Positions 1-64,000 of a stretch of 64,000 bases of DNA are shown in pieces. Position 1 is the first letter of the stretch. Each line of letters begins with the position of its first letter. The translations under genes and the position numbers were made by a program. Source of the stretch: Chloroflexota bacterium (GTDB lineage Bacteria > Chloroflexota > Anaerolineae > Anaerolineales > Villigracilaceae); assembly GCA_013388855.1 (NCBI GenBank), contig JACAEM010000016.1, positions 186,001-250,000 of the forward strand. Direction: 5' to 3'. The notes beneath the pieces were generated by a model. That model was not told the origin of the DNA, searched no databases, and was given only the letters and a program-made list of their open reading frames with translations.

Positions 1-125
1 TTCAACGCCAGGGCATGACGTGTGCCGCCGTCCGCACAAAGGATGAGGTCTCCGTCACGCAAAAGGGCGCGGGCTTTGTCGGGGTCGGGCAGGTTGCCAT
101 TCGCAAAGATGACGATTCTTTGCAA
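1..125 (-). CDS. Thiamine pyrophosphokinase, N-terminal part (gene runs off the left edge)
   Basis: The minus-strand reading begins MQRIVIFANG and continues with a LPDPDKARALLRDGD segment and then CADGGTRHAL. This is the N-terminal nucleotide-binding signature of thiamine pyrophosphokinase, which converts thiamine to thiamine diphosphate with ATP in the cytoplasm. I chose a TTG start at 125 because GGAGG lies 8 nt upstream and the resulting N-terminus matches the family length. An in-frame ATG at 185 would add a proline-rich extension (HPPPPED) with no ribosome site. Only about 41 residues are in the window, so the catalytic C-terminal half cannot be checked. Confidence 0.75.
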   Translation of the reverse strand, partial: MQRIVIFANGNLPDPDKARALLRDGDLILCADGGTRHALAL

Positions 126-311
126 AGAAAAATCCTCCGGCGGCGGAGGATGGTAAACGACACAATATTTTCCCTCCGCCAGCATGATCTGGATCAGGTA
201 ATTCGGGTTGAGCGCGGCTCGCTCCTCTCAGTCCCGCATCGCAGGACACCCCGTTCGATTGTGATATTTATCCTACTGCTTTAATGGCTACCTGTCAATT
301 CAAAAATACAG

Positions 312-347
312 GATTGCTTCGTAACGCCTCAGGCGCCGCTCGCAATG
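312..347. repeat. Short palindromic (REP-like) intergenic element, copy 1
   Basis: On the minus strand the element is framed by TTGCGAG and AAGCAATC with a GC-rich centre (cgcc-tca-ggcg). The same frame and hairpin plan occur at 23647-23685. It sits between the thiamine pyrophosphokinase gene and the end of the alpha/beta hydrolase gene at 352. Confidence 0.55.
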
Positions 348-351
348 GCTG

Positions 352-1152
352 TCAGCGCACCCGACGTTTCCACTCCTCCTTCATCTGAAGCTCGCTTGGG
401 CTTACACCCGAATCCAGAGCCAGGAAATCTGTCAACAGACGGTTGAACTTGATGGTTTCATCGATCATCGGGAAATGCCCGGAGTTTTCAAGGAAAACCG
501 GGTGTGTCATCGAGGAAAGGGACGAAGTGTCCGCCGGCGGGGAGATTGCCTGGTCCTTTTCACCGTAGACGAGCAAACAGGGGATGGGCGTGCTCAGGTT
601 GCGGAAGGAATTATATAAATTATCCGCCTGCAAACCGACCATGGAAGCAGTAATCGCTTTCGGGTCCGCTTTGCTGGAGTCGGACAGGGCGGTGTTCGCC
701 TCCGGGGTACGGCTGGACAGCCAATCGGTCAGTTCGACCGGAGAGGGCGCGTCCCCTTTTAGCCGGGGACTTACCGCCTCATAGCTCAGGGGACAATTGA
801 CCGCCATTAAACGATCGACGCGTCCCACATTCTGCGGGAGCGAGGCGAATTTCATCCCGACGAGCGCTCCCAGCCCGTGCGTGACAAGTGCAATTTTACC
901 GATCCCCATCTCGTTCAGGAAACGGTCAAGCAATGCCGATTGTTGCTCGAGCGAGTATCCCAGAATGTTATGAGCGGTATCTCCAAATCCCCACAGATCG
1001 AGCGCATAGGCGCGATAGGAGGTCGAGGCGACCTGCATGGAGGCAATCCAGTATTTCCATGAGCCGACCCAGCCGTGCAGGAAGATGACGGGACGACCGC
1101 GTCCCAGCACCTCGTAATGCACGATGGAACCTTCAAGAAGAATGGCGCTCAA
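352..1152 (-). CDS. Alpha/beta-hydrolase fold protein lacking the nucleophile serine
   Basis: 266 residues with an alpha/beta-hydrolase fold: oxyanion-type HGWVGSW near residue 26, nucleophile elbow at 91-95, acid Asp200 in YGEKD and His226 in SGHFPM. The elbow reads THGLG where the paralogue at 13030-13881 reads GHSMG; the two align without gaps from residue 1 to 95, so position 93 is Gly in place of Ser. Hydrolase activity by the usual mechanism is therefore not expected, although Asp and His remain. The TTG start is supported by that N-terminal alignment. It follows the receiver gene by 3 nt and is the last gene of the ten-gene operon. It may be a ligand-binding pseudoenzyme; its function is unknown. 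Confidence 0.85.
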   Translation of the reverse strand: MSAILLEGSIVHYEVLGRGRPVIFLHGWVGSWKYWIASMQVASTSYRAYALDLWGFGDTAHNILGYSLEQQSALLDRFLNEMGIGKIALVTHGLGALVGMKFASLPQNVGRVDRLMAVNCPLSYEAVSPRLKGDAPSPVELTDWLSSRTPEANTALSDSSKADPKAITASMVGLQADNLYNSFRNLSTPIPCLLVYGEKDQAISPPADTSSLSSMTHPVFLENSGHFPMIDETIKFNRLLTDFLALDSGVSPSELQMKEEWKRRVR

Positions 1153-1155
1153 AAG

Positions 1156-1530
1156 TTATTTCCCAAATTTTGCAAGTATGGCTTTCACACGCGTAGTCAA
1201 TTGGTCGGGCGCGAACGGCTTGAGTAAATATTCCTCGGCGCCCGCGTCCAATCCCTGCTGAATCTCACTCTCCTGCCCTTTGGCGGAGAGAAACACCACA
1301 GGGATATCCTTCAAGTCAGGGTTGGCTTTCATCGCCCTGCAGGCTTCATAGCCGGTCATGCGAGGCATACGGACATCCATGAGGATGAGATCGGGGTTCA
1401 CCTTGGGCGCAAGGTCAACAGCCTCCTCCCCATTGCTGGCGGTAAATACCTCGTATCCTGCAAAGCGCAGGGTGAATGCCACTAAATCCCGGATATCTCT
1501 TTCGTCTTCTGCAATCAAGATCTTTGCCAT
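1156..1530 (-). CDS. Receiver-only response regulator (CheY-like)
   Basis: 124 residues starting MAKILIAEDE, a single receiver domain with the acidic pocket EDE, phospho-acceptor Asp in LILMDVRMP and the conserved Lys in LLKPF. There is no output domain, so it should act by protein contact or phosphotransfer. The ATG at 1530 follows GAGGAA and gives the normal family N-terminus; an upstream in-frame start at 1587 would overlap the kinase gene and add a non-homologous tail. It begins 7 nt after the giant kinase gene ends, so it is the most obvious phosphorylation partner of that kinase. Confidence 0.9.
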   Translation of the reverse strand: MAKILIAEDERDIRDLVAFTLRFAGYEVFTASNGEEAVDLAPKVNPDLILMDVRMPRMTGYEACRAMKANPDLKDIPVVFLSAKGQESEIQQGLDAGAEEYLLKPFAPDQLTTRVKAILAKFGK

Positions 1531-1537
1531 TGATTCC

Positions 1538-4500
1538 TCATTTTGATTCGTAGGTGGGCAGTGTAAACGAGAATGTACTGCCTTCACCCGGGATGCCGCT
1601 GCTCTTCATCCAGATGCGTCCCTTGTGCATTTCGACAATTTGTTTGACGATGGACAAGCCCAGCCCGGTTCCCGGCGTCGCCAGCACCAGCGGATGTTCG
1701 CCGCGATAGAACCGTTCGAATACGCGTTCCTGGTCTTCAAGCGGGATGCCTACGCCATTATCCTTTACATCCACCTGCACCTCATGACCGCCGTTCAAGG
1801 GTTGAATGCGCACCGTGATGGTCCCATTTTCGGGGGTGTAATGATACGCATTGAAAACCAGGTTTCCCAGAATCTGGCGGACTCGTTCCATATCGCCATA
1901 GACAGCCGGCAATTTCCTCGGCGCATCGAGGGAAAGCGCCATGGGCTTGTTTTCTTCCTGCGAACGACGCAGGACATCTTCGATAACATCCTCGGCAACC
2001 TCGCGCAGATCAAGCGCTTGCGGCGACAGGGTCACGCGTCCCGATTCGATGCGGGAAATGTCCAGCAGATCATTCACGAGGATATTAAGCCGCTCTGTGT
2101 TGTTCTTGACAATATTCAGGAAATGCGCCTGATTCTCGTTGACCGCGCCCGCGGCGCCCATGAGCAGGACATCCACATACCCGCGGATGGAAGTCATCGG
2201 TGTCCGGAGTTCGTGACTCACGGTCGCGACAAACTCGGACTTCAAACGGTCCACCTCGACTTCATGGGTAATATCGCGGAAAATGGACACCGTGCCCAAG
2301 AAATCGCTCTGCAGGATGACCGGCGCAAGGTGCACCAAAACGATGCGCCCGTTCTCCAGATCGATCTGTTCTGCAAAGGTATCGCCCTGTTGATAGGCGC
2401 CGGGCGCGTCAGACCAATCGCGGATGGCTTGCATCCACGGACCCGCTGACTTCCCGAATAAACCGCCAAACACTTCGAGAGATTGACCGATGACGCGGCT
2501 TGCCTCCAAATTCAGGATCTGCTCGGCAGAACGGTTCATGAATGAAATACGGTTGTTCGAGCCGGTGACCAGTACACCGTCTGCCACAGCCTCGAGGATG
2601 GCTTGCGACCGGCTGGCATCCTCCTGTTCGCGACGGAGCATGCTTCCCAACCGTTCCGCCTGGTCGCGGATCAATTCATACAAATGTGCGTTATTGATCG
2701 CCACCGCAACCTGCCCGGCAATGGCTTTGACCATGTTCAACAATTCCGAGCTGAAGAAGCCCGTTTTGCGATGGAAAACCATCAGCACACCAATCACGTC
2801 CTCCGCCACCAACAAAGGCATCGCAATGGCGCTGCGGTGCTCACGGGAGGAGGAGGCTGTTTTGACCCAGCGGAAGTCCTTGTTCAGGTCATCAATCAAC
2901 ACCGCCTCACGGTGTTCCACCACCCAGCCTGCCAGTCCCTCCCCGATTTTGAGCGTGAAGCCGCGTCCATCGCCGCTCACCTTGTCGGAAAGATAACCAT
3001 AGCCCGCACGGTAATGCAGAAGGTTATCTTCCACATTCAACAGCATGATCGTTCCCTGTTCCGCCCCAATGGCATCGTTGAGCAGGGAGAGTGTCCGGTT
3101 TAGAGCTCGGTCAAGGTCGAGACTTGAGGAAACTTCCGTGAGAATTCTCAACAAGGTCTCAGTATTCTGTTGTTCGCGCTGCAACTGCGCCGTGCGTTCG
3201 ATAACACGCTGTTCCAGTTCGCGTGCCAGGCGTTGGGTTTCGTTGAACAGGCGTCCATTCTGGATTGCCACAACCGCCTGATTCGCCAGTGTACTGAGTA
3301 TCTGCAGGTCATCCTCGCCGTACACATTGGGCTGATAACTTTGCGCCGACAGCATGCCGATCGTTCTGCCGCCCAGGGTCATTGGCACAGCCAGGATTGA
3401 AAGCGGCGTATCCGATCTGCCGTAAGTCACGCCACCCATCGCGTCCACGGTATCAGCACCGTGCAACAGCAAAGGCTCTCCTGTTTCGATCACGCGCCCG
3501 CTCAAGCCCTCGCCGCGCGGGATGCGGGTTACCGGGGAACGTTTCTCGCCGTCCACAAGATAAACACCCTCGATTTCGTCCGTTTCCTCATCCAACAGGC
3601 TGATCACAAAAGATTCTACAGGCATCAACTTCTTGGCGGCTTGATGCACGGCAATATAGACCTGCTCCGGGTCGAGGTTTGCGCCTACCTGATAACTCGC
3701 CTGGTTCAGGATCGAGAACCGGGAAGCCGTCAACAGTGTGGATTGATACAAGCGCGCATTTTCCAGCGCTATGGATGCCTGGTTCGTCAATGTACGCGCC
3801 AGCTCGATCTCCGTCAAACTGAAGCGGACCGTTTCGTTCTGGTGGATGAAGACCAGCGCCCGCAGGCTGGATCCGCTTACGAGAGGTAGCACAAGCAGAG
3901 ATCTTGTCGTCTCTCCCAGAAAACTTCCCAGCGATGCCAGGTCGGCCTCGGCATTGACGGCATCTGTTGCGAAAACGCCCAAAGATTCTTGTAACCGATG
4001 GAAGAGAGGCGAATCCGGCAGTTTACTCGGAAGTCTTTCCCTGCCGGCAGGGACGACATATTTCCATATCGCGTCCCCGCGCTCGAACATGACAACCGAA
4101 ACACGGGGAGCGTTCAACGCATCCATTAATTCCTTCGCGGTCAATTGAAGGATCTTGTCCTCTTCAAGAAGCCCGCTCAAGGCAGAGGAGAAGCGGTTGA
4201 GCAGAGCAAGGCGCTGAGATCGTTGATCCAGCTCGGTGGCGCGTCCAATGCTCTCCTCGTACAAGCGGGCATTATCCAAAGCCACCGCTGCCTGGCTCGC
4301 AAATGTCGTCCCAACCTGGACATGTTCGCGGGAATAAAAATGTGCCTGCCACTTCTCCAAAGCCAGAACGCCGATGACTTCATTCTTGGAAATCAGAGGC
4401 AGACCGAGCCAGGAAAGACGCGGAGCCTCCAGCGGCGGGAAGCGCGGGTCCTGCCGGACATCTCCCACTAAAATCCCCTGCCCGGTACGGATCATCTCCT

Positions 4501-7500
4501 TGAACAACATGCTGTCTTCCATGGCGATTGTCAGACCGAGTCGGCGTTCCGTATCCGGGAAACCGCGCGCCGCCGCCACCGTGAGCCTGTCTTTCTCCCT
4601 CAACCACAAAGTGGCAGTGTCGTAGGGTATTACCGGATCAAGCTGATCCAACAGGGACGAGACCAATTCCTCGCTTTTCAAGCTTGCAGTGAGTGTGGTG
4701 GACGCATTAGTCAACGCCTCCAACTGGGCAGCGCGTTCCTGGGTCGTCTTGACCAATCGTACATTCTGCAAGGATAACCCGACCTGCTGCGCCAGAGAAA
4801 GGAGCAGAGTCTCATCCTCGGGGGTGAACGCCCCGGGAGTATTGAAATTATCCAGTACCAGCACGCCCACCGATTGCTCCCCCGACTGGATCGGGATTAA
4901 CAAACTTGAAACCGGAAGACGTCCGCCTGTCGCCTGACGATAGAGCAACAGTCCCTCGGTCGAGAAAACATAATCGCGCGTGAATTGGATTTCATCCATG
5001 CGAAGGGGATGTTTGGTCTCGAAGACCTGCCCAGGCAGAGATTCGCCCAGACGGTAACTAATCCGCTTCATCGTCTCGTTATCGGCATAGCCGGAGACAG
5101 CCTGAGGGGCAAGGTGCCCCATCTGCTCATCCCAGAGCAACACTACACCGGCGTGAGCCGATTGCAAAGCGCGCCGCGAGCTCTCGAGCAGGGCGCGGAC
5201 AATTCGATCTGCATCCAGGCCGCGCAACTGGCGGCTGAAATCGAGCAGGAGATTCACCTCCTGCAGGCGGCGGCGCGTTTCATTGAGCAAAGAAATATTC
5301 TGAAGAATAACCGATGTCTGACGCCCAATCTGGTGATAGACCTGCAAATCCTCGCTCGTGAACGCCGGCATGGGTTCCGGGCTGACCGCCAGCATCGCGG
5401 CAATCGTCTTTTTCTCGATCTTGATGGGCAGGCAGATCAACGACTTGGCGCGCAACGCCGTCAGGAGCGGAGTTTCACGCCACTCAAGATTTTCATCGAG
5501 GCTCGAGATCAGGATGGCCTCGCCGCTCTGCAAACAAGCCCGAAGTGGATTCCGTTGCCCGAACAATGCCTCCGGGCTGGTGGCACGCGGCACATTCCCG
5601 AGGATATTCGTCAACCTGGGGCCTTCCGCGCCCATCTCGCCGATCAATGCCACGGACATGCCAAGCTGGGTCAACGTTTCGCGTCCCAACGCCTGCAACG
5701 CCGAAGAAGCATCCAACTGGCGGCTGACAGACTCGGTGATTGCCAGCCCCGCACGGACGCGCTGCGCCCGCTGGTCGAGATTATGGATGGCAATGGTCTG
5801 ATCCAAATCTTTACGGAGCAGGACAGGCAGGTCGTTCTGCGTCAACTTAATCAGACGTTGCTGCCTCTCCAACCCCGAAGAAAGCGCCTCTGCTCTTTCA
5901 CGCAGCTCGGTAAATCGTTTGTGGTTCGTAATCGCAAGCGAAGCCTGTGCGGCAAAAATCTCCAATGTTTCTATGGTTGCCAGGTCGGGACGCATCCCAT
6001 CCCTGGGGTCATCGAGGCTGATCAACCCAAGCGGTTTTCCCTGAGTGTCGTAAAGCGGGACGACCAGAATATCATCCTTGTCCCACTGCCTGGGCGTTTC
6101 GGGTTTGCCATCCAACGCCAGGGTGACCATATGCACATCCGCTGGAATGATCGGGGCCTCATCCACCGGAATGAAATAGGAACGACTGATGCGAAACTTT
6201 GGCTTGAGCATCTGCTGGATGCTTGCATAGGATTGCTTGCGGGAAAGCAACTCCGCGAGCGTGTCGGGAGGAAAACCGACCCCAGTCACGCGGCGCAATA
6301 GATCGGTCTCCGGTTCATAGATGCTGATCAACACCGCCTGGAAGGTGGTTGATTCGCGGATACTGACCGCAATACTGCGAAGCATTTGATCGAGAGGTTG
6401 TTCGAAGTTCAACCCGTAACTGATCTCGGTGAGTTTGGTCAATGTATCTGCGCGGCGGCGCAGAAGTTCGGCGCGCTGACGCTGTTCCTGGTATCGCTGG
6501 ATGTTGCCAAGCGCCACAGAGGCCTGCGCGGCAAGGGATTGGGTCACTTCAAGCGAAGTCTGGTCGAAGAAATTCGCATGTTCCGAATGGAGGTGGATTA
6601 AGCCCTCCGTTTTGCCGCGGCTGATAATCGGGACTACCAGCGCAGACCGGACTCCGTCATGGATGGGATCCCATCCATCGGCGGCACAATCCGGGATTAT
6701 TTGCGGTTCTCCGGTCTCGATGACTCGCTGCTCAAGGGCAGAGAGGGTTTCAGGCAGGGGGCAGCCCAACGAAAGGGAAACAGGCAGCGGGTCGGAGGAG
6801 GCGCTCCTGTCAAGCAGAAGGACGGTGCCGCAATCGGCATGTGTCGTTTGCAGGCCCTCGTCGCGGACGATTTCCAGGAGAGCCTTTTTGTCGACCACCG
6901 AATTTAGCTCGCGGCTGACGCGGGCAATGGATGTCAATTGTTCGACACGGCGGTGAAGGTTTTCATCTGTTTGCGCGGCGCGCGCGGCATCGTCGATGGC
7001 TTTGGCAAGCTGCCCTGCAGCTGTGGAGACGATTTGCAGATCGTAACTGTTGAAGAACTCGGATTTGCGGCTCCCAAGCATGAGTTCGCCCAGGCTTCGA
7101 TCGCGCAAGACGAGCGGGACAACGATCGCCGATTCGACCTGGAGAGATGTCACCAACGGGCGATAGACCGGAAGAACTCGGCGGTCCGAACTGAGATGCC
7201 CGGACATGAACAGTTCCCGGCTTCCCGAAACGGTGAAACGGTATTGAGGGGAGTTCACATGAAGCCGGGCAAGCGAACTGGCGGCATCGGCGGTTGCGCC
7301 GACGACAGAATCGGAATGCAGGCGAAGTTCTCCCACTTTTTCGTCGAGGAGAAAAATGGCGGCGAGGTCGCTCTGGAAAAGCCGCGCCAGTTCTTGAACG
7401 GAGTCCTTGAGGATTTCATCGAGCGGTGTTGTAGAAATGGTCAGGCTTGCAATTTTGCGCAACGCGTCGGAACGCATGACGCGCTGCCTGGTGTTCTCAA

Positions 7501-8959
7501 CATCGAATGAATTTTGGAGGATGCCGGCGGCTTGATTCGCCACTGTGGCAATCAACCGCAATTCCACGTCGGAAAACTCGACCGCTGCCTGGCGGTGATT
7601 GGAAAGTTGGAGATAACCGACAAGATGGTCGCCAGAGACCATGGGAGAGAGAACGGACTCCCGTAAACTTGCTGCTTGGGCAAGGTTTTGCAAGCCAAGG
7701 TCATGCCAAACCGGATCGTTTGCCGCGTTGCGCGTTACCAATGGTCTTCGTTCGAGCAATATTTTTTCGGCAGGGCTGTCCGGTTGAATCGTTGTACGGT
7801 AGATTTCCACAATGTGAGACGGCAATCCCTGGAAGGGAATCTGTCCCTCGAGGGTACGTTTGTTCTCGTCATACAGCAAAAAGCCGAGGATATCAACCGT
7901 GAAGAGTGGGACAATGCTCTCTATCAACCGGCTGATGAGATTTTTATAATCCTGTGCAGAGCCAATTGCCTTGGCAAGATTTGCCAGACCGCTTAGTTCT
8001 GCGGAGCGAGTCTGTTCGTTCGCGTACAGAATGGCATTTCGCATGCTGAAAGCGGCTTGTGATGCGACCAGTTGAAGCAGGCTGTAATCCTGCTCCCCCA
8101 GCATACCCGACGAGAGGTGCCCGACTTCCAGAGTGCCGACCAGTTCATGGTCAGCCAAGAGCGGCAAGCCTAAATAGGACTGCACAGTAAAATTGCCGTT
8201 CATCTCCGGGATGGAGACATTCGGCATATGGGTGTCGGAGATAAGCAGGGGTTTTCGGCGTGTGACCAGCACGTTCGTCAATTCACCGAACTGCGAGTAA
8301 GGCGGACGGATCACTCGGGAGGAACCGGCTGTATCCAGCGTATAGGGTGTCAGCGTCTGGGTGAAGGGGTTCCACGTCTTTATCTCAAGGATATCCGCAG
8401 GGACGAGGTGAGAAACATTTAACAGGATCGCATAGATGGTGTCTTCGAGGTCGAGACTCGCCGACACGTCTCTGCCAAAATCAGTAATAATCTTCAAGAT
8501 GGACGAATCAGCCTGGGATTGGTCCAGATTCGTCGAAAGTTCAACATTTCTCATCGTAACGAGCATGAGAGGATAAGTACCAGGAACCGGATAGGAAGTC
8601 ACCTCAACCAACCGTCCGCCAACAGAGAGCCGCTTTTGTCCCTGACGAGCGCATAAATAGAGAAGATCCTCTGCAGGACGGGCATGTCGGACCACCCATT
8701 CCAGATCTGCGGGTTCATCACTGCTCAACCCAAACCATTCGCGGGCAAGGTTGTTCAGGTACTCAACCCGTCCACCAGCCTGTACGATCATGACAGCTTC
8801 ATTCAATTGTGAAACATCAGGGGGATTAAAAGAAACGTCTTGAGGGGCAGACAAGCCGTTACGAGGGGCGCGCCGGAACAAGGCAACCAAGAACACTGGC
8901 GCAAGCAGCACCATTGCCAGTACGATCAACCCGAGGCCTACTTCCAGCCCGGCAAACAT
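1538..8959 (-). CDS. Giant multi-GAF hybrid-input sensor histidine kinase
   Basis: 2473 residues. Order seen: one N-terminal membrane helix (about 7-29), a PAS-like segment (about 50-130), then about eleven consecutive GAF-type repeats (about 155-2070). Each repeat opens with a helix such as LTEVSSSLDLDRAL and ends with QAAVALxNARLY-like connectors. Then come a PAS domain (about 2095-2205), HisKA with phospho-acceptor His2249 in SHELRTP, and HATPase_c with an N box (GNLVFNA), DNGVGIP and GTGLGLS. The catalytic core looks intact. GAF domains bind small ligands or cofactors, but no chromophore cysteine was identified. It lies 14 nt after the receiver-GGDEF gene and 7 nt before a receiver-only gene. 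It is far longer than ordinary kinases; no frame break is visible. Confidence 0.93.
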   Translation of the reverse strand: MFAGLEVGLGLIVLAMVLLAPVFLVALFRRAPRNGLSAPQDVSFNPPDVSQLNEAVMIVQAGGRVEYLNNLAREWFGLSSDEPADLEWVVRHARPAEDLLYLCARQGQKRLSVGGRLVEVTSYPVPGTYPLMLVTMRNVELSTNLDQSQADSSILKIITDFGRDVSASLDLEDTIYAILLNVSHLVPADILEIKTWNPFTQTLTPYTLDTAGSSRVIRPPYSQFGELTNVLVTRRKPLLISDTHMPNVSIPEMNGNFTVQSYLGLPLLADHELVGTLEVGHLSSGMLGEQDYSLLQLVASQAAFSMRNAILYANEQTRSAELSGLANLAKAIGSAQDYKNLISRLIESIVPLFTVDILGFLLYDENKRTLEGQIPFQGLPSHIVEIYRTTIQPDSPAEKILLERRPLVTRNAANDPVWHDLGLQNLAQAASLRESVLSPMVSGDHLVGYLQLSNHRQAAVEFSDVELRLIATVANQAAGILQNSFDVENTRQRVMRSDALRKIASLTISTTPLDEILKDSVQELARLFQSDLAAIFLLDEKVGELRLHSDSVVGATADAASSLARLHVNSPQYRFTVSGSRELFMSGHLSSDRRVLPVYRPLVTSLQVESAIVVPLVLRDRSLGELMLGSRKSEFFNSYDLQIVSTAAGQLAKAIDDAARAAQTDENLHRRVEQLTSIARVSRELNSVVDKKALLEIVRDEGLQTTHADCGTVLLLDRSASSDPLPVSLSLGCPLPETLSALEQRVIETGEPQIIPDCAADGWDPIHDGVRSALVVPIISRGKTEGLIHLHSEHANFFDQTSLEVTQSLAAQASVALGNIQRYQEQRQRAELLRRRADTLTKLTEISYGLNFEQPLDQMLRSIAVSIRESTTFQAVLISIYEPETDLLRRVTGVGFPPDTLAELLSRKQSYASIQQMLKPKFRISRSYFIPVDEAPIIPADVHMVTLALDGKPETPRQWDKDDILVVPLYDTQGKPLGLISLDDPRDGMRPDLATIETLEIFAAQASLAITNHKRFTELRERAEALSSGLERQQRLIKLTQNDLPVLLRKDLDQTIAIHNLDQRAQRVRAGLAITESVSRQLDASSALQALGRETLTQLGMSVALIGEMGAEGPRLTNILGNVPRATSPEALFGQRNPLRACLQSGEAILISSLDENLEWRETPLLTALRAKSLICLPIKIEKKTIAAMLAVSPEPMPAFTSEDLQVYHQIGRQTSVILQNISLLNETRRRLQEVNLLLDFSRQLRGLDADRIVRALLESSRRALQSAHAGVVLLWDEQMGHLAPQAVSGYADNETMKRISYRLGESLPGQVFETKHPLRMDEIQFTRDYVFSTEGLLLYRQATGGRLPVSSLLIPIQSGEQSVGVLVLDNFNTPGAFTPEDETLLLSLAQQVGLSLQNVRLVKTTQERAAQLEALTNASTTLTASLKSEELVSSLLDQLDPVIPYDTATLWLREKDRLTVAAARGFPDTERRLGLTIAMEDSMLFKEMIRTGQGILVGDVRQDPRFPPLEAPRLSWLGLPLISKNEVIGVLALEKWQAHFYSREHVQVGTTFASQAAVALDNARLYEESIGRATELDQRSQRLALLNRFSSALSGLLEEDKILQLTAKELMDALNAPRVSVVMFERGDAIWKYVVPAGRERLPSKLPDSPLFHRLQESLGVFATDAVNAEADLASLGSFLGETTRSLLVLPLVSGSSLRALVFIHQNETVRFSLTEIELARTLTNQASIALENARLYQSTLLTASRFSILNQASYQVGANLDPEQVYIAVHQAAKKLMPVESFVISLLDEETDEIEGVYLVDGEKRSPVTRIPRGEGLSGRVIETGEPLLLHGADTVDAMGGVTYGRSDTPLSILAVPMTLGGRTIGMLSAQSYQPNVYGEDDLQILSTLANQAVVAIQNGRLFNETQRLARELEQRVIERTAQLQREQQNTETLLRILTEVSSSLDLDRALNRTLSLLNDAIGAEQGTIMLLNVEDNLLHYRAGYGYLSDKVSGDGRGFTLKIGEGLAGWVVEHREAVLIDDLNKDFRWVKTASSSREHRSAIAMPLLVAEDVIGVLMVFHRKTGFFSSELLNMVKAIAGQVAVAINNAHLYELIRDQAERLGSMLRREQEDASRSQAILEAVADGVLVTGSNNRISFMNRSAEQILNLEASRVIGQSLEVFGGLFGKSAGPWMQAIRDWSDAPGAYQQGDTFAEQIDLENGRIVLVHLAPVILQSDFLGTVSIFRDITHEVEVDRLKSEFVATVSHELRTPMTSIRGYVDVLLMGAAGAVNENQAHFLNIVKNNTERLNILVNDLLDISRIESGRVTLSPQALDLREVAEDVIEDVLRRSQEENKPMALSLDAPRKLPAVYGDMERVRQILGNLVFNAYHYTPENGTITVRIQPLNGGHEVQVDVKDNGVGIPLEDQERVFERFYRGEHPLVLATPGTGLGLSIVKQIVEMHKGRIWMKSSGIPGEGSTFSFTLPTYESK

Positions 8960-8973
8960 TCTCGTATAACACC

Positions 8974-9870
8974 TTACCCGCCAGCCGCGGTATCCTGGCG
9001 GCGGGCTTCCGCCGCAAGCTCAGTGATCTCGCGAATATCGGCGAAGGAATGCAGGCTGGGCGAAACCACGCCCACCGACATTGTCATGAAAGGAACCTTG
9101 ACCGTACCATCGCCTGAAGGCGCCTGGATGAATCCCTGCTGGCGGTCGATAAAGTTATAGTGGGTCTGCACCTCTTCGTCGAATCTCTCCTTGAGGCGCG
9201 CTTTCAACCCGGCGGCTTTTTCCTCTGTGGTGATGATGATGAAATTATCACCGCCTGCATGACCGATGAAGTCGGCTGTGGTGCCCAGTTCGTCCACCAC
9301 TTCACCGATCAACATGGCGGTGAAGCGAAGCACATCATCGCCCGCGACGAAACCGTACACGTCTTTAAACGGCTCGAAGTGGTTGACGCGCGCGTCGAGC
9401 AGCGCCCAGCCCTTCTCTCGGATGATGCGCCGCAACTGGTCCTCGATGAGCCGCCCGGCAGGAAGTCCGGAGCGGGGGTCGGTCAAACTTTCACGTTCGG
9501 AACGCCGGATGGCGCCTTGCACTCGCAGTTTGAGTTCTTCGATGTCGAACGGCTTGGTGATGTAATCATCCGCGCCCAGTTCGAGTCCCTGTAGTTTGTC
9601 ACTGCGTTCATCTTTCTGCGTGAGGAAAATAACAGGGATGTGACTGGTACGCATGTTGGTGCGCAAATTGCGGCACACCTCATAGCCGTCGATGTCCGGC
9701 AACATGATATCGAGCACGATCAGATGTGGCAGGTTTTGTTTTGTTTTCTCCAGCGCATCTGCACCGCGCACGGCGACATCGACATCGAATTCCATACCGC
9801 TGAAATAAATCTTCAGCATGTTTCCAATGTCGATATCGTCTTCCACTACCAACAGGCGGGCTTTTCCCAT
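8974..9870 (-). CDS. Response regulator: receiver domain plus degenerate GGDEF domain
   Basis: 298 residues. Residues 5-120 form a receiver domain (acidic pair EDD, phospho-Asp54 in IVLDIMLP, Lys106 in TKPFD). A GGDEF fold follows from LTDPRSGLP at about 129. The active-site signature reads GGDNF (206-210) instead of GGD/EEF, so the catalytic acidic residue is Asn and cyclic-di-GMP synthesis is doubtful. The ATG at 9870 follows GGAGG. Gaps of 15 and 14 nt separate it from the reductase-like gene and the giant kinase. It may be a phosphorylation-controlled effector or nucleotide sensor. Confidence 0.9.
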   Translation of the reverse strand: MGKARLLVVEDDIDIGNMLKIYFSGMEFDVDVAVRGADALEKTKQNLPHLIVLDIMLPDIDGYEVCRNLRTNMRTSHIPVIFLTQKDERSDKLQGLELGADDYITKPFDIEELKLRVQGAIRRSERESLTDPRSGLPAGRLIEDQLRRIIREKGWALLDARVNHFEPFKDVYGFVAGDDVLRFTAMLIGEVVDELGTTADFIGHAGGDNFIIITTEEKAAGLKARLKERFDEEVQTHYNFIDRQQGFIQAPSGDGTVKVPFMTMSVGVVSPSLHSFADIREITELAAEARRQDTAAGG

Positions 9871-9885
9871 AAGCAGCCTCCAAAG

Positions 9886-11019
9886 TTACGCGTACGCCGG
9901 ATGAACTCTGCGTGTATTCCGCGCGTTGCGCGCGTTACGGCGTACTGTTTCGATTTGTTCTTCCGTCACTTCGCGTTCAAACGAGCGAAACCCGCTCAAA
10001 CGGAAGCCGTGCTTTTTTGCCATCCCGTCGATCTCATCGACGCGTTCCCTGGTCAAATGCTTGCCCAAGGTGTAATCTTCAAAACGTCCTTCCAGCGCCA
10101 GGGCAATCGTCTCAGCCATGCAGGCATATGCCTTTCCGGGTGGAAAACCAAAGTTAAAATGGAAATCAACGGCTCCTGGCACATCTACCATTCCACCGTC
10201 AATCACTAATATATCATCTCTCGCCGCCGCCACCATTGCAGAAACATCACGGGGGCGGGCCACATCGCACACCACACTGCCAGGCTGTAAATGTTCCGGG
10301 CGGATGACATCGTGGAGGGCGCTCGTCACTGTCAGAATCAACTGCGCTTCCGCCAAAACGTCCATTTTCGTGCTGACAATTAGTTCGGCTTGTGCTGAGC
10401 CCGGTCGAAGCGCTCTCGCACGGTCCATCAGCCTGTCGCGCAATTCCTCGAGTTTTTCCTGTCTTCGACCAATCAGGTACAACCGCTCCACATCGTCTGC
10501 CAGCAGTTCGGCACAGACCTGCCCGATTGCGCCTGTGGCGCCCACCACCGCGGCAGTGGAGGTCTGAAGCGGTATATCCATGACGCAAGCCGCCTCGCGA
10601 ATGGACTCGACCGCGACCATGACAGTATAGGAATCACCGGTTGTAACCGGAACATCCAGCGCTTTTGCAATTGTAATCCCGGCGTCGCCAACCACCGATG
10701 TAAATGCACCCAATCCCAGGATCTGCGCGCCCAGTTTTTCCGCCAGTCGCCCAGTCTGGATGATCTTACGATAGACCATCCGCTCAGGCAACTCCATCAT
10801 ACGCCTGGGGGTATATGGACAGGCAATAAACCAGCCTTTTATCTCCTTGTCGGTCGCTTCCGAGCGAATCCCTTCAATCTCGGAGATGTAAACGGGCGGA
10901 AAGAATGTGGAAAAGAAATCGATCTGTTTCTCATTCAGCACGCGTCCGAGAAAGGGAAATTTCCGGCTGACATCCCGCTTCGGGTCGATGGGATGAATGA
11001 TAAATGCGAAAGTATCCAC
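9886..11019 (-). CDS. Long-chain acyl-ACP/acyl-CoA reductase-like protein (AAR family)
   Basis: 377 residues resembling the aldehyde-forming acyl-ACP reductase of cyanobacteria. Shared features are GAFTSVV at 104-110, TTGDSYT at 126-132, the NAD(P)-binding loop GATGAIG at 160-166, VIDGG at 272-276, and a cysteine at 300 in AYACMAETI, matching the catalytic-cysteine segment of the cyanobacterial enzyme (recalled as ACFAEAI). The C-terminus ends in an Arg/Asn-rich tail. The family reduces acyl thioesters to fatty aldehydes with NADPH. No aldehyde-deformylating oxygenase is in the window, so any product may be an aldehyde or alcohol. GTG start, 3 nt after the beta-helix gene. Residues 203-211 derive from a short repeat (see repeats). 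Automatic annotation may call it shikimate dehydrogenase-like. Confidence 0.75.
   Translation of the reverse strand: MDTFAFIIHPIDPKRDVSRKFPFLGRVLNEKQIDFFSTFFPPVYISEIEGIRSEATDKEIKGWFIACPYTPRRMMELPERMVYRKIIQTGRLAEKLGAQILGLGAFTSVVGDAGITIAKALDVPVTTGDSYTVMVAVESIREAACVMDIPLQTSTAAVVGATGAIGQVCAELLADDVERLYLIGRRQEKLEELRDRLMDRARALRPGSAQAELIVSTKMDVLAEAQLILTVTSALHDVIRPEHLQPGSVVCDVARPRDVSAMVAAARDDILVIDGGMVDVPGAVDFHFNFGFPPGKAYACMAETIALALEGRFEDYTLGKHLTRERVDEIDGMAKKHGFRLSGFRSFEREVTEEQIETVRRNARNARNTRRVHPAYA
10387..10412. repeat. In-gene short repeat, copy A
   Basis: The + strand reads GGCTTGTGCTGAG, a variable centre, then GTCGAAGC. The same 26-nt block with three central differences lies at 24887-24912 inside an unrelated glycosyltransferase gene. 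In both genes it is translated in the same frame to LRxxSAQA. Confidence 0.7.
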
Positions 11020-11022
11020 TGG

Positions 11023-12300
11023 CTACCATGATTCCAGTGCGCCCTCACCGGGGCGCGGATATAACCGCTGATGCAGGCTGGCAAACTTGAACTTGTGGTG
11101 ATCGCTGTCTTCATATCGGACGTCCCGGTCGATGACGCGGCGTTCCTTCGACGCCGCAAGCACCACATCCGATTCGATGGTCCGGGCGGGATAAACGATC
11201 AATCCCGACCCCAAGCGGCAATTATGTCCCACAGCGCTTCCAATCACCGGACGGTTCGAGATATTTAACTTCCCATGTCCATCCAGGGCACGGATCGGCG
11301 CGGGGACCAGGTTGTAATCCGTGAAGGTGGAACCGGCGCCGATAAAGGTGTTACGACCGACCACGCACATTTGTAGACAGGTGTTCTGGGCGATCATGCT
11401 GTTTTCCATCACGGTCGTCATAAATAACGCGGCACGGAACGGCAGGAATGCGCCATCTCCTACCACTGACAACATCAACTGGACATCCTGGGAAATGTTG
11501 ACATTGTTCCCGATGATGCAATTCTCGATCACCGCGCCGGCATTGATAGTCACATTATCTCCGATGGTCGTCGGTCCGTGAATGATAGCATGAGGGTCAA
11601 TGACACAATTCTTCCCAATCTTCACCAGTTTGGAGCATTCCAAGATCTGGCGCCCTTCATACAAAGCCCGGCCCAGGATCCCCAGCTTGAAGCCAAGATC
11701 CTCGCCCAGCCGCTTCTCGAAACGAGCCCCGCGGGAAAACAAGCCGAACACCACATCCGCAATGAAAATGTGAACCCAGGAGTCAATGGCAATCAGAGTC
11801 TTTAGAGGAACCTGAAACGTCAGGTCACCGCTTTGATCCGCCATGTAAGTTGGTACATGGTAATATCCCAATTCGCGTGCTTCCAAGTCAATAACAAGCG
11901 GTTCCACATCAGCGACGGGTCCCTTGGGGTAGTACCACAGGTCGGCGAGGTATAAAGTGCCAGCCGGAGTATAGGAGGAGGACAGCGGTAGGGCATGTTC
12001 TTTGAAAGCAGGGTCTTCGACGGAAAATGCCGCCCGACAAGCGCGTTTTTTCTTCCGGGCGGTTGTGAGGAATGCCTTAATATATTCTTCATCGAAGAAC
12101 AGGTTGTCCCGGTAAACAATCGTCTCCTCCCGGTCAATGGGCATGCGTTGCCCGGGTTTCAGTTCGAGTTCCCGCGTTGTGTAGGGCGTAAGAACATTCC
12201 GTTGATGCAACCAGAGGGGGGTGTTCTGAATTCGTAAATCCCGCGCGGGCTCATTGAACGGCGAAATGGGATGCGGAGCGTTGAGGATGACCTTGAACAT
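11023..12300 (-). CDS. Left-handed beta-helix (hexapeptide-repeat) transferase-like protein
   Basis: About 425 residues. The N-terminal half contains a VYRDNLFFDEEY segment. From about residue 210 there are imperfect hexapeptide repeats (IGKNCVIDPHAIIHG, IGDNVTINAGAVIEN, IGNNVNISQDV), the signature of left-handed beta-helix acyl- or nucleotidyltransferases such as GlmU-type proteins. No nucleotidyltransferase active-site motif was recognised in the N-terminal half. Start: ATG at 12300; a TTG at 12312 is possible. It lies 3 nt upstream of the acyl-reductase-like gene, so translational coupling is likely. A role in acyl or sugar transfer onto a lipid or glycan is only an inference. Confidence 0.75.
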   Translation of the reverse strand: MFKVILNAPHPISPFNEPARDLRIQNTPLWLHQRNVLTPYTTRELELKPGQRMPIDREETIVYRDNLFFDEEYIKAFLTTARKKKRACRAAFSVEDPAFKEHALPLSSSYTPAGTLYLADLWYYPKGPVADVEPLVIDLEARELGYYHVPTYMADQSGDLTFQVPLKTLIAIDSWVHIFIADVVFGLFSRGARFEKRLGEDLGFKLGILGRALYEGRQILECSKLVKIGKNCVIDPHAIIHGPTTIGDNVTINAGAVIENCIIGNNVNISQDVQLMLSVVGDGAFLPFRAALFMTTVMENSMIAQNTCLQMCVVGRNTFIGAGSTFTDYNLVPAPIRALDGHGKLNISNRPVIGSAVGHNCRLGSGLIVYPARTIESDVVLAASKERRVIDRDVRYEDSDHHKFKFASLHQRLYPRPGEGALESW

Positions 12301-12400
12301 ACCTGTGAACAATTATTCCACAAAATCAAGAAAACAGGGACGGGAAGTTCCTTCCCTACCGTCTGGTCTGCCTACAAATTTGTTTGGATTTAACGGTTGC

Positions 12401-13033
12401 CTAATATATTGGGGTTTTGTCAATGACAATCGTGCAGGTCGGATCTCCCACTGCAATACAGGTCTTTTCCTCCACGTTGAAGACTTTTCCTCCGCTAAGC
12501 CAATAGAGGGCTTCCTGTAACAATCCCACCGCCAGATGGCATACCGGTTCGGTCGCGTGCCGTTCCCAGCACAGGGGGCACCGCTCGATATGCCAGAGCA
12601 ATCTTCCATCCTCCTCTTCGATACGAACCTTCTGGTCGGTAAATTTGTTGAACAGCTCGGCGAAGGCAGCCGCTCCGGCATTCAGCTTTGCAGGAAGAGG
12701 TAACAAGCGAAACGCCATTTCGGTCAGTCCCATCTGGACGCCGTATTGACGCACACCATAGTTGAAACACGCGCGCCCGATACGAAGCGCCAATCCGCGC
12801 CCACCATGTGGGCCATACAACTGCTCGAGATTTTCGGTAAGACTGCTTACCGTTGGGAAGGAGAAGCCCGGTTCATTATTATCCAAGGGGTAATTTTCGA
12901 TCAGGGAGGAAAGGGATGCAAGGTTCAACACTGCGTTCACCCCGTTCCGCCCCATCACCTCCTCCATGGATAATAGAATGATCCTCCCCATCCGATTCGG
13001 ATAATAATATGTCGTAGCGGTTGTGGATGTCAT
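12401..13033 (-). CDS. V4R (4-vinyl reductase-type) small-molecule-binding domain protein
   Basis: 210 residues. The C-terminal two thirds match the V4R fold with clustered cysteines at 152, 155, 165, 192 and 200 (RCPLCWE, PVCHLA, TCIAVGDPTC). V4R domains bind small hydrophobic ligands in aromatic-responsive regulators and occur in BchJ-like proteins; no other photosynthesis gene is present. The start codon overlaps the stop of the hydrolase gene by 4 nt (ATGA), so translation is coupled. It is followed by an 88-nt gap before the beta-helix gene. A sensor or carrier role for a hydrophobic ligand is inferred. Confidence 0.8.
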   Translation of the reverse strand: MTSTTATTYYYPNRMGRIILLSMEEVMGRNGVNAVLNLASLSSLIENYPLDNNEPGFSFPTVSSLTENLEQLYGPHGGRGLALRIGRACFNYGVRQYGVQMGLTEMAFRLLPLPAKLNAGAAAFAELFNKFTDQKVRIEEEDGRLLWHIERCPLCWERHATEPVCHLAVGLLQEALYWLSGGKVFNVEEKTCIAVGDPTCTIVIDKTPIY

Positions 13034-13881
13034 GGGGCGAGGGTCACAGATGGTACAGGATTGGGGGATGCGACAACTTGAGGCGCATGGGAGATATCGT
13101 CCTGGTCAAGGAAAAGTTTGAGTTTTTCAGCAAATTTTTGGGGCTCTTCCAGCATGGGAAAATGTCCCGCAAGGGGAAATCGTTCGATGTGAGCATGATG
13201 AATTCCCGCCAGCATGGGTTGCCATTGTTTTGGGTGGACGACTTTATCGCGGTCACCGTAGATGCCCATCGCAGGGATTTTGATCTGGTCAAGCATCGGG
13301 CGGAGGTCGGTCCTTCGAAGCGAAGCAATCGAAAGCAGGAATGATTCGAGTGTCGTCCGGGAAAGGTCCCGATCCATCATTTCCGGAAAGCGAGGGTCGG
13401 AGCAGATCACGCGGGAATAATATTTCATGAACAAACGGAACGGACCCATCATATTGAAAATGACGAACGCGCTGGTCCGATATCCCGCAATCTTGAGCAA
13501 CGGAGCCAGGGAGGAGCCGACGATGGGCGAGCCAACCACGACGACTTTGCTGACCCGTTCCGGGTAACGGATGGCAACCGACAGGCTGACCGTGCCGCCC
13601 ATGCTGTGGCCGACCAGCGGGGCATGCATGATGCCAAGCTGTTCCATGAACTGGTTGACGAGGCTGACAAAATCCTGAACGGCGTAGGTATCGCGCTTTT
13701 TGCCTGATTCGCCAAATCCCCAAAAATCCAATGCATAGGTACGATAGTAACGACCAAGGTAGCCCATCGTCTCCTGCCACAGTCCCCAGGAACCGAGCCA
13801 ACCATGCAGAAGGATGACGGGTTTACCCCTTCCGTATACCTCGTAATGAACGATCCCTTGATCAGTGGTGATTGATGACAC
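13030..13881 (-). CDS. Alpha/beta hydrolase with intact catalytic triad
   Basis: 283 residues. HGWLGSW near residue 26, nucleophile Ser93 in GHSMGG, acid residue in YGDRD (about 212) and His240 in AGHFPML make a complete triad. Related enzymes include esterases, haloalkane dehalogenases and C-C hydrolases; the substrate cannot be told from sequence. GTG start. It is the paralogue of the serine-less protein at 352-1152, with gap-free alignment at the N-terminus. It overlaps the V4R gene by 4 nt and follows the GTPase gene by 23 nt. The C-terminal tail (SPNPVPSVTLAP) is proline-rich and probably disordered. Confidence 0.88.
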   Translation of the reverse strand: MSSITTDQGIVHYEVYGRGKPVILLHGWLGSWGLWQETMGYLGRYYRTYALDFWGFGESGKKRDTYAVQDFVSLVNQFMEQLGIMHAPLVGHSMGGTVSLSVAIRYPERVSKVVVVGSPIVGSSLAPLLKIAGYRTSAFVIFNMMGPFRLFMKYYSRVICSDPRFPEMMDRDLSRTTLESFLLSIASLRRTDLRPMLDQIKIPAMGIYGDRDKVVHPKQWQPMLAGIHHAHIERFPLAGHFPMLEEPQKFAEKLKLFLDQDDISHAPQVVASPNPVPSVTLAP

Positions 13882-13904
13882 GACTATTCAACGATCGGGT
13901 TCCC

Positions 13905-14444
13905 CTATCCTCCCGACTCCATTTCAGCAAGAATGCTGTAAAGCAATTCAAGTAATACAGACTTGACCGTGTTCCTATCGGTGGCAACGCAGGGAAGGAA
14001 TTTAACCTTGCTTTCCAGCCGCAGGGCGTGACGCATGTCCTCCAGGTCCCAGGCATCTTCGCGATCCTGTTTGTTTGCGGCAACAATATAAGGTGTGGGC
14101 GCGTACGCGCGGAAAGTCTCCAGAATGGAGCGCGCCTCGCGGAAGGTCTCCGGACGGGTGCTGTCCACCATGACAATAAATCCCAGCATACCCTCTGAGA
14201 GAATCTCCCACATGAAGTCAAAGCGTTTCTGTCCCGGTGTGCCAAACAAATACAGGACGAGGTCCTCATCCACCGTGATACGACCGAAGTCCATCGCGAC
14301 CGTGGTGGATTCCTTAACGGAACGCTCTGCAGTGCTGGAAATTTTACGCTCGGTCGAAACGACATCGATTTCACTGACAGACTGGATAAATTCCGTCTTT
14401 CCAGCACTGAAGGGGCCCGTGACGACCATTTTTACTGTTTGCAT
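13905..14444 (-). CDS. Small Ras-like GTPase (MglA/COG2229-like)
   Basis: 179 residues with P-loop GPFSAGKT (10-17), switch-II FGTPGQKRF and base-specificity NKQD, so GTP binding and hydrolysis are expected. Proteins of this group act as polarity or signalling switches, classically MglA with roadblock-domain partners. The ATG at 14444 follows AGGATAGGA. The gene directly follows the DUF4388 gene (25 nt gap), a pairing consistent with a shared pathway. No roadblock-domain protein is visible nearby. Confidence 0.87.
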   Translation of the reverse strand: MQTVKMVVTGPFSAGKTEFIQSVSEIDVVSTERKISSTAERSVKESTTVAMDFGRITVDEDLVLYLFGTPGQKRFDFMWEILSEGMLGFIVMVDSTRPETFREARSILETFRAYAPTPYIVAANKQDREDAWDLEDMRHALRLESKVKFLPCVATDRNTVKSVLLELLYSILAEMESGG

Positions 14445-14469
14445 AATTCCTATCCTTCCACCAGGATGA

Positions 14470-15276
14470 TCACAATGAACGAATACGCCCGATCAACTTG
14501 TTCACCAATGATTTCTGTTCTTCCTTGTTCTGGGTGGGGAACATGGCTGGGTGCTGCTGGATCACCATGCCCTCCGGGCGGACGATTTCCACCAGCCCGG
14601 CCTGTAACAATCCGTAAACAATGCGGCGGATTTCGAGATCATTCATCTTGTTCGTCTGGGCAATCTGCTTCATTGTATTCTTCGGGTTGATATAAGAAAC
14701 GACGCGCCACTCCTCCACGCTCAGATTAACATTCTTCAGGGGGCGGTCTGTAAATTTCAGCGCCATCTCCAGGCTGGGAATCTCGTCCTGCAATTGTTCC
14801 CACTCGCGCAACTGGCGGGAACCCTCGATGATGATATTTTCCAGGTCGAGCCGCACGTTGATGCGGTCATCGGGAGGCAGCATATCTCCTTCAAAACGGA
14901 AGAAACCCTCCACCCAGGTAAACAAACGGCGAATGATCTCCGTAAAATAACCCTGCAAATTCAGGAGAATCTCCTCCTGCGATAGATACCCGGCATTGAT
15001 CAACAACAGCCCCAACTCTTTGTCATTGATCTTCCCCGCACGTTCCACAATGGCACGATACTGGTTCACCGTCAACTTGTTGGCTTTATGCAAAACCGCC
15101 GCAAGACTCCCATCGTCCTGACCTATACGGGCATAGGCAAGTTTCCCGTTGCGGAAGGAAACATACGCCTGCTCGCTGGGTCCATCCACGATCAGTGTGC
15201 CTGTTTTTTGGGCAAGGTTGATCAAATTAAGCAGTTGTGTAATCGTGAAATCCCGTAGATTGCCGCGTAAGGCCAT
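14470..15276 (-). CDS. DUF4388 domain protein
   Basis: 268 residues. The N-terminus (MALRGNLRDFTITQLLNLI, then KTGTLIVDG and a YVSFRNGKLAYA strand) is the DUF4388 domain found in PatA-type and other bacterial signalling proteins. The middle helical part (LLINAGYLSQEEI) and a C-terminal winged-helix-like part (MKQIAQTNKMNDLEIRRIVYGLLQAGLVE) follow. No enzyme motif is visible. The ATG follows GAGGT. It is the first gene of the ten-gene minus-strand operon, with a TCTCCCA/TGGGAGA palindrome just upstream at 15295-15310. It probably links the GTPase to an output, which is inference. Confidence 0.8.
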   Translation of the reverse strand: MALRGNLRDFTITQLLNLINLAQKTGTLIVDGPSEQAYVSFRNGKLAYARIGQDDGSLAAVLHKANKLTVNQYRAIVERAGKINDKELGLLLINAGYLSQEEILLNLQGYFTEIIRRLFTWVEGFFRFEGDMLPPDDRINVRLDLENIIIEGSRQLREWEQLQDEIPSLEMALKFTDRPLKNVNLSVEEWRVVSYINPKNTMKQIAQTNKMNDLEIRRIVYGLLQAGLVEIVRPEGMVIQQHPAMFPTQNKEEQKSLVNKLIGRIRSL

Positions 15277-15436
15277 ATTTTTACCTCAAGAAAATCTCCC
15301 AGTTGGGAGACTTGAAAAAAGATTATACATGCAAGGGATACATGCGTCAAACAAATGCTCATCGATTGAAAAGCGGTTGAAAGGTGACATTGTTCGATGT
15401 TACACTTGCAAGACAGACATCCTCCCTGGAGACCAC

Positions 15437-16816
15437 ATGCGGAAAACGATCATCGCGACCCTTCTCAGCCTCAGCCTGCTGACCATTTTAACGGCATTGA
15501 CCACCCCGCAGGCGACTGTAACAAACAACGAAATCATCCTCAACTTCCCCGAAACAGCCACTTTCCGTGCAACCATCACCGGCGATTCCAATATCGAATC
15601 CGTGATACTGGAATACGGCAATGTACAGCAAACTTGCGGCGAGGTCATCGCCAAAGCCTTTCCGCAATTCACTCCCGGCAGGACCGTCACCGCCGAATGG
15701 ACTTGGGAAATGCGGCAGAGCGGCTCCCTTCCCCCCGGCTCCACCCTCTGGTGGCGTTGGCGCGTCACCGATACAAACGGCAGGGAGACCGTCAGTGAGA
15801 CCAAGTCCGCCACCTGGCTCGATAATGTCCACAAATGGCGGACTTTGAACGATGGAGACTACATCCGCCTCCACTCGTATGAAGGCAATTCCGCTTTTGC
15901 CGTTGACCTGGCCGACGCCGCGCATGACGGGCTATATTTCAACGAAACGCAATCCGGGTTGAAAGCCGAAGAACCCATCGACCTCTACATTTACGCCAAC
16001 ACCGACGACTTGAAAGACGCCATCCTCTATGAACCCTCATGGACGGGGGGGCAGGCATTCCCGGAACAAAACATCGTCATCCTGGGCATCTCAGAAGACG
16101 ACCTCGAATGGGGGCGTGAGGCCGTCATCCATGAACTGACCCATGTGCTCGTCGGGCACCTGACATTCTCCTGCCTTGGCGATGTACCCACCTGGCTTAA
16201 TGAAGGTCTTGCCGTCTACAGCGAAGGCGGGCTGGATACCAACTCGCAGCAACAACTCGAAGATGCCATCCAAAATGACACGCTACTTACGGTTCGCTCA
16301 CTGAGCGCGGGTTTCTCAGAGGTCGCAGACAAGGCATTTCTCTCCTACAGCCAGTCCTATAGCATCGTCAAATTTCTGATCGAAACCTACGGGCAGGAAA
16401 AAATGACTGCGCTCCTGATCGCCTTGCGGGATGGGAACACCGTGGACGATGCGCTTCAACATGTCTATGGCTTCAACATCGAAGGACTGGAAGACGCTTG
16501 GAGAGCCTCGATTGGCGCCAAGCCACGGGTTGTTTCCGCACAACCGACCGCTCAACCCACCCCGACCTTTATCCCGACTATTGTCCCCATTTCTGGTGTG
16601 CCATCCTCCGCCCTGCAAGCCACACCGACGGCAATCCCTACTTCCTCTTCAAACAGTGCGCCAACCGTTGAAACATCGACCCGAACCGGTCCCCCACTAG
16701 CGCTGACATTTGCCCTGCTGGGGGTTTGCTGTGTTTTTCTCCTGCTCATCGGTGTGATCGCATTGAGTGTCATCGTCCGCAGCCAGAACGGCAAGGGAGG
16801 ATCAAATGCCCGGTAA
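15437..16816 (+). CDS. Secreted, membrane-anchored MA-type metallopeptidase
   Basis: 459 residues. N-terminal signal segment (MRKTIIATLLSLSLLTIL), a beta-rich region, then the zinc motif HELTH at 232-236 followed by NEGLAVYSE about 20 residues later, as in gluzincin (peptidase MA-like) families. A Thr/Pro-rich linker (about 365-420) leads to a C-terminal membrane helix. The catalytic domain should lie outside the membrane. The ATG at 15437 follows GGAGA and gives a proper signal peptide. Its stop overlaps the start of the next gene by 11 nt, so the two are co-translated. Substrate unknown. Confidence 0.85.
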   Translation: MRKTIIATLLSLSLLTILTALTTPQATVTNNEIILNFPETATFRATITGDSNIESVILEYGNVQQTCGEVIAKAFPQFTPGRTVTAEWTWEMRQSGSLPPGSTLWWRWRVTDTNGRETVSETKSATWLDNVHKWRTLNDGDYIRLHSYEGNSAFAVDLADAAHDGLYFNETQSGLKAEEPIDLYIYANTDDLKDAILYEPSWTGGQAFPEQNIVILGISEDDLEWGREAVIHELTHVLVGHLTFSCLGDVPTWLNEGLAVYSEGGLDTNSQQQLEDAIQNDTLLTVRSLSAGFSEVADKAFLSYSQSYSIVKFLIETYGQEKMTALLIALRDGNTVDDALQHVYGFNIEGLEDAWRASIGAKPRVVSAQPTAQPTPTFIPTIVPISGVPSSALQATPTAIPTSSSNSAPTVETSTRTGPPLALTFALLGVCCVFLLLIGVIALSVIVRSQNGKGGSNAR

Positions 16817-18404
16817 CATCCATACAGGGAAAATCACCGGCACGACTCTTGTACTTCTCCTCACCCTGGCCATGCTCGCGCCGCGCCCCGCGTCAGCGTG
16901 GCAGACGGACATTCCGTTGAATCAGGCTCTGGTTTTGGCGGGAGGCGAATCCACCAATCCACGTCAGTACGATCCGCATACCACGTACGGTTCCGGTGAT
17001 AAACGCATCTTCAGCGGGCTTGTCTCCCTCGACCCACAACTGCGTTTGACGCCCGATCTCGCCGAAAGCTGGGAGGTTGACCCCAATGGCACGACATACA
17101 CTTTCCATCTTCGGCAGAATGCCAGGTTCCACAACGGACGTCCGGTCACCGCGCAGGATGTGTTGTACTCGCTCGAACGGTCTGCCAGCCCCGAACTTGC
17201 CTCTGACACCGCTTTGACATATCTGGGTGACATCGTCGGCATCCGTGACTACGCGGCCGGGCAGGCTGACCATGTGAAGGGACTCAAAGTCATCGATGAC
17301 CATACCATTCAAATCACCATCGATACACCCAAGCCATACTTTTTACTGAAACTCACCTATCCCACTGCCTTTATTTTGGACAAGGAAAATGTGGAGAACG
17401 GCGAGGAATGGTATCGCCGGCCTAACGGCACCGGACCCTACCGCTTGATCGAGTGGGCGCGTTTCGAGCGCATGGTATACGAAGCCAATGCCGATTTCTA
17501 CCTGGGTAAGCCGTCCATCCCATATATCATCGTTAAGCTTTATTCCGGTATCGCCCAACAAATGTATGAAACAGGGGATGTAGATATTGCCGGTGTATAT
17601 TCCATCGAACGATTCACCGACCCCACCGAACCGCTGTTCACCGAACTGCACACGGGCGTATCACTCTGCACAAGCTATGTTGTTTTCGATGTGACGCAAC
17701 CGCCTTTCGATGATGTCAACGTGCGCAAGGCGTTTTCAATGGCGTTCAATCGCCAGCAGTATCTTGATGTCGTTTGGGACGGTCACGCCCTGCCAGCCAT
17801 CGGTCTTTATCCGCCAGGACTGCCGGGATTCAACATTGCGCTGAAGGGTTTACCGTATGACCCGGCGCAGGCGCGCGAATTGCTCAAGCAATCCAAATAT
17901 GGCGGACCGGATGGACTACCCCCCATCGTGTTTACCAATGGCGGGACAGGCACCTACGTCAGCGCAGACGTTGCCGCACTGGCACAGATGTGGATGCAAA
18001 ATCTGGGGGTCACAATCACGGTCGAAAACCTGGAGCCGAATTATTACTATGACCAGATTTATTCTGGCAACCACGGTCAGCTCTACAACGGCGGCTGGTG
18101 CGCTGATTACCCCGACCCTGAAAACTTCGCCGATGTGCTCTTTCACACCGGATCAGCGCAAAATAACGGCGGGTACTCCAACCCCGCGCTTGATTCGCTC
18201 CTCGAAGCCGCACGCATCGAACCGGACGTGACCCAACGCATCGCCATGTATCAGCAAGCTGAGCAAATTCTCGTGGACGATGCGGCCGCGCTTTTCACGG
18301 TGCATCATCTTTCCTACAGACTTGTCAAACCGTATGTAAAGGGATACGTGCTCACGCCAATCGACATTCCAATCGAACGGTATATGTGGCTGGAAGGAAA
18401 ATAA
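16806..18404 (+). CDS. Peptide/solute-binding protein, ABC transporter family 5
   Basis: 532 residues. A Sec signal ends in PASA-W. Residues then follow the family-5 solute-binding (oligopeptide/dipeptide) plan: RIFSGLVSLDPQLRLTPDLAESW near the N-terminus, LRQNARFHNGRPVTAQDVLYS, and a C-terminal GWCADYPDPENF segment. No lipobox cysteine is visible, which is unusual for a monoderm-type binding protein. No permease or ATPase genes are adjacent, so it must use a transporter elsewhere. The ATG follows AGGGAGG and lies inside the end of the peptidase gene, which suggests a functional pairing such as peptide release and capture. Confidence 0.9.
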   Translation: MPGNIHTGKITGTTLVLLLTLAMLAPRPASAWQTDIPLNQALVLAGGESTNPRQYDPHTTYGSGDKRIFSGLVSLDPQLRLTPDLAESWEVDPNGTTYTFHLRQNARFHNGRPVTAQDVLYSLERSASPELASDTALTYLGDIVGIRDYAAGQADHVKGLKVIDDHTIQITIDTPKPYFLLKLTYPTAFILDKENVENGEEWYRRPNGTGPYRLIEWARFERMVYEANADFYLGKPSIPYIIVKLYSGIAQQMYETGDVDIAGVYSIERFTDPTEPLFTELHTGVSLCTSYVVFDVTQPPFDDVNVRKAFSMAFNRQQYLDVVWDGHALPAIGLYPPGLPGFNIALKGLPYDPAQARELLKQSKYGGPDGLPPIVFTNGGTGTYVSADVAALAQMWMQNLGVTITVENLEPNYYYDQIYSGNHGQLYNGGWCADYPDPENFADVLFHTGSAQNNGGYSNPALDSLLEAARIEPDVTQRIAMYQQAEQILVDDAAALFTVHHLSYRLVKPYVKGYVLTPIDIPIERYMWLEGK

Positions 18405-18424
18405 TCCTGCCCCTCTTTCGGACT

Positions 18425-18455
18425 CCTTCCCCAAAATCGGTGAATTTGGGGAAGG
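18425..18455. terminator. Hairpin between convergent genes
   Basis: Eleven-base inverted repeat CCTTCCCCAAA/TTTGGGGAAGG with a 9-nt loop between the binding-protein gene (+) and the LysM lipoprotein gene (-). There is no clear T-run, so termination efficiency is uncertain. Confidence 0.5.
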
Positions 18456-18463
18456 CTGGAAGA

Positions 18464-19405
18464 CTACGGCCTCGCCTCCACTGCAAACTCAACTCGCGCG
18501 ATTCTCCCGCCAAGACTGGACAGCATAAACTCAAACGGAAGGCTCCCGCTTGCGGGCAACCCTGCATTGGATTCCCACCTGCGAACGCCGACCACGCGTC
18601 CCACCTCGTCGTAGGCTGTTCCCGTCACCCAAACCTGACTCGCCGCCTGCGCCCCGTGCAACAATACCTGCCCGCTGACTTGCGCGCTGTGCCCCTCCGC
18701 ATTGACCTGCACCAGCGTGTCATTCACCACGGCGGGCAAATAACGGGTATCGCCTGGCAGCAACCTGATCGCGGTCAGGATTTGCACCTGAGGCTTCGCA
18801 TTCACAGGAACATTCGGGAAATAGACCGCCAGCGGCAGGGAAGTATGCGGCGGGAGGATATTCAACGACAGCAACGCGGTCTGGCTTCCAAGCGCCGCGC
18901 CGTTTGAATCGACAAGACTCACACGTGCGCTGACATTTTCCATGAACTCCGAAAAATCATTGCGCGCCAACACAAAACACCACATCCCTCCGTCGGTGGT
19001 GGGATAACACTCGATCTGCTTGATCGTGAACGGCGCGGGAGTTGGCGTCGGTTCGCCGCTGGGGTTGGCGGGATCGCTTGGGATTCGGATTGTTGTTCCC
19101 ACCGACATCGTATTCGAGGGAACTTCCGGGTTTGCCGCGAGCAAGGAATCCAGGGAGACGCCGAATTTCTCCGCGATGCCGCTCATCGTGTCGCCGGACT
19201 GCACCTGATAGGTGAATGGCGTCGGGCTGGGAAGCGGAGTGGTCAACGGGACCAGTCCTTCGGGTGTCCGAACCGTCTGCGGGCTTTGGGTCGAGGTGGC
19301 GAAGGGGAGCAACTCCCCGGCTGGAAGCGTGGGAGGAGTTGTTTGAGGAGAACAGGCAGCAATCACAAGAAAAAGGCAGAAGGTAGAAAGAAACAAGCGT
19401 CGCAT
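18464..19405 (-). CDS. LysM-domain lipoprotein
   Basis: 313 residues. Signal peptide with lipobox VIAAC (Cys18), a Thr/Pro-rich linker, one LysM domain (about 66-108, YQVQSGDTMSGIAEKFGVS to GTTIRIP), a second short Pro/Thr linker and a C-terminal beta-rich domain of about 180 residues with no recognised family. It should be attached to the outer face of the membrane and bind peptidoglycan or a related glycan. TATAAT-like sequence lies just upstream in the short divergent gap to the aldo/keto reductase gene. Confidence 0.85.
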   Translation of the reverse strand: MRRLFLSTFCLFLVIAACSPQTTPPTLPAGELLPFATSTQSPQTVRTPEGLVPLTTPLPSPTPFTYQVQSGDTMSGIAEKFGVSLDSLLAANPEVPSNTMSVGTTIRIPSDPANPSGEPTPTPAPFTIKQIECYPTTDGGMWCFVLARNDFSEFMENVSARVSLVDSNGAALGSQTALLSLNILPPHTSLPLAVYFPNVPVNAKPQVQILTAIRLLPGDTRYLPAVVNDTLVQVNAEGHSAQVSGQVLLHGAQAASQVWVTGTAYDEVGRVVGVRRWESNAGLPASGSLPFEFMLSSLGGRIARVEFAVEARP

Positions 19406-19448
19406 GAGGAGATTATAATTGTTTCAACAAATTTGACAGGAGACAGAC

Positions 19449-20432
19449 ATGGAATATCGTCATTTGGGAAGAACAGGGATTCGAGTCAGTGAATTATCGC
19501 TGGGGTCGTGGGTCACATTCCATACGCAGGCAGATGTCAAGGCTGCGGTAGAGATCATGGCAGCGGCATACGACTCGGGCGTGAATTTTTTCGACAACGC
19601 CGAGGCCTACGCAAACGGCAGGTCAGAGGAGGTGATGGGCGCGGCGCTCAAGGAATTGAAATGGCGGCGCGGCAGTTATCTCGTTTCGACAAAAATCTAT
19701 TGGGGACTGCACGAAGGTGTGAACGAGAAGAACACGCTCAACCGCAAGCGCCTCATCGAAGGCATCAACGGTTCGCTCGAACGACTCCAGCTCGATTACG
19801 TGGACCTGCTCTTCTGCCACCGCCCTGACAAAACCACGCCCATCGAAGAGACTGTCTGGGCAATGCACAACATCATCGAATGGGGTAAGGCAATGTATTG
19901 GGGCACGTCAGAATGGTCGGCGGCGGAGATCGTGGAAGCCATCGCTGTTGCCGAGCGGCATCACCTGCACAAACCGGTGATGGAGCAACCCGTCTACAAT
20001 CTGTTGAGGCGTCATCGCTTCTCGGGTGAATACGTCCGCTTCTATAAGGAATACGGTTACGGCTCCACTACCTGGAGCCCGCTGGCATCGGGCATCCTTT
20101 CAGGCAAGTATTTGAAAGGAATTCCGCAGGGCAGCCGCGCGTCTCTGGAAGGTTTCGAATGGGTCAAGGAAAATGCAACCGACACAAGCACTCTTTCCAA
20201 GGTGCAGGCACTGGACTCACTTGCCAGGGAATTGGGATGCTCGCTTTCGCAGTTGTCGCTGGCGTGGTGTTTGAAGAATCCGTTCGTGAGCACGGTCATT
20301 ACGGGCGCAAGCCGGGTGGAACAGGTGCATGAGAACATGAAAGCGGGCGAGGTCGCGCCCAAACTCACCCCTGAGATCCTCGAACGGATCGATAAGATCC
20401 TCGGCATCAAGCCGGAAGAGGACGATGATTAA
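19449..20432 (+). CDS. Aldo/keto reductase (potassium-channel beta-subunit-like)
   Basis: 327 residues with the family hallmarks: [15 protein letters not shown] (catalytic Asp and Tyr), STKIYWG (Lys), [12 protein letters not shown], and the NADP-binding [13 protein letters not shown] and [12 protein letters not shown] at the C-terminus. It fits the Kv-beta/YghZ-like branch that reduces small aldehydes and ketones with NADPH in the cytoplasm. The ATG follows AGGAGA. It is a single-gene unit ended by the hairpin at 20457. Confidence 0.92.
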
Positions 20433-20456
20433 TTTTCAAAAATAGATACTGAGTGA

Positions 20457-20490
20457 ACAACGGGACTGTCCCTGTGGACAGTCCCGTTGT
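20457..20490. terminator. Strong bidirectional hairpin
   Basis: Fifteen-base perfect stem around CGGGACTGTCC/GGACAGTCCCG with a 4-nt loop, lying between convergent genes. The tails are only moderately T-rich. Confidence 0.65.
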
Positions 20491-20518
20491 GTTTCAACCA
20501 ACTCAACCCGATAGCCGG

Positions 20519-21415
20519 TCATTCTCCAGTTCTCAGCCTGCTTCCGCACGTGCGACAGAATCGGTCACCCTCCTGAGCGCGTGCGCCGCATTCGTGGCAA
20601 TACGCCTGCCTCTCGGTCGATTCGCCGCCAGCCTGACGTTTGCGGCGGCGCGGGGTGGCTACGCTCGACTGTGTGGACCGCCAATAAAAGAACAGTGCGA
20701 TTACGATCAACACCACTCCCACCCCGCCAATTACGTACGGCAACCGGTCGATGGCGATGCGACCGGGGGTGTCGGAATCGATGGGCGCGGAGGGCTGAAC
20801 GCTGTCGCCGGAATTGGTGACCAGATCGCTTTCCCGGGCATATTCCAGCCTGAAGTCGTAGGATTGCCCCGCCTGCAATCCGCTTTTGGTGGCGGAGCCA
20901 AGGATGTATGCCCCGTCCGAGGAATTGCCCGTGCTCGACAGAATCGGGGACGTGATGACATCCGTACTGTCTGAAGGGATGAGAATGTTTACACGAAGTT
21001 CCTTGACGGCATACTCGCCAAACCATCGATATTCGAACTCCCGTTTCTTTCCATCGCGCGTCAAGGGCTGGTAATACTCGATCCGGTAGGGGTCGTAGGT
21101 CTGCACGTTGATCTTGATGGTTTGCCAATCTCCCTGTTCCTCCGCTCCTTCAAAATCCGCGTTGAACAGGTCGCCGCTCTGGTTCACAGCAACCGCCACC
21201 AGATTCCCCTCCTTTGGGAACCGCATCGCCACCGTGGCGGGAAGCGGAACATCCTGCGCGAGGATAAACTCATTGATGACAAGCATGCTCGGCTGGTCGA
21301 ATTCCGACCACAACTCGACGGTGACCGATTCCAGGTTAATGGTATTTTGCGCTCCTGCCGTCGCCGGGAACATCAATAATCCCAACAGCAGAATGAAGCC
21401 AAGCCACTTTCGCAT
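20519..21415 (-). CDS. Membrane protein with extracytoplasmic beta domain and C-terminal zinc ribbon
   Basis: 298 residues. Signal peptide MRKWLGFILLLGLLMFPATAGA, an extracytoplasmic beta-rich domain of about 190 residues, one membrane helix (about 222-243, YVIGGVGVVLIVIALFFYW), a basic stretch (RRRKRQ) and a cytoplasmic zinc ribbon CHECG...CRTCG. The ATG at 21415 follows GGAGG. The architecture suggests transmission across the membrane, but no function is recognised. Confidence 0.75.
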   Translation of the reverse strand: MRKWLGFILLLGLLMFPATAGAQNTINLESVTVELWSEFDQPSMLVINEFILAQDVPLPATVAMRFPKEGNLVAVAVNQSGDLFNADFEGAEEQGDWQTIKINVQTYDPYRIEYYQPLTRDGKKREFEYRWFGEYAVKELRVNILIPSDSTDVITSPILSSTGNSSDGAYILGSATKSGLQAGQSYDFRLEYARESDLVTNSGDSVQPSAPIDSDTPGRIAIDRLPYVIGGVGVVLIVIALFFYWRSTQSSVATPRRRKRQAGGESTERQAYCHECGARAQEGDRFCRTCGSRLRTGE

Positions 21416-21492
21416 GAGTGACCTCCGAGTGACGAATGATTTCCTGAATCTTACCATGCAATGATTGAAGTTGAAGAACTCCCCCGTACTGC

Positions 21493-22389
21493 CTAATCGG
21501 TCAAGGCCTTCACCAGCGCCCAACAGACCCGATTGACCGGAGCATCCATCTCGTGCTTTTGTGCGTTTCGCACCACTGCCCCACAAATGGCATCGATTTC
21601 GGTCGGGGCATTCCGCAGGACATCCTGCAACATGGAGGAGCGGTTCGTTGCGGTCTTGCGTGCCACCTCCTCCGCGGCTTCGACAGGGTCGTCGAACGGC
21701 AGGGATATGTTTTCCGCGCTGGCAACCTGCGCAGCTTCAAGCGCCAATCGCCCCATCAACTCACGCGCCGATGGTCGTTCCAGCAGTTTGCCATTCGGGA
21801 CTCTCAGCAATGCCGTCACTGGATTGATCGCCGCGTTGATGACCAGTTTCCCCCAGATGAGTGACCGGGCATCTTCAACGAGTTGCACGTTGAACCCGGC
21901 GGATTTCAACGCCTCCACCAATGGACCGAGCGCTTGATCCCGTTGAATGGAGATGGTTCCCTCCCCGCCTGCCCGCGCCAGGCCGGGACCGAGCAAAGTC
22001 GCTCCAGTGGTGGTAACGCCCAAGGCAACGCGACCCAGCCCCAGGCTTTGGGCGAGCGTTTCATCATTGCCAAGTCCATTCTGGAGGGTGACAGCGAGTC
22101 CGTCATCCGCCAGACAGTGGGTAAGCTGTCCGGCGGCGCGCTCCGTCTGCCAGGCTTTGACCAGCACCAGCGCGTATTTTGCCCCCGCACATTCACGCGG
22201 ATCATCCACGGCGTGGACGTTGTATCGATGTTCTTTTCCGTCGGAATCGATCAGGCGTGCGCCGTTTTCCCGCAGCGCATCCAGGCCATGCTTCCAGGTG
22301 CCAAGCATGGTAATGTGATGTCCCGCTTGTGAGAGGCGCGCCGCAAACAGCGTGGCAAGCGCGCCCGTGCCAACGATGAGGAGGTTCAT
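21493..22389 (-). CDS. panE: 2-dehydropantoate 2-reductase (ketopantoate reductase)
   Basis: 298 residues. N-terminal NADP-binding GTGALATLFAARL, central LQNGLGNDE and the C-terminal helical domain with the catalytic-lysine segment WGKLVINAAINPVTALL. It reduces ketopantoate to pantoate in pantothenate synthesis. It lies downstream of panB on the same strand, separated by a repeat-bearing 89-nt gap. ApbA/PanE homologues can act on other 2-keto acids; adjacency to panB favours the pantothenate role. Confidence 0.92.
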   Translation of the reverse strand: MNLLIVGTGALATLFAARLSQAGHHITMLGTWKHGLDALRENGARLIDSDGKEHRYNVHAVDDPRECAGAKYALVLVKAWQTERAAGQLTHCLADDGLAVTLQNGLGNDETLAQSLGLGRVALGVTTTGATLLGPGLARAGGEGTISIQRDQALGPLVEALKSAGFNVQLVEDARSLIWGKLVINAAINPVTALLRVPNGKLLERPSARELMGRLALEAAQVASAENISLPFDDPVEAAEEVARKTATNRSSMLQDVLRNAPTEIDAICGAVVRNAQKHEMDAPVNRVCWALVKALTD

Positions 22390-22390
22390 G

Positions 22391-22470
22391 TCATTTCTAT
22401 CACCCTGAGCGAGAGCGAAAGATCTCCATCATGGATAGCGGGAAATTCTTTGCTTCGCTCAGAATGACAC
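22391..22470. repeat. Inverted-repeat intergenic element between panB and panE
   Basis: The left arm reads CACCCTGAGCGAGAGCGAAA and the right arm, on the opposite strand, TGTCATTCTGAGCGAAGC. This is the CTGAGCGAAGCGAAAGA type of short dispersed repeat seen in intergenic regions of several phyla. It occupies almost the whole gap. Confidence 0.6.
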
Positions 22471-22478
22471 AGCAATAT

Positions 22479-23369
22479 TTACCCGATTTCTTTCAACAAC
22501 GCTTCCCACTCTTTGTCGTCCATTTCCACGGTGTGTTCCTTGGCGGGGAAACGTTTGGTTTCCACGTCTTCGATGTAATCGGCAAAGACCTTTTGCATCG
22601 CGCCGTGGAAATCGGCATATTTTTTGACGAACTTCGGCGTGAAGCGGTCGAATAGACCAAGCACATCATGCGTAACGAGCACCTGACCGTCACAACCCGC
22701 GCCCGCGCCGATGCCTATGGTGGGGATGGAAAGCCGCTTCGAGATGAGTTCCGCCAGCCGCGCCGGAACCGACTCCAGCACAATACTGAAACAGCCTGCT
22801 TCTTCGAGCAGGAGCGCATCCTCCACGAGGCGTTTGGCAGCGGCAGCGGTTTTGCCCTGGGTGCGAAATCCGCCCAGTTGGTTGATGGATTGCGGCGTGA
22901 GGCCGATGTGCCCCATCACCGGGATGCCCGCGCTGATGATCGAGCGGATGGCGTCCACGCGTTCACGTCCGCCTTCCAGTTTGACCGCGTCCATGCCGCC
23001 CTGCTGCAGGAAGCGCCCGGCATTCCGCGTCGCTTCCTCGACGGAAACTTGATACGACATAAAGGGCATATCTCCGATGAGCAGGGCGGTCCTAGCGCCG
23101 CGCGCCACGGCGCGGCAATGATGAAGCATTTCCTCCATCGTGACCGGGAGCGTGTTCTCGTAACCGAGCACGACCATCGCCAGCGAATCGCCGACAAGGA
23201 TGGAATCGACGCCAGCCTTGTCCATTGCCAGGGCAGTGGGATAGTCGTAGGCGGTGAGCATAGTGATGATCTCGCCGCGCTCCTTCTTTTGACGATAGGT
23301 AAGGGTGGTTACCTTTTTGCGCGTGGCAGACGCGCTGATGGACGTTGATGCAGGTGCAGGTGTGGACAT
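22479..23369 (-). CDS. panB: 3-methyl-2-oxobutanoate hydroxymethyltransferase
   Basis: 296 residues. Signature segments: TMLTAYDYPTALAMDKAGVD, LVGDSLAMVVLGYENTLPVT, VKLEGG, PVMGHIGLTPQS and TIGIGAGAGCDGQVLV. It transfers the hydroxymethyl group of 5,10-methylenetetrahydrofolate to 2-oxoisovalerate, giving ketopantoate. A Ser/Thr/Ala-rich N-terminal extension of about 20 residues precedes the catalytic barrel. The ATG follows GGAGG. panC and panD are not in the window. Confidence 0.95.
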   Translation of the reverse strand: MSTPAPASTSISASATRKKVTTLTYRQKKERGEIITMLTAYDYPTALAMDKAGVDSILVGDSLAMVVLGYENTLPVTMEEMLHHCRAVARGARTALLIGDMPFMSYQVSVEEATRNAGRFLQQGGMDAVKLEGGRERVDAIRSIISAGIPVMGHIGLTPQSINQLGGFRTQGKTAAAAKRLVEDALLLEEAGCFSIVLESVPARLAELISKRLSIPTIGIGAGAGCDGQVLVTHDVLGLFDRFTPKFVKKYADFHGAMQKVFADYIEDVETKRFPAKEHTVEMDDKEWEALLKEIG

Positions 23370-23487
23370 GGTATCCTCCGGTTTATGGTAGGAGCCGTTT
23401 GGTGGTCATCCCCCGATCGCCACAAATTGGACTCGTTGAATACATTCCGTCGCGTTCACGAAGCGGATACGCGCGGTGTTCTAATTA

Positions 23488-23516
23488 TTCCACAAAATCG
23501 GAATTTCATCTATAAT
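23488..23516 (+). promoter_or_regulatory. Sigma-70-type promoter candidate for the YtxH gene
   Basis: TTCCAC, 17-nt spacer, perfect -10 TATAAT. The -35 is weak, and the start codon is about 190 nt away with the repeats in between. Confidence 0.4.
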
Positions 23517-23646
23517 AATTTTATTGGAAATCATGTCGTCACGAGGAGGAGCGCAGCGACGACGATACCGTACCTGTGTTCGGTGCAAGGTAGCATCTCC
23601 GATTAAACGGATGATATTCCCTAAAAGGGATTTCCACGAAATGGGA

Positions 23647-23685
23647 GATTGCTTTGGGCGGAGAAAACCGCCCTCGCAACGACAT
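23647..23685. repeat. Short palindromic (REP-like) intergenic element, copy 2
   Basis: Framed by GATTGCTT and CTCGCAACGACAT, with an internal GGGCGG/CCGCCC hairpin and AGAAAA loop. Its frame matches the element at 312-347. The partial block ATGTCGTCACGAGG upstream at about 23532 forms an inverted partner of its right end. Confidence 0.55.
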
Positions 23686-23703
23686 TACAAAAGGAGAAAT
23701 CAT

Positions 23704-23922
23704 ATGAAACGAATGTTTGGCTTTTTGATCGGCGTTGTGGTTGGCGGGCTGGTCGGCTCGACCATCGCATTGTTACTGGCTCCCGAATCGGGCGAGGAAC
23801 TGCGGGCGGAGATTCGCGCACGCGGGGAAAGCTTCTTCAGTGATGTGCGCCAGGCAGCCGATGAACGTAAGATCGAATTGCGCCAGCGGTTGGATTCCCT
23901 GCGAGCGCCGCGGGAGAGCTAA
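23704..23922 (+). CDS. YtxH-family small membrane-associated protein
   Basis: 72 residues: one N-terminal hydrophobic helix (FGFLIGVVVGGLVGSTIALL), the typical LLAPESGEELR motif and an amphipathic charged helix. YtxH-like proteins are common, membrane-anchored and of unclear function, often stress-linked in Firmicutes. The ATG follows AAGGAGAAAT. It is a single gene facing the 3' end of the glycosyltransferase gene. Confidence 0.85.
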   Translation: MKRMFGFLIGVVVGGLVGSTIALLLAPESGEELRAEIRARGESFFSDVRQAADERKIELRQRLDSLRAPRES

Positions 23923-23942
23923 TAGTTATTGGCAAGTTGCAA

Positions 23943-25118
23943 TTACGATTTGCCAATCACTTTCTCGTAAAACGCCTCTGCCTTTGCCATATTGCTTTTG
24001 TACTCCGCCCGTGCGGAGATGATCTCTCGATTCAAGCCTGCGGCTGCCTCCCGCAGGTTTTTGTTTTCTATCGCGTGGATGATCACGTCCGCAATGGATC
24101 GATGGTCATTGGAATTGAACAGCAAGCCGTTTTCGTCCGGTGTGATCCATTCGCGGATGGACTCCAGATCACCGGCTACTGGAAAACATCCGCAGGCGAT
24201 ACCTTCGAGCAGGGAATTGGGCGTGCCGTCGTGAATGCTGGGCGAGACAACGATTTGCGCCCGACGGAAGATGCTTGCCATTTCAAAATGGGGAACCGGG
24301 GGCAGCAATTCCACGGCATGCCTAATCGCCAGTTTTCCAATCCACTGTTCCGCTTGCGGCTCTCCCGCCATTGTGGTGCAGATAAATCTCGTCTTCGGGT
24401 GTTTCGCCAGCACGAGCGGAATTGCCCTGAAAAACTCGTCGTTACGCACATATGGACGGAACCCGCGCGGGTTGATGATGACCGGCTCTTCAACAGGAAC
24501 GGCGGGGGGATAAAAAACATCTGTGCGGATACCGCCGTTGCCGGGTGCAACGAGCGTCGGTTTGGACGCGTCCAGCCCCCATTCACGCGCAAGACGCACG
24601 TCACGGTGGACATCCGCATGAAGCGCATCAGCGACTTCCATTGTCCAGTGGGTATAGTGCTTCATCAGGAACGTGGACGGCGCATGTAGCGTGAAGTCAT
24701 TGCCCCAGACGGAGACGATGAGAGGAACGCCTGTGTATGCGTCCGCGGCGAGCATGCCCTCGTAGGGAATCCGCATGGCGTGGATGAGGTCGGGCTTCAC
24801 CTCTTCGATAAACCGGCGCACTCTGTGAGCGGCGCGGCGAATCGTCAGGGGGCCCAGCCAATGCCGGATGACGGTACGCAAGCCAAGGGCTTGTGCTGAG
24901 TCGAGTCGAAGCATTCGAGTGGAAGCGGTGCTGGGGCGTTGGGTCCGCTTTTTGACGGAGCTAAATGCCACAGGTGTGACTTCCAGCCGCTTCACCGGAA
25001 AATCCAACTGACAGGAAAAGGTGGACGCAATGTACACTTCATCCCCGCGTTCGACAAAGTGGCGGATCCAATTGGTAGCAATGGGGGAACGGGCATCAAC
25101 AACAAAAAGGATTTTCAT
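23943..25118 (-). CDS. Glycosyltransferase, GT-B fold (family 4-like)
   Basis: 391 residues from MKILFVVDAR. N-terminal acceptor-binding half, then a donor-binding half with IVVSPSIHDGTPNSLLEGIACG and FPVAGDLESIREWI, the EX7E-type motif of family-4 enzymes using nucleotide sugars. It is cytoplasmic or membrane-peripheral; sugar and acceptor are unknown. The ATG at 25118 gives the canonical N-terminus; a GTG at 25139 is possible. Residues 69-77 (MLRLDSAQA) are encoded by a dispersed repeat also found in the gene at 9886. It is divergent from a receiver gene and UDP-glucose dehydrogenase. Confidence 0.87.
   Translation of the reverse strand: MKILFVVDARSPIATNWIRHFVERGDEVYIASTFSCQLDFPVKRLEVTPVAFSSVKKRTQRPSTASTRMLRLDSAQALGLRTVIRHWLGPLTIRRAAHRVRRFIEEVKPDLIHAMRIPYEGMLAADAYTGVPLIVSVWGNDFTLHAPSTFLMKHYTHWTMEVADALHADVHRDVRLAREWGLDASKPTLVAPGNGGIRTDVFYPPAVPVEEPVIINPRGFRPYVRNDEFFRAIPLVLAKHPKTRFICTTMAGEPQAEQWIGKLAIRHAVELLPPVPHFEMASIFRRAQIVVSPSIHDGTPNSLLEGIACGCFPVAGDLESIREWITPDENGLLFNSNDHRSIADVIIHAIENKNLREAAAGLNREIISARAEYKSNMAKAEAFYEKVIGKS
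24887..24912. repeat. In-gene short repeat, copy B
   Basis: GGCTTGTGCTGAG, three-base-different centre, GTCGAAGC: the same element and the same translation frame as the copy at 10387-10412. Confidence 0.7.
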
Positions 25119-25214
25119 GTAACGTATTTGACTTTCCACAGTCTAGAATAAGCCTGAATAAAACGGATTATACGTTATTGCCCGATGGACGGAGGTGCGG
25201 TATATTTATCAAAA

Positions 25215-25613
25215 ATGAGCAAGGGACGCATTCTGGTCGTCGAAGATAATATGGATAATTATGAACTTGTGCGCTTCATTTTGGAGCGCGCTGGCTATGA
25301 CGTGTTCCTTGCCGTGAACGGACGTGATGGTGTGGATGCCGCCCGTTTGCAAAAACCGGATCTGATCCTGATGGACCTAGGGTTGCCTGAAATGGATGGG
25401 TGGAACGCGGCCGAAAAGTTAAAAACCGATGAATTGACAAAATCGATCCCCTTGTATGCCCTTACGGCTCACACCCTGCCGCTGGAGCGCAGGCGCGCTC
25501 TTCTGGCAGGATGCGACGGCTACCTGTCGAAACCCATCCACATGGAGGGATTCCTGGCTGTGATCGAGGAGGCGTTGAACCGCAAGGGGAAAACTGCAAC
25601 GCAACAATCGTAG
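25215..25613 (+). CDS. Receiver-only response regulator (DivK/CheY-like)
   Basis: 132 residues: acidic pocket VEDN, phospho-Asp in LILMDLGLPEMDG, Thr/Ala in ALTAHT and Lys in LSKPIH. The LPEMDG plus YLSKPI pattern is common in receivers that act with hybrid kinases. The start MSKGRILVV at 25215 fits the family; an ATG at 25185 would add ten residues. No kinase is adjacent. It is followed 51 nt later by UDP-glucose dehydrogenase. Confidence 0.85.
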   Translation: MSKGRILVVEDNMDNYELVRFILERAGYDVFLAVNGRDGVDAARLQKPDLILMDLGLPEMDGWNAAEKLKTDELTKSIPLYALTAHTLPLERRRALLAGCDGYLSKPIHMEGFLAVIEEALNRKGKTATQQS

Positions 25614-25664
25614 ATCGATCCTGCACGGGCAGGATAACTATTTTGAACAGAGAGGTATTACAAC

Positions 25665-26957
25665 ATGAAACAAATCTGTGTCGTCGGCGTGGGCTATGTC
25701 GGTCTGGTGACTGCCGCCTGTTTTGCCGACCTGGGAAATCGCGTCGTCGCCTTGGATGTGGATGAAAAGCGCGTCGAAAACCTCAAAAAGGGCATCATGC
25801 CCATTTACGAACCCGGCTTGGAGGAACTGGTCATCCGAAACGTGAAAAGCGGACGCATCAACTTCACCACTTCCTATGCCGAAGCCCTGAAAGGCGCGGA
25901 GTTCGCCTTCATCGCGGTGGGTACACCCGAGGGGGTGGACGGCGCGGCAGACCTACAATACGTGCAGGCGGCGGCGACATCCATTGCAAAGAACATGACC
26001 GCGCCGCTCATCATCATCAACAAATCCACGGTTCCGATTGGGACCGGAGACTGGGTCGCGGATATTGTGAAGAATGCCCAGCCCAAGCCGATCGAATTCT
26101 CAGTCGTCTCCTGCCCCGAGTTTCTGCGCGAAGGTTCAGCCATTGCCGATTTCATGAATCCGCATCGCAACGTGATCGGTTCGCTCGACAAGGACGCCGC
26201 CAATAAGGTGGCGCAGCTGCACCTGCCCCTGCGCGCCCCCATCGTCATCACCGACCTGCGCACGGCAGAAATGATCAAATATGCCAGTAACGCCTTCCTT
26301 GCCACCAAAATCTCCTTCATCAACGAACTCGCCGACCTGTGCGAACTCGTCGGCGCGGATGTCAAGGAAGTCGCGGCAGGCATGGGCTACGACGCCCGCA
26401 TCGGGCGTCACTTCCTTGATGCCGGTCTGGGCTGGGGCGGTTCCTGCTTCCCCAAGGACGTGCAGGCGCTTGCCTATATGGCTAAGGAAAAGGGTCTCAA
26501 TCCCCGCATCCTGAACGAAGTGATGAACGTCAACTATGACCGCCGCAAGGAAGTCACCCAGCATGTGGAAAGGATGCTTGGCGGGCTGCAAGGCAAAACG
26601 GTCGGACTGCTCGGACTAGCATTCAAACCCAATACGGACGACATGCGCGACGCGCCGTCGGTGGATATTTCCAACGCCCTCATCGCGGGTGGCGCAAAAG
26701 TGCGCGGCTACGACCCTGTGGCACGTGAAGTCGCCGCCCCGCTCATGCCGGCTGTCGAGATATTCGACAACGTCTACAAAATGGCGGAAGGCTGCGACGC
26801 GTTGATCGTAGTCACGGAATGGAATGAATTCAAACAACTCGACCTGGAAAAAATAAAAGACCTGATGAAGTCGCCTGTCGTCTTCGATGGACGCAACATC
26901 TACGACCCCGCCCGCATGAGGGAAATGGGATTCAACTATCGCGCCATTGGTCGCTAA
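25665..26957 (+). CDS. UDP-glucose 6-dehydrogenase
   Basis: 430 residues. N-terminal NAD-binding [15 protein letters not shown], central [10 protein letters not shown] and [12 protein letters not shown], and catalytic Cys in [10 protein letters not shown]. It oxidises UDP-glucose to UDP-glucuronate in two NAD-dependent steps, supplying precursors for surface polysaccharides. The C-terminal [13 protein letters not shown] and DGRNIYDP segments complete the family plan. The ATG follows GAGAGG. Neighbouring glycosyltransferase and methyltransferase genes fit cell-surface glycan synthesis. Confidence 0.95.
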
Positions 26958-27008
26958 CCGCCTGTAACGTCCAAAGGTTTTGGTCGAAGGCTAAGTAATC
27001 GGCATAGT

Positions 27009-27042
27009 TCGGATAGTCGGGTACAATTGCCCCGCTATCCGA
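27009..27042 (+). terminator. Hairpin after UDP-glucose dehydrogenase
   Basis: Stem TCGGATAG/CTATCCGA plus inner CGGG/CCCG, followed by CTTTTC. The loop contains TACAAT, which could also serve as a -10 element for the methyltransferase gene downstream. Confidence 0.55.
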
Positions 27043-27073
27043 CTTTTCATTTCGCCTGACAGGCAAAAATTCC

Positions 27074-27997
27074 ATGACCCATCCCCCCCCCATTTGTAAT
27101 TATGAAGGCTCCGACTACCAGACCTCCTTTTGGGAGAAAGGCGGACGCGAATACGAGGACCGCACCGAAGCCATCGCCCTTAAGCGACTCCTCCCCAAAG
27201 GCGGACGCCTCCTTCTGGAACTCGGGGCAGGCGCCGGACGAAATACACCGCGCTACCTCGGCTTTGACCGCGTCATCCTGCTCGATTACTCGCGCACCCA
27301 GCTGGCGCAGGCTCAGGCGCGGCTCGCCCCATCCGACAAATATGTCTACGTCGCGGCGGATGTCTATCGCCTCCCCTTTGTGGATGGGCTCTTCGACGCG
27401 GCAACGATGATCCGCGTTCTGCATCACATGGCAGACGCGCCCAAAGCGTTGGGACAGGTGAAGAACGTGGTCCGCCCCGGCGGTATTTTCATCCTTGAAT
27501 TTGCCAACAAACTGAATCTCAAAGCGATCCTGCGCTACCTTCTCGGCAGACAAAAGTGGAGTCCGTTCTCGCTGGAGCCGGTCGAATTCGTGGAACTGAA
27601 TTTCGACTTTCACCCCAAAGCCGTCCGCAACTGGTTGAAGGAGCTGGGTTTCTTCATCGAAAAGACGCTGACCCTTTCCCATTTTCGCGTCGGCGTTCTG
27701 AAACGACTCGTTCCAACAAGCGTTCTCGTTTTCCTCGATTCCCTCTTCCAATGGACAGGCGCATGGTGGCAATTGACGCCAAGCGTATTTGTGAGGGCTC
27801 GTCGCGGGGAATTGCACGGTCCGCATGGAGTGGAGACCAGCCCGGCGCTTGCCAACCTGTCCCCATTCTTCAAATGCCCCGACTGTGGAACATCGCCCCT
27901 GCTCGACCGAAAAGATTACCTCGAGTGCTCAAATTGCCGGAAGAGGTGGGAATTCAAGGATGGCATTTACGATTTCAGGGAACCAATAAAAAATTGA
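27074..27997 (+). CDS. SAM-dependent methyltransferase with C-terminal Trm112-like zinc ribbon
   Basis: 307 residues. Class I methyltransferase core: LLELGAGAGRNTPRYL (motif I), VAADVYRLPFVDGLFDAA, RVLHHMADAPKAL and VVRPGGIFILEF. The last 45 residues form a zinc-ribbon segment, CPDCG...CSNCRKRW, like Trm112/YcaR proteins fused to a methyltransferase. Substrate unknown; a small-molecule or lipid acceptor is typical of this family. It is ended by the hairpin at 27993. Confidence 0.85.
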   Translation: MTHPPPICNYEGSDYQTSFWEKGGREYEDRTEAIALKRLLPKGGRLLLELGAGAGRNTPRYLGFDRVILLDYSRTQLAQAQARLAPSDKYVYVAADVYRLPFVDGLFDAATMIRVLHHMADAPKALGQVKNVVRPGGIFILEFANKLNLKAILRYLLGRQKWSPFSLEPVEFVELNFDFHPKAVRNWLKELGFFIEKTLTLSHFRVGVLKRLVPTSVLVFLDSLFQWTGAWWQLTPSVFVRARRGELHGPHGVETSPALANLSPFFKCPDCGTSPLLDRKDYLECSNCRKRWEFKDGIYDFREPIKN

Positions 27998-28014
27998 CGC
28001 CATTCAGCGTCAAT
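27993..28014. terminator. Bidirectional rho-independent terminator
   Basis: Perfect 8-bp stem ATTGACGC/GCGTCAAT with a 6-nt loop, an A-run before and a TTTTTTA tail after. It overlaps the stop codon of the methyltransferase gene and the end of the convergent thioredoxin gene. Confidence 0.8.
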
Positions 28015-28519
28015 TTTTTATTCTTTCATGCAACATTCCCATCAACGCCCGCCAGATCGGGCAACGATCATATACCCCTAAAAAAGCAATGATACCTCCC
28101 ACGCCAGCCAGCATCCAGCTGCCCGTCGAAAAACCGATCGTTACAAGCAATGCACCCGCGCCAAGACGAAGTATACGGTCAAAGGAAGACATCAGAAGCT
28201 TCACTTCCCTGCCGGTTGCCAGCGCATCGAACATGGCGCGGTACCCAATCTCATTCTGCGCGCCGGTGACACGCCCTACAACCTTCCCGCCGCGGAGGGT
28301 TAACACAGTAGGGATACCGATGATCTGGAATTTTTCGAGTAGTTCGCGCGATTCGTCTGCGTTGACGGGCAGGAATACCACCATCCCCTCGTACTCATGG
28401 GCGAGTTTTTCCAGGATGGGCTTGGTCACTCTGCATGGCGCACACCAAGGCGCCCAAAAATCCACGACGATGGGTTTGCCGGCGGAGGAAACAATATGTT
28501 GAAATTGAGACAGGTTCAT
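28010..28519 (-). CDS. Thioredoxin fused to a DUF2892 membrane domain
   Basis: 169 residues. Residues 1-105 form a thioredoxin domain with active site WCAPC and cis-proline segment GIPTVL. The remainder (about 108-165) is a DUF2892-like domain: FDRILRLGAGALLVTIG, a second hydrophobic helix, and a conserved CPIWRALMG end. The fusion puts a disulfide reductase next to the membrane, probably facing the cytoplasm because no signal peptide precedes the thioredoxin domain. It is downstream of a free-standing DUF2892 gene and the Crp-type regulator. Confidence 0.85.
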   Translation of the reverse strand: MNLSQFQHIVSSAGKPIVVDFWAPWCAPCRVTKPILEKLAHEYEGMVVFLPVNADESRELLEKFQIIGIPTVLTLRGGKVVGRVTGAQNEIGYRAMFDALATGREVKLLMSSFDRILRLGAGALLVTIGFSTGSWMLAGVGGIIAFLGVYDRCPIWRALMGMLHERIKN

Positions 28520-28576
28520 GGTTAAGAAGGAGAAGCGGATGATTGCTCATCCGCTCCATCTTTGGCCGGGACCGGA

Positions 28577-28777
28577 TTATCCCTTGTAGGTGCTGATCTT
28601 GAATGGTGCATACAACGGGCAGAACGCCACAATGGATGTCAACAGGAACACACCACCCAGCACGAGCAGAATAATGCCAAGCGTGCCCGTCACCACGCCG
28701 CCAAAATACAGATAGCCAAACAAGGCGGCAAGGAGTACACGGATAATGCGGTCAGTATTGGACATATTGCGTTTCAT
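28577..28777 (-). CDS. DUF2892 (YgaP-type membrane domain) small protein
   Basis: 66 residues: N-terminal amphipathic start (NTDRIIRVLLAALFG), two hydrophobic segments and a conserved CPLYAPF end, as in DUF2892 proteins often linked to rhodanese or sulfur metabolism. The ATG follows AAAGGAGATTTT. It precedes the thioredoxin-DUF2892 fusion by 57 nt, so the window holds the domain both alone and fused. Confidence 0.85.
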   Translation of the reverse strand: MKRNMSNTDRIIRVLLAALFGYLYFGGVVTGTLGIILLVLGGVFLLTSIVAFCPLYAPFKISTYKG

Positions 28778-28839
28778 TGGAAAATCTCCTTTGGTTTTAG
28801 TTTGATGCCCCCATTCTAGGAGATTCGGGAATTCCCGTC

Positions 28840-28854
28840 TGTGACAAAGTCACA
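28840..28854. promoter_or_regulatory. Inverted repeat, possible Crp-family operator
   Basis: TGTGAC-AAA-GTCACA, a perfect palindrome with two TGTGA half-sites spaced 5 nt rather than the usual 6. It overlaps the crp-like stop codon and sits about 63 nt upstream of the DUF2892 start. Confidence 0.4.
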
Positions 28855-29524
28855 TAACCGAGCGGGATTCCAGTCCCTTAAAATCCAGCACTTCGACCGT
28901 TCCCCGTCCCGACTCAACCAGCCCTTCTTTGGAAAAATCCTCCAGAATGCGACTGATCACCTCACGGGAACTTCCCAACTCCGCGGCAATCTCCTGATGA
29001 GTGACACGCATCGGGTTCTGAACCCGGGCCTGTCTCAACAACAACGAAGCGACGCGGCGATCCATGCGTTTGAAGACCACCTCATCCACCACCGCCATGA
29101 CCGTGGACAACCGCTCAGAAAGGAGGTCAAATACAAACTCGCGCCACAGGTCATATTTGTTCACCCACGCGCGGAATACCTCCGCAGGGATCATTACCGC
29201 TTCAGCATCCTCCTCCACTGTGGCAATGGCAGGGAAGGATTTCTGGCTGAGGATGGCATTCGCCGTGAGGATGCAACTTTGCCCCAATCCGAAACGATAC
29301 AGCGTGATTTCACGCCCCGTCTCGCCGATCTTGTACACGCGCACCACGCCCGAAAGCAGCAGGGCAATTCCATCTACCCGGTCGCCATCCACGAAGACAT
29401 CGCGCCCCGCCGGAATCGTTGCAAACTGCGCCTCGCGTTTCAATTCAGCGGCAAGGGCTTCGTCCGCCCGCTGCAGAAAGGGCATGGCAAGCTTCACTCG
29501 TTCGAACTGTTTTTGATCGAGCAT
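28850..29524 (-). CDS. Crp/Fnr-family transcriptional regulator
   Basis: 224 residues: cyclic-nucleotide-binding-like beta-roll (about 15-115), long dimer helix and C-terminal helix-turn-helix (HQEIAAELGSSREVISRIL). The recognition helix carries Arg187, Glu188 and Arg192, matching Arg180, Glu181 and Arg185 of E. coli CRP that read TGTGA; FNR-type proteins have a different residue at the first position. There is no N-terminal cysteine cluster, so it is not an oxygen-sensing FeS FNR. The start is right after the upstream methyltransferase stop, with GGAG 9 nt before. It may control the TTGTGA palindromes at 49664 and 60373. Confidence 0.9.
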   Translation of the reverse strand: MLDQKQFERVKLAMPFLQRADEALAAELKREAQFATIPAGRDVFVDGDRVDGIALLLSGVVRVYKIGETGREITLYRFGLGQSCILTANAILSQKSFPAIATVEEDAEAVMIPAEVFRAWVNKYDLWREFVFDLLSERLSTVMAVVDEVVFKRMDRRVASLLLRQARVQNPMRVTHQEIAAELGSSREVISRILEDFSKEGLVESGRGTVEVLDFKGLESRSVM

Positions 29525-30295
29525 TTATAGCTTCTCCACCACCCAAAAATGAGACAACCCCAATATTTTCAGGGGCGTCTTTTCCAGGAACTGCAAAATG
29601 GCGCGCAGGATTTTGCCGAACGCACCAAACCTTGCAATGATATTGTCGTAGGCGCCAAAGATAATTGTCCGTTCGATGAACTTGACAGGCAGACCTTCAA
29701 AGAGTTTTTGCATGTCGCTTTTTGAGTAGACACGGACATGCGGTGCAAGTTTATCGCGCAAAGGGCGCGGCAAATAGTTAACAAACAACTTGTTGCCGAA
29801 ATAATATTTGTCTCTCCAGTAAATGCCATGCGTCTCGAATGGATAGCCGCGGTTCGGGCAGAAGATGACAGCGCGTCCGCCTGGCTTCAGCACGCGCACC
29901 ATTTCGCAAATCGCGGCGCGGTCATCCTGTACGTGTTCGATGACTTCGTGACTGAGGATCAGGTCGAAGGTCCCGGAGGGAAGCGGAATGAATTCCCCGG
30001 CGGCATTGAGGATGTGCGGGGAGCGGGTTCGCGCCTCGGCAGTGCGTTCAAAGTCATATTCCAATCCTATGACGGTGCCGCCCAAAGGAGAGAGGTGTTC
30101 CACGTACATTCCCACTCCGCAACCATTCTCCAGAATAGTCCCCCTGATTCGTCCCTCCGCCGCCCGTATGACCATATCGAGCCTTCGCTGTTGCCCCGCC
30201 CGCCACACATAGGATGGTTCTCCGCGCAATGCGGCTTTATCGAGGTTTCGTTGATTCATGCCGGTAATTATATCTTGCAACTTTTTATTGCCCAT
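29525..30295 (-). CDS. Class I SAM-dependent methyltransferase
   Basis: 256 residues. Motif I LENGCGVGMYVEHL, acidic loop GLEYDFERT, post-motif LILSHEVIEHVQD and MVRVLKPGGRAVIFCP. This is the Methyltransf_11/UbiE-like fold; the substrate is unknown. The start at 30295 (MGNKKLQD) is preferred; ATG 30259 is an alternative and the upstream in-frame stretch does not look conserved. It is divergent from nusA with about 100 nt between, in the place where rimP is usually found. Confidence 0.85.
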   Translation of the reverse strand: MGNKKLQDIITGMNQRNLDKAALRGEPSYVWRAGQQRRLDMVIRAAEGRIRGTILENGCGVGMYVEHLSPLGGTVIGLEYDFERTAEARTRSPHILNAAGEFIPLPSGTFDLILSHEVIEHVQDDRAAICEMVRVLKPGGRAVIFCPNRGYPFETHGIYWRDKYYFGNKLFVNYLPRPLRDKLAPHVRVYSKSDMQKLFEGLPVKFIERTIIFGAYDNIIARFGAFGKILRAILQFLEKTPLKILGLSHFWVVEKL

Positions 30296-30399
30296 GCTAA
30301 AATATTCCCCGTACGATGAACCGATTACCGCACGCATCGAGAAGTGGGCAACCCCCACTTTTCTGCTTGTAATACACAGGAGCATACGGAGCAAGTAGC

Positions 30400-32262
30400 A
30401 TGTCAAAGAACGAGTTTTCCCTGGCTTTCAACGAAGTGCTGGAAGAAAAGCAGCTTTCGAAGGAGATCATCCTCGGGGCGATTGAGTCCGCCATGGTTTC
30501 AGCCTACCGGCGGGCTGTCAACGCGTCCACCGCCCAGCATGTGGAAGCCAAAATCGATCCGGAGACGGGTAAGGTGTCGGTCTTTGCCGAGAAGGAAGTT
30601 GTCGAATCGGTCATCGAACCCAAAACCGAAGTGCTGCTCGAAGAAGCGCGCAAGGTAAAGCCGGATGCACAACTGGGCGACATGGTGATTGTGGAAACCA
30701 CCCCCGCCGATTTCGGACGCGTCGCCGCACAGACCGCGCGTCAGGTCATTCAGCAGCGCATCCGCGAAGCGGAACGCTCCAATCAGATGCAATATTTCGA
30801 ACGCCAGGTGGGCGAGATCGTCAGCGGCATCGTGCAGGCGACGAACGCCCAGGCGACCACGGTCGGTCTCGACATGAAAGCGGAGGGCATCCTGCCGGGG
30901 AATCAACGCATCCCCGGCGAGCGCTTCAAAGTGCATGACCGCGTCCGCGCAGTGGTGCTCGAAGTGAAGGATGGTTCCCGCGGACCGCAGATCATCCTCT
31001 CACGCGCGCATCGCAATTTCCTGCGCCGTTTGCTTGAAAATGAAGTTCCTGAAATTTATCATGGCGTGGTCGAGATCCGCGCCATCTCGCGCGAACCCGG
31101 CGCGCGCGCCAAAGTTGCCGTTTCTGCAACGCAGGCAGGCGTCGATCCCGTCGGCGCGTGCGTGGGCGTCAAGGGCGTGCGCATCCAGGCCATCGTCAAG
31201 GAATTGCATGATGAAAAGATCGATATCATCCAATGGGATCCCGATCCCGTTGTTTACATTTCCAAAGCCATCAGCCCGGCGCGTGTGAGCGGTGTCTACC
31301 TCTCCGAAGCGGAAGGCAACAAGACAGCGACAGTCGTGGTCGGCGAAGATCAACTCAGCCTCGCCATTGGGCGCGATGGACAGAACGCGCGTCTCGCCGC
31401 TAAACTGACCGGCTGGCGCATCGACATCAAGTCGCTGGCGGAAGCCGCGGGCGATGCCATTCAGAAATTGCGGAGCGACGCCGAACTGGCGGCACTGTTG
31501 CCCGCTGTGGTCGAAACCATCCCAGCCATTGAAGAAATCCTCGCCAAGAAAGCCGAGAACCGCCCGGTTACGCCGGAGGAATACGCCCAACTCGGTCAAT
31601 TTGTGGACCGCGTGGAACGCCGCACCATCCAGATCAAGGAAGACGCCGCCCGAGCGGTGGAGGAAAAATTCGCAGGCGCCCGTGCCGAAGTGCCGACCGC
31701 TGCCTTTGGCATGCCGCTCGAACAAGTCGGGCTTAAGGAGCACGTCTTCAACATCCTGGTGGAAGCCGGGTTCGATACCGTCGGCGCGTTGATGATGGCC
31801 ATGAAAATGGACGCCAACAAGGTGCTGGGACTACCTGGGATCGGTCCCAAGGCGATGCAAAACATCGAAGAGGCGCTTGCCGCCATCACCTTCCCCGAAC
31901 CGCCTCCTGCCGAGCCGGTGGCTGAACCCGCCGCCGAAGCTGAATCCCAGCTGACGGCGGAAGCGGCGCCCATTGAACCGGTTGCCGAGAAACAGGAACC
32001 GTTCAAGAAAGAGGCGAAGAAAGTCGTCGAAGAGGAGGAAGACGAGAACGCCAAAGACGGTGTCTCGCTCGATGAACTTTTCAAGATGAAGCCCGAAATC
32101 TTCCAGACCGCCGGCAGCGACGAAGAAGAGTCCGGCGACAAGAAGAAAGGCAAGAAAGGCAAGAAGAAGAGCGTCGAGTTGGTGCTCGACGAAGAACGCG
32201 GCGAGGTTGTGGGTCGCAAGAAACACAAACGCGGCGACAATGACCTCGACGAAGAATGGTAA
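30400..32262 (+). CDS. nusA: Transcription termination/antitermination factor NusA
   Basis: 620 residues. N-terminal RNA-polymerase-binding domain (1-125), S1 domain (about 134-200), two KH domains ending in [28 protein letters not shown], then a helix-hairpin-helix repeat (about 430-495, [18 protein letters not shown]). A 120-residue acidic and lysine-rich C-terminal tail ([21 protein letters not shown]) extends beyond the usual Firmicutes length. The ATG follows GGAGCAAG. It starts the translation cluster, but no rimP precedes it. Confidence 0.97.
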
Positions 32263-32264
32263 GT

Positions 32265-32310
32265 AAATTCCCTCACCCCTCTTCTCTATCTTGGAGGAGA
32301 GGGGGAGGAT
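32265..32310 (+). repeat. CCCTCACCCC/GGGGGAGG-type intergenic inverted repeat
   Basis: The gap between nusA and ylxR reads CCCTCACCCCTCTTCTC, a short spacer, then GAGGAGAGGGGGAGG. It resembles a shortened version of the common CCCTCACCC...GGGTGAGG dispersed repeat and could form an RNA hairpin just before the ylxR ribosome site. Confidence 0.4.
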
Positions 32311-32318
32311 GAAGGAGC

Positions 32319-32630
32319 ATGTCAAAGAAACCTGTTCAACGTGTGAAACATGTGCCTCAGAGGACTTGTGTTGGCTGTCGTGAAGTGATGCCAAAGCGAA
32401 AGATGATCCGCATCGTGCGTACAGCCGATGGAGTGCGAGTGGACTCAACCGGTAAACTTGCCGGGCGTGGAGCCTACCTGCATGACCGTCGCGAGTGTTG
32501 GGAACGAGGCATGAAAGGCGCTCTTGCCCACGCGTTGAAGGTCACTTTAACATCGGATGATCGAACACGGCTTGAGGAATTCATGAATTCCCTGCCGAGT
32601 GAAACAGAAACTGCGGGGGCCAGCGGGTAG
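32319..32630 (+). CDS. YlxR-family RNA-binding protein
   Basis: 103 residues with RTCVGCREVMPKRKMIRIVR and GRGAYLHDRRECWERG, the two conserved parts of the YlxR (RnpM) family. In Firmicutes this protein binds RNase P RNA. The standard nusA-ylxR-infB location supports the call. The ATG follows AAGGAGC. Confidence 0.93.
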   Translation: MSKKPVQRVKHVPQRTCVGCREVMPKRKMIRIVRTADGVRVDSTGKLAGRGAYLHDRRECWERGMKGALAHALKVTLTSDDRTRLEEFMNSLPSETETAGASG

Positions 32631-32718
32631 ACCATGTGACCATGCAAAATGCTCACTGGGAACCCGCCGGCAAATAGGCACTTGCCTGTTTGAAGTTTGT
32701 AATTTGAGGAGGTAGCCC

Positions 32719-34494
32719 ATGAGCAGTAACGGAAATAAGATTGAATTACCTGCCAGTATCGTCATCCGTGATCTGGCGCAGAAGATCGGAAAAAGCCCCA
32801 TTGATCTCATCAAAAAACTGATGTCCAACGGGGTGATGGCAACCATCAACCAGTCTGTGGACTTTGACACCGCCGCGATTGTGGTGGCGGAATACGGCTT
32901 CGAAGCTGTTCCCGAAGTGATCGAGGAAGTCAAAGTGGAAACGGGAGAGGTGCCTCTCTGGCGGCGCATGATCGCCGGGGAGGATGAATCGAAATTGAAG
33001 AGCCGCCCACCGGTTGTGACCATTTTAGGACATGTTGACCACGGCAAGACCAGCCTGCTGGATGCCATCCGCCAGACGGATGTGGCGGCGGGGGAGGCAG
33101 GAGGTATCACCCAGCATATCGGCGCCTATCAAGTCGAAAAGAAGGGACGACTCATCACCTTTTTGGATACTCCAGGACACGCCGCGTTCACACAGATGCG
33201 CGCGCGCGGCGCTCAGGGCGCGGATATTGTTGTCCTCGTTGTCGCGGCGGATGATGGCGTGATGCCACAGACCCGCGAAGCCATTGCGCACGCAAAGGCT
33301 GCACGTGTGCCCATCATGGTAGCCCTCAATAAAATCGACAAAGCCAATGCAAACCCCGACCGCGTCAAACAACAACTTGCCGAACAGGAGCTTGTCCCGG
33401 ACGACTGGGGTGGCAATACAATGGTCATCCCGGTATCCGCCAAACAGAAACAGGGAATCGACGACCTGCTCGAGGGCATTTTGCTAGTCGCCGATAACAT
33501 GGAAATCAAAGCCAATCCCAACGGCAAGGTCATCGGCACGGTCATCGAAGCGGAAGTGGATAAAACCAAAGGTGTGATCGCCACCTTGCTCGTCCAAAAC
33601 GGCACCCTTGAGTTTGGCGATACGGTTGTAGCGGGAACGGCTCACGGCAAATTACGCGCCCTCTCCGATTACAGGGGCAAGCCCGTGAAAAAAGCGGGAC
33701 CATCCACCCCTGTTTCGGTTATGGGATTGAGCGATGTCCCAGCTGCAGGGGATATCTTTGAAGTGGTCGGCTCGGAAAAGGAAGCGCGTGCCATTGTGGC
33801 GGAACGTCTTGAAGCTGCAAAGGCACAGGCGCAATCGAAGAAAAAAGTTTCGCTTGAAGACCTGTTCGCCAACGTTCAATCCGGTGAAGCGAAGGAATTG
33901 AACCTGATCGTCAAAGCCGACGTACAAGGTTCACTCGACCCGATCGTCTCAGAGTTGAACAAACTGGGCGAGGGTGAAATCGGCATCAAGATTTTGTATT
34001 CCGAAACCGGCAACATCGGTGAAAACGATGTGATGCTGGCATCGGCATCGAACGCCATCATCATCGGCTTTAATGTACAGGCGGACATCTCTGCCCGCCG
34101 CATGGCTGAAAAAGAAGGTGTGGACATCCGTCTGTACGAGATCATTTACCGCATGACCGAGGACATCGAAAAGGCCCTCAAGGGCATGCTCGAACCCGTG
34201 GTCAAGGAGAAGGTGATTGGCCGCGCCCAGGTTCTACAGGTCTTCTCCGCATCCAAGTTTGGCAAAGTGGCAGGATGCCGCGTCACGGATGGCGAACTAC
34301 GCCGCAATGCCAAGGCGCGCCTGTTCCGCGGCACCGACATTGTCTATGAAGGCGACATGGGTTCCCTGCGCCACGAAAAAGATGATGTGAAAGAAATCAA
34401 GCAGGGGTATGAATGCGGTGTCGGTTTCAAGAATTTCAGCGACATCCAGGCGGGCGACCAGTTGGTCTGCTATATCCTTGAATCCTCCAATTAG
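32719..34494 (+). CDS. infB: Translation initiation factor IF-2 (short form)
   Basis: 591 residues. One IF2-N domain (about 8-60) leads almost directly into the GTPase domain: GHVDHGKT at 104-110, DTPGHAAF and NKID. The beta-barrel and C-terminal fMet-tRNA-binding domains follow (GYECGVGFKNFSDIQAGD near the end). The long variable N-terminal region found in many bacteria is absent. It delivers initiator tRNA to the 30S subunit. The ATG follows GAGGAGG. It is 6 nt before rbfA. Confidence 0.97.
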   Translation: MSSNGNKIELPASIVIRDLAQKIGKSPIDLIKKLMSNGVMATINQSVDFDTAAIVVAEYGFEAVPEVIEEVKVETGEVPLWRRMIAGEDESKLKSRPPVVTILGHVDHGKTSLLDAIRQTDVAAGEAGGITQHIGAYQVEKKGRLITFLDTPGHAAFTQMRARGAQGADIVVLVVAADDGVMPQTREAIAHAKAARVPIMVALNKIDKANANPDRVKQQLAEQELVPDDWGGNTMVIPVSAKQKQGIDDLLEGILLVADNMEIKANPNGKVIGTVIEAEVDKTKGVIATLLVQNGTLEFGDTVVAGTAHGKLRALSDYRGKPVKKAGPSTPVSVMGLSDVPAAGDIFEVVGSEKEARAIVAERLEAAKAQAQSKKKVSLEDLFANVQSGEAKELNLIVKADVQGSLDPIVSELNKLGEGEIGIKILYSETGNIGENDVMLASASNAIIIGFNVQADISARRMAEKEGVDIRLYEIIYRMTEDIEKALKGMLEPVVKEKVIGRAQVLQVFSASKFGKVAGCRVTDGELRRNAKARLFRGTDIVYEGDMGSLRHEKDDVKEIKQGYECGVGFKNFSDIQAGDQLVCYILESSN

Positions 34495-34500
34495 GTAGCC

Positions 34501-34851
34501 ATGCCTTCAGGCACCCGACTTCAACGTATTGCAGACCGGATTCGCCAGGAACTCTCGGAAATGTTGATCCGCGAGATCAGCGACCCGCGCCTGAAACTTA
34601 TTTATATTACCGACGTAAAAGTGGATAAGGAACTCGCCTTCGCGGATGTGTACGTCTCTGCCGTCGAAGGTGTTTCGCGCTCCAAGGACGTTCTCGCGGG
34701 GCTCGAGTCTGCCTCCGGTTTCATCAAGCGGACTCTTGCCTCGCGCATTGAACTGCGCGTTTTCCCGCGTCTTCGCTTTCACTGGGACATGACCCCCGAA
34801 AACGCCGATCACATCGAGAAGATACTGGCCGAGTTGAGAAATAACAAATAA
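34501..34851 (+). CDS. rbfA: Ribosome-binding factor A
   Basis: 116 residues: RLQRIADRIRQELSEMLIREISDPRL at the N-terminus, VTDVKVDKELAFADVYVS-like strands and PRLRFHWDMTPENADHIEKIL at the end. It assists late maturation of the 30S subunit. It lies 6 nt after infB in the standard order. Confidence 0.95.
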   Translation: MPSGTRLQRIADRIRQELSEMLIREISDPRLKLIYITDVKVDKELAFADVYVSAVEGVSRSKDVLAGLESASGFIKRTLASRIELRVFPRLRFHWDMTPENADHIEKILAELRNNK

Positions 34852-34883
34852 CCATAGTGCAAACACAGTGATCACACAATTTC

Positions 34884-34912
34884 TTGACAACCCGATACGT
34901 TTGTGTGATAAA
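34884..34912 (+). promoter_or_regulatory. Sigma-70-type promoter for nrnA
   Basis: Perfect -35 TTGACA, 17-nt spacer, -10 GATAAA. The expected transcription start (about 34919) lies after the first in-frame ATG (34918), so the ATG at 34936 is the likely start codon. The cluster therefore has an internal promoter here. Confidence 0.65.
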
Positions 34913-34935
34913 GTGTCATGGAGAGAAACAAAGGA

Positions 34936-35892
34936 ATGGACAAAGAAACAACCGGGGCAATCAAAGAACGCCTCAACGCAGCGAATAAAATTGTCGTGGC
35001 ATCCCATGTCCGCCCGGACGGCGACGCAGTCGGCTCCCTGCTTGGGCTGGGTCTCGCGCTGCAGGATGCAGGCAAATCAGTGCAGATGGTTCTCGTCGAT
35101 GGCGTGCCGTCATCCTTCAAGCATCTCGAAGGGAGTGAGCTGGTCGTCAAGGAACCCAATGGGGAATATGACACCTTCATCACGGTGGACTGTGCAGACC
35201 TCAAAAGGGTGGGCAGGGTATTTGAAAATTTTGGGCAACCCGATATTAATATCGACCATCATAAAACCAATGAAAAATTCGGCAGACTCAATTTGATCGA
35301 AGCAGAGGAAGTGGCCACCGCCGCGATTCTCACCAACCACCTGCCCGAATGGAATTATCCCATCACCAAACCGATTGCCGCCGCACTATTAACCGGCATC
35401 ATTACAGACACGCTTGGCTTTCGCACATCGAATACGACACCCGAAGCGCTGCGCCAATGTGCTGCATTGATGGAAACCGGGGTGGACATGCCGGATATCT
35501 ATATGCGTTCGCTGGTAAAGAAATCCTTCCCCGCCGCAAAATATTGGGGCGCGGGTCTTTCAAGCATGGAACAAAAGGACGGGATCGTGTGGGGAGTACT
35601 CACGCTGGAAGACCGCAAACGTTCCGGCTACAGCGGCAATGACGATGCCGACCTCATCAATATGATCTCGGCGATCGATGGGAACAAAGTAGGTATGATT
35701 TTCGTCGAACAAAGCGACAATCATGTCAAGATCTCGTGGCGCGCTCTCGAACCGGGAATCGACGTGTCACAGGTTGCAAAACATTTCAAAGGCGGAGGAC
35801 ACGCCGCCGCGGCTGGCGCGGACATTCCCGGAACATTGAGTGAAATTCACCCGTTGGTACTGGAGACCACAAAGGAATTATTGGGCCTTTAA
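34936..35892 (+). CDS. nrnA: DHH-family bifunctional oligoribonuclease / pAp phosphatase
   Basis: 318 residues. DHH domain motifs VRPDGDAVGS, TVDCAD and DHHKTN coordinate the two metal ions; the DHHA1 domain ends in KGGGHAAAAGA. NrnA degrades very short RNAs and dephosphorylates 3'-phosphoadenosine 5'-phosphate. The start choice at 34936 rests on the promoter at 34884-34912 and a GGAGAG upstream. Its place between rbfA and truB is typical. Confidence 0.93.
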   Translation: MDKETTGAIKERLNAANKIVVASHVRPDGDAVGSLLGLGLALQDAGKSVQMVLVDGVPSSFKHLEGSELVVKEPNGEYDTFITVDCADLKRVGRVFENFGQPDINIDHHKTNEKFGRLNLIEAEEVATAAILTNHLPEWNYPITKPIAAALLTGIITDTLGFRTSNTTPEALRQCAALMETGVDMPDIYMRSLVKKSFPAAKYWGAGLSSMEQKDGIVWGVLTLEDRKRSGYSGNDDADLINMISAIDGNKVGMIFVEQSDNHVKISWRALEPGIDVSQVAKHFKGGGHAAAAGADIPGTLSEIHPLVLETTKELLGL

Positions 35893-35945
35893 CCAAAATT
35901 CTGACATATGTGTCATAATTAGCGAATAATCCCAAGGAGGAAAGC

Positions 35946-36872
35946 ATGAATAGTCAAGACATAAAAAACGCCATCTCCGGCGTATTGGTTGTAGATAAGC
36001 CTGTGGGAATGACATCACATGATGTAGTGCAGGCGATCCGCAATGGCACTGGATTGCGACGCGCAGGGCACACTGGCACACTGGATCCAAGGGCTTCGGG
36101 GGTATTGGTCATCTTAGTGGGCCCCGCAGTCCGCTTGAGTGAGTATGTTTCGGCTTCCGACAAACGGTATCAGGCGATCATCCGCCTGGGCGGCAGGACC
36201 GACACCTTTGACGCAGACGGAAGAATGACACAAGCGAATCAACCTGTCAATGTAACCGAACAGCAATTCGAAGAGGTTTTAAAGACGTTTGTCGGTGAGA
36301 TCGAACAGACTCCGCCACCATATTCCGCCGTCAAGGTGCAGGGGCGAAAAGCCTATGAAATGGCTCGCAAGGGTGAGGAAGTGGAACTCGAACCGCGCAA
36401 GATCACAGTTCATCATCTGGAAGTGCTTGAATGGGCGCCGCCCGAAGTAGTAATCGACGTGCACTGCTCGTCGGGTACCTATGTCCGCTCGCTGGCGAAT
36501 GACCTTGGTGAAAAACTGGGCTGCGGCGCCTATCTGGTCGGTCTGCGCCGCACCAAAAGTGGACGCTTCTCCCTGCGGGATGCCACCCCCCTCCGCAAAT
36601 TGCAGGAAGCGTTCCATGCTGGGAATTGGTATCAGTATCTCATTCCCGCTGCCGAAGCGCTGGGCGATTGGCCGGCACTGGAACTCAGCCCGGATGATGT
36701 AGAAGGAGTCCGTCATGGACACCGCGTGAAGGGCGCACCGGATGCTGTCATCGGAAGCCGTGTGCGCGGCGTCAGCACGCAGGGTGAGTTGGTTGCCCTG
36801 ATGGAATGTGTCATGGGCGAGGATGGACACCCCGCCTGGCAGCCAAAGAAGGTTTTCTTTACGAACGAGTAA
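35946..36872 (+). CDS. truB: tRNA pseudouridine-55 synthase
   Basis: 308 residues. VVDKPVGMTSHDVV, catalytic Asp in GHTGTLDPRASGVL, YQAIIRLGGRTDTFD, CSSGTYVRSLANDLG and a C-terminal PUA-like region. It isomerises uridine 55 of the tRNA T loop. The ATG follows AAGGAGG. A 70-nt gap with a hairpin separates it from ribF. Confidence 0.96.
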   Translation: MNSQDIKNAISGVLVVDKPVGMTSHDVVQAIRNGTGLRRAGHTGTLDPRASGVLVILVGPAVRLSEYVSASDKRYQAIIRLGGRTDTFDADGRMTQANQPVNVTEQQFEEVLKTFVGEIEQTPPPYSAVKVQGRKAYEMARKGEEVELEPRKITVHHLEVLEWAPPEVVIDVHCSSGTYVRSLANDLGEKLGCGAYLVGLRRTKSGRFSLRDATPLRKLQEAFHAGNWYQYLIPAAEALGDWPALELSPDDVEGVRHGHRVKGAPDAVIGSRVRGVSTQGELVALMECVMGEDGHPAWQPKKVFFTNE

Positions 36873-36903
36873 ATCTCAGCCCTATCAAAAAGACTGTTAT
36901 GAT

Positions 36904-36929
36904 TCCAGCGCCGTCTCTCCGGCGCTGGA
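36904..36929 (+). promoter_or_regulatory. Hairpin covering the ribF ribosome-binding site
   Basis: Perfect 10-bp stem TCCAGCGCCG/CGGCGCTGGA with a TCTCTC loop. The 3' arm includes most of the only GGAG (36927-36930) upstream of the ribF ATG at 36943. A TATTTTAT stretch follows, so it may act as a weak terminator or as a switch on ribF translation. Confidence 0.5.
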
Positions 36930-36942
36930 GTATTTTATCGAT

Positions 36943-37866
36943 ATGGAACATTACCGCTCTCTCGAAAAAGTAAAGCTGCTGAAATCCTGGGTAACCGTTG
37001 GCGTGTTCGACGGAGTTCACCGCGGTCACCAACAGATCATTCAGCGGTTGACATCGGGCGCCCACGCCATCGGTGTTCCTGCCGTCGTGATCACTTTTGA
37101 CCCGCACCCTGCGAAGGTGTTTGGGCGCGGGGAGATCAATTTGTTGACTCTGCCCGAGGAACGCGCTGAACTGCTCGGAAATATGGGTGTGGATGTGGTA
37201 GTCACGCATCCCTTTAACAGGGATGTGGCGAACATCACCGCATCGGAGTTCATGCAGACGCTCAGAGACCGGCTTGGGGTGGATCATCTCGTGCTGGGTT
37301 ATGATTCCACACTGGGGAGGAACCGCGAAGGCAACGCAACGCGATTGACGGAAATCGGTCTGGGGCTTGGATATACTGTCGAAGTGGTATCAGCCTTGAG
37401 CGACGAGAGCGGCGTGATCTCGTCCACAGAGATTCGTAAATTGATCACGGTCGGGAATGTTGCGGAGGCGGCGCGCTTATTGGGGCGTCCCTACCCATTA
37501 CGTGGGCCTGTTGTGCATGGCGATCATCGCGGACGTACGATCGGATTCCCAACGGCAAATGTCGAATATTCGCGTGAAAAGATCATTCCGGCAGGCGGCA
37601 TCTATGCCTGCTGGGCAAAGGTCGATGGACAAAAATATGGCGCGGCCGTCAACATTGGCATCAACCCGACCTTCACCCCCGAAAAACGGACGATGAACGT
37701 GGAAGCGTATCTCCTGGATTTCCAGAGGGATATTTATGACCGAAACCTGGAACTTGAGTTCATCGCGCGCCTGCGTGACGAAATGCGGTTCGACTCGGTG
37801 AATACGCTGGTAAAACAGATTTGGGATGATGTGGAAATGACACGCAGGATATTGGGAACGGCATAG
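36943..37866 (+). CDS. ribF: Bifunctional riboflavin kinase / FAD synthetase
   Basis: 307 residues. N-terminal FAD-synthetase domain with GVFDGVHRGHQ and TFDPHPAKVF, SSTEIRKLI in the middle, and a C-terminal flavokinase domain with GRTIGFPTANVE and NIGINPTF. It makes FMN and FAD from riboflavin. The start MEHYRSLEKV at 36943 fits the family; an upstream in-frame start at 36808 would overlap truB with unrelated sequence. The stop codon is inside the terminator hairpin loop at 37854-37874. Confidence 0.95.
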   Translation: MEHYRSLEKVKLLKSWVTVGVFDGVHRGHQQIIQRLTSGAHAIGVPAVVITFDPHPAKVFGRGEINLLTLPEERAELLGNMGVDVVVTHPFNRDVANITASEFMQTLRDRLGVDHLVLGYDSTLGRNREGNATRLTEIGLGLGYTVEVVSALSDESGVISSTEIRKLITVGNVAEAARLLGRPYPLRGPVVHGDHRGRTIGFPTANVEYSREKIIPAGGIYACWAKVDGQKYGAAVNIGINPTFTPEKRTMNVEAYLLDFQRDIYDRNLELEFIARLRDEMRFDSVNTLVKQIWDDVEMTRRILGTA

Positions 37867-37874
37867 CCGTTCCC
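37854..37874 (+). terminator. Rho-independent terminator of the translation cluster
   Basis: Stem GGGAACGG/CCGTTCCC, 5-nt loop, then TTTTCATTTT. It overlaps the ribF stop codon. Confidence 0.8.
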
Positions 37875-37937
37875 TTTTCATTTTGCAGGGGTTGTACGTG
37901 ACATGGCGTATTTATTGATTCCACAGAGGAGGAAAAA

Positions 37938-38630
37938 ATGCCACAAAATGGTGTTCACGCAATCGTCGGTACAATGGCACGAAAATGGATGCCGCAAAAG
38001 GAATGGCTTGTGCTCGGCATTGTGCTGGGGAATATGGCTCCAGACCTGGACAATTTTGTGGTTGCTTACGCCACACTTGCCAAGCTGCCCGATCCGGAAA
38101 GTTATCATCGCACATTTTCTCACAGCATTTTCTCGATTGCCGTGATGCTGGTCGTGTTTCATCTTATTGCAGCGATAACCTGGAACGAAAAATGGAGAAA
38201 TTTTGGAAACGGCTTTGGAGTTGGCATCCTGATGCATATTCTGGTCGATCTGGCGTTATGGTTTAATGGCGTTGAATTGATGTGGCCGGTCAAATATGAG
38301 TTGAATTTCTGGAGTTGGTTTACTGTGCCAGGCTGGCTGAAAATCCTCCTGGATACAGGCGAGTTTCTGGCATTCGGTCTGTATTTCCTGTTGCTGGGTT
38401 CTCTCACCCGCAAGCAGAATACCGACACGGATCGCCGCCGGTCGCTTTGGGTGTGGGTGATCCTGCAATTTACCCTGTTCGTTCTATTCACGCTGATATT
38501 CTTCATCACGGGCACAAAGGGCCTGCAATATACGATCTTCGGAGGGCTGTATCTGGCCTCGATGGTCACGGCGATGATCGTGACAATCCAGATGCGGCGG
38601 ACAATCGAAGCAGTGCAGGCGGCGAAATGA
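37938..38630 (+). CDS. Membrane-bound metal-dependent hydrolase-like protein (YdjM/DUF457-like)
   Basis: 230 residues with about five hydrophobic helices. Metal-type motifs: HAIVG near the N-terminus, GNMAPDLDNF, YHRTFSHSIF and MHILVDLALW. This His/Asp pattern is characteristic of the YdjM/DUF457 family, annotated as inner-membrane metal-dependent hydrolases with unproven substrates. The ATG follows GAGGAGGAAA. It lies after the ribF terminator. Confidence 0.8.
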   Translation: MPQNGVHAIVGTMARKWMPQKEWLVLGIVLGNMAPDLDNFVVAYATLAKLPDPESYHRTFSHSIFSIAVMLVVFHLIAAITWNEKWRNFGNGFGVGILMHILVDLALWFNGVELMWPVKYELNFWSWFTVPGWLKILLDTGEFLAFGLYFLLLGSLTRKQNTDTDRRRSLWVWVILQFTLFVLFTLIFFITGTKGLQYTIFGGLYLASMVTAMIVTIQMRRTIEAVQAAK

Positions 38631-38644
38631 CCCGTATTTCCTGA

Positions 38645-38673
38645 TTGACTTATCAGTCCTTTTGTTGTACAGT
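38645..38673 (+). promoter_or_regulatory. Sigma-70-type promoter candidate
   Basis: TTGACT, 17-nt spacer, TACAGT, about 33 nt before the start of the 188-residue membrane protein. Confidence 0.5.
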
Positions 38674-38706
38674 AAATTTCATTCTCGCTCAGAAGGGACA
38701 TAAACC

Positions 38707-39273
38707 ATGGTACAGTCTTTCGATCCGGCTCCGCAACCCCCGTTATCACATCCTCCATCTCCCGATGACCGCGTCATTGCGATGCAAAGGATGGAGGCGG
38801 CCATTGCTGAACTTGTCCGTAAGATGAAAAGCGGTGCCAGCAATTTTTACTGGATCGCCGCCCTCTCGGTGATCAATTCATTGGTGCTTGAGTTCGGCGG
38901 TAATTCCTATTTTGTCGTCGGGCTCGCAAGCACTCTGATCGTGGACAGCATCTTTTTGGGCATTGCGAGCGAAATCCCGGAAGCGGTATGGATCGTCAAA
39001 CTCATCGGACTGGCCATCAGCATCTTTATTGCCGCCATCTTCGTTCTGTTCGGTTTCCTTGCCGGCAAAGGCAAACGCTGGGCGTTTATGGTGGGCATGA
39101 TCCTGTATGGATTGGACTCCCTGCTCATGCTGGCATTCCAGGAATGGATGGGATTGCTCTTTCATGGACTCTTCCTATATGGTCTGTTCGGCGGAATCCG
39201 CGCGCTCGGAGAACTGGAAAAGTTGAGACCGCAAAAGAGACAATCGGACTTTCCGCAAAATATCGGCGTATAA
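38707..39273 (+). CDS. Four-helix membrane protein, unknown function
   Basis: 188 residues. A proline-rich N-terminus (PAPQPPLSHPPSP) and a charged helix (MQRMEAAIAELVRKM) precede four hydrophobic segments (about 45-65, 67-87, 95-117, 125-165). No catalytic motif or known family was recognised. The ATG follows AAGGGA. It has its own promoter candidate and terminator, so it is probably monocistronic. Confidence 0.7.
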   Translation: MVQSFDPAPQPPLSHPPSPDDRVIAMQRMEAAIAELVRKMKSGASNFYWIAALSVINSLVLEFGGNSYFVVGLASTLIVDSIFLGIASEIPEAVWIVKLIGLAISIFIAAIFVLFGFLAGKGKRWAFMVGMILYGLDSLLMLAFQEWMGLLFHGLFLYGLFGGIRALGELEKLRPQKRQSDFPQNIGV

Positions 39274-39278
39274 CTTTT

Positions 39279-39298
39279 GGGCGACCTTCGGGTCGCCC
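39279..39298 (+). terminator. Rho-independent terminator
   Basis: GGGCGACC-TTCG-GGTCGCCC, a stable UUCG-type tetraloop hairpin, then TTTTCATTT. A TATAAT at about 39306 follows and may start the next gene. Confidence 0.85.
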
Positions 39299-39349
39299 TT
39301 TTCATTTATAATCTGCCAGATTTTGTAGCAGACTGTCCAGGAGATTCCC

Positions 39350-40765
39350 ATGCCCCAACGTGAAATTTATCTTTTATCGCCGCGTGCGCTCAGTCCCGAA
39401 ACCATCGCGGTTGCATTCGCCAAGACATCGCGCTCGCCCGAATCGTTCCGTGATATTGCCGCCGAGTTGAGCGACGAAAAGTCCGCACAGTTTCACGAAA
39501 AGTGGGTGGTCGGCTATGGCCACGCCTCCGTAGCGGAACACGCTGTGCTGCACATCGCCTTCGAGAATATTTCCCGTCTCGCCATTGAAAGCATCGAGTC
39601 CAACCGGCTGGCATCTTACACCGAGAAATCGACGCGCTATCAAAAATGGGGACCGGATGATTTTTGGATTCCCACCGAGCTGGATGAGCACCCGATCCGC
39701 GGCGAATACGTGGATACGATCCGCCTCCTTTTCAAAGCCTATGCCGACTCATTGATCCCCGCGCGGACTCTCATCTTCGAGCGTTTCCCGCGCCGTGAAA
39801 ACGAAAAAGACGAAGCCTGGGATCGCCGTGTCCGCTCGAAGTACGTGGACGTGTGCCGTTTTCTCCTCCCCGCTGCGTCGCTGGCAAACGTTGGCATGAC
39901 CGCGAATGCGCGCGTCATCGAGAACGCTATCCGCAAGATGCTCTCGCACGAGCTGATGGAAGTGCGTGAGATCGGCGCAAAGGTCAAGGAAGTGGCGTTG
40001 GGCGAGACGCCCACGCTGGTAAAATATGCAGAGGTGGTGCCGTATCTGGTGGAAACGTGTAAAGAAATTGGAGAATTGGAAACCGGGGAATTGGAGACTG
40101 GTGGCAGCGAGTGGTGCAGTCTGATCGATTACGACAAAAACGGAGAAAACAAGGTGCTTGCAGCGGCGTTATATCGTTTTGGAGAGATGCCATTTGCCGA
40201 CGCACTTGCGTATGTTGAATCTTTAAGCGTTGAATCGAGAGCCAAATTTGCCGAATCCCTGCTGGGGCGGCTGGGTAAATATGATGTCCCATTGCGGGAA
40301 CTGGAATATTCCACCTACACATTCGATCTGGTCATGGATCAGGGTGCGTACGCCGAGTTCAAGCGTCACCGCATGATGACTCAGACGCCACAGAAGCTGA
40401 CCACGCGGCTAGGGTACGCGACTCCGCAATTGATAATGGAAGCAGGCTTCGGGTCCCGGTATGAAGCGGCGATGGAGACGGCAAGCACAATGTTCGAGAA
40501 GCTATATGCCTTCAATCCAAACGTCGCGCAGTATGTTGTGCCGAATGGGTTTAACCGCCGTGTGCTGGCAGCGTTCAATCTGCGGGAGGCCTATGCGTTC
40601 TGTCAATTGCGGAGCGCCGCGAATGCTCACTTTTCAATTCGCCGTGTGGCACAGCGAATCCATGAAGAGATGTCGCGCGTGCATCCGTTATTGACAAAAT
40701 ATATGAAACTTCACGAAGAGACCTGGCAGGGTGTGGAGGAAAGCCATTTCACAAAGATGACTTGA
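39350..40765 (+). CDS. Tandem ThyX-like (FAD-dependent thymidylate synthase-like) protein
   Basis: 471 residues with two ThyX-like halves, about twice the usual length of a ThyX chain. The first half has ESNRLASYTEKSTRY (83-97), where canonical ThyX has RHRxxSxNExSxRY; the second has FKRHRMMTQTPQKLTTR (337-353). Neither half shows the complete signature, so thymidylate synthesis is uncertain; they may combine into one active site, or the protein may have another flavin role. A 15-nt tandem duplication encodes ELETGELETG (242-251) between the halves. The ATG follows CAGGAGA. Confidence 0.8.
   Translation: MPQREIYLLSPRALSPETIAVAFAKTSRSPESFRDIAAELSDEKSAQFHEKWVVGYGHASVAEHAVLHIAFENISRLAIESIESNRLASYTEKSTRYQKWGPDDFWIPTELDEHPIRGEYVDTIRLLFKAYADSLIPARTLIFERFPRRENEKDEAWDRRVRSKYVDVCRFLLPAASLANVGMTANARVIENAIRKMLSHELMEVREIGAKVKEVALGETPTLVKYAEVVPYLVETCKEIGELETGELETGGSEWCSLIDYDKNGENKVLAAALYRFGEMPFADALAYVESLSVESRAKFAESLLGRLGKYDVPLRELEYSTYTFDLVMDQGAYAEFKRHRMMTQTPQKLTTRLGYATPQLIMEAGFGSRYEAAMETASTMFEKLYAFNPNVAQYVVPNGFNRRVLAAFNLREAYAFCQLRSAANAHFSIRRVAQRIHEEMSRVHPLLTKYMKLHEETWQGVEESHFTKMT
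40070..40099 (+). repeat. 15-nt tandem duplication inside the ThyX-like gene
   Basis: Two adjacent units, GGAGAATTGGAAACC and GGGGAATTGGAGACT, in frame, encode the repeated ELETG between the two domains. Confidence 0.7.
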
Positions 40766-40793
40766 ATTTCGTGAAACGGGGTAAAGAAAAGAA

Positions 40794-40817
40794 ATGACGG
40801 GCGTTGGCGCCCGTCAT
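40794..40817. terminator. Bidirectional rho-independent terminator
   Basis: Perfect 10-bp stem ATGACGGGCG/CGCCCGTCAT, loop TTGG, then TTTTTG on + and a short A/T-rich tail on -. It separates the convergent ThyX-like and hexaheme genes. Confidence 0.85.
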
Positions 40818-40843
40818 TTTTGTTTCATGTCTTCAAATGGTGA

Positions 40844-41905
40844 TTATTCGGCTAATGCTGCGAGGGCATTTTCCATCAACGCCTTGAAGTAGTTCGGGTT
40901 GTGGATGCCTTCACTGCCGTCTTCATGGACCAGGTTATAGAAGAAGAGTGCCTGGGCAGGACCCGGGTCAAGGACAACCGGAGTGCCATCCGCGTTCTTG
41001 GTAACCGTGGAATAGGTACCATCCGGATTGGCGGCGATCAAGCCCTTGGCAAGCAGAGCCGCCTCAAGGGCTTTGTAATTTTCTTCAAATTCAGTCAGGT
41101 AGCCATTGACATTGAAATCTTCAACGTCAGCATGACATTCCTGGCACTTGGCAAGCTGCGGTTCGAAGCCGTGGGCAGCGCTTTCGCCCATATGACAACC
41201 CACGCAGGTGTTCTCCACCATGGAATAGTGTGAACCGGGTTTACCTTCCACGCCAAAGTCGCCTGCGCCAAGCAAAACGTCAGCCTGGACGCTGTAGTGC
41301 GTATTGAAGCGGATGGTGGGGGTGTATTTGTCGGCGATAGGATTGCCAGAGGCATCCTTGGCAGCGAAATTTGCCATGTAGCGACGCGCTTGGTGACAGT
41401 TGGCGCACAGGTTACCGGAACCGCCATCGAAGGTCACTCCACTGGTGACCATTGTCACGGGGGCATCGGTTTCAAGGGCCCAGTCGGCGCTGGTATAGGT
41501 GGTGTGGATCTGATGGCAGGTGCGGCAGTCCTGGTGGGTCGGGTTGGCATCGCCAGCCTCAACCTGGCTAAAATTCTGTCCAGCCGCCACTGCGGCGCTG
41601 AAAGCGGCTCCAGAGTGACAGAATGCACAGTCATTTCGCCCACCTTCTTCAAGGAAAGCTGTACCAGAACCATGCAGAGATGTTTCCCAGGAAGCTTTCT
41701 TGCTGGTGATAAGGGCGGTATCGTTGTGACACTCTGTACAGGTGATATCTTGAACGGTCAGGGCAGGACCGGGTTCATCTTGGGGTCCCTGGGGGCCTGG
41801 AGGTCCGGCAGGACCGGGTTCACCCTGAGGACCAGCACAAGCCGCGACCAACACGGCAGTTGCGATCAAGAGCCCGAATAAAACGAGCATTTTCTTTGTT
41901 GACAT
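40844..41905 (-). CDS. Hexaheme c-type cytochrome lipoprotein with collagen-like linker
   Basis: 353 residues. Signal peptide with lipobox VAAC, then a G-x-y repeat linker (GPQGEPGPAGPPGPQGPQ), then six CxxCH sites: CTECH, CAFCH, CRTCH, CANCH, CVGCH and CQECH. The last 100 residues are heme-free and helical. It should be anchored on the outside of the membrane and move electrons. The ATG at 41905 is chosen; a TTG nine bases upstream is closer to the GGAG. The linker may extend the heme domain from the membrane. It is a single gene upstream of the bidirectional terminator. Confidence 0.87.
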   Translation of the reverse strand: MSTKKMLVLFGLLIATAVLVAACAGPQGEPGPAGPPGPQGPQDEPGPALTVQDITCTECHNDTALITSKKASWETSLHGSGTAFLEEGGRNDCAFCHSGAAFSAAVAAGQNFSQVEAGDANPTHQDCRTCHQIHTTYTSADWALETDAPVTMVTSGVTFDGGSGNLCANCHQARRYMANFAAKDASGNPIADKYTPTIRFNTHYSVQADVLLGAGDFGVEGKPGSHYSMVENTCVGCHMGESAAHGFEPQLAKCQECHADVEDFNVNGYLTEFEENYKALEAALLAKGLIAANPDGTYSTVTKNADGTPVVLDPGPAQALFFYNLVHEDGSEGIHNPNYFKALMENALAALAE

Positions 41906-42367
41906 TGTGTGCAAAATTCTCCTTTCAGTGGGTTTCGAGCAGAGAGGATTTACAGTTTTCTTAGTTGGAAGACACCTCCTATCACAGATATTAAGGTTTT
42001 CGAGAGACGTCTTTTAATCTCCCCCTTATGTTAATCTAAAGTTAATTATACCGTGAATAACAGATGTCACGCCCCTATGAGATGAATGTAATCCGTTTTA
42101 TAAGATAGGTCTTATTTAGACAAAGTATACAACCAACAAAAAGGCTTTACATTAAAAAACAAGACTTTCTGTACCTTATTTTGTGTTTCACAAAAGAATC
42201 AAGAGTGGGATGTCCAGAACCTTTCTCACGCGCGCCCGTTATTTCCAGGTATCCCCTCACACCTCCCCCGCAAAAGCCAAGCAAAAATCCACAGGTCTGC
42301 TCTGCTATTTGCAGGTTCTCGTTGACAGGCTGAATGCGTTATTGTCAACAACAAACCAACATAATTC
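41906..42367. other. Intergenic region, hexaheme cytochrome / hydrogenase protease
   Basis: 462 bp, AT-rich around 42000-42180, no convincing gene. It holds a minus-strand TATAAT at 42050-42045 without a good -35, an ATAAGA-TAGG-TCTTAT palindrome at 42100-42115 and a TTTTGTG-TTT-CACAAAA palindrome at 42179-42195. These may regulate the hexaheme gene. Confidence 0.5.
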
Positions 42368-42841
42368 TCATTTCAAGGCAAATTCAGTGAGCAAACCCAG
42401 TACGATTTCCGTCGCCTTGGGGATCGCCTCTGCCACCGGTGCAGATAGTTCTTCGCTGAAATCAATGATTCTTCTGGTTGCGATCCCCACCACGGTGGTA
42501 TCTGTGGGCAACACTGCACCCAACCATCTACCCAACTCGATGGCGCTTTGCAAAGTCATATCATGCGCGCTGGACACATGAAAAGCTGAATAATTGGGAA
42601 TTTCATCCAGTTTATAAACAAATACCGAGCCAATATTTTCCTCGGAAATAAACGCATCCACCAGAATGGCACGTTGGTATCCGATCAGATGCTCCATCAA
42701 ACTGATGCCGCCAAGCGACAGGCATTCCACAACCACCTGCGAATCAGGGTCGAGATGCCTTTTCACATTTTCAACGACCCTCCAACCAACACCGTCATCG
42801 CCGAGAATGGGATTGCCGAGTCCGATCAACAATGTTTTCAT
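42368..42841 (-). CDS. Hydrogenase maturation protease (HycI/HyaD-type)
   Basis: 157 residues. N-terminal LLIGLGNPILGDDGVGW, with Glu/Asp residues that bind nickel, DAFISEE, and HVSSAHDMTLQSAIELG, matching the endopeptidase that trims the C-terminus of NiFe-hydrogenase large subunits after nickel insertion. The start at 42841 (MKTLLIGLG) follows AGGA and fits the family. It lies downstream of mvhA, whose product carries a 27-residue tail after its last cysteine motif, the expected substrate. Confidence 0.9.
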   Translation of the reverse strand: MKTLLIGLGNPILGDDGVGWRVVENVKRHLDPDSQVVVECLSLGGISLMEHLIGYQRAILVDAFISEENIGSVFVYKLDEIPNYSAFHVSSAHDMTLQSAIELGRWLGAVLPTDTTVVGIATRRIIDFSEELSAPVAEAIPKATEIVLGLLTEFALK

Positions 42842-42973
42842 GACGACATCCTCGCTCCACACCAAGCCTGCGCCTGCCTCCGTTATATCAGGTTTCATCG
42901 TCCCGCAGACTTTGGTCGAACCACTGAAAGGAGTCTTGCCCTGATTCATCTGCGGGACGATTTTCAAAACGCG

Positions 42974-44440
42974 CTAACAAAATTGTTTCAACACCTCAAC
43001 CGGATTCCCGCTTGCATCGCGGATGGTAATCTCGAGCGGCATTTGCCCAGGCATGGAATGGGTAGCGCACCCAAAGCATGGATCGTAGGCGCGGAACGCC
43101 ATCTCGACCATGTTGAGCAAACCTTCAGTGACCTTCCCCTCCTTGATGAGATTCGCTGCCGCCTTGTGCGTGGACATCTGGATCGGCGCGTAGTTGTTGG
43201 TGGTGCCCACGATGAGATTCGCTTTAGTAACGAGGCCGCGTTCGTCGGTCCAGTAGTGATGCGTGAGGGTGCCGCGCGGCGCCTCGACGATGCCCACTCC
43301 CTCTGTCGGGGTTTCGGTCGGTTTGGCATGGACGTTTGGCGAGGTGATTTCGGAATCGCTGGCGAGTTCCACCCAGCGTTCCGCAGCGTAGAGCAGTTCG
43401 ATCAAGCGCGCCCAGTGTGTGGCAAGTCGCTGGTGGACAGGCTTGCCGCCCAAAGTAGCATAGAATTTTTCGTACTGTTCCTGCGCCAATGGAGTTGCCA
43501 AGCCGTCCGCGGCATTGAGGCGCGAGAGCGGAGTCGCCATATATACGCCCGAATCTTCGCCATCCACAAAACCCTTCCAGCCGACCTTCTTGAGATATGG
43601 GAATTTGAGATAGGTCCACGGCTCGACGTGCTCGGCGATATGTTCGGCATAATCCTTGGGCGCGTATTTTACGAACTCTTTGCCGTTCGGGTCAACCACG
43701 CGTACCTTGCCGTCATAAAAATTGGTCTTATTGTTCTCATCCACCATGCCCATGGAATAGGTGCGGTGGGTGTATACATCGCCGAGGATCAGGTCAACAT
43801 ATTGCTTATTGCCCAACACAATATCGTTGAAGAGTTTGAGGCTGAACTGGGCAAATTCAATCGCCCAACGCCCCATCTCCTCGATCTCTTTGCGCTGTTC
43901 TTCGGTAATTCCTTTGGTAATACCGCCGGGGATCGATGTGCACGGATGAACCTTGCGCCCGCCAATCATCTCGACCACCGTATGCCCATACTTGCGCATC
44001 TGGATGACCTTACCGCCAATCTCCAATCCGACCTTGTGAATGACGCCCAGGATATTTCTTTCAGCAACCGGAGCATCGGGTCCCATCACAAAATCGGGAC
44101 CGCCCAGGGCGTAGAAGTGAGTCGTGTGGTCGGTGCAGTAGAACGCCATGTAAAGCAATTCGCGCAAGAGTTTCGCCGTACGCGGCGGATCCACTTTATA
44201 GACCATATCCGCGGCCTTGGATGCCGCCATGTGGTGTGCTTCGGGGCACACACCACAGATACGGTTGGTGATGAGCGGCATTTCTTCAATGGGACGGCCA
44301 ACAACAAACCGTTCGAAACCGCGCAGTTCGGGGATCTGAAAATACGAATTGGCAACATTGCCTTTGTCATCTAAGAAGATCTCAATCTTGCCATGACCTT
44401 CGAGGCGGGTAATGGGATCAATGCTTAGTCTTTGTGTCAT
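42974..44440 (-). CDS. mvhA: NiFe-hydrogenase large subunit, Hdr-linked (MvhA-type)
   Basis: 488 residues. Nickel ligands in RICGVC (Cys62, Cys65) and DPCFGCATH (Cys455, Cys458), followed by a 27-residue C-terminal extension for protease removal. Group 3-like features: TRLEGHGKIEIFLDD, GGRKVHPCTSIPGG and VGTTNNYAPIQMS. With MvhG and MvhD it oxidises H2 and passes electrons to HdrA. The ATG at 44440 follows AGGAGAG. It is sixth of seven genes in the hdrCBA-mvhDGA-protease unit. Confidence 0.93.
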   Translation of the reverse strand: MTQRLSIDPITRLEGHGKIEIFLDDKGNVANSYFQIPELRGFERFVVGRPIEEMPLITNRICGVCPEAHHMAASKAADMVYKVDPPRTAKLLRELLYMAFYCTDHTTHFYALGGPDFVMGPDAPVAERNILGVIHKVGLEIGGKVIQMRKYGHTVVEMIGGRKVHPCTSIPGGITKGITEEQRKEIEEMGRWAIEFAQFSLKLFNDIVLGNKQYVDLILGDVYTHRTYSMGMVDENNKTNFYDGKVRVVDPNGKEFVKYAPKDYAEHIAEHVEPWTYLKFPYLKKVGWKGFVDGEDSGVYMATPLSRLNAADGLATPLAQEQYEKFYATLGGKPVHQRLATHWARLIELLYAAERWVELASDSEITSPNVHAKPTETPTEGVGIVEAPRGTLTHHYWTDERGLVTKANLIVGTTNNYAPIQMSTHKAAANLIKEGKVTEGLLNMVEMAFRAYDPCFGCATHSMPGQMPLEITIRDASGNPVEVLKQFC

Positions 44441-44473
44441 TTTTTCTCTCCTGTGGCGCATGGCAATCTGCGC

Positions 44474-45469
44474 CTACGCCTTCTGCCACGCGGGTTTCGC
44501 GGCTTTCATCAACGACCCCGCCAGATTGAATCGATAGACCTGTCCAACCGGGTCGGGGATTCCGTCGAGAATCCTTTCAATCTCCTCCGGTTCCCTGGCG
44601 TCAACGACGGAGGAGAAGGCTGTGATCAGTCGGGCACCATAATCGACCACACCCTCAGCCGGACCGTAACAGCCAATGCACTGTGCACCCGCGCTCGGGC
44701 AACGCGCGTTGCATCCGCTTCTGGTGGCGGGGCCGTTGCATGGAATACCCTGCTCAAGGAGACAAAGCGTCGGGTCTACAGGTGCAATATCCTGAATGCG
44801 CTTGAATTCCCTGATGAACTTCACGTTACGCGTCCGCTTGCATTCATCGCACACAGTTGAATTGCCTGCGCCGATGACCGCGCCCTTTGGCGGGAGCTGC
44901 GCCTCGTCGCGTAACACCTTGATAACGAGATCAACCACCGCTGCGATCTGATGCGACTCGGGCGGGCATCCCGGCATGTAGTAATCCACATCAACCACCT
45001 GATCGAGCGGGCGCAGGATCGGCTCCAACTTCGGGATGTGTAATTCGCCTTCGGGAACATCGAAGGAAACGCGTGGATAGATCTCGTGAGGATTATCAGT
45101 CGAGAGTGTACTGAACGCCGTATGGACGATCTCCCCTACTGGGCTGAGGTTCGCCAATCCAGGGATACATCCCTCGCAGGCGCATGAGCCGAACGCGACC
45201 AGAATCTTCGATTTTTGACGCAGGAGTTTGGCAAGATGTTCATTCTCATTGTTGCGGATTCCGCCGTTGAAGAGTGTGAGCAGGATCGAGCCATCCTCCA
45301 TGGCTTCGACATCCTTGTACTTGGCATCCATCGCCACAGGCCAGAAGACGACATCGAAGTTCGCATCCACATCCAGGATTTTTTCGTGGATGTTCAATAC
45401 CGCAATCTCACAGCCGCCGCAGGAGGCTGCCCAGTACATTGCGAATTTGGGTTTTCCATTGGATGTCAT
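44474..45469 (-). CDS. mvhG: NiFe-hydrogenase small subunit (MvhG-type)
   Basis: 331 residues. N-terminal AMYWAASCGGCEIAVLN (proximal FeS cluster ligands), VAFGSCACEGCIPGLANL and YYMPGCPPES. The C-terminal half has a further cysteine cluster (TVCDECKRTR, GIPCNGPATRSGCNARCPSAGAQCIGCYGP). It carries electrons from the NiFe site. There is no Tat signal, so the enzyme is cytoplasmic. Its start overlaps mvhD by 4 nt. Confidence 0.92.
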   Translation of the reverse strand: MTSNGKPKFAMYWAASCGGCEIAVLNIHEKILDVDANFDVVFWPVAMDAKYKDVEAMEDGSILLTLFNGGIRNNENEHLAKLLRQKSKILVAFGSCACEGCIPGLANLSPVGEIVHTAFSTLSTDNPHEIYPRVSFDVPEGELHIPKLEPILRPLDQVVDVDYYMPGCPPESHQIAAVVDLVIKVLRDEAQLPPKGAVIGAGNSTVCDECKRTRNVKFIREFKRIQDIAPVDPTLCLLEQGIPCNGPATRSGCNARCPSAGAQCIGCYGPAEGVVDYGARLITAFSSVVDAREPEEIERILDGIPDPVGQVYRFNLAGSLMKAAKPAWQKA

Positions 45470-45939
45470 GCCGGCACCTCCTCCGTTTTGGATATTTCTT
45501 CCTGCAAATCATCCAGTCGCTCTGTCGGCTTTCCCCAGTTGAGCGGACCCAACTTGCGGATCTCTTCCACAAAGAGGGTTGTTTCGCTTGCGAATTTCGC
45601 TCCCTCCGCCGCGCTGGCCCACACGAGCTTCACCCTTTCGGGTTCGATGCCCATTCCCTTGAGCACGCGTTTGAGCAGGAGGTAACGGCGCAGGGCTTTG
45701 TAGTTCTGTTCGATGTAATGACATTCACCCGGATGACAACCTGTGATCATCACACCATCTGCGCCGCCCGAAAGCGCCCGCAACACAAAGGTCGGGTCGA
45801 GGCGCCCGGAGCACATCATGCGGATGAGGCGGACATTTGGCGCATATTTCATGCGCGCCGTTCCTGCCAGATCTGCCGCACGGTAACTGCACCAGTTGCA
45901 GGTGAAGCCAATGATGGTCGGTTCAAAATTTTCGGTCAT
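45466..45939 (-). CDS. mvhD: MvhD-type [2Fe-2S] linker between hydrogenase and HdrA
   Basis: 157 residues: GFTCNWCSYRAADLAGTARM, RMMCSGRLDPTFVLRAL and GADGVMITGCHPGECHY, the conserved cysteines of the MvhD/FrhD-type domain. It bridges hydrogenase and heterodisulfide-reductase subunits. The ATG at 45939 has AAGGAG 8 nt upstream; a GTG at 45948 is less likely. It overlaps mvhG and lies 12 nt after hdrA. Confidence 0.93.
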   Translation of the reverse strand: MTENFEPTIIGFTCNWCSYRAADLAGTARMKYAPNVRLIRMMCSGRLDPTFVLRALSGGADGVMITGCHPGECHYIEQNYKALRRYLLLKRVLKGMGIEPERVKLVWASAAEGAKFASETTLFVEEIRKLGPLNWGKPTERLDDLQEEISKTEEVPA

Positions 45940-45951
45940 GGAATCCACTCC

Positions 45952-47961
45952 TTACGCTTCAACCGGCTCGATGTTGCGAAGCAGTAACCCATCGATCTGA
46001 GCCAGAATCTGTTCGTTGCTGAATCCCGTTCCGCTGATCGCTCCTGCCGGGCAGGCCGCCACGCAGGTGCCGCATCCCTGACACAAAGCCGGGTTGATCT
46101 CGGTCACCATGCGGTCTTCCAGGAAGGAGATGGCGTTGAACGGACACAATCCATTGCAGATGCGGCAGCCGGAACACATCTCCTGGTCCACGCTGGCGCG
46201 CACCGGTTCGAGCGCCACTTCTTTTTGCAGGATCTTATCCAGCACCCGAGCCGAAGCCGCCGCCCCTTGTGCCACACTGGAAGGAATGTCCTTCGGTCCC
46301 TGCGCACAACCGGCGATGTAAATTCCCTCGGTCATGGTCGCCACTGGGTCGAGCTTGGGATGCTTCTCCGTAAACCAGCCATCGGTCGAACACGAAATCC
46401 CAAACAGTTTCCCAACTTCCTTGGCATCGGCTCGCGGCTGCAAGCCGCTTGAAAGGATGACCATATCCACCGGGATGCGCCTCTGCTTTCCGGCAAGCGT
46501 ATCCTCCACCTGGATGATGAGTTTTCCTTTTTCGCGTTCATTGCGCCCCGCGTCTGTGACCTCCGCCACCTTGCCGCGGACGAAGAGCGTTCCCTCTTCG
46601 AGCACGCGCTGATAAAACTCATCATACGCTTTGTATGCCGTGCGCATGTCGATGTAAAAGTTATAGACGGTTGCCCCTGTCCGCTCGTGGACGAGATGCG
46701 CGAATTTCAACCCCTGCATACAGCAGATGACCGAGCAATAATTGTTGAAATTCTTGTCGCGCGACCCCACGCAATGGATGATACCTACTGACTTCGGCGT
46801 GGTTTTTCCATCGCGCAGGACGATGTTGCCATTGGTCGGTCCTGCCGCGTTGCTCAGACGTTCAAACTCCAGGCTGGTGAACACATTCGGCAATCGACCA
46901 TACCCATAATTACTCACGCGCCGCGCATCAAACAGGTCATAGCCGGTGGCAAGGATGATATTGCCCACCTCCACATTCACAAGTTCATCCTGCTGGTTGA
47001 AATCGATTGCGCCCGTCGGACAGAATTTCTCACATGCCTTGCATGTGCCTTTAAGGAAATACGTGCAGTTCGCCTTGTCAATCACGGGATATTTCGGCAC
47101 GGCTTGAGCAAACGGCGTATACACCGCCTTGCGATAGCCAAGCCCCGCCTCGAACACATCGTCAATGACTTTCTTCGGGCATTTCTCTTCACAAATGCCA
47201 CAGCCTGTGCACAACTCTTCCTTGACACAACGCGCCTTCTTACGGATGGTCACATTGAAATTGCCTACAAAACCGGTCACCTTCTCCACTTCGCTCCAGG
47301 TCAGCAGGGTGATGTTGGGATGCGTCCCCGCCTCCACCATGCGCGGTGTGAGGATACAGGCGGAACAATCCAACGTTGGAAAGGTCTTGTCAAATTGCGC
47401 CATGTGCCCGCCGATGGACGGTTCCCGTTCGACAAGATAAACATGGAAGCCTGCGTTCGCAATCTCCAACGCCGCCTGGATTCCCGCGATCCCGCCGCCG
47501 ACTACCAACGTGTTCGGATTGATCGGGACTTTCAACTCTTCCAACGGGACATTCTCGATCACTCTGGACACCGCGCCTGATACCACCGCTTTCGATTTTT
47601 CTGTGGCAACGGCTTTATCCGTATGTACCCATGAGACCTGCTCACGGATCGAAGCCAATTCCACCAAATACGGATTCAATCCCGCGTTCTTTGCCGCCGT
47701 GCGAAAGGTCTTCTCATGCAAATGCGGTGAACATGCTGCAACAACCACGCGCGTCAACCCAAGTTCCTTGATGTCCTTCTCGATCAACTCCTGCCCGAGG
47801 CTGGAGCACATGAATTTGTACTCACGCGCGATGACCACGCCCTGGTGCTTCAACTTCTCCGCCGCCCAATTGGCGACATCCACCACATCCACCACCCCGG
47901 CAATATTCGAGCCGCAGTGACAGACGTAGACACCGACGCGTTCTTGTTTTATTTCACTCAT
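45952..47961 (-). CDS. hdrA: Heterodisulfide-reductase-type flavoprotein HdrA
   Basis: 669 residues. N-terminal CHCGSN segment, FAD loop VVGGGIAGIQAA (153-164), ferredoxin-type cysteines CTGCGICEEKCP, a CKACEKFCPTGAI cluster, and a C-terminal pair CSGCRICNGLCP and CQGCGTCVAACP. HdrA carries the bifurcating FAD that splits electrons from H2 between ferredoxin and the HdrBC branch. The ATG follows GGAGG and overlaps hdrB by 4 nt. This is the central protein of the cluster; no methanogenesis gene is present, so the HdrB substrate is not CoM-CoB. Confidence 0.94.
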   Translation of the reverse strand: MSEIKQERVGVYVCHCGSNIAGVVDVVDVANWAAEKLKHQGVVIAREYKFMCSSLGQELIEKDIKELGLTRVVVAACSPHLHEKTFRTAAKNAGLNPYLVELASIREQVSWVHTDKAVATEKSKAVVSGAVSRVIENVPLEELKVPINPNTLVVGGGIAGIQAALEIANAGFHVYLVEREPSIGGHMAQFDKTFPTLDCSACILTPRMVEAGTHPNITLLTWSEVEKVTGFVGNFNVTIRKKARCVKEELCTGCGICEEKCPKKVIDDVFEAGLGYRKAVYTPFAQAVPKYPVIDKANCTYFLKGTCKACEKFCPTGAIDFNQQDELVNVEVGNIILATGYDLFDARRVSNYGYGRLPNVFTSLEFERLSNAAGPTNGNIVLRDGKTTPKSVGIIHCVGSRDKNFNNYCSVICCMQGLKFAHLVHERTGATVYNFYIDMRTAYKAYDEFYQRVLEEGTLFVRGKVAEVTDAGRNEREKGKLIIQVEDTLAGKQRRIPVDMVILSSGLQPRADAKEVGKLFGISCSTDGWFTEKHPKLDPVATMTEGIYIAGCAQGPKDIPSSVAQGAAASARVLDKILQKEVALEPVRASVDQEMCSGCRICNGLCPFNAISFLEDRMVTEINPALCQGCGTCVAACPAGAISGTGFSNEQILAQIDGLLLRNIEPVEA

Positions 47962-48953
47962 TTCACCGCCTCCTTCTTCCCCTCCTGCTTGGTCCAGCGA
48001 CGCGGCATGGGCAACCCCTCATCCTTCTTCCGCGGCGCGGACGGTTCCTGTGTGACCGGCACTTCCACGCCGATGTTCGCCAGCGCATTCCGTGAACTGA
48101 CCAGTTCCGTGCCAATGCCCAATTCGTCCGGTTCCCTGCCGAACGCCAGCCCCATCAACTGTGTAAAGAACAGGATTGGCATGTGATAGTCCGTGCCAAA
48201 GAAGTGATTCATCTCGTTCTGGTAGGCATCGATATTCATCTGGCACATCGGGCAGACCGTCGCCATAAGATGCGCGCCGCGATCATCTGCGTCAGCCACG
48301 AGCCGCATGATCAACTCGAAGGCAGTTTCCGGTCCGATCTGAGTCATATGTCCGCCGCAACATTCCGTTGTGAGCGGATAATCGATCACATCCGCGCCCA
48401 AGGCGCGCAATAAATCATCCAATTCGGTGGGATGTTCATGATCCGACCAGCGGTTCTTATAGTCAGGCCGCGGCAACATACACCCCATGTACGGCACAAC
48501 CTTGAGTCCTTTCAGCGGTCGAACCACTGCGTTTCGGATCGCATCCAACCCGATATCATTGACCAGAATATCGATCAGGTGCCGTACATCGAGCGTACCG
48601 GGCGTATATTGCAACCCGCCCGCTGCGAGTGCTTCATTGACCTTGGCGCCCAGCGAGGGGCGTTCCTGCATGTAATGGTCTGCCTTGGCAAGGTTGAGGT
48701 AACAGGCGGAGCAGGGTGCAACGACCGTGCGTGTACCATTTTTTTGCTTCGCCGCCAGTGCCAGATTGCGAGCGATCAACGAATAGGCGGGGATCAGGTT
48801 GATGCCAAGGTATTCCGTTGCGCCACAGCAGTTCCAGTCATCGATCTCCTCGAAGTGAATGTCGAGCGGCTCGAGAATGGCGTTCATCGACTCCATGTAC
48901 GCCCTGGCGCTGGATTCCATCGAACAACCGGGGTAGAGAATGTATTTGTTCAT
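47958..48953 (-). CDS. hdrB: Heterodisulfide-reductase-type subunit B
   Basis: 331 residues with two CCG (cysteine-rich) domains: PGCSMESS...NCCGATEYLG...PCSACY and YMGCMLPRP...ECCGGHMTQI...CPMCQMN, which bind the non-cubane FeS clusters that reduce disulfides in methanogens. The start at 48953 (MNKYILYPGC) overlaps hdrC as ATGA. The physiological disulfide or other acceptor is unknown in this organism. Confidence 0.94.
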   Translation of the reverse strand: MNKYILYPGCSMESSARAYMESMNAILEPLDIHFEEIDDWNCCGATEYLGINLIPAYSLIARNLALAAKQKNGTRTVVAPCSACYLNLAKADHYMQERPSLGAKVNEALAAGGLQYTPGTLDVRHLIDILVNDIGLDAIRNAVVRPLKGLKVVPYMGCMLPRPDYKNRWSDHEHPTELDDLLRALGADVIDYPLTTECCGGHMTQIGPETAFELIMRLVADADDRGAHLMATVCPMCQMNIDAYQNEMNHFFGTDYHMPILFFTQLMGLAFGREPDELGIGTELVSSRNALANIGVEVPVTQEPSAPRKKDEGLPMPRRWTKQEGKKEAVK

Positions 48954-49543
48954 GAGGTCAACTCCAGTTGGCTGGCACATTTGAGAATGGCTTTCAACTG
49001 GTCCATGTGCTTGATCTTCTTCGGGGTGATCGCCATCCGCCCTTTTGTAATCATGCCAAAACCCATCGGCGCCATGCCAGGTAATCGCAATGGGAAATGT
49101 CTCAGATAGTGCCGCGAAGCCAATCCAAACTCAAAACTGCGACCATACGTTTCCACCATATCGACAAAGGTCTGTGAGAAATGCGGGGCCGTCGAATCCT
49201 TGTAGAGTTTGGCTTTAATTGCCATACTCTTGAGCGTGTACATCACATCCGCAATGTGCACCTCCTGTGGGCATCGCACTACACAGTGATAACAGGAGAC
49301 GCAGATCCATGGCGTATTGCTGCGCAACACTTCCTCGCGCATGCCCGCCCGCAACATTGCAAACAACATACGCGGCGTATGTTCCATATCCATGGCGGAT
49401 GGACAGGAACCGCCACATGTCCCGCACTGGATACACATTTCCAAATGGGAAACCCCGGCTGTTTTCATACTGACTTCATGCAATAGGGAAAGATCTTCCT
49501 CGCGCAAACGTGATAGGACTCTCTCATTGGTCATTTGGGGCAT
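48950..49543 (-). CDS. hdrC: Heterodisulfide-reductase-type subunit C
   Basis: 197 residues with two [4Fe-4S] motifs: CIQCGTCGGSCPSA and CVSCYHCVVRCPQ, then helical segments. It passes electrons between HdrA and HdrB. The ATG at 49543 follows GGAGG. It is the first gene of the unit, with a Crp-type palindrome about 120-140 nt upstream. Confidence 0.93.
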   Translation of the reverse strand: MPQMTNERVLSRLREEDLSLLHEVSMKTAGVSHLEMCIQCGTCGGSCPSAMDMEHTPRMLFAMLRAGMREEVLRSNTPWICVSCYHCVVRCPQEVHIADVMYTLKSMAIKAKLYKDSTAPHFSQTFVDMVETYGRSFEFGLASRHYLRHFPLRLPGMAPMGFGMITKGRMAITPKKIKHMDQLKAILKCASQLELTS

Positions 49544-49663
49544 ACCGCCTCCATATTCACAAAACTGCCGCGTCTCTCACAAGGCGACAGGTCCAGATCG
49601 ATGCTGCTCGGCACGGCGTGCACCGTCCATTCGCAGTAAAAATACACATCCCCTATCCTCATT

Positions 49664-49685
49664 ATTTGTGATTTTGTTCACAAAT
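49664..49685. promoter_or_regulatory. Crp-type operator upstream of the hdr-mvh operon
   Basis: Perfect 8-bp arms ATTTGTGA and TCACAAAT with a 6-nt spacer (TTTTGT), the canonical TGTGA-N6-TCACA arrangement. The centre lies about 131 nt before the hdrC ATG. The same core is at 60373-60390. Confidence 0.7.
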
Positions 49686-49761
49686 TCGAGTGTTGAATGT
49701 CATCCTGGTGTAATGCAAATCATCCTAACAGAGGTGGTTTCCGCGTCCCCGTTAACAATCA

Positions 49762-49804
49762 ATGAACGGGACCCGCCTGCTTCCAGGAACTGTGTCCCGT
49801 TCAT
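49762..49804. terminator. Hairpin after the 95-residue membrane protein gene
   Basis: Eleven-base arms ATGAACGGGAC/GTCCCGTTCAT with a 21-nt loop. No T-run follows on the minus strand, so a regulatory role is also possible. Confidence 0.45.
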
Positions 49805-49862
49805 CCATTTGCATCGCCACTACAGGATATTGTCTCCCGCCTCCTTTTCCATGACAGGCATT

Positions 49863-50150
49863 CTATTTCGTCCGACGGACAACCGACTCAGCCGGCTGAC
49901 GTACAAACAGGTAGATGGTAAGGATCACGATCATCCCGATCAACATGCCCAGAATCTCCGGGAACCTTTCAGCAAATTCGGCGGCGAATCCGCGTCCACC
50001 TGCGGTCACTGCCTGCTCGAAACTCAAAACAGCAAGTCTGATTTCGCTAAAGTGGAGGTCCACGTAAGCGACTCCCGCCAGGGCGACGATTGTAAACGGA
50101 ATAGCCAGGGCAAATGTCCAGAACACTCCTGCAAACGGTACTTTAAACAT
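49863..50150 (-). CDS. Small two-helix membrane protein
   Basis: 95 residues: two hydrophobic helices (FAGVFWTFALAIPFTIVALAG and ILGMLIGMIVILTIYLFV) around a charged extracytoplasmic or cytoplasmic loop. No family recognised. The ATG at 50150 follows GGAGG; an upstream in-frame start would run through a terminator hairpin. It lies between the response-regulator terminator and the hdr promoter. Confidence 0.75.
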   Translation of the reverse strand: MFKVPFAGVFWTFALAIPFTIVALAGVAYVDLHFSEIRLAVLSFEQAVTAGGRGFAAEFAERFPEILGMLIGMIVILTIYLFVRQPAESVVRRTK

Positions 50151-50210
50151 GGCAACCTCCTTTCTTTTAGTAACTGGTCGGAATCCATGTTTTCCATTTT
50201 CAAGATACAA

Positions 50211-50240
50211 AAAAGAATGCCGCCTTTCAATAGGCGGCAT
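50211..50240 (-). terminator. Rho-independent terminator after the NarL-type regulator
   Basis: Stem ATGCCGCCT/AGGCGGCAT, 6-nt loop. On the minus strand it is followed by TTCTTTTTTG. It ends the long cytochrome/two-component transcription unit. Confidence 0.85.
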
Positions 50241-50272
50241 AAGGCATTCTTATCATAGGGTATTAACCCTAC

Positions 50273-50926
50273 TTATGGTTTGATCAGTCCCTTCCGTATC
50301 GCGTACTTTACCAGTTCACTCCGACTATGAAGACCCAATTTGCCCATCAAATTTTCGCGATGACGCGCCACTGTATGAGAACTAATCGTCAGCAATTCGG
50401 CGATTTCATCGTTCGTCCTCCCATCTGCTAAAAGAGCAAGCACCTCCTGCTCACGCGGAGTCAGTCCGCTGATGGTCTCCTTCGCATCTTCCTCGCCGCC
50501 GCGCGCGAGAAAATCACTGACCAGAAGTTTCGCCAGAGAGGGATAGATGTAGGTCTCCCCGCGATGCGCTGCACGGATGGCCGTGATCAAATCATCGGGG
50601 GCAGCCCGCTTGGGCACATATCCTGAGGCGCCTGCCTGCAGCATCTCAAAGAAATATTGCTGGTCTTCATGGATGGTCAATGCCACCACAGCCACTTCAG
50701 GAAACAACTTCTTGATCTGCCGCGTGGCATCGATGCCGGATATATCCGGCAGGGTAATATCCATGATGACGACATCCGGTTTGAGACTTTCCACCAACCC
50801 CAGCGCCTGCTTCCCACTACTCGCCTCCCCCACAATTTTCAAGTCTTCCTGGTCTTCGAGCAACATTCGCAAACCGCTGCGAACCACCTCATGATCATCC
50901 ACCAACAACAGGCAGATTCTCGCCAT
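50273..50926 (-). CDS. NarL/LuxR-family response regulator
   Basis: 217 residues. Receiver domain with DD pocket, phospho-Asp56 in VIMDITLP and Lys in VPKRA; LuxR-type DNA-binding domain at the end (LTPREQEVLALLADGRTNDEIAELL). The start overlaps the 3' end of the sensor kinase gene by 32 nt, so the two are translated together. Its likely targets are the neighbouring cytochrome or hdr genes, which is inference. Confidence 0.94.
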   Translation of the reverse strand: MARICLLLVDDHEVVRSGLRMLLEDQEDLKIVGEASSGKQALGLVESLKPDVVIMDITLPDISGIDATRQIKKLFPEVAVVALTIHEDQQYFFEMLQAGASGYVPKRAAPDDLITAIRAAHRGETYIYPSLAKLLVSDFLARGGEEDAKETISGLTPREQEVLALLADGRTNDEIAELLTISSHTVARHRENLMGKLGLHSRSELVKYAIRKGLIKP

Positions 50927-52373
50927 CTTCCATCTCCTTGAAGGGCATGGTCACCTCCACAATCGTTCCCTTCCCAATCTCTGAAACAATCTGGCATTCT
51001 CCGCCAATCAACGCCACCCGTTCGATCATCCCCAACAGACCCCAGCATGGATAACCGGGCTTGTGGAGCGTCCCATCCACATCAAAACCACAACCGTTAT
51101 CCTCGATACGAATGCGGACATCCTTTTCGCCAAAGACGACAAGAACATCCGCTTTATCTGTCTTCGCGTGGCGGATGATATTCGTAATACTTTCCTGGAC
51201 GATTCGGAACAGGACTGTGCGGGCATCGATGGACAAAGGCGCTTCATCCCCCCGTGTGGAAACGGTCACCGACAAACCGAACCTTTCCTTCGCCTCGGCG
51301 CCGTACCAGCGAAGCGCCGCAACCAGTCCGAAATCATCCAACTGCGGCGGGTGAAGTCCGCTCACCAGGTTTTGCAGACCGGAGATACCCGCATCTACGA
51401 TACTCTGCAATTGACGCGCCTGCCCACTCACCTTCTCCGGCTTTGATACAGCGGTATCCGAAATTGCCCTCAACCCCAGGCCAAGCGCCGTCAAGGTTTG
51501 ACCCAATTCATCGTGCAGTTCGCGTGCAATTCGCTGACGTTCCAGTTCCTGTGCACGCACCGTTCGCCGCAACAATTCACCGCGCAACTCTTCCAGCCGC
51601 TTCCGTTCCGCCAGTTGGGCCTGGCTTAAGGCATCGATCTGCCGCCGCGTTTCCTCCTCGAATGCCCTCAGGGAATGGATAATCGCGACCGCCGCGATAC
51701 AAGCCATGACCGAACGAAAGAATTGGATCGGAACCCCAAACCAGCCCAGAAAAATTTCGGCATTGAGGAAACTCGATGGGAATACATTACTGGGCGCAAC
51801 AAATAGCTGCCCCACCCCTCCATATAAGCCGAAAGCCAGCGCACCAACGATCATATCCCTGCCAAATCCCCTCATCCCCGCCTGCAAAAATTTTTGACGT
51901 TGCAGGATCAATCCCCACGCCGTGAGTGCCGCGCCAGGGATTGCCAGCGAATAACGTGTATATACATCCAGCGCCACCAGCCTGGAGTCTGATGGTTCAA
52001 AAATGAACAGCCAAATCAACCCCACTGCCCAAATGATGGTGATCACTCCGAGCATCTGCCAGGATAACCGTGCCCGGTTCGGTCCGGCAATCAAACGGGC
52101 GCCGAACGAGATCAGGAACAGAAACGAAACCGCCAGCAGAATCACCCTGCCGGGACCAATAAACTGATAAAAGAATGTACTTTCCACATCAGGGTGAATC
52201 AACAGGAACATTTCGATCCATTCGTGTCCCCCATGAATGATCCCGAATCCGGCAAGCGAACGCAGAGCGCGGGCAAAGTCTAATTCAGAAGAACGGTCTA
52301 CTTCTAACAGTACAGCCAGCCCCATACTGAAAAAGGACAGACCGTAGAAGAAGTAGACCGTTATGATGTCCAC
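50895..52373 (-). CDS. Membrane sensor histidine kinase (NarX/HisKA_3 type)
   Basis: 492 residues. About seven membrane helices (1-235) with a HGGHEWIEM segment near the membrane, a coiled linker, HisKA_3 with His287 in ERQRIARELHDELGQ, and HATPase_c (DNGCGFDVDG, GLLGMIERVALIGG). No PAS or HAMP domain is present, so sensing should be through the membrane part. GTG start with a weak ribosome site. It begins 23 nt after the cytochrome b-c fusion gene, implying co-transcription with that electron-transfer set. Confidence 0.9.
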   Translation of the reverse strand: MDIITVYFFYGLSFFSMGLAVLLEVDRSSELDFARALRSLAGFGIIHGGHEWIEMFLLIHPDVESTFFYQFIGPGRVILLAVSFLFLISFGARLIAGPNRARLSWQMLGVITIIWAVGLIWLFIFEPSDSRLVALDVYTRYSLAIPGAALTAWGLILQRQKFLQAGMRGFGRDMIVGALAFGLYGGVGQLFVAPSNVFPSSFLNAEIFLGWFGVPIQFFRSVMACIAAVAIIHSLRAFEEETRRQIDALSQAQLAERKRLEELRGELLRRTVRAQELERQRIARELHDELGQTLTALGLGLRAISDTAVSKPEKVSGQARQLQSIVDAGISGLQNLVSGLHPPQLDDFGLVAALRWYGAEAKERFGLSVTVSTRGDEAPLSIDARTVLFRIVQESITNIIRHAKTDKADVLVVFGEKDVRIRIEDNGCGFDVDGTLHKPGYPCWGLLGMIERVALIGGECQIVSEIGKGTIVEVTMPFKEMEDGENLPVVGG

Positions 52374-52396
52374 AGGGTAATCCCAGCGTTATTTGT

Positions 52397-53575
52397 CTAT
52401 TCCGGCGCTCCTGCATCGATCCACTGCTGGACTCTGACAATCTCCTCGGCAGTCAATTGTCCAAAATGCCCTCCCGCAGATTGCACTTTGAACAGACTGC
52501 TGTTCACGCTGTCGCCCGGAACGACAACCGGACCATTTGTTCCGCCTTTCATGATACTCTCATACGAGTCAAATGCCAATCCAGTGGATGTATCCGCCCC
52601 ATGGCACATGCCGCATTTGGATTGAAGCAAAGGCGCAATTCCCGCCGACCAGTTCAAAGTCCCGGAAGAGGCGCCCGAAGACTCTCCAGCCGCCGGTTCA
52701 GTCGGGATCGGAGTCGGGGTCACAGGGACAAATACCTCCACGGTCTCGCCCGTATCAGGGTCAACCACCGCCGTGGATTCGTACCCGACAAAATAGTAGA
52801 AACCGAACGCAAAGAGGGCAAGGATGACGACTGCAATCGGGGCATAGATCATCTGCCGTTTGCGAAGGACGGCGGGGGGGATAGGCTCCTGATGTTTGCC
52901 CGCTTCGATCATTGCCAGTTCAGCGGGATGCTCGTGTTCCATTTCCTCACGGCTGAGTTTGCCGGTGAACATGCTCTTGTTGAAATGCTTGATATGCACA
53001 TGATAGAAATGCCAGATGATGATGGCAAGCACTGCAAGCACCGCCTCCCCGCCATGTGCGGCTTTGGCGGCGGGTACGGCTTCGCCCGGCAAAAATCGCA
53101 GGGTGGTGATTGGGTTCCACATCATGAAACCGGTCAGTCCCATGACGATGGTTCCCCAAATCAGCGCAAGGTACTCCATCTTTTCGGCATACGAATACCG
53201 CCCATAATAGGCCTTGTGTTTCTTGAAACCAAGGTAATACTGGATATCATGCAGAACATGTTTGGCATCGTCAATCCACGGAATCATGGAGATGGGCGTA
53301 CGCAGAACCAGAATCCGGTACGTCACCTCCAGCACATGGAAAACACTCACGATCATCATTGCAATCGCCGAAGCATGATGGATGGCGCGTATTCTTTCCA
53401 CGCCACCCACCGCCTCAAAGATCGCCAGGCTGATGGGCGAGAGGGGGAATTTTTGGGGCAATCCTGTGAAGCCCAGCAACGTGAAGGAAATCAAAAAGAC
53501 AATATGCTGAACTCTCTGGATGAGGTCGAACCGGACATAGGTCTTCACGGAGGAGGCTTCAGTTGACTTAGTCAC
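52397..53575 (-). CDS. Membrane cytochrome b fused to a monoheme cytochrome c domain
   Basis: 392 residues. A cytochrome b561-like membrane domain with four main helices (about 15-210) carries heme-ligand histidines in RVQHIVFL, IRAIHHASA, KAAHGGEAVLA and IIWHFYHVHI. A fifth helix (about 255-275) and a Pro/Thr linker lead to a C-terminal cytochrome c domain with CGMCH. GTG at 53575 follows GGGAGG and overlaps the upstream gene by 8 nt. It is a duplicate of the cytochrome b at 55010-55735 with the c domain added. It probably exchanges electrons between menaquinol and the multiheme partner. Confidence 0.87.
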   Translation of the reverse strand: MTKSTEASSVKTYVRFDLIQRVQHIVFLISFTLLGFTGLPQKFPLSPISLAIFEAVGGVERIRAIHHASAIAMMIVSVFHVLEVTYRILVLRTPISMIPWIDDAKHVLHDIQYYLGFKKHKAYYGRYSYAEKMEYLALIWGTIVMGLTGFMMWNPITTLRFLPGEAVPAAKAAHGGEAVLAVLAIIIWHFYHVHIKHFNKSMFTGKLSREEMEHEHPAELAMIEAGKHQEPIPPAVLRKRQMIYAPIAVVILALFAFGFYYFVGYESTAVVDPDTGETVEVFVPVTPTPIPTEPAAGESSGASSGTLNWSAGIAPLLQSKCGMCHGADTSTGLAFDSYESIMKGGTNGPVVVPGDSVNSSLFKVQSAGGHFGQLTAEEIVRVQQWIDAGAPE

Positions 53576-55013
53576 GGTCTGCCTCCCTTTCGCTGGAGTC
53601 TGCATCCGTTTCCTCCGATTGTCCTTCTCGACGCGGCGGCTCCTCACCCAGTGTATCGGGCTTTTCCTCCGCCTGTTCCTGCGGCGCCTCGACAGGTTGT
53701 TCCTCAACCGCCTCAACAGTGGAGGATTCCATCGATTCGACCGGCGTTTCCTCCACTGTTTCGGCGGGCGGTTGTTCATCCTTCACTTCTACTTCGGCAG
53801 GCGTCTCCGTCACATCTTCAGCGATTACGTCCGCCCCCGCCGCGACCGCCACAGGCTTCGTCCTTCTGAAACGATTGATCATCATGCGGCCAAAATCCAT
53901 CACTACCAGGATGAGCATTGGCCCCAATACTGCGGGGATGAAGAACTTGTAGAACAGGTCAACATAATACACAACAGGATACTTCTCCGGCGAAGGAATG
54001 TAATGCGACATCCACGCATCGGGGAAGTTCGCTGTAGCATCCGGATGGCATTGCTGGCATTTTGTCAGGATGTTTTGCCGTACACGCAATCCTTTTTCAG
54101 GGTCGTCCGCACTGACGATATCGTGAATCCCATGACAGTCATAACAAACCGGTTTGTCGGTGACGGCATCCGGCGAAACCTTTTCGAAAATGGTCACTGT
54201 CGTGCCATGGAAGTCAGCCACATAAGTGTTGAGCACCTGCGTGGAGATCCCATACCGATCCATGATCGCAGCGTTGGTATGACAACCGGCACACAACTGC
54301 GGTGAACTCAGCCGGAACGCTGTCGTCGTAGGGTCTTCGATGACATGCACACCGTGACAATCAATGCAGGTCGGCACATCCACATTATTCTCATTGATCA
54401 ACGCCGAGCCATGCACGCTTTCCTTATATTTATCGAAGATGGCGCTATGACATTGCTGACAGGTCTGCGCAATCCATATTCTCGTTCCCGGCAATTGCTG
54501 CCCAGTCACCGGGTACCTCAATCGCCGCACTTCATGGGCAGTATGACAATCCGTGCAGACAGCTGCCTCCATCTTCCCCTCTGAACGGGCAAGTGCATGC
54601 ACGCCGTCCTTCTCCTGATCGGCCTGGGTCGCGTGACAGTTGGCGCAAGTTTCATTCAACTTGATGGTCGCGGCGCGCAGGCTTTCCACCTCGAATCCAT
54701 GTCCAGGGCTGGGTCTGAAGCCCACGTGACAATCCACGCATTTCACGCCGCTCTCGCCATGGACCGAATGATCATATTTTTCGGCATCGACAAAAAGCTT
54801 GAGCGTTTCCCCATTATCCGCCTGAGTCTCCAACGCTTCGACTTGATGACATTTCAGGCAGGCGGAATTATCCGCCGGTTCATCCTGGATTTGGGGAATT
54901 GCCGCCTCCACTTCAAGACCCGATCCCGCCGAGGCTTGCGAAGAGGCGAATCCAAAACTGACGAGGGATACCAACAACCCGGTAACAATAAGAGAGGCGC
55001 GTAGTCGCATCAC
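53568..55013 (-). CDS. Nine-heme c-type cytochrome, membrane anchored, acidic tail (copy 2)
   Basis: 481 residues. Signal peptide, nine CxxCH sites (CLKCH, CVDCH, CANCH, CTDCH, CQQCH, CIDCH, CAGCH, CYDCH, CQQCH), one membrane helix (about 362-382) and a C-terminal Glu/Pro-rich tail of about 85 residues that would lie in the cytoplasm. The heme domain matches the gene at 55732-56841. It overlaps the cytochrome b gene before it by 4 nt and the b-c fusion gene after it by 8 nt. Confidence 0.9.
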   Translation of the reverse strand: MMRLRASLIVTGLLVSLVSFGFASSQASAGSGLEVEAAIPQIQDEPADNSACLKCHQVEALETQADNGETLKLFVDAEKYDHSVHGESGVKCVDCHVGFRPSPGHGFEVESLRAATIKLNETCANCHATQADQEKDGVHALARSEGKMEAAVCTDCHTAHEVRRLRYPVTGQQLPGTRIWIAQTCQQCHSAIFDKYKESVHGSALINENNVDVPTCIDCHGVHVIEDPTTTAFRLSSPQLCAGCHTNAAIMDRYGISTQVLNTYVADFHGTTVTIFEKVSPDAVTDKPVCYDCHGIHDIVSADDPEKGLRVRQNILTKCQQCHPDATANFPDAWMSHYIPSPEKYPVVYYVDLFYKFFIPAVLGPMLILVVMDFGRMMINRFRRTKPVAVAAGADVIAEDVTETPAEVEVKDEQPPAETVEETPVESMESSTVEAVEEQPVEAPQEQAEEKPDTLGEEPPRREGQSEETDADSSEREADRD

Positions 55014-55735
55014 TTCTCCCCTCCGGATTCCCCGGTCAGGCGTTCATATTCCTTCTCATGAAATTCACGCATATCCCGCTCGCCCAAACGACCAGTAAAC
55101 ATACTCAGGTTTGTCCGCTCCACATGGACGTGATACACATGCCAGACAACGATGAAGATTGCGGCAACCACCGCTTCAGTGCTGTGCGCCAGTTTCGCAG
55201 CAGGCACCACCCCGCCCGGGAGGAATTGAGTGAAAAAGATCGGGAACCAGATAATGAATCCGCTGACGCCCATGATCAGAAATCCGAAGAAAATGAACCA
55301 ATAGGTCACCTTCTGCTCGAAGTTATACCGTCCGAATTTGGGTTTGTCACTGCGCAGAAACAGGAGGTATTGCAACATATACCCGGCATCGCGCACATCC
55401 TGCCAGGTCGGCAGAAGGTCTCCCGGCAAACGCCGCTTTACCATCAGGTAAATGATGCGCCCGAGGTGATAAACCGCTTCCAATGCCAGAACAACCGCGG
55501 CAATGTGATGGATAGTACGAATCAATTCCACACGATCCGGAGTCGATAGCAAGTCCTGGCTGATTGACAATTCTCGGTACTTTTGCGGTAATCCCGTCAA
55601 CAGCAGGACCAATCCGCTGATCAACGCAACGGCGTGTTCCCACCGTTGAGCAACGGTAAAACGCGGGAAGGTTCTTTCCTGATGCACAATTTGTCCTCGG
55701 ATAGCCTGTGGAGTATTTTTTCTCTTTCCGCTCAT
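55010..55735 (-). CDS. Membrane cytochrome b (b561-like)
   Basis: 241 residues, four main membrane helices with histidines in QRWEHAVAL, RTIHHIAAV, KLAHSTEAV and VVWHVYHVHV, typical of diheme quinone-interacting cytochromes b. It is homologous to the b domain at 52397-53575 (shared GLPQK, VPAAK, SMFTG). It overlaps the 9-heme gene upstream and downstream by 4 nt each, so the chain is translated as a unit. Confidence 0.88.
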   Translation of the reverse strand: MSGKRKNTPQAIRGQIVHQERTFPRFTVAQRWEHAVALISGLVLLLTGLPQKYRELSISQDLLSTPDRVELIRTIHHIAAVVLALEAVYHLGRIIYLMVKRRLPGDLLPTWQDVRDAGYMLQYLLFLRSDKPKFGRYNFEQKVTYWFIFFGFLIMGVSGFIIWFPIFFTQFLPGGVVPAAKLAHSTEAVVAAIFIVVWHVYHVHVERTNLSMFTGRLGERDMREFHEKEYERLTGESGGEK

Positions 55736-56841
55736 GGCAGGTTTCTCCTCACGCGGTCAACGGTCGCGCGGATGATTTGCAGGGCCACATAGATGATGCA
55801 CGTCCACAATACGAACGGCGTGAACGATGTATAAAACTTCTCGACATAGAACAAGGCAGGCGTGCGCTCAAGGCTGATCTCATTGTGTCCCGTCCAGGCA
55901 TCGGTCCAATTAGGGCCGGCAGTGGGATGACATTGCTGACAGGTGGTAAGCAGGTTATTCGGGTTCACCTTCGACTGCGGATCGTCCGTCGAGCGAATAT
56001 CGTGAATGCCGTGGCAATCGGAACACACCGCGCTGTCATGCCAGATGGTGGGCCACTTTGCCTTGTACACAGAGACATCCACTCCATGCCAGGAACGTTT
56101 GTAGATGCTATACACATCCGCAGAAAGTCCGTATTTTTTCATCAGTTCTTCATTGGCATGGCAGCCGGCGCACAACTCAGGTTCTGCCACGCGGAACTGG
56201 GAGGTCCGCGGGTCCTGAATGTTATGCACACCATGACAATCCGTGCAGACTGGGACATCCGGGTTTTCGTCTGCCATCAACGCCGCGCCATGGACGCTTT
56301 GACGATACGTATCAACAATCTCCGCATGGCACTGGCGGCATGTTTCAGAAATCAACGAACGAGGCTCATCCGGCGGGCGGACATCATGTGCGCCATGGCA
56401 GTCAGTGCAGATGGGCGCATCCAGGTTGCCCGCCTCCGCCGCCTGGGCATGCATACTGTCCTGTGCTTTTTCGTAATTCACCGAGTGGCACTTCTCGCAG
56501 GTCTGATAGAAAGCCCGCGAGAGCTCCCGCCCGGTCTCATATTTCAACTCAGGATGCGGATAGGTTGTTATCTCAGTATGGCAGGCTTCACATTCGATCC
56601 CTTTGGAGCTGTGAACGGAATGATCGAGAGCATCCTGTGAGATATAGAGGGAGAGCCCCTCCCCGCTTGGGAGGGTCATGCGAAGGTCCTGGTTACCGTG
56701 ACAGGATAAACAATATTTTTCAGTCTCTTGCAACGGATGCTCAGCGCTGGCAGGTGATGCCAATGAAAGACTTAATAGCAGGACAAACGTGCCTGCCGCG
56801 ATCAACCAGAACGTCTGACGATGAAAGTTACGCGTTGTCAT
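55732..56841 (-). CDS. Nine-heme c-type cytochrome, membrane anchored (copy 1)
   Basis: 369 residues. Signal peptide ending SPASAEH, nine CxxCH sites (CLSCH, CEACH, CEKCH, CTDCH, CRQCH, CTDCH, CAGCH, CSDCH, CQQCH) and a C-terminal membrane helix (about 333-355). It shares strings such as CHGVH, CAGCH, CHGIHDI and the TTCQQCHP-like end with copy 2, but lacks the acidic tail. It should transfer electrons outside the membrane to or from the partner cytochrome b. Confidence 0.9.
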   Translation of the reverse strand: MTTRNFHRQTFWLIAAGTFVLLLSLSLASPASAEHPLQETEKYCLSCHGNQDLRMTLPSGEGLSLYISQDALDHSVHSSKGIECEACHTEITTYPHPELKYETGRELSRAFYQTCEKCHSVNYEKAQDSMHAQAAEAGNLDAPICTDCHGAHDVRPPDEPRSLISETCRQCHAEIVDTYRQSVHGAALMADENPDVPVCTDCHGVHNIQDPRTSQFRVAEPELCAGCHANEELMKKYGLSADVYSIYKRSWHGVDVSVYKAKWPTIWHDSAVCSDCHGIHDIRSTDDPQSKVNPNNLLTTCQQCHPTAGPNWTDAWTGHNEISLERTPALFYVEKFYTSFTPFVLWTCIIYVALQIIRATVDRVRRNLP

Positions 56842-56844
56842 GTG

Positions 56845-57045
56845 TCAGGACTCCTTCTTTTTCTTCATCTTTTCAGACGAGGGGGTATCGCTCTCATCAT
56901 ATTCAGCGGGAGGTTCCGGCGATTCTGCAACCAACCCCAACCTTCTGAGCAGATAGGAAATTCCAAACAGAATAGCCAATGGGACCAGACAGCGTAATAC
57001 GAACAACAAAACAACAATTACCGGACTGGCGGATGTTTCATTCAT
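56845..57045 (-). CDS. Small membrane protein with charged tail
   Basis: 66 residues: one hydrophobic helix (VIVVLLFVLRCLVPLAILFGI) and a Glu/Ser/Lys tail ending KKKKES. No family recognised. The ATG at 57045 follows GGAGGG. It lies 3 nt before the first 9-heme gene, as first gene of that unit, so a small assembly or structural subunit of the cytochrome complex is plausible. Confidence 0.7.
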   Translation of the reverse strand: MNETSASPVIVVLLFVLRCLVPLAILFGISYLLRRLGLVAESPEPPAEYDESDTPSSEKMKKKKES

Positions 57046-57116
57046 CGCTTTTCCCTCCACGGCAGACACTTCCAAACGCTCGCAACGAGTGGATTGGTCA
57101 TTGCATCTCCAGAGTT

Positions 57117-57136
57117 AAGATTAAAAAATTAATCTT
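57117..57136 (-). promoter_or_regulatory. Leader hairpin / promoter region of the 9-heme unit
   Basis: AAGATTAA/TTAATCTT with a 4-nt loop, 72 nt upstream of the 66-residue gene. A TATACT -10-like element lies just before it on the minus strand (about 57147). Confidence 0.4.
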
Positions 57137-57198
57137 CGCTAAGTATAACCTAAACATTTCACATGATGAAAATGGATGGACATTGTCAATAAAACCCA

Positions 57199-57229
57199 AA
57201 ATAGCGAAATCTTGGCGATTTCGCTATTT
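57199..57229 (-). terminator. Terminator after the NrfD gene
   Basis: Perfect 13-bp stem AAATAGCGAAATC/GATTTCGCTATTT with a 5-nt loop, followed on the minus strand by a T-rich tail. It separates the octaheme/FeS/NrfD unit from the 9-heme unit. Confidence 0.8.
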
Positions 57230-57246
57230 GAGTGGACTAATTTCTA

Positions 57247-58476
57247 TTAATGTTCCTGTTTTTCAAACAGAGGCAGGAAACGCACCGCCAAAGTGATCAC
57301 CGTCAACGCGTACCCGATTACAAGAATAACCACACCCCATTCGATCGGCGCTGGAAAATATCTGCCAATGGGAAGTGAGTACGCAGTGCCCGGGGAGTAG
57401 GAAAGCGGCACGAACAACCCGCCAACTGTTACATTCCAACGGTGGAGGATGATTCCTACCATGGCAGACAACGCACCTAACACCGCTGCCGCAGGATTCT
57501 TGCTGAAACGAGGCACAAGGAACAGGATTGCAGGGAGGAGAATGCCGAGGATCACCTCTCCCACCCAAAAGGAGAAGGGATACGGGGTCTGTTCCTGTAG
57601 TAATGCAAATGCGGAACTGACTCCGGGGGTGCGTCCGTAATACGTCACCGCTGCCAAATCCCAGAATTTGATGTAACCGTATGCCAGCAGACCGACTCCG
57701 CTAAAACGGGTGATGATCCGCAAGACATCATGCGGAACGGTACGTTTTCCAATAATCCATTCCACCACGTAGGCGACCGCCACAGTGACAGCAGGTCCCG
57801 TCGCGATGGCTGATAACACAAACATAATGGGCATACTCGGCTTGAACCAGATCGGGCGCGACTTGATCACGCCGTAGGTTGCGCCCAGGGAGGATTGATG
57901 CAGGAGGGAGATCAACAGACCAAGCACCGCCAGGAAGGGTGTCAACTTGTGCAGGAAATGGCCCAATCGGCGGATCTTTGGCCATTTATCAAAGAATTTT
58001 GCTTCGACAATCACAGGAGCAAATTCGGTCAACAGAATCATCAGGTAGATCGTGATGCACATCGTGACTTCCCATAACACCGAATGGACATTCCAAAACA
58101 CCCAGGGATGCCAGAAGCGATCTGGTCGCCCGATATCCATCAACAACGTCAGCATGGCTGAGGTATATCCTGCAAACCCGACTAACACAGCCAGGCGGAT
58201 GACAGGCTGTAATCGTTTGATGCCAAAGATATAAACCACCGCAGACAAGGTAAAAGCGCCTGACCCCAAGGCAATCGACGACAGGTCAACCGTGATCCAC
58301 AAGCCCCACGGCACCGAATCGCTCATGTTGGTAATATACAAGCCCTTGATGAAGACTGTGATGGCAGAATAAAGACCGATCACCAGCAAGACGCCCAGAA
58401 AGCCCATCCAGATCAGAAAGGCCCTACTGAATGGAAGTTTGAACGGTTGTTTTTGTGTGAGCGCTGAAGTGGACAT
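57247..58476 (-). CDS. NrfD/PsrC-type membrane quinol oxidoreductase subunit
   Basis: 409 residues with about ten membrane helices. NrfD-type features: an early NMSDSVPWGLWITVDLSSIALGSGAF segment, GYTSAMLTLLMDIGRPDRFW and FHRWNVTVGGL-like (LHRWNVTVGGLF) near the C-terminus. It binds menaquinol and passes electrons to the FeS subunit. The start abuts the FeS gene stop. No molybdopterin or other catalytic subunit is encoded nearby. Confidence 0.92.
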   Translation of the reverse strand: MSTSALTQKQPFKLPFSRAFLIWMGFLGVLLVIGLYSAITVFIKGLYITNMSDSVPWGLWITVDLSSIALGSGAFTLSAVVYIFGIKRLQPVIRLAVLVGFAGYTSAMLTLLMDIGRPDRFWHPWVFWNVHSVLWEVTMCITIYLMILLTEFAPVIVEAKFFDKWPKIRRLGHFLHKLTPFLAVLGLLISLLHQSSLGATYGVIKSRPIWFKPSMPIMFVLSAIATGPAVTVAVAYVVEWIIGKRTVPHDVLRIITRFSGVGLLAYGYIKFWDLAAVTYYGRTPGVSSAFALLQEQTPYPFSFWVGEVILGILLPAILFLVPRFSKNPAAAVLGALSAMVGIILHRWNVTVGGLFVPLSYSPGTAYSLPIGRYFPAPIEWGVVILVIGYALTVITLAVRFLPLFEKQEH

Positions 58477-59322
58477 TTAGATGCCCTCCTTTGGCGGGAT
58501 ATAGTACACGCTGGTCTCCGTTCCAAGTTCGTCGCGCAGGCGCAAGGTCGGGTTTGAAGCGATCAGCTGCGAGACTTTACTGTTCGGGTCTTTCAAATTT
58601 CCGAAGGTACGCGCACCTACCGGGCAAATGTTTACACAGGCTGGGGTCGCTTCGCGGTCCACCCCGGGAACGAGTCCCTTTTCCAAGCCGGCATCGATGC
58701 GATGGATGCAGAATGTACATTTCTCGACCACACCACGCGGACGGCGCTCCACCTCAGGATCCCCCCAGGTGGGAACGTACGGATTCTCGTCGTTTCGTTC
58801 CTCCCAGTTGAACTGGCGCGCGTCATATGGACATGCCACCTGGCAATAACGACAACCGATGCAACGGTCATAATCCATGACCACAAGTCCATCTTCGCGG
58901 TGATAGGTTGCCTTCACCGGGCAGACTTCCACACAAGGTGCGTTTTGGCAGTGTAGGCAGGGACGGCTCAGGAAGAAGGTGGCGCCGCCCGATGTCTTCT
59001 CCGGCACAACGATATTCCACGGCTCATCAGCACGGACGTCGTTGGTGGCACAACAAGCGCGCATGCAATACTCGCATCCAATGCATTGATCGAGGCTGAT
59101 GACCATGCCCCAGTGATAATCGCCGGTAACTGCACCATGACCGATCTGCTCATCCCCTTCCAGCTGTTCCTGTTTGAGTTGTCCGAACGGTGAAAGAGGA
59201 CCGGTGGTAAGCAGAGGCGCTGCAATAATGGAACCGACAGCCGCGGCTGCTACTTTGAGGACATCACTGCGGGTCAGTTCGACAACAACTTTCTTCTTAA
59301 CTTTTTTCTTCTGTGTCGTCAT
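58477..59322 (-). CDS. Four-cluster ferredoxin-like subunit (NrfC/DmsB/HybA type)
   Basis: 281 residues. Four [4Fe-4S] cysteine groups: CIGCEYCMRACC, CLHCQNAPCVEVCP, CIGCRYCQVACP and CTFCIHR...CVNICP. The N-terminus is Lys-rich, followed by LTRSDVLKVAAAAVG, which resembles a Tat signal with only one arginine of the pair. The ATG at 59322 follows GAGGAAA and overlaps the octaheme gene by 26 nt. It links NrfD to the multiheme cytochrome. Confidence 0.92.
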   Translation of the reverse strand: MTTQKKKVKKKVVVELTRSDVLKVAAAAVGSIIAAPLLTTGPLSPFGQLKQEQLEGDEQIGHGAVTGDYHWGMVISLDQCIGCEYCMRACCATNDVRADEPWNIVVPEKTSGGATFFLSRPCLHCQNAPCVEVCPVKATYHREDGLVVMDYDRCIGCRYCQVACPYDARQFNWEERNDENPYVPTWGDPEVERRPRGVVEKCTFCIHRIDAGLEKGLVPGVDREATPACVNICPVGARTFGNLKDPNSKVSQLIASNPTLRLRDELGTETSVYYIPPKEGI

Positions 59323-60301
59323 TTTCCTCGACCTCCACGATACGAATACGGCGGCTGACCACCCAGGCGGCAGCGCCGCCGACCACCAAACCGACAATGG
59401 CGCCCTGTATCAAGCCGGTATAAAGCCGGACAGTGCTCTGTGACTCCAAAGTCTCAATCGTCTGCTCCTGTTCACTGACCTTCTTCTGTAATTCTTCTGA
59501 AGTCGGTACATTCCCGGTTTGTTCGCCGGTCAGTTGAACGATGGTGTCACGGGTATGGACAGTGTCCTTGTGACAATTGATGCATGCTTCCGAGCCCACG
59601 GTAAATGTGTGTCCAGTTGCGAACAAACCGCCGGTGGAAGTGGTGTGTGATGCGGCTGCCATGTGGCAGTCACTGCACTGCAAACCGGAATTGGCATGTG
59701 TGCCGTGAGTGAATGAAGAACCGGTATCCTTGTGGCAGTTGGTGCACAATTCATTGACGGTCTCTGCGCGCGGTGCCTGTGAATGTGGATTGTGGCAGGC
59801 CTCGCAGTTCAAATTGATCTGTCCATGTTTGCTGGCACGCCATTCATCTGTCGTCGTCTTATGACAGCTGGCACACAAAGTGTAATCAGGTGTGACTGGC
59901 ATGGGCGTTCTGGGATGTTCTTTCTGCAAAGGACCATGACAGGCCTCACAGGTTACCCCCTCTTCAGCAAACTTGCCCGAAGTCTTGTCGAAACCGGTTG
60001 TATGACATTCCAGACAGGCGGTGGCCGAACCTTGCTTTGTCCAATCCTCCTGGAAAATGGGGGAGGAGAAAGCCTGAGCATGGAGCGTGCCGGACCAAGT
60101 TTCGTGAATATCCTTGTGACATCCAGCGCAGGCATCAGCACCATAATAGGTCGTGCCATCTTGAGGGTAAGGGGCAGCGTCTGGGGAAGCGGAGACAGGC
60201 TGGGCAAGGCTAATCGCCACTCCCACTGCGAGACAAATCGCAAAGACCAGAGAAAATGTTACCCACACTGATTTTCCAAAAGGCGGTACGGGTTTCTTCA
60301 T
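59297..60301 (-). CDS. Octaheme c-type cytochrome, anchored at both ends
   Basis: 334 residues. N-terminal signal/anchor, eight CxxCH sites (CAGCH, CLECH, CEACH, CASCH, CEACH, CTNCH, CSDCH, CINCH), a short coiled-coil stretch (LQKKVSEQEQTIETLESQS) and a C-terminal membrane helix with an acidic end. It is the expected electron acceptor or donor of the FeS/NrfD pair. The ATG follows AGGAGAATG. A Crp-type palindrome is 72-90 nt upstream. Confidence 0.9.
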   Translation of the reverse strand: MKKPVPPFGKSVWVTFSLVFAICLAVGVAISLAQPVSASPDAAPYPQDGTTYYGADACAGCHKDIHETWSGTLHAQAFSSPIFQEDWTKQGSATACLECHTTGFDKTSGKFAEEGVTCEACHGPLQKEHPRTPMPVTPDYTLCASCHKTTTDEWRASKHGQINLNCEACHNPHSQAPRAETVNELCTNCHKDTGSSFTHGTHANSGLQCSDCHMAAASHTTSTGGLFATGHTFTVGSEACINCHKDTVHTRDTIVQLTGEQTGNVPTSEELQKKVSEQEQTIETLESQSTVRLYTGLIQGAIVGLVVGGAAAWVVSRRIRIVEVEENDDTEEKS

Positions 60302-60862
60302 TGTTACATTCTCCTATTATTAGTGATTTCTTCCACGCTAGTTCGAGTAAATCAGGATAAATCTGGTTATATTTGTGAATTTTATCACAATGAGTTAAGA
60401 ATATTTTAATTTATTATCCGGTTTTATATAGTGTTGAATATCATAAATTTCATGTGATTTACAGAAATGCTATTACTATTACTTATACAATGGGCATAAT
60501 ACAATCTTATGGTCCATGTGCAATGACGGCTACATCCATCTTCCCCTCTCGTTCATTATTTCCCATTAGCAGATAATAAATTGAAATTTTTTTCAGTGCA
60601 AGAAAGGTCAATAAACGGGAGTAGCCACTCACCAGTCAGAGGCGAGTTACCGGTAGACGAGATCATCATGGATAGAAAAACCTTCAGGCGATGATCGTTT
60701 CGTCCGGGAAACAAATTCTTTCAAGAGTACAAATGGGACAAATTCGGGGAAGTTTTATGACATTCATCTAAAGCCCTTCTCAGCGACCATTAATCTGTAC
60801 ATGTACAATGTATGTAACTTCACCAGATTTATAAAAAATATGCAGGTGACATCGGAGGCAAA
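60302..60862. other. Divergent regulatory region, octaheme operon / ccmE
   Basis: 561 bp, strongly AT-rich near 60340-60500, no gene seen. It contains the Crp-type palindrome at 60373-60390 and a perfect TGTACATGTACA palindrome at 60796-60807 shortly before ccmE. Confidence 0.65.
60373..60390. promoter_or_regulatory. Crp-type operator upstream of the octaheme/FeS/NrfD operon
   Basis: TTGTGA and TCACAA separated by six bases (ATTTTA). The centre is about 80 nt before the octaheme ATG. The same core sequence and spacing as the hdrC-upstream site. Confidence 0.7.
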
Positions 60863-61345
60863 ATGCAAATCAACAAGTTCATGGTCGGTGGTGTGCTGAT
60901 TCTGGGTGCAGTGGTCTTTTTGATCTGGAGTTCATTGAACGCAACATCGGAATATTTTTTGACCGTCAACGAACTCAACGAAAAAGGCTCGAACATCGTG
61001 GACAGGAACCTGCGCGTTTCCGGCGCGGTGCTTGGCGACTCGATTCAATATGACGCCGCGAACCTGATCCTGACTTTTGAGGTTGCCCACGTCCCCGGCG
61101 ACAATGCGGAAATCGAGGCATTGGGCGGGCTTGCCGAAGTTCTTCACCAAGCAGTGATCGATCCGTCGCGGGAGCGAATGAAGGTCGTTTACGAAGGTCC
61201 GATGCCTGACCTGCTCCGCAATGAAGCCCAGGCGATCATGACTGGTCACCTCGGCGCAGACGGGATCTTCTACGCCGATGAACTCCTGCTCAAGTGTCCG
61301 ACAAAATACGAAGAAGCTGTTCCCGAGCAGGTTGTTAACAAGTAA
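60863..61345 (+). CDS. ccmE: Cytochrome c maturation protein CcmE, CxxxY type
   Basis: 160 residues. One N-terminal membrane helix (about 8-25), an OB-fold domain, and the heme-binding motif as CPTKY (Cys145 to Tyr149). E. coli CcmE has HDENY, with His as covalent heme ligand; here Cys takes that position, as in the CxxxY variants known from archaea and Desulfovibrio. It carries heme for transfer to apocytochromes outside the membrane. The ATG follows GGAGG. Confidence 0.92.
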   Translation: MQINKFMVGGVLILGAVVFLIWSSLNATSEYFLTVNELNEKGSNIVDRNLRVSGAVLGDSIQYDAANLILTFEVAHVPGDNAEIEALGGLAEVLHQAVIDPSRERMKVVYEGPMPDLLRNEAQAIMTGHLGADGIFYADELLLKCPTKYEEAVPEQVVNK

Positions 61346-61352
61346 GGGATCA

Positions 61353-61386
61353 AACCCTAAAGGTTTCCTGAACCTTTAGGGTTTTT
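61353..61386 (+). terminator. Hairpin after ccmE
   Basis: Perfect 13-bp stem AACCCTAAAGGTT/AACCTTTAGGGTT with a 5-nt loop, then TTT. It may attenuate rather than fully stop transcription into ccmF. Confidence 0.75.
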
Positions 61387-61419
61387 GCCGTCTTACGAAC
61401 CGGTTTTCGAGGAGTTTTC

Positions 61420-63483
61420 ATGATCGCTCAATTTGGATTTGGCGTTTTAGTCGTTTCGTTTTTGGTCGCGTTGTACAGTGTTTTCGCCGCAATTTACGGT
61501 GAATACAAAAAGTCACCCTCCCTGGTGGAAAGCGCGCGCCGCGCCATGTTACTCACTTGGCCCCTGCTCACGCTCACTGCCGGGGTGCTCATCTATTTAC
61601 TGGTGAACAATCACTATGAAGTGCAGTTTGTCTACGAAGTGACCAGCCGCTCGATGCCCACCTACTTAAAAGTGACCGCCTGGTGGGGCGGGCAGGCGGG
61701 TTCGCTGTTATTCTGGTCATGGTTGATGTCCGCTTTCACATCTCTTGTCACGCTCCGCAAGTGGGACCGAGATCGCGAGTTCCTGCCGTGGGTGATCGTG
61801 GTGTCAGGCGTGACGATGTCTTTCTTTATCGGGATGAATCTCTTTTTTGAGAATCCGTTTGCGCAGTTGTATCAAACTTTCGAGGGGATTGGACCGCACA
61901 CCTTCCAGCCAGCGGACAGCATCCTTTTCACCCCACAGGACGGGCAGGGACTCAATCCGCTCCTTCGTCACCCAGGCATGGTCATTCATCCCCCGATGCT
62001 TTATCTTGGCTTCGTCTCTTTCGTCATCCCATACGCCTTCGCATTGGCGGCGTTGATCACCGGTCGCACCGATGACCGCTGGATCCGCCTTACCCGTCGT
62101 TGGGCGCTGTGGGCATGGCTCTTCCTCTCCTTCGGTCTTGTACTTGGCGGGCGCTGGGCATACGATGTCCTCGGCTGGGGCGGTTACTGGGGCTGGGACC
62201 CAGTCGAAATCGCGGCGTTCATGCCGTGGTTGACCGGTACCGCGTTTCTACACTCGGTCATGATCCAGGAAAAGCGCGGCATGTTCAAACACTGGAACAT
62301 GCTGCTGATCATTCTGACCTATTCGCTGGTCATTTTCGGAACGTTTCTGACCCGTTCCGGTGTATTGTCATCAGTGCATGCGTTTGCGGAGAGCGCCATC
62401 GGTCCATTGTTCTTTACGTTCATCGGGTTGACGCTCATCACGTCTGTGGCGCTGCTCATTTACCGCTGGGATAGTCTACGCTCGGAAACAACGATGACAT
62501 CCATGCTCTCGCGTGAAGCCCTGTTCCTGCTCAATAACCTGCTGTTCATGAGTATTCTGATCGTATGCTTCTGGGGCGTCATCTACCCATTGATCTCTGA
62601 ATTGTTCTCTGGTCAAAAAATCACGGTTGGGCCTCCGTTCTACGAGCGCGCAACCGGTCCGTTGTTCGCGGCTCTGATGCTGCTTATGGGGATCGCCCCG
62701 CTTTCCGCGTGGGGACATTCCACGGTGAAGACATTGGGACGCGCCATCTGGAAACCTGCCGTCATCGCAGTGATCATCACGGTTGCCCTCTTCTTTACCT
62801 ATACAAAGAATGCCATTGCCCTGACGGGCTTCTTCCTTGTGGCGCTCGTCATCCTGGTGACGGTCTATGAATACTGGCGCGGCGCCAATGCCCGCCAGAA
62901 AAGCCAGGGAGAGAATATCTTCACCGCCTTTTGGAATCTCACCGGCCGCAACCGCCGCCGCTATGGCGGCTACATCATCCACATCAGTATGATGCTGATG
63001 GCGATTGGAATTCTCGGCATCGAACTTTTCCAGGTCGAAACACAGGGAAGGGTCGCGGTCGGCGAGTCGCTCAACCTCGCAAATTACACCGTCGAATATC
63101 GTGAGATCGCATCCTGGGACGACAGTCCCAAGGGTGTGAACTTCACGCGCGCCGTGGTAGACATTTACGAGAATGGCGTCTATTTGGGTGAATTGCACCC
63201 GCGCAAGGATTTTTACTTCGAGTCGCAACAGTCCATGACGATCCCCGGTCAATATGCCACCCTGAGGGATGATCTTTATATCTTGTTGATCGATTGGGAA
63301 CCCGCCTCGGTGGAAGGCGCGACGTTTAAGATTTACGTCAACCCGTTGGTTAACTGGTTATGGCTTGGCAGCCTGTTGTTCCTCGTCGGCATCGTCATCG
63401 CGGCATGGGCAGAAAAGGATCCCGAGCGCGTCACCGTGCGGGCAGGCAGGCGAATCCAGCAGACCAGCGCAGCAGATGATTAG
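61420..63483 (+). CDS. ccmF: Cytochrome c heme lyase subunit CcmF
   Basis: 687 residues, about 14-15 membrane helices. The tryptophan-rich WWD-type motif appears as GWGGYWGWDPVEIAAFMPWL, with HPPMLYLGF and heme-handling histidines around it. It attaches heme to the CxxCH motifs of cytochromes c, working with CcmE and CcmH. The ATG follows GAGGAG. The location beside 27 nearby heme sites explains its presence; ccmABC are outside the window. Confidence 0.95.
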   Translation: MIAQFGFGVLVVSFLVALYSVFAAIYGEYKKSPSLVESARRAMLLTWPLLTLTAGVLIYLLVNNHYEVQFVYEVTSRSMPTYLKVTAWWGGQAGSLLFWSWLMSAFTSLVTLRKWDRDREFLPWVIVVSGVTMSFFIGMNLFFENPFAQLYQTFEGIGPHTFQPADSILFTPQDGQGLNPLLRHPGMVIHPPMLYLGFVSFVIPYAFALAALITGRTDDRWIRLTRRWALWAWLFLSFGLVLGGRWAYDVLGWGGYWGWDPVEIAAFMPWLTGTAFLHSVMIQEKRGMFKHWNMLLIILTYSLVIFGTFLTRSGVLSSVHAFAESAIGPLFFTFIGLTLITSVALLIYRWDSLRSETTMTSMLSREALFLLNNLLFMSILIVCFWGVIYPLISELFSGQKITVGPPFYERATGPLFAALMLLMGIAPLSAWGHSTVKTLGRAIWKPAVIAVIITVALFFTYTKNAIALTGFFLVALVILVTVYEYWRGANARQKSQGENIFTAFWNLTGRNRRRYGGYIIHISMMLMAIGILGIELFQVETQGRVAVGESLNLANYTVEYREIASWDDSPKGVNFTRAVVDIYENGVYLGELHPRKDFYFESQQSMTIPGQYATLRDDLYILLIDWEPASVEGATFKIYVNPLVNWLWLGSLLFLVGIVIAAWAEKDPERVTVRAGRRIQQTSAADD

Positions 63484-63500
63484 CTTGCAGACAGGTTCAC

Positions 63501-64000
63501 ATGTCGAAAAATTTTTTGCACAAAGCACAAAATACACTCCTGATCGCCGCCTTGCTTGCTCTCTTTGGCACACTTACTGTTTCCGCGCAGGGACCCGCTC
63601 CCACCGATGACGAGGTCAATGCGATTGCCAAGCAGTTATTCTGCCCGGTGTGCGAAAGCACGCCGCTGGATGTGTGTCCCACCGAGGCATGTCGTCAGTG
63701 GCGCGAGTTGATCCGCGAAATGCTGGCGGACGGGAAAAGCGAGGCGGAGATCAAACAATATTTCGTCGAGCACTTCGGGGCACAGGTGTTGAACGAGCCG
63801 CCCAACAAGTTCGCTTCCTACGCCGTCCCGGTGGCTGCCTTCCTTATTGGAGCATTCCTCCTGTTCCGCGGGTTTCAGATGTGGCTCAAGCCAGTAAAAG
63901 CGGATACCGCCCTCGAAGGGGGATCAGGCCTCCCTGAGTCAGAGGCGAAGCCTATCCCACAGGATGATTACATCGCAAGGTTGGAAGAAGAAGTTAAAAA
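63501..64000 (+). CDS. ccmH: Cytochrome c maturation protein CcmH (truncated by window end)
   Basis: First 166 residues. Signal peptide (ending TVSAQ), thiol-disulfide motif FCPVC (Cys48, Cys51) followed by extra cysteines 59 and 64 in DVCPTEAC, then the helical AIAKQL...REMLADGKSEAEIKQYFVEHFG region and a membrane helix (about 112-130). It keeps apocytochrome cysteines reduced for heme attachment. The frame stays open to the window edge. The extra cysteine pair is unlike E. coli CcmH. Confidence 0.9.
   Translation, partial: MSKNFLHKAQNTLLIAALLALFGTLTVSAQGPAPTDDEVNAIAKQLFCPVCESTPLDVCPTEACRQWRELIREMLADGKSEAEIKQYFVEHFGAQVLNEPPNKFASYAVPVAAFLIGAFLLFRGFQMWLKPVKADTALEGGSGLPESEAKPIPQDDYIARLEEEVK

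Follow-up and report, generated by a model that had tools for sequence, protein, structure and literature searches.

The window, that is, the whole 64-kb stretch of DNA analysed here, carries two runs of redox genes, each preceded by a perfect palindrome of the form TTGTGA-N6-TCACAA, together with a gene for a CRP/FNR-family regulator, here called P0001 (Table 1). One run, hdr-mvh, begins with hdrC and includes the subunits of a [NiFe] hydrogenase; the other is an octaheme/NrfD run. The hdr site reads ATTTGTGATTTTGTTCACAAAT, with 8-base arms that extend beyond the 18-base motif at 49666-49683, and lies 122 bases ahead of the hdrC start used here (49543). The octaheme site reads TTGTGAATTTTATCACAA, with 6-base arms, and lies 71 bases ahead of the start used for that gene (60301). 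The original prediction, which placed a perfect motif at both positions, longer arms at the first, and a redox operon downstream of each, is borne out by the sequence on all of these points.

Table 1. Coordinates of the genes and operator-like sites in the window.
Feature	Position	Strand	Basis or remark
Thioredoxin-domain protein with YgaP-like_TM match	28010..28519	-	downstream
YgaP-like_TM (DUF2892) small membrane protein, 66 aa	28577..28777	-	PF11127, 73 bits; next gene after palindrome
Presumed P0001 operator TGTGAC-N3-GTCACA (TGTGA-N5-TCACA)	28840..28854	.	overlaps P0001 stop codon
CRP/FNR-family regulator P0001, recognition helix SSREVISR	28850..29524	-	PF00027 and PF13545
[NiFe] hydrogenase large subunit, VhuA-like	42974..44461	-	Pfam/NCBIfam matches
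Hydrogenase small subunit, VhuG-like	44474..45469	-	Pfam/NCBIfam matches
HdrA2-like flavoprotein	45952..47961	-	Pfam/NCBIfam matches
HdrB-like CCG-domain protein	47958..48980	-	Pfam/NCBIfam matches
HdrC-like 4Fe-4S protein, first gene of hdr-mvh run	48950..49543	-	Pfam, NCBIfam below cut-offs
Putative CRP-type operator ATTTGTGA-N6-TCACAAAT	49664..49685	.	upstream of hdrC; sequence, shuffles, conservation
NrfD-family membrane subunit, QrcD-like	57247..58476	-	NCBIfam matches below cut-offs
DsrO/QrcC-like Fe-S protein	58477..59397	-	NCBIfam matches below cut-offs
Octaheme c-type cytochrome (8 CXXCH), first gene of run	59297..60301	-	heme-motif count, domain search
Putative CRP-type operator TTGTGA-N6-TCACAA	60373..60390	.	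upstream of octaheme gene; sequence, shuffles, close orthologs

As a count, the two sites are unremarkable: they are the only matches to TTGTGA-N6-TCACAA in the window at up to two mismatches, against 2.65 expected, and the shorter core TGTGA-N6-TCACA shows a mild excess only (39 matches at up to two mismatches, 27 expected). Both are perfect, however, and no perfect match arose in 100 shuffles. The genome holds five perfect sites against none for the reversed control, and 18 against four when one mismatch is allowed; 100 genomes of the family, drawn from a larger group and including drafts in which genes may be missed, hold 126 perfect sites against six. The possibility, allowed for in the original prediction, that the motif is simply common at random did not materialise. 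Further, the genome-wide scan proposed at that time, now run, found 15 of the 18 sites ahead of genes or at their first codons, mostly at genes of redox or energy metabolism (the names GAPDH, XRE-cupin, ArsR-like, and NosL-like near sites were assigned by eye). The other three, within or at the end of genes (on contigs C34 and C39 and at C14:8686), look like chance matches. A 509-aa membrane protein encoded behind tandem sites on contig C19 was taken by eye for an NO reductase, a candidate that we dropped; Pfam, PDB, and NCBIfam searches gave no match.

Upstream of hdrC, a site with at most two mismatches occurs in 30 of 40 genomes, and the control in none. These upstream windows spanned 380 bases in one round and up to 551 in the other, with gene starts projected from the query; the Fisher tests used 39 of the 40 loci, leaving out G053 with its roughly 100 upstream bases. 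The conserved footprint speaks against chance as the origin of the hdr site, an explanation that we regard as largely refuted there. For the octaheme gene, six close orthologs, including that of this genome, comprise two with a perfect site, two with two mismatches, and two with three, so that four of six lie within two mismatches (control, one of six); among remote homologs, which share 33-40% identity and are unlikely to be true orthologs, site and control each match in 1 of 24. Conservation thus lends the octaheme site weak support. That weakness and the three chance-like genome sites are what can be said for chance palindromes within AT-rich intergenic DNA, but the shuffles, the genome and family counts, and the hdrC footprint make this explanation very improbable. 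Given the rarity of the motif, the location of its sites ahead of redox and energy genes, and the conservation at hdr, a small regulon of redox and energy promoters is plausible, and to this extent the regulon originally proposed stands. Its assignment to the protein encoded at 28850, P0001, finds no support.

That assignment, in which P0001 occupies the two N6 sites and controls a redox regulon, drew on Arg187, Glu188, and Arg192, which are present as described. P0001 also has the sensor domain and HTH_Crp architecture, and Arg-Glu-x3-Arg is invariant in the 24 ortholog loci with a readable helix (orthologs were called above 190 bits, in 24 of the 100 genomes; fragmentary matches of 61-78% identity in G005, G007, and G085 were scored absent). 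In addition, G052 combines P0001 and a perfect hdr site with the absence of the paralog P0002 introduced below, and G042, G004, and G061 have an N6-type site with one mismatch 230-270 bases before their P0001 ortholog. Against this, the P0001 gene is accompanied by a palindrome of its own, unmentioned in the original prediction, with an N5 spacer one base shorter than that of the N6 sites, the core of which (GTGAC-N3-GTCAC) stands beside the gene in all 23 ortholog loci examined, 19 of them exact and four with one mismatch (the partial ortholog of G086 is not among the 23). A public genome collection contains 65 copies of an 18-mer of this palindrome, where about seven would be expected, and 45 of those copies lie directly behind a P0001 homolog, other phyla included. 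Moreover, the presence of P0001 is unrelated to motif number (means of 1.29 vs 1.25 perfect sites per genome) and does not track the hdr site, which is kept in 11 of 14 genomes with P0001 and 19 of 25 without; the four nrfH-bearing genomes that have P0001 and lack P0002 (G052, G053, G081, and G091) all lack a site at nrfH. Faced with a private palindrome and this absence of co-occurrence, we rejected P0001 as the main reader of the N6 sites; it probably does not read them, and the model built on it is quite unlikely.

P0001 may instead read the shorter palindrome TGTGAC-N3-GTCACA ahead of the genes for the YgaP-like membrane protein and the thioredoxin-domain protein. On balance, we think that it belongs to a widespread CRP/FNR group, for which the literature searched yielded no name, with members in Chloroflexota, Gammaproteobacteria, Nitrospirae, and other taxa. 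The group would use an unusually rigid operator, TGTGAC-TTT-GTCACAGAC, one base under CRP spacing, which immediately follows the regulator gene and in most cases precedes one for a small membrane protein. Its closest PDB relative, the CRP/FNR-family entry 3dv8 (aligned over residues 50-220), has the helix SHREVITR, and the PDB listing gives no operator or target to compare. The neighborhood recalls the set blr5774-trxC-DUF2892 of Bradyrhizobium, where the CRP/FNR regulator NnrR is reported to affect a thioredoxin and DUF2892 pair, albeit with an operator of the type TTGATCTTGCTCAA and another gene order (PMC6710368). RedB was considered for P0001 and set aside; the motif given in PMC9603854 is non-palindromic and AT-rich.

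Outside the window, at C15:232633-233319 and beside nrfHA, the genome encodes a second CRP/FNR paralog, P0002, which the original prediction did not include. It matches PF13545 and, over nearly its full length, CRP-type NCBIfam models below their cut-off; its best PDB matches are the CRP/FNR entries 4byy, 4cyd, 3r6s, and 3d0s, which we take to be actinobacterial. Orthologs were called above 235 bits in 55 of the 100 genomes, the next matches scoring 137 bits or less, and the helix (TVREVVAR here) conforms to TVREVV[AS]R in all 30 loci read. Because P0002 thereby has the same Arg-Glu-x3-Arg, these residues cannot single out P0001.

The site ahead of nrfHA is the most strongly conserved of the set, occurring with up to two mismatches in 40 of 51 genomes (control, 0 of 51), and it co-occurs with P0002: it is found in 38 of 43 genomes with the paralog and two of eight without (Fisher, 5.9e-4). 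Motif number per genome behaves similarly, at 1.75 with P0002 and 0.67 without (Mann-Whitney, 9e-4); relatives are not independent, and both p values are optimistic. Counting against P0002, 19 of the 55 genomes that have it contain no perfect site at all. Nor does the hdr site track P0002, being kept in 19 of 27 genomes with it and 11 of 12 without; given the latter figure, hdr must have a different reader in some relatives. A tally of spacers in 75 of the 126 perfect family sites gave no clear split between genomes with and without the paralog. Our reading, which we hold with slightly more belief than doubt, is that this bacterium, which is close to Anaerolineales, has a small group of promoters for anaerobic respiration and energy metabolism and that the window sites are CRP/FNR-type operators within it, with a paralog other than P0001 as the likeliest reader and P0001 acting on its own N5 palindrome. 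P0002, encoded beside nrfHA, would be the best candidate to read the nrfHA site and a plausible reader at both window operons.

One possible reader from another family is Rex, an NADH/NAD+-sensing repressor, which might read some or all of the sites, the set then being a mixture of Rex and CRP-type operators or all Rex. The Rex operator TTGTGAA-N4-TTCACAA (TTGTGAAW4TTCACAA in S. aureus; PMC2883068) overlaps the N6 motif and shares its outer arms, and its targets likewise concern redox and energy. PMC5701242 reports Rex binding to sites identical to those of HcpR1, which we count for Rex. The genome has one PF06971 match (C15:165915-166061, 69.7 bits), and 90 of the 100 family genomes have matches, among them all six in which the hdr site persists although both P0001 and P0002 are missing (G023, G043, G072, G077, G090, and G094). 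Further, the sites at mmdA (TTGTGAAATTATTCACAA), NDH-2, a HoxE/NuoE-like gene, and GAPDH (named by eye) follow the Rex consensus or lie at Rex-like targets. The bases at positions 7 and 12 argue the other way: at nrfH, neither A7 nor T12 occurs in any of 40 sites (C7 in 32, G12 in 33), and at hdr, A7 occurs in seven of 30, T12 in nine, and both in two (C7 in 13, G12 in 12). On the coding strand, the window sites have A7/A12 (hdr) and T7/T12 (octaheme), each fitting Rex on one side. The nrfH site is absent, moreover, in six of the eight genomes without P0002, all eight of which have a PF06971 match, and of the four hdr genomes without such a match, all but G013 retain the site; the three that do (G032, G051, and G086) are drafts. 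Fifteen of 30 rex genes have, at a nearly constant upstream position, a palindrome TTGTG-N5-TTG[CT]ACAA, its first arm sometimes altered, which could point to a Rex operator of another type; we dropped this argument against Rex because TTGTGC-N6-GCACAA shows no enrichment here (one site in the genome vs two for the control at one mismatch). We consider Rex a tentative and rather unlikely reader.

For the CRP/FNR-type reading that we prefer, HcpR offers a comparison. It is a CRP/FNR regulator with R, E, and R at recognition-helix positions 1, 2, and 6, an operator TTGTGA-N6-TCACAA, and targets in anaerobic energy metabolism (PMC545781, PMC1274295, PMC5701242). The three residues are kept in all readable loci here (24 for P0001, 30 for P0002), and the nrfHA site, which accompanies P0002, would fit this operator type; the palindrome neighboring P0001 is N5. 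In Desulfuromonas and Geobacter, nrfHA and ndh belong to the predicted HcpR regulons, where the motif is another, FNR-like one (PMC545781, PMC1274295, PMC5701242); in D. desulfuricans, according to PMC5701242, nrfHA is not preceded by an HcpR site. The HcpR of P. gingivalis is described as sensing heme and NO, with Met68 (PMC12750200). The present case differs from HcpR in the best PDB matches of P0002, which are other CRP/FNR entries, and in a set that includes hdr-mvh and the octaheme/NrfD run; no hybrid-cluster protein gene (hcp) was recognised next to the 18 genome sites. E. coli CRP shares the three contact residues, whose roles are given in PMC1274295, and has the operator core TGTGA-N6-TCACA, from which the shorter palindrome of P0001 departs by one base; both P0001 (42 bits) and P0002 (66.3 bits) fall short of the NCBIfam CRP equivalog cut-off of 266.

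Among the literature titles and abstract beginnings covered, no such regulon was found described for relatives of Anaerolineales; the nearest work found examines CRP/FNR meta-regulons in an anammox community whose genomes include some of Anaerolineales (PMC8510549). We infer protein binding, the sign of regulation, the signal, and the part of P0002 at the window sites from sequence and co-occurrence. The results provide a testable operator set for the control of anaerobic respiration in relatives of Anaerolineales. They also show that one cannot tell from the three-residue CRP code by itself which paralog reads a site, and that spacing and co-occurrence separate two proteins sharing contact residues. 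If the P0001 group with its N5 operator is real, P0001 and P0002, with the same three contact residues, would be kept apart within one cell by operator spacing, five bases against six.

Both TTGTGA-N6-TCACAA palindromes of the original prediction were found where it had placed them, and the window contains no further match at up to two mismatches. At that tolerance, two matches against 2.65 expected make an unremarkable count; both palindromes are perfect, and 100 shuffles of the window yielded no perfect match. The genome-wide scan that had been proposed as a check (4.03 Mb, 46 contigs) revealed the motif to be rare, with five perfect sites against none for the reversed control, and 18 against four at up to one mismatch. 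Three of the 18 (C34, C39, C14:8686) lie inside genes or at gene ends and look like chance occurrences, their number being close to the four of the control.

Motif sites in the genome, with regulators and neighboring features
Feature	Location	Context
Perfect site	window 49664-49685	before hdr-mvh
Perfect site	window 60373-60390	before octaheme gene
Perfect site	C15	before nrfHA; NrfH above NCBIfam cut-off, NrfA below
Perfect site	C10	before XRE-cupin regulator (named by eye), then multiheme cytochrome
Perfect site	C41	before methylmalonyl-CoA decarboxylase-like gene (mmdA); overlaps earliest start
One-mismatch site		NDH-2 gene
One-mismatch sites, two in tandem		HoxE/NuoE-like gene
One-mismatch sites		multiheme cytochrome genes
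One-mismatch site		ferritin-like gene
One-mismatch site		GAPDH gene, named by eye
One-mismatch sites, two in tandem	C19	uncharacterised membrane operon (L032 2849-5060)
P0001, CRP/FNR family	window 28850-29524 (-)	
Palindrome TGTGAC-N3-GTCACA	window 28840-28854	overlaps P0001 stop codon
P0002, CRP/FNR family	C15:232633-233319	about 3.7 kb from nrfHA operator
Small genes between P0002 and nrfHA	L015 4583-9063 (C15)	resemble copper chaperone and DeoR/NosL-like protein, by eye
[NiFe] hydrogenase large subunit	window 42974-44461	
Response regulator	window 50273-50926	two-component system, between octaheme run and hdr-mvh
Histidine kinase	window 50895-52373	two-component system, between octaheme run and hdr-mvh
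CcmE and CcmF (cytochrome c maturation)	window 60863-63483	divergent from octaheme run
XRE-cupin-like regulators (by eye), two separate loci	L030 2912-2929; L014 10075-10092	adjoin CRP-type sites and multiheme cytochrome genes

Given the divergent arrangement of CcmE and CcmF, the octaheme site could act in both directions and serve that side as well as the octaheme run, and the two-component system could co-control the octaheme run and hdr-mvh. In the hydrogenase large subunit, residues 11-440 match VhuA and residues 445-468 match VhuU, each with a score under the cut-off, as if one protein here combined two methanogen subunits. In the C19 operon, the tandem sites are followed by two membrane proteins, one of 509 aa with no match in Pfam, PDB or NCBIfam and one of 217 aa with none in Pfam.

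Across 100 genomes drawn from the family, we counted 126 perfect sites against six control sites, with at least one perfect site in 54 genomes. The best match upstream of each ortholog, counted at up to two mismatches with the reversed motif as control, gave a site at nrfH in 24/30 loci and 16/21 lower-ranked ones (40/51 in total; control 0/51), and at hdrC in 24/30 and 6/10 (30/40; control 0/40). Among six close octaheme orthologs (70-100% identity), two sites were perfect, two had two mismatches and two had three, with one of six controls matching at up to two mismatches; 24 remote homologs gave one match and one control match. Judged by these counts against the control, the hdr site is well supported and the octaheme site weakly so, the latter being favored only by where it lies and by two genomes in which it is perfect.

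Which protein reads these sites? Four clear CRP/FNR proteins are encoded in the genome. The residue set that had singled out P0001, Arg-Glu-x3-Arg in the recognition helix, is indeed present there, but P0002 carries it too. With orthologs separated by a clear score gap (P0001 in 24/100 genomes, P0002 in 55/100), the mean number of perfect motifs per genome is much the same whether P0001 is present or absent (1.29 vs 1.25) and differs with P0002 (1.75 vs 0.67). The nrfH site is kept in 38/43 genomes with P0002 and in 2/8 without (Fisher 5.9e-4, only a guide, as the genomes are related), and in none of the four nrfH genomes that have P0001 and lack P0002; P0002 orthologs lie near nrfH in many family genomes. 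The original assignment of P0001 as reader is thus probably wrong. Because the hdr site tracks neither P0002 (19/27 with, 11/12 without) nor P0001 (11/14 with, 19/25 without), on this distribution it must be read by a third protein in some relatives. Among the 14 strongest HTH_Crp loci of five P0002-less genomes (G052, G094, G023, G072, G077; the L225 alignment being out of register), Arg-Glu-x3-Arg was seen in the P0001 of G052 only.

Another family, Rex, may read some of the genome's sites (mmdA, NDH-2, HoxE-like, GAPDH). The S. aureus Rex operator, TTGTGAAW4TTCACAA (PMC2883068), is a very similar palindrome, and in Desulfovibrio Rex is said to bind sites identical to those of HcpR1 (PMC5701242). 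As a Rex match occurs in 90/100 family genomes (one in this genome), co-occurrence hardly tests the idea. The inner bases at positions 7 and 12, A7 and T12 for Rex, are more telling: neither occurs in any of 40 nrfH sites, whereas the 30 hdr sites have A7 in 7 and T12 in 9, C7 in 13 and G12 in 12. From these bases we conclude that nrfHA would not be a Rex target and that hdr is less likely to be one; the 18 sites found genome-wide probably include both Rex and CRP-type sites. Upstream of 15/30 rex genes (L247-L276), a palindrome ending TTG[CT]ACAA stands at a near-constant position, some 200 bases ahead of the recognition helix of Rex; it is possibly autoregulatory, and not of the TTGTGA type.

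For the CRP/FNR sites, we propose that a dimer, responding to a nitrogen-oxide or redox signal not readable from sequence, would bind the N6 palindromes and switch nrfHA, and that the same dimer would probably switch hdr-mvh and the octaheme/NrfD run. Activation at nrfH would be a guess, based on the site beginning 64-90 bases before the projected start at the 24 of 30 loci that have it.

When the flanks of P0001 orthologs were screened for conserved palindromes of whatever type, the core GTGAC-N3-GTCAC (consensus TGTGAC-TTT-GTCACAGAC) emerged, directly behind the gene in 23/23 loci examined, 19 exact and four with one mismatch. It is the sole window match at up to two mismatches (2.37 expected at that tolerance), and its spacing, TGTGA-N5-TCACA, is one base less than in the N6 sites. 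No T run follows the window copy, which rules out an ordinary terminator. In genome_contigs (described as covering 84,980 species), the exact 18-mer TGTGACTTTGTCACAGAC, taken from this consensus, occurs in 65 stretches, some from one genome, where uniform base counts predict about 7: a same-strand P0001 homolog ends beside it in 45, is divergent in three, lies elsewhere in three and is absent from 14. By record titles, we take the 45 to comprise 20 Chloroflexota, 21 Gammaproteobacteria or unspecified proteobacteria, two Nitrospirae, one Leptospiraceae and one Bacteroidetes; many homologs outside Chloroflexota share only 33-44% identity. By a crude test, a small hydrophobic ORF follows the palindrome in 37/45 stretches with the homolog vs 6/14 without; in the window it encodes a YgaP-like_TM protein, followed by a thioredoxin-domain protein. 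From linkage and conservation, we infer that P0001 binds this palindrome, which probably serves an uncharacterised CRP/FNR group as its cognate operator.

The N6 system resembles the HcpR regulons of anaerobes in operator, contact residues and part of its targets (nrfHA, ndh), whereas the Geobacter and Desulfuromonas regulons that include nrfHA use another motif (PMC545781, PMC1274295). No hcp was recognised at the site neighbourhoods, and we do not claim HcpR membership. The P0001 palindrome is a more unusual result than the two window sites.
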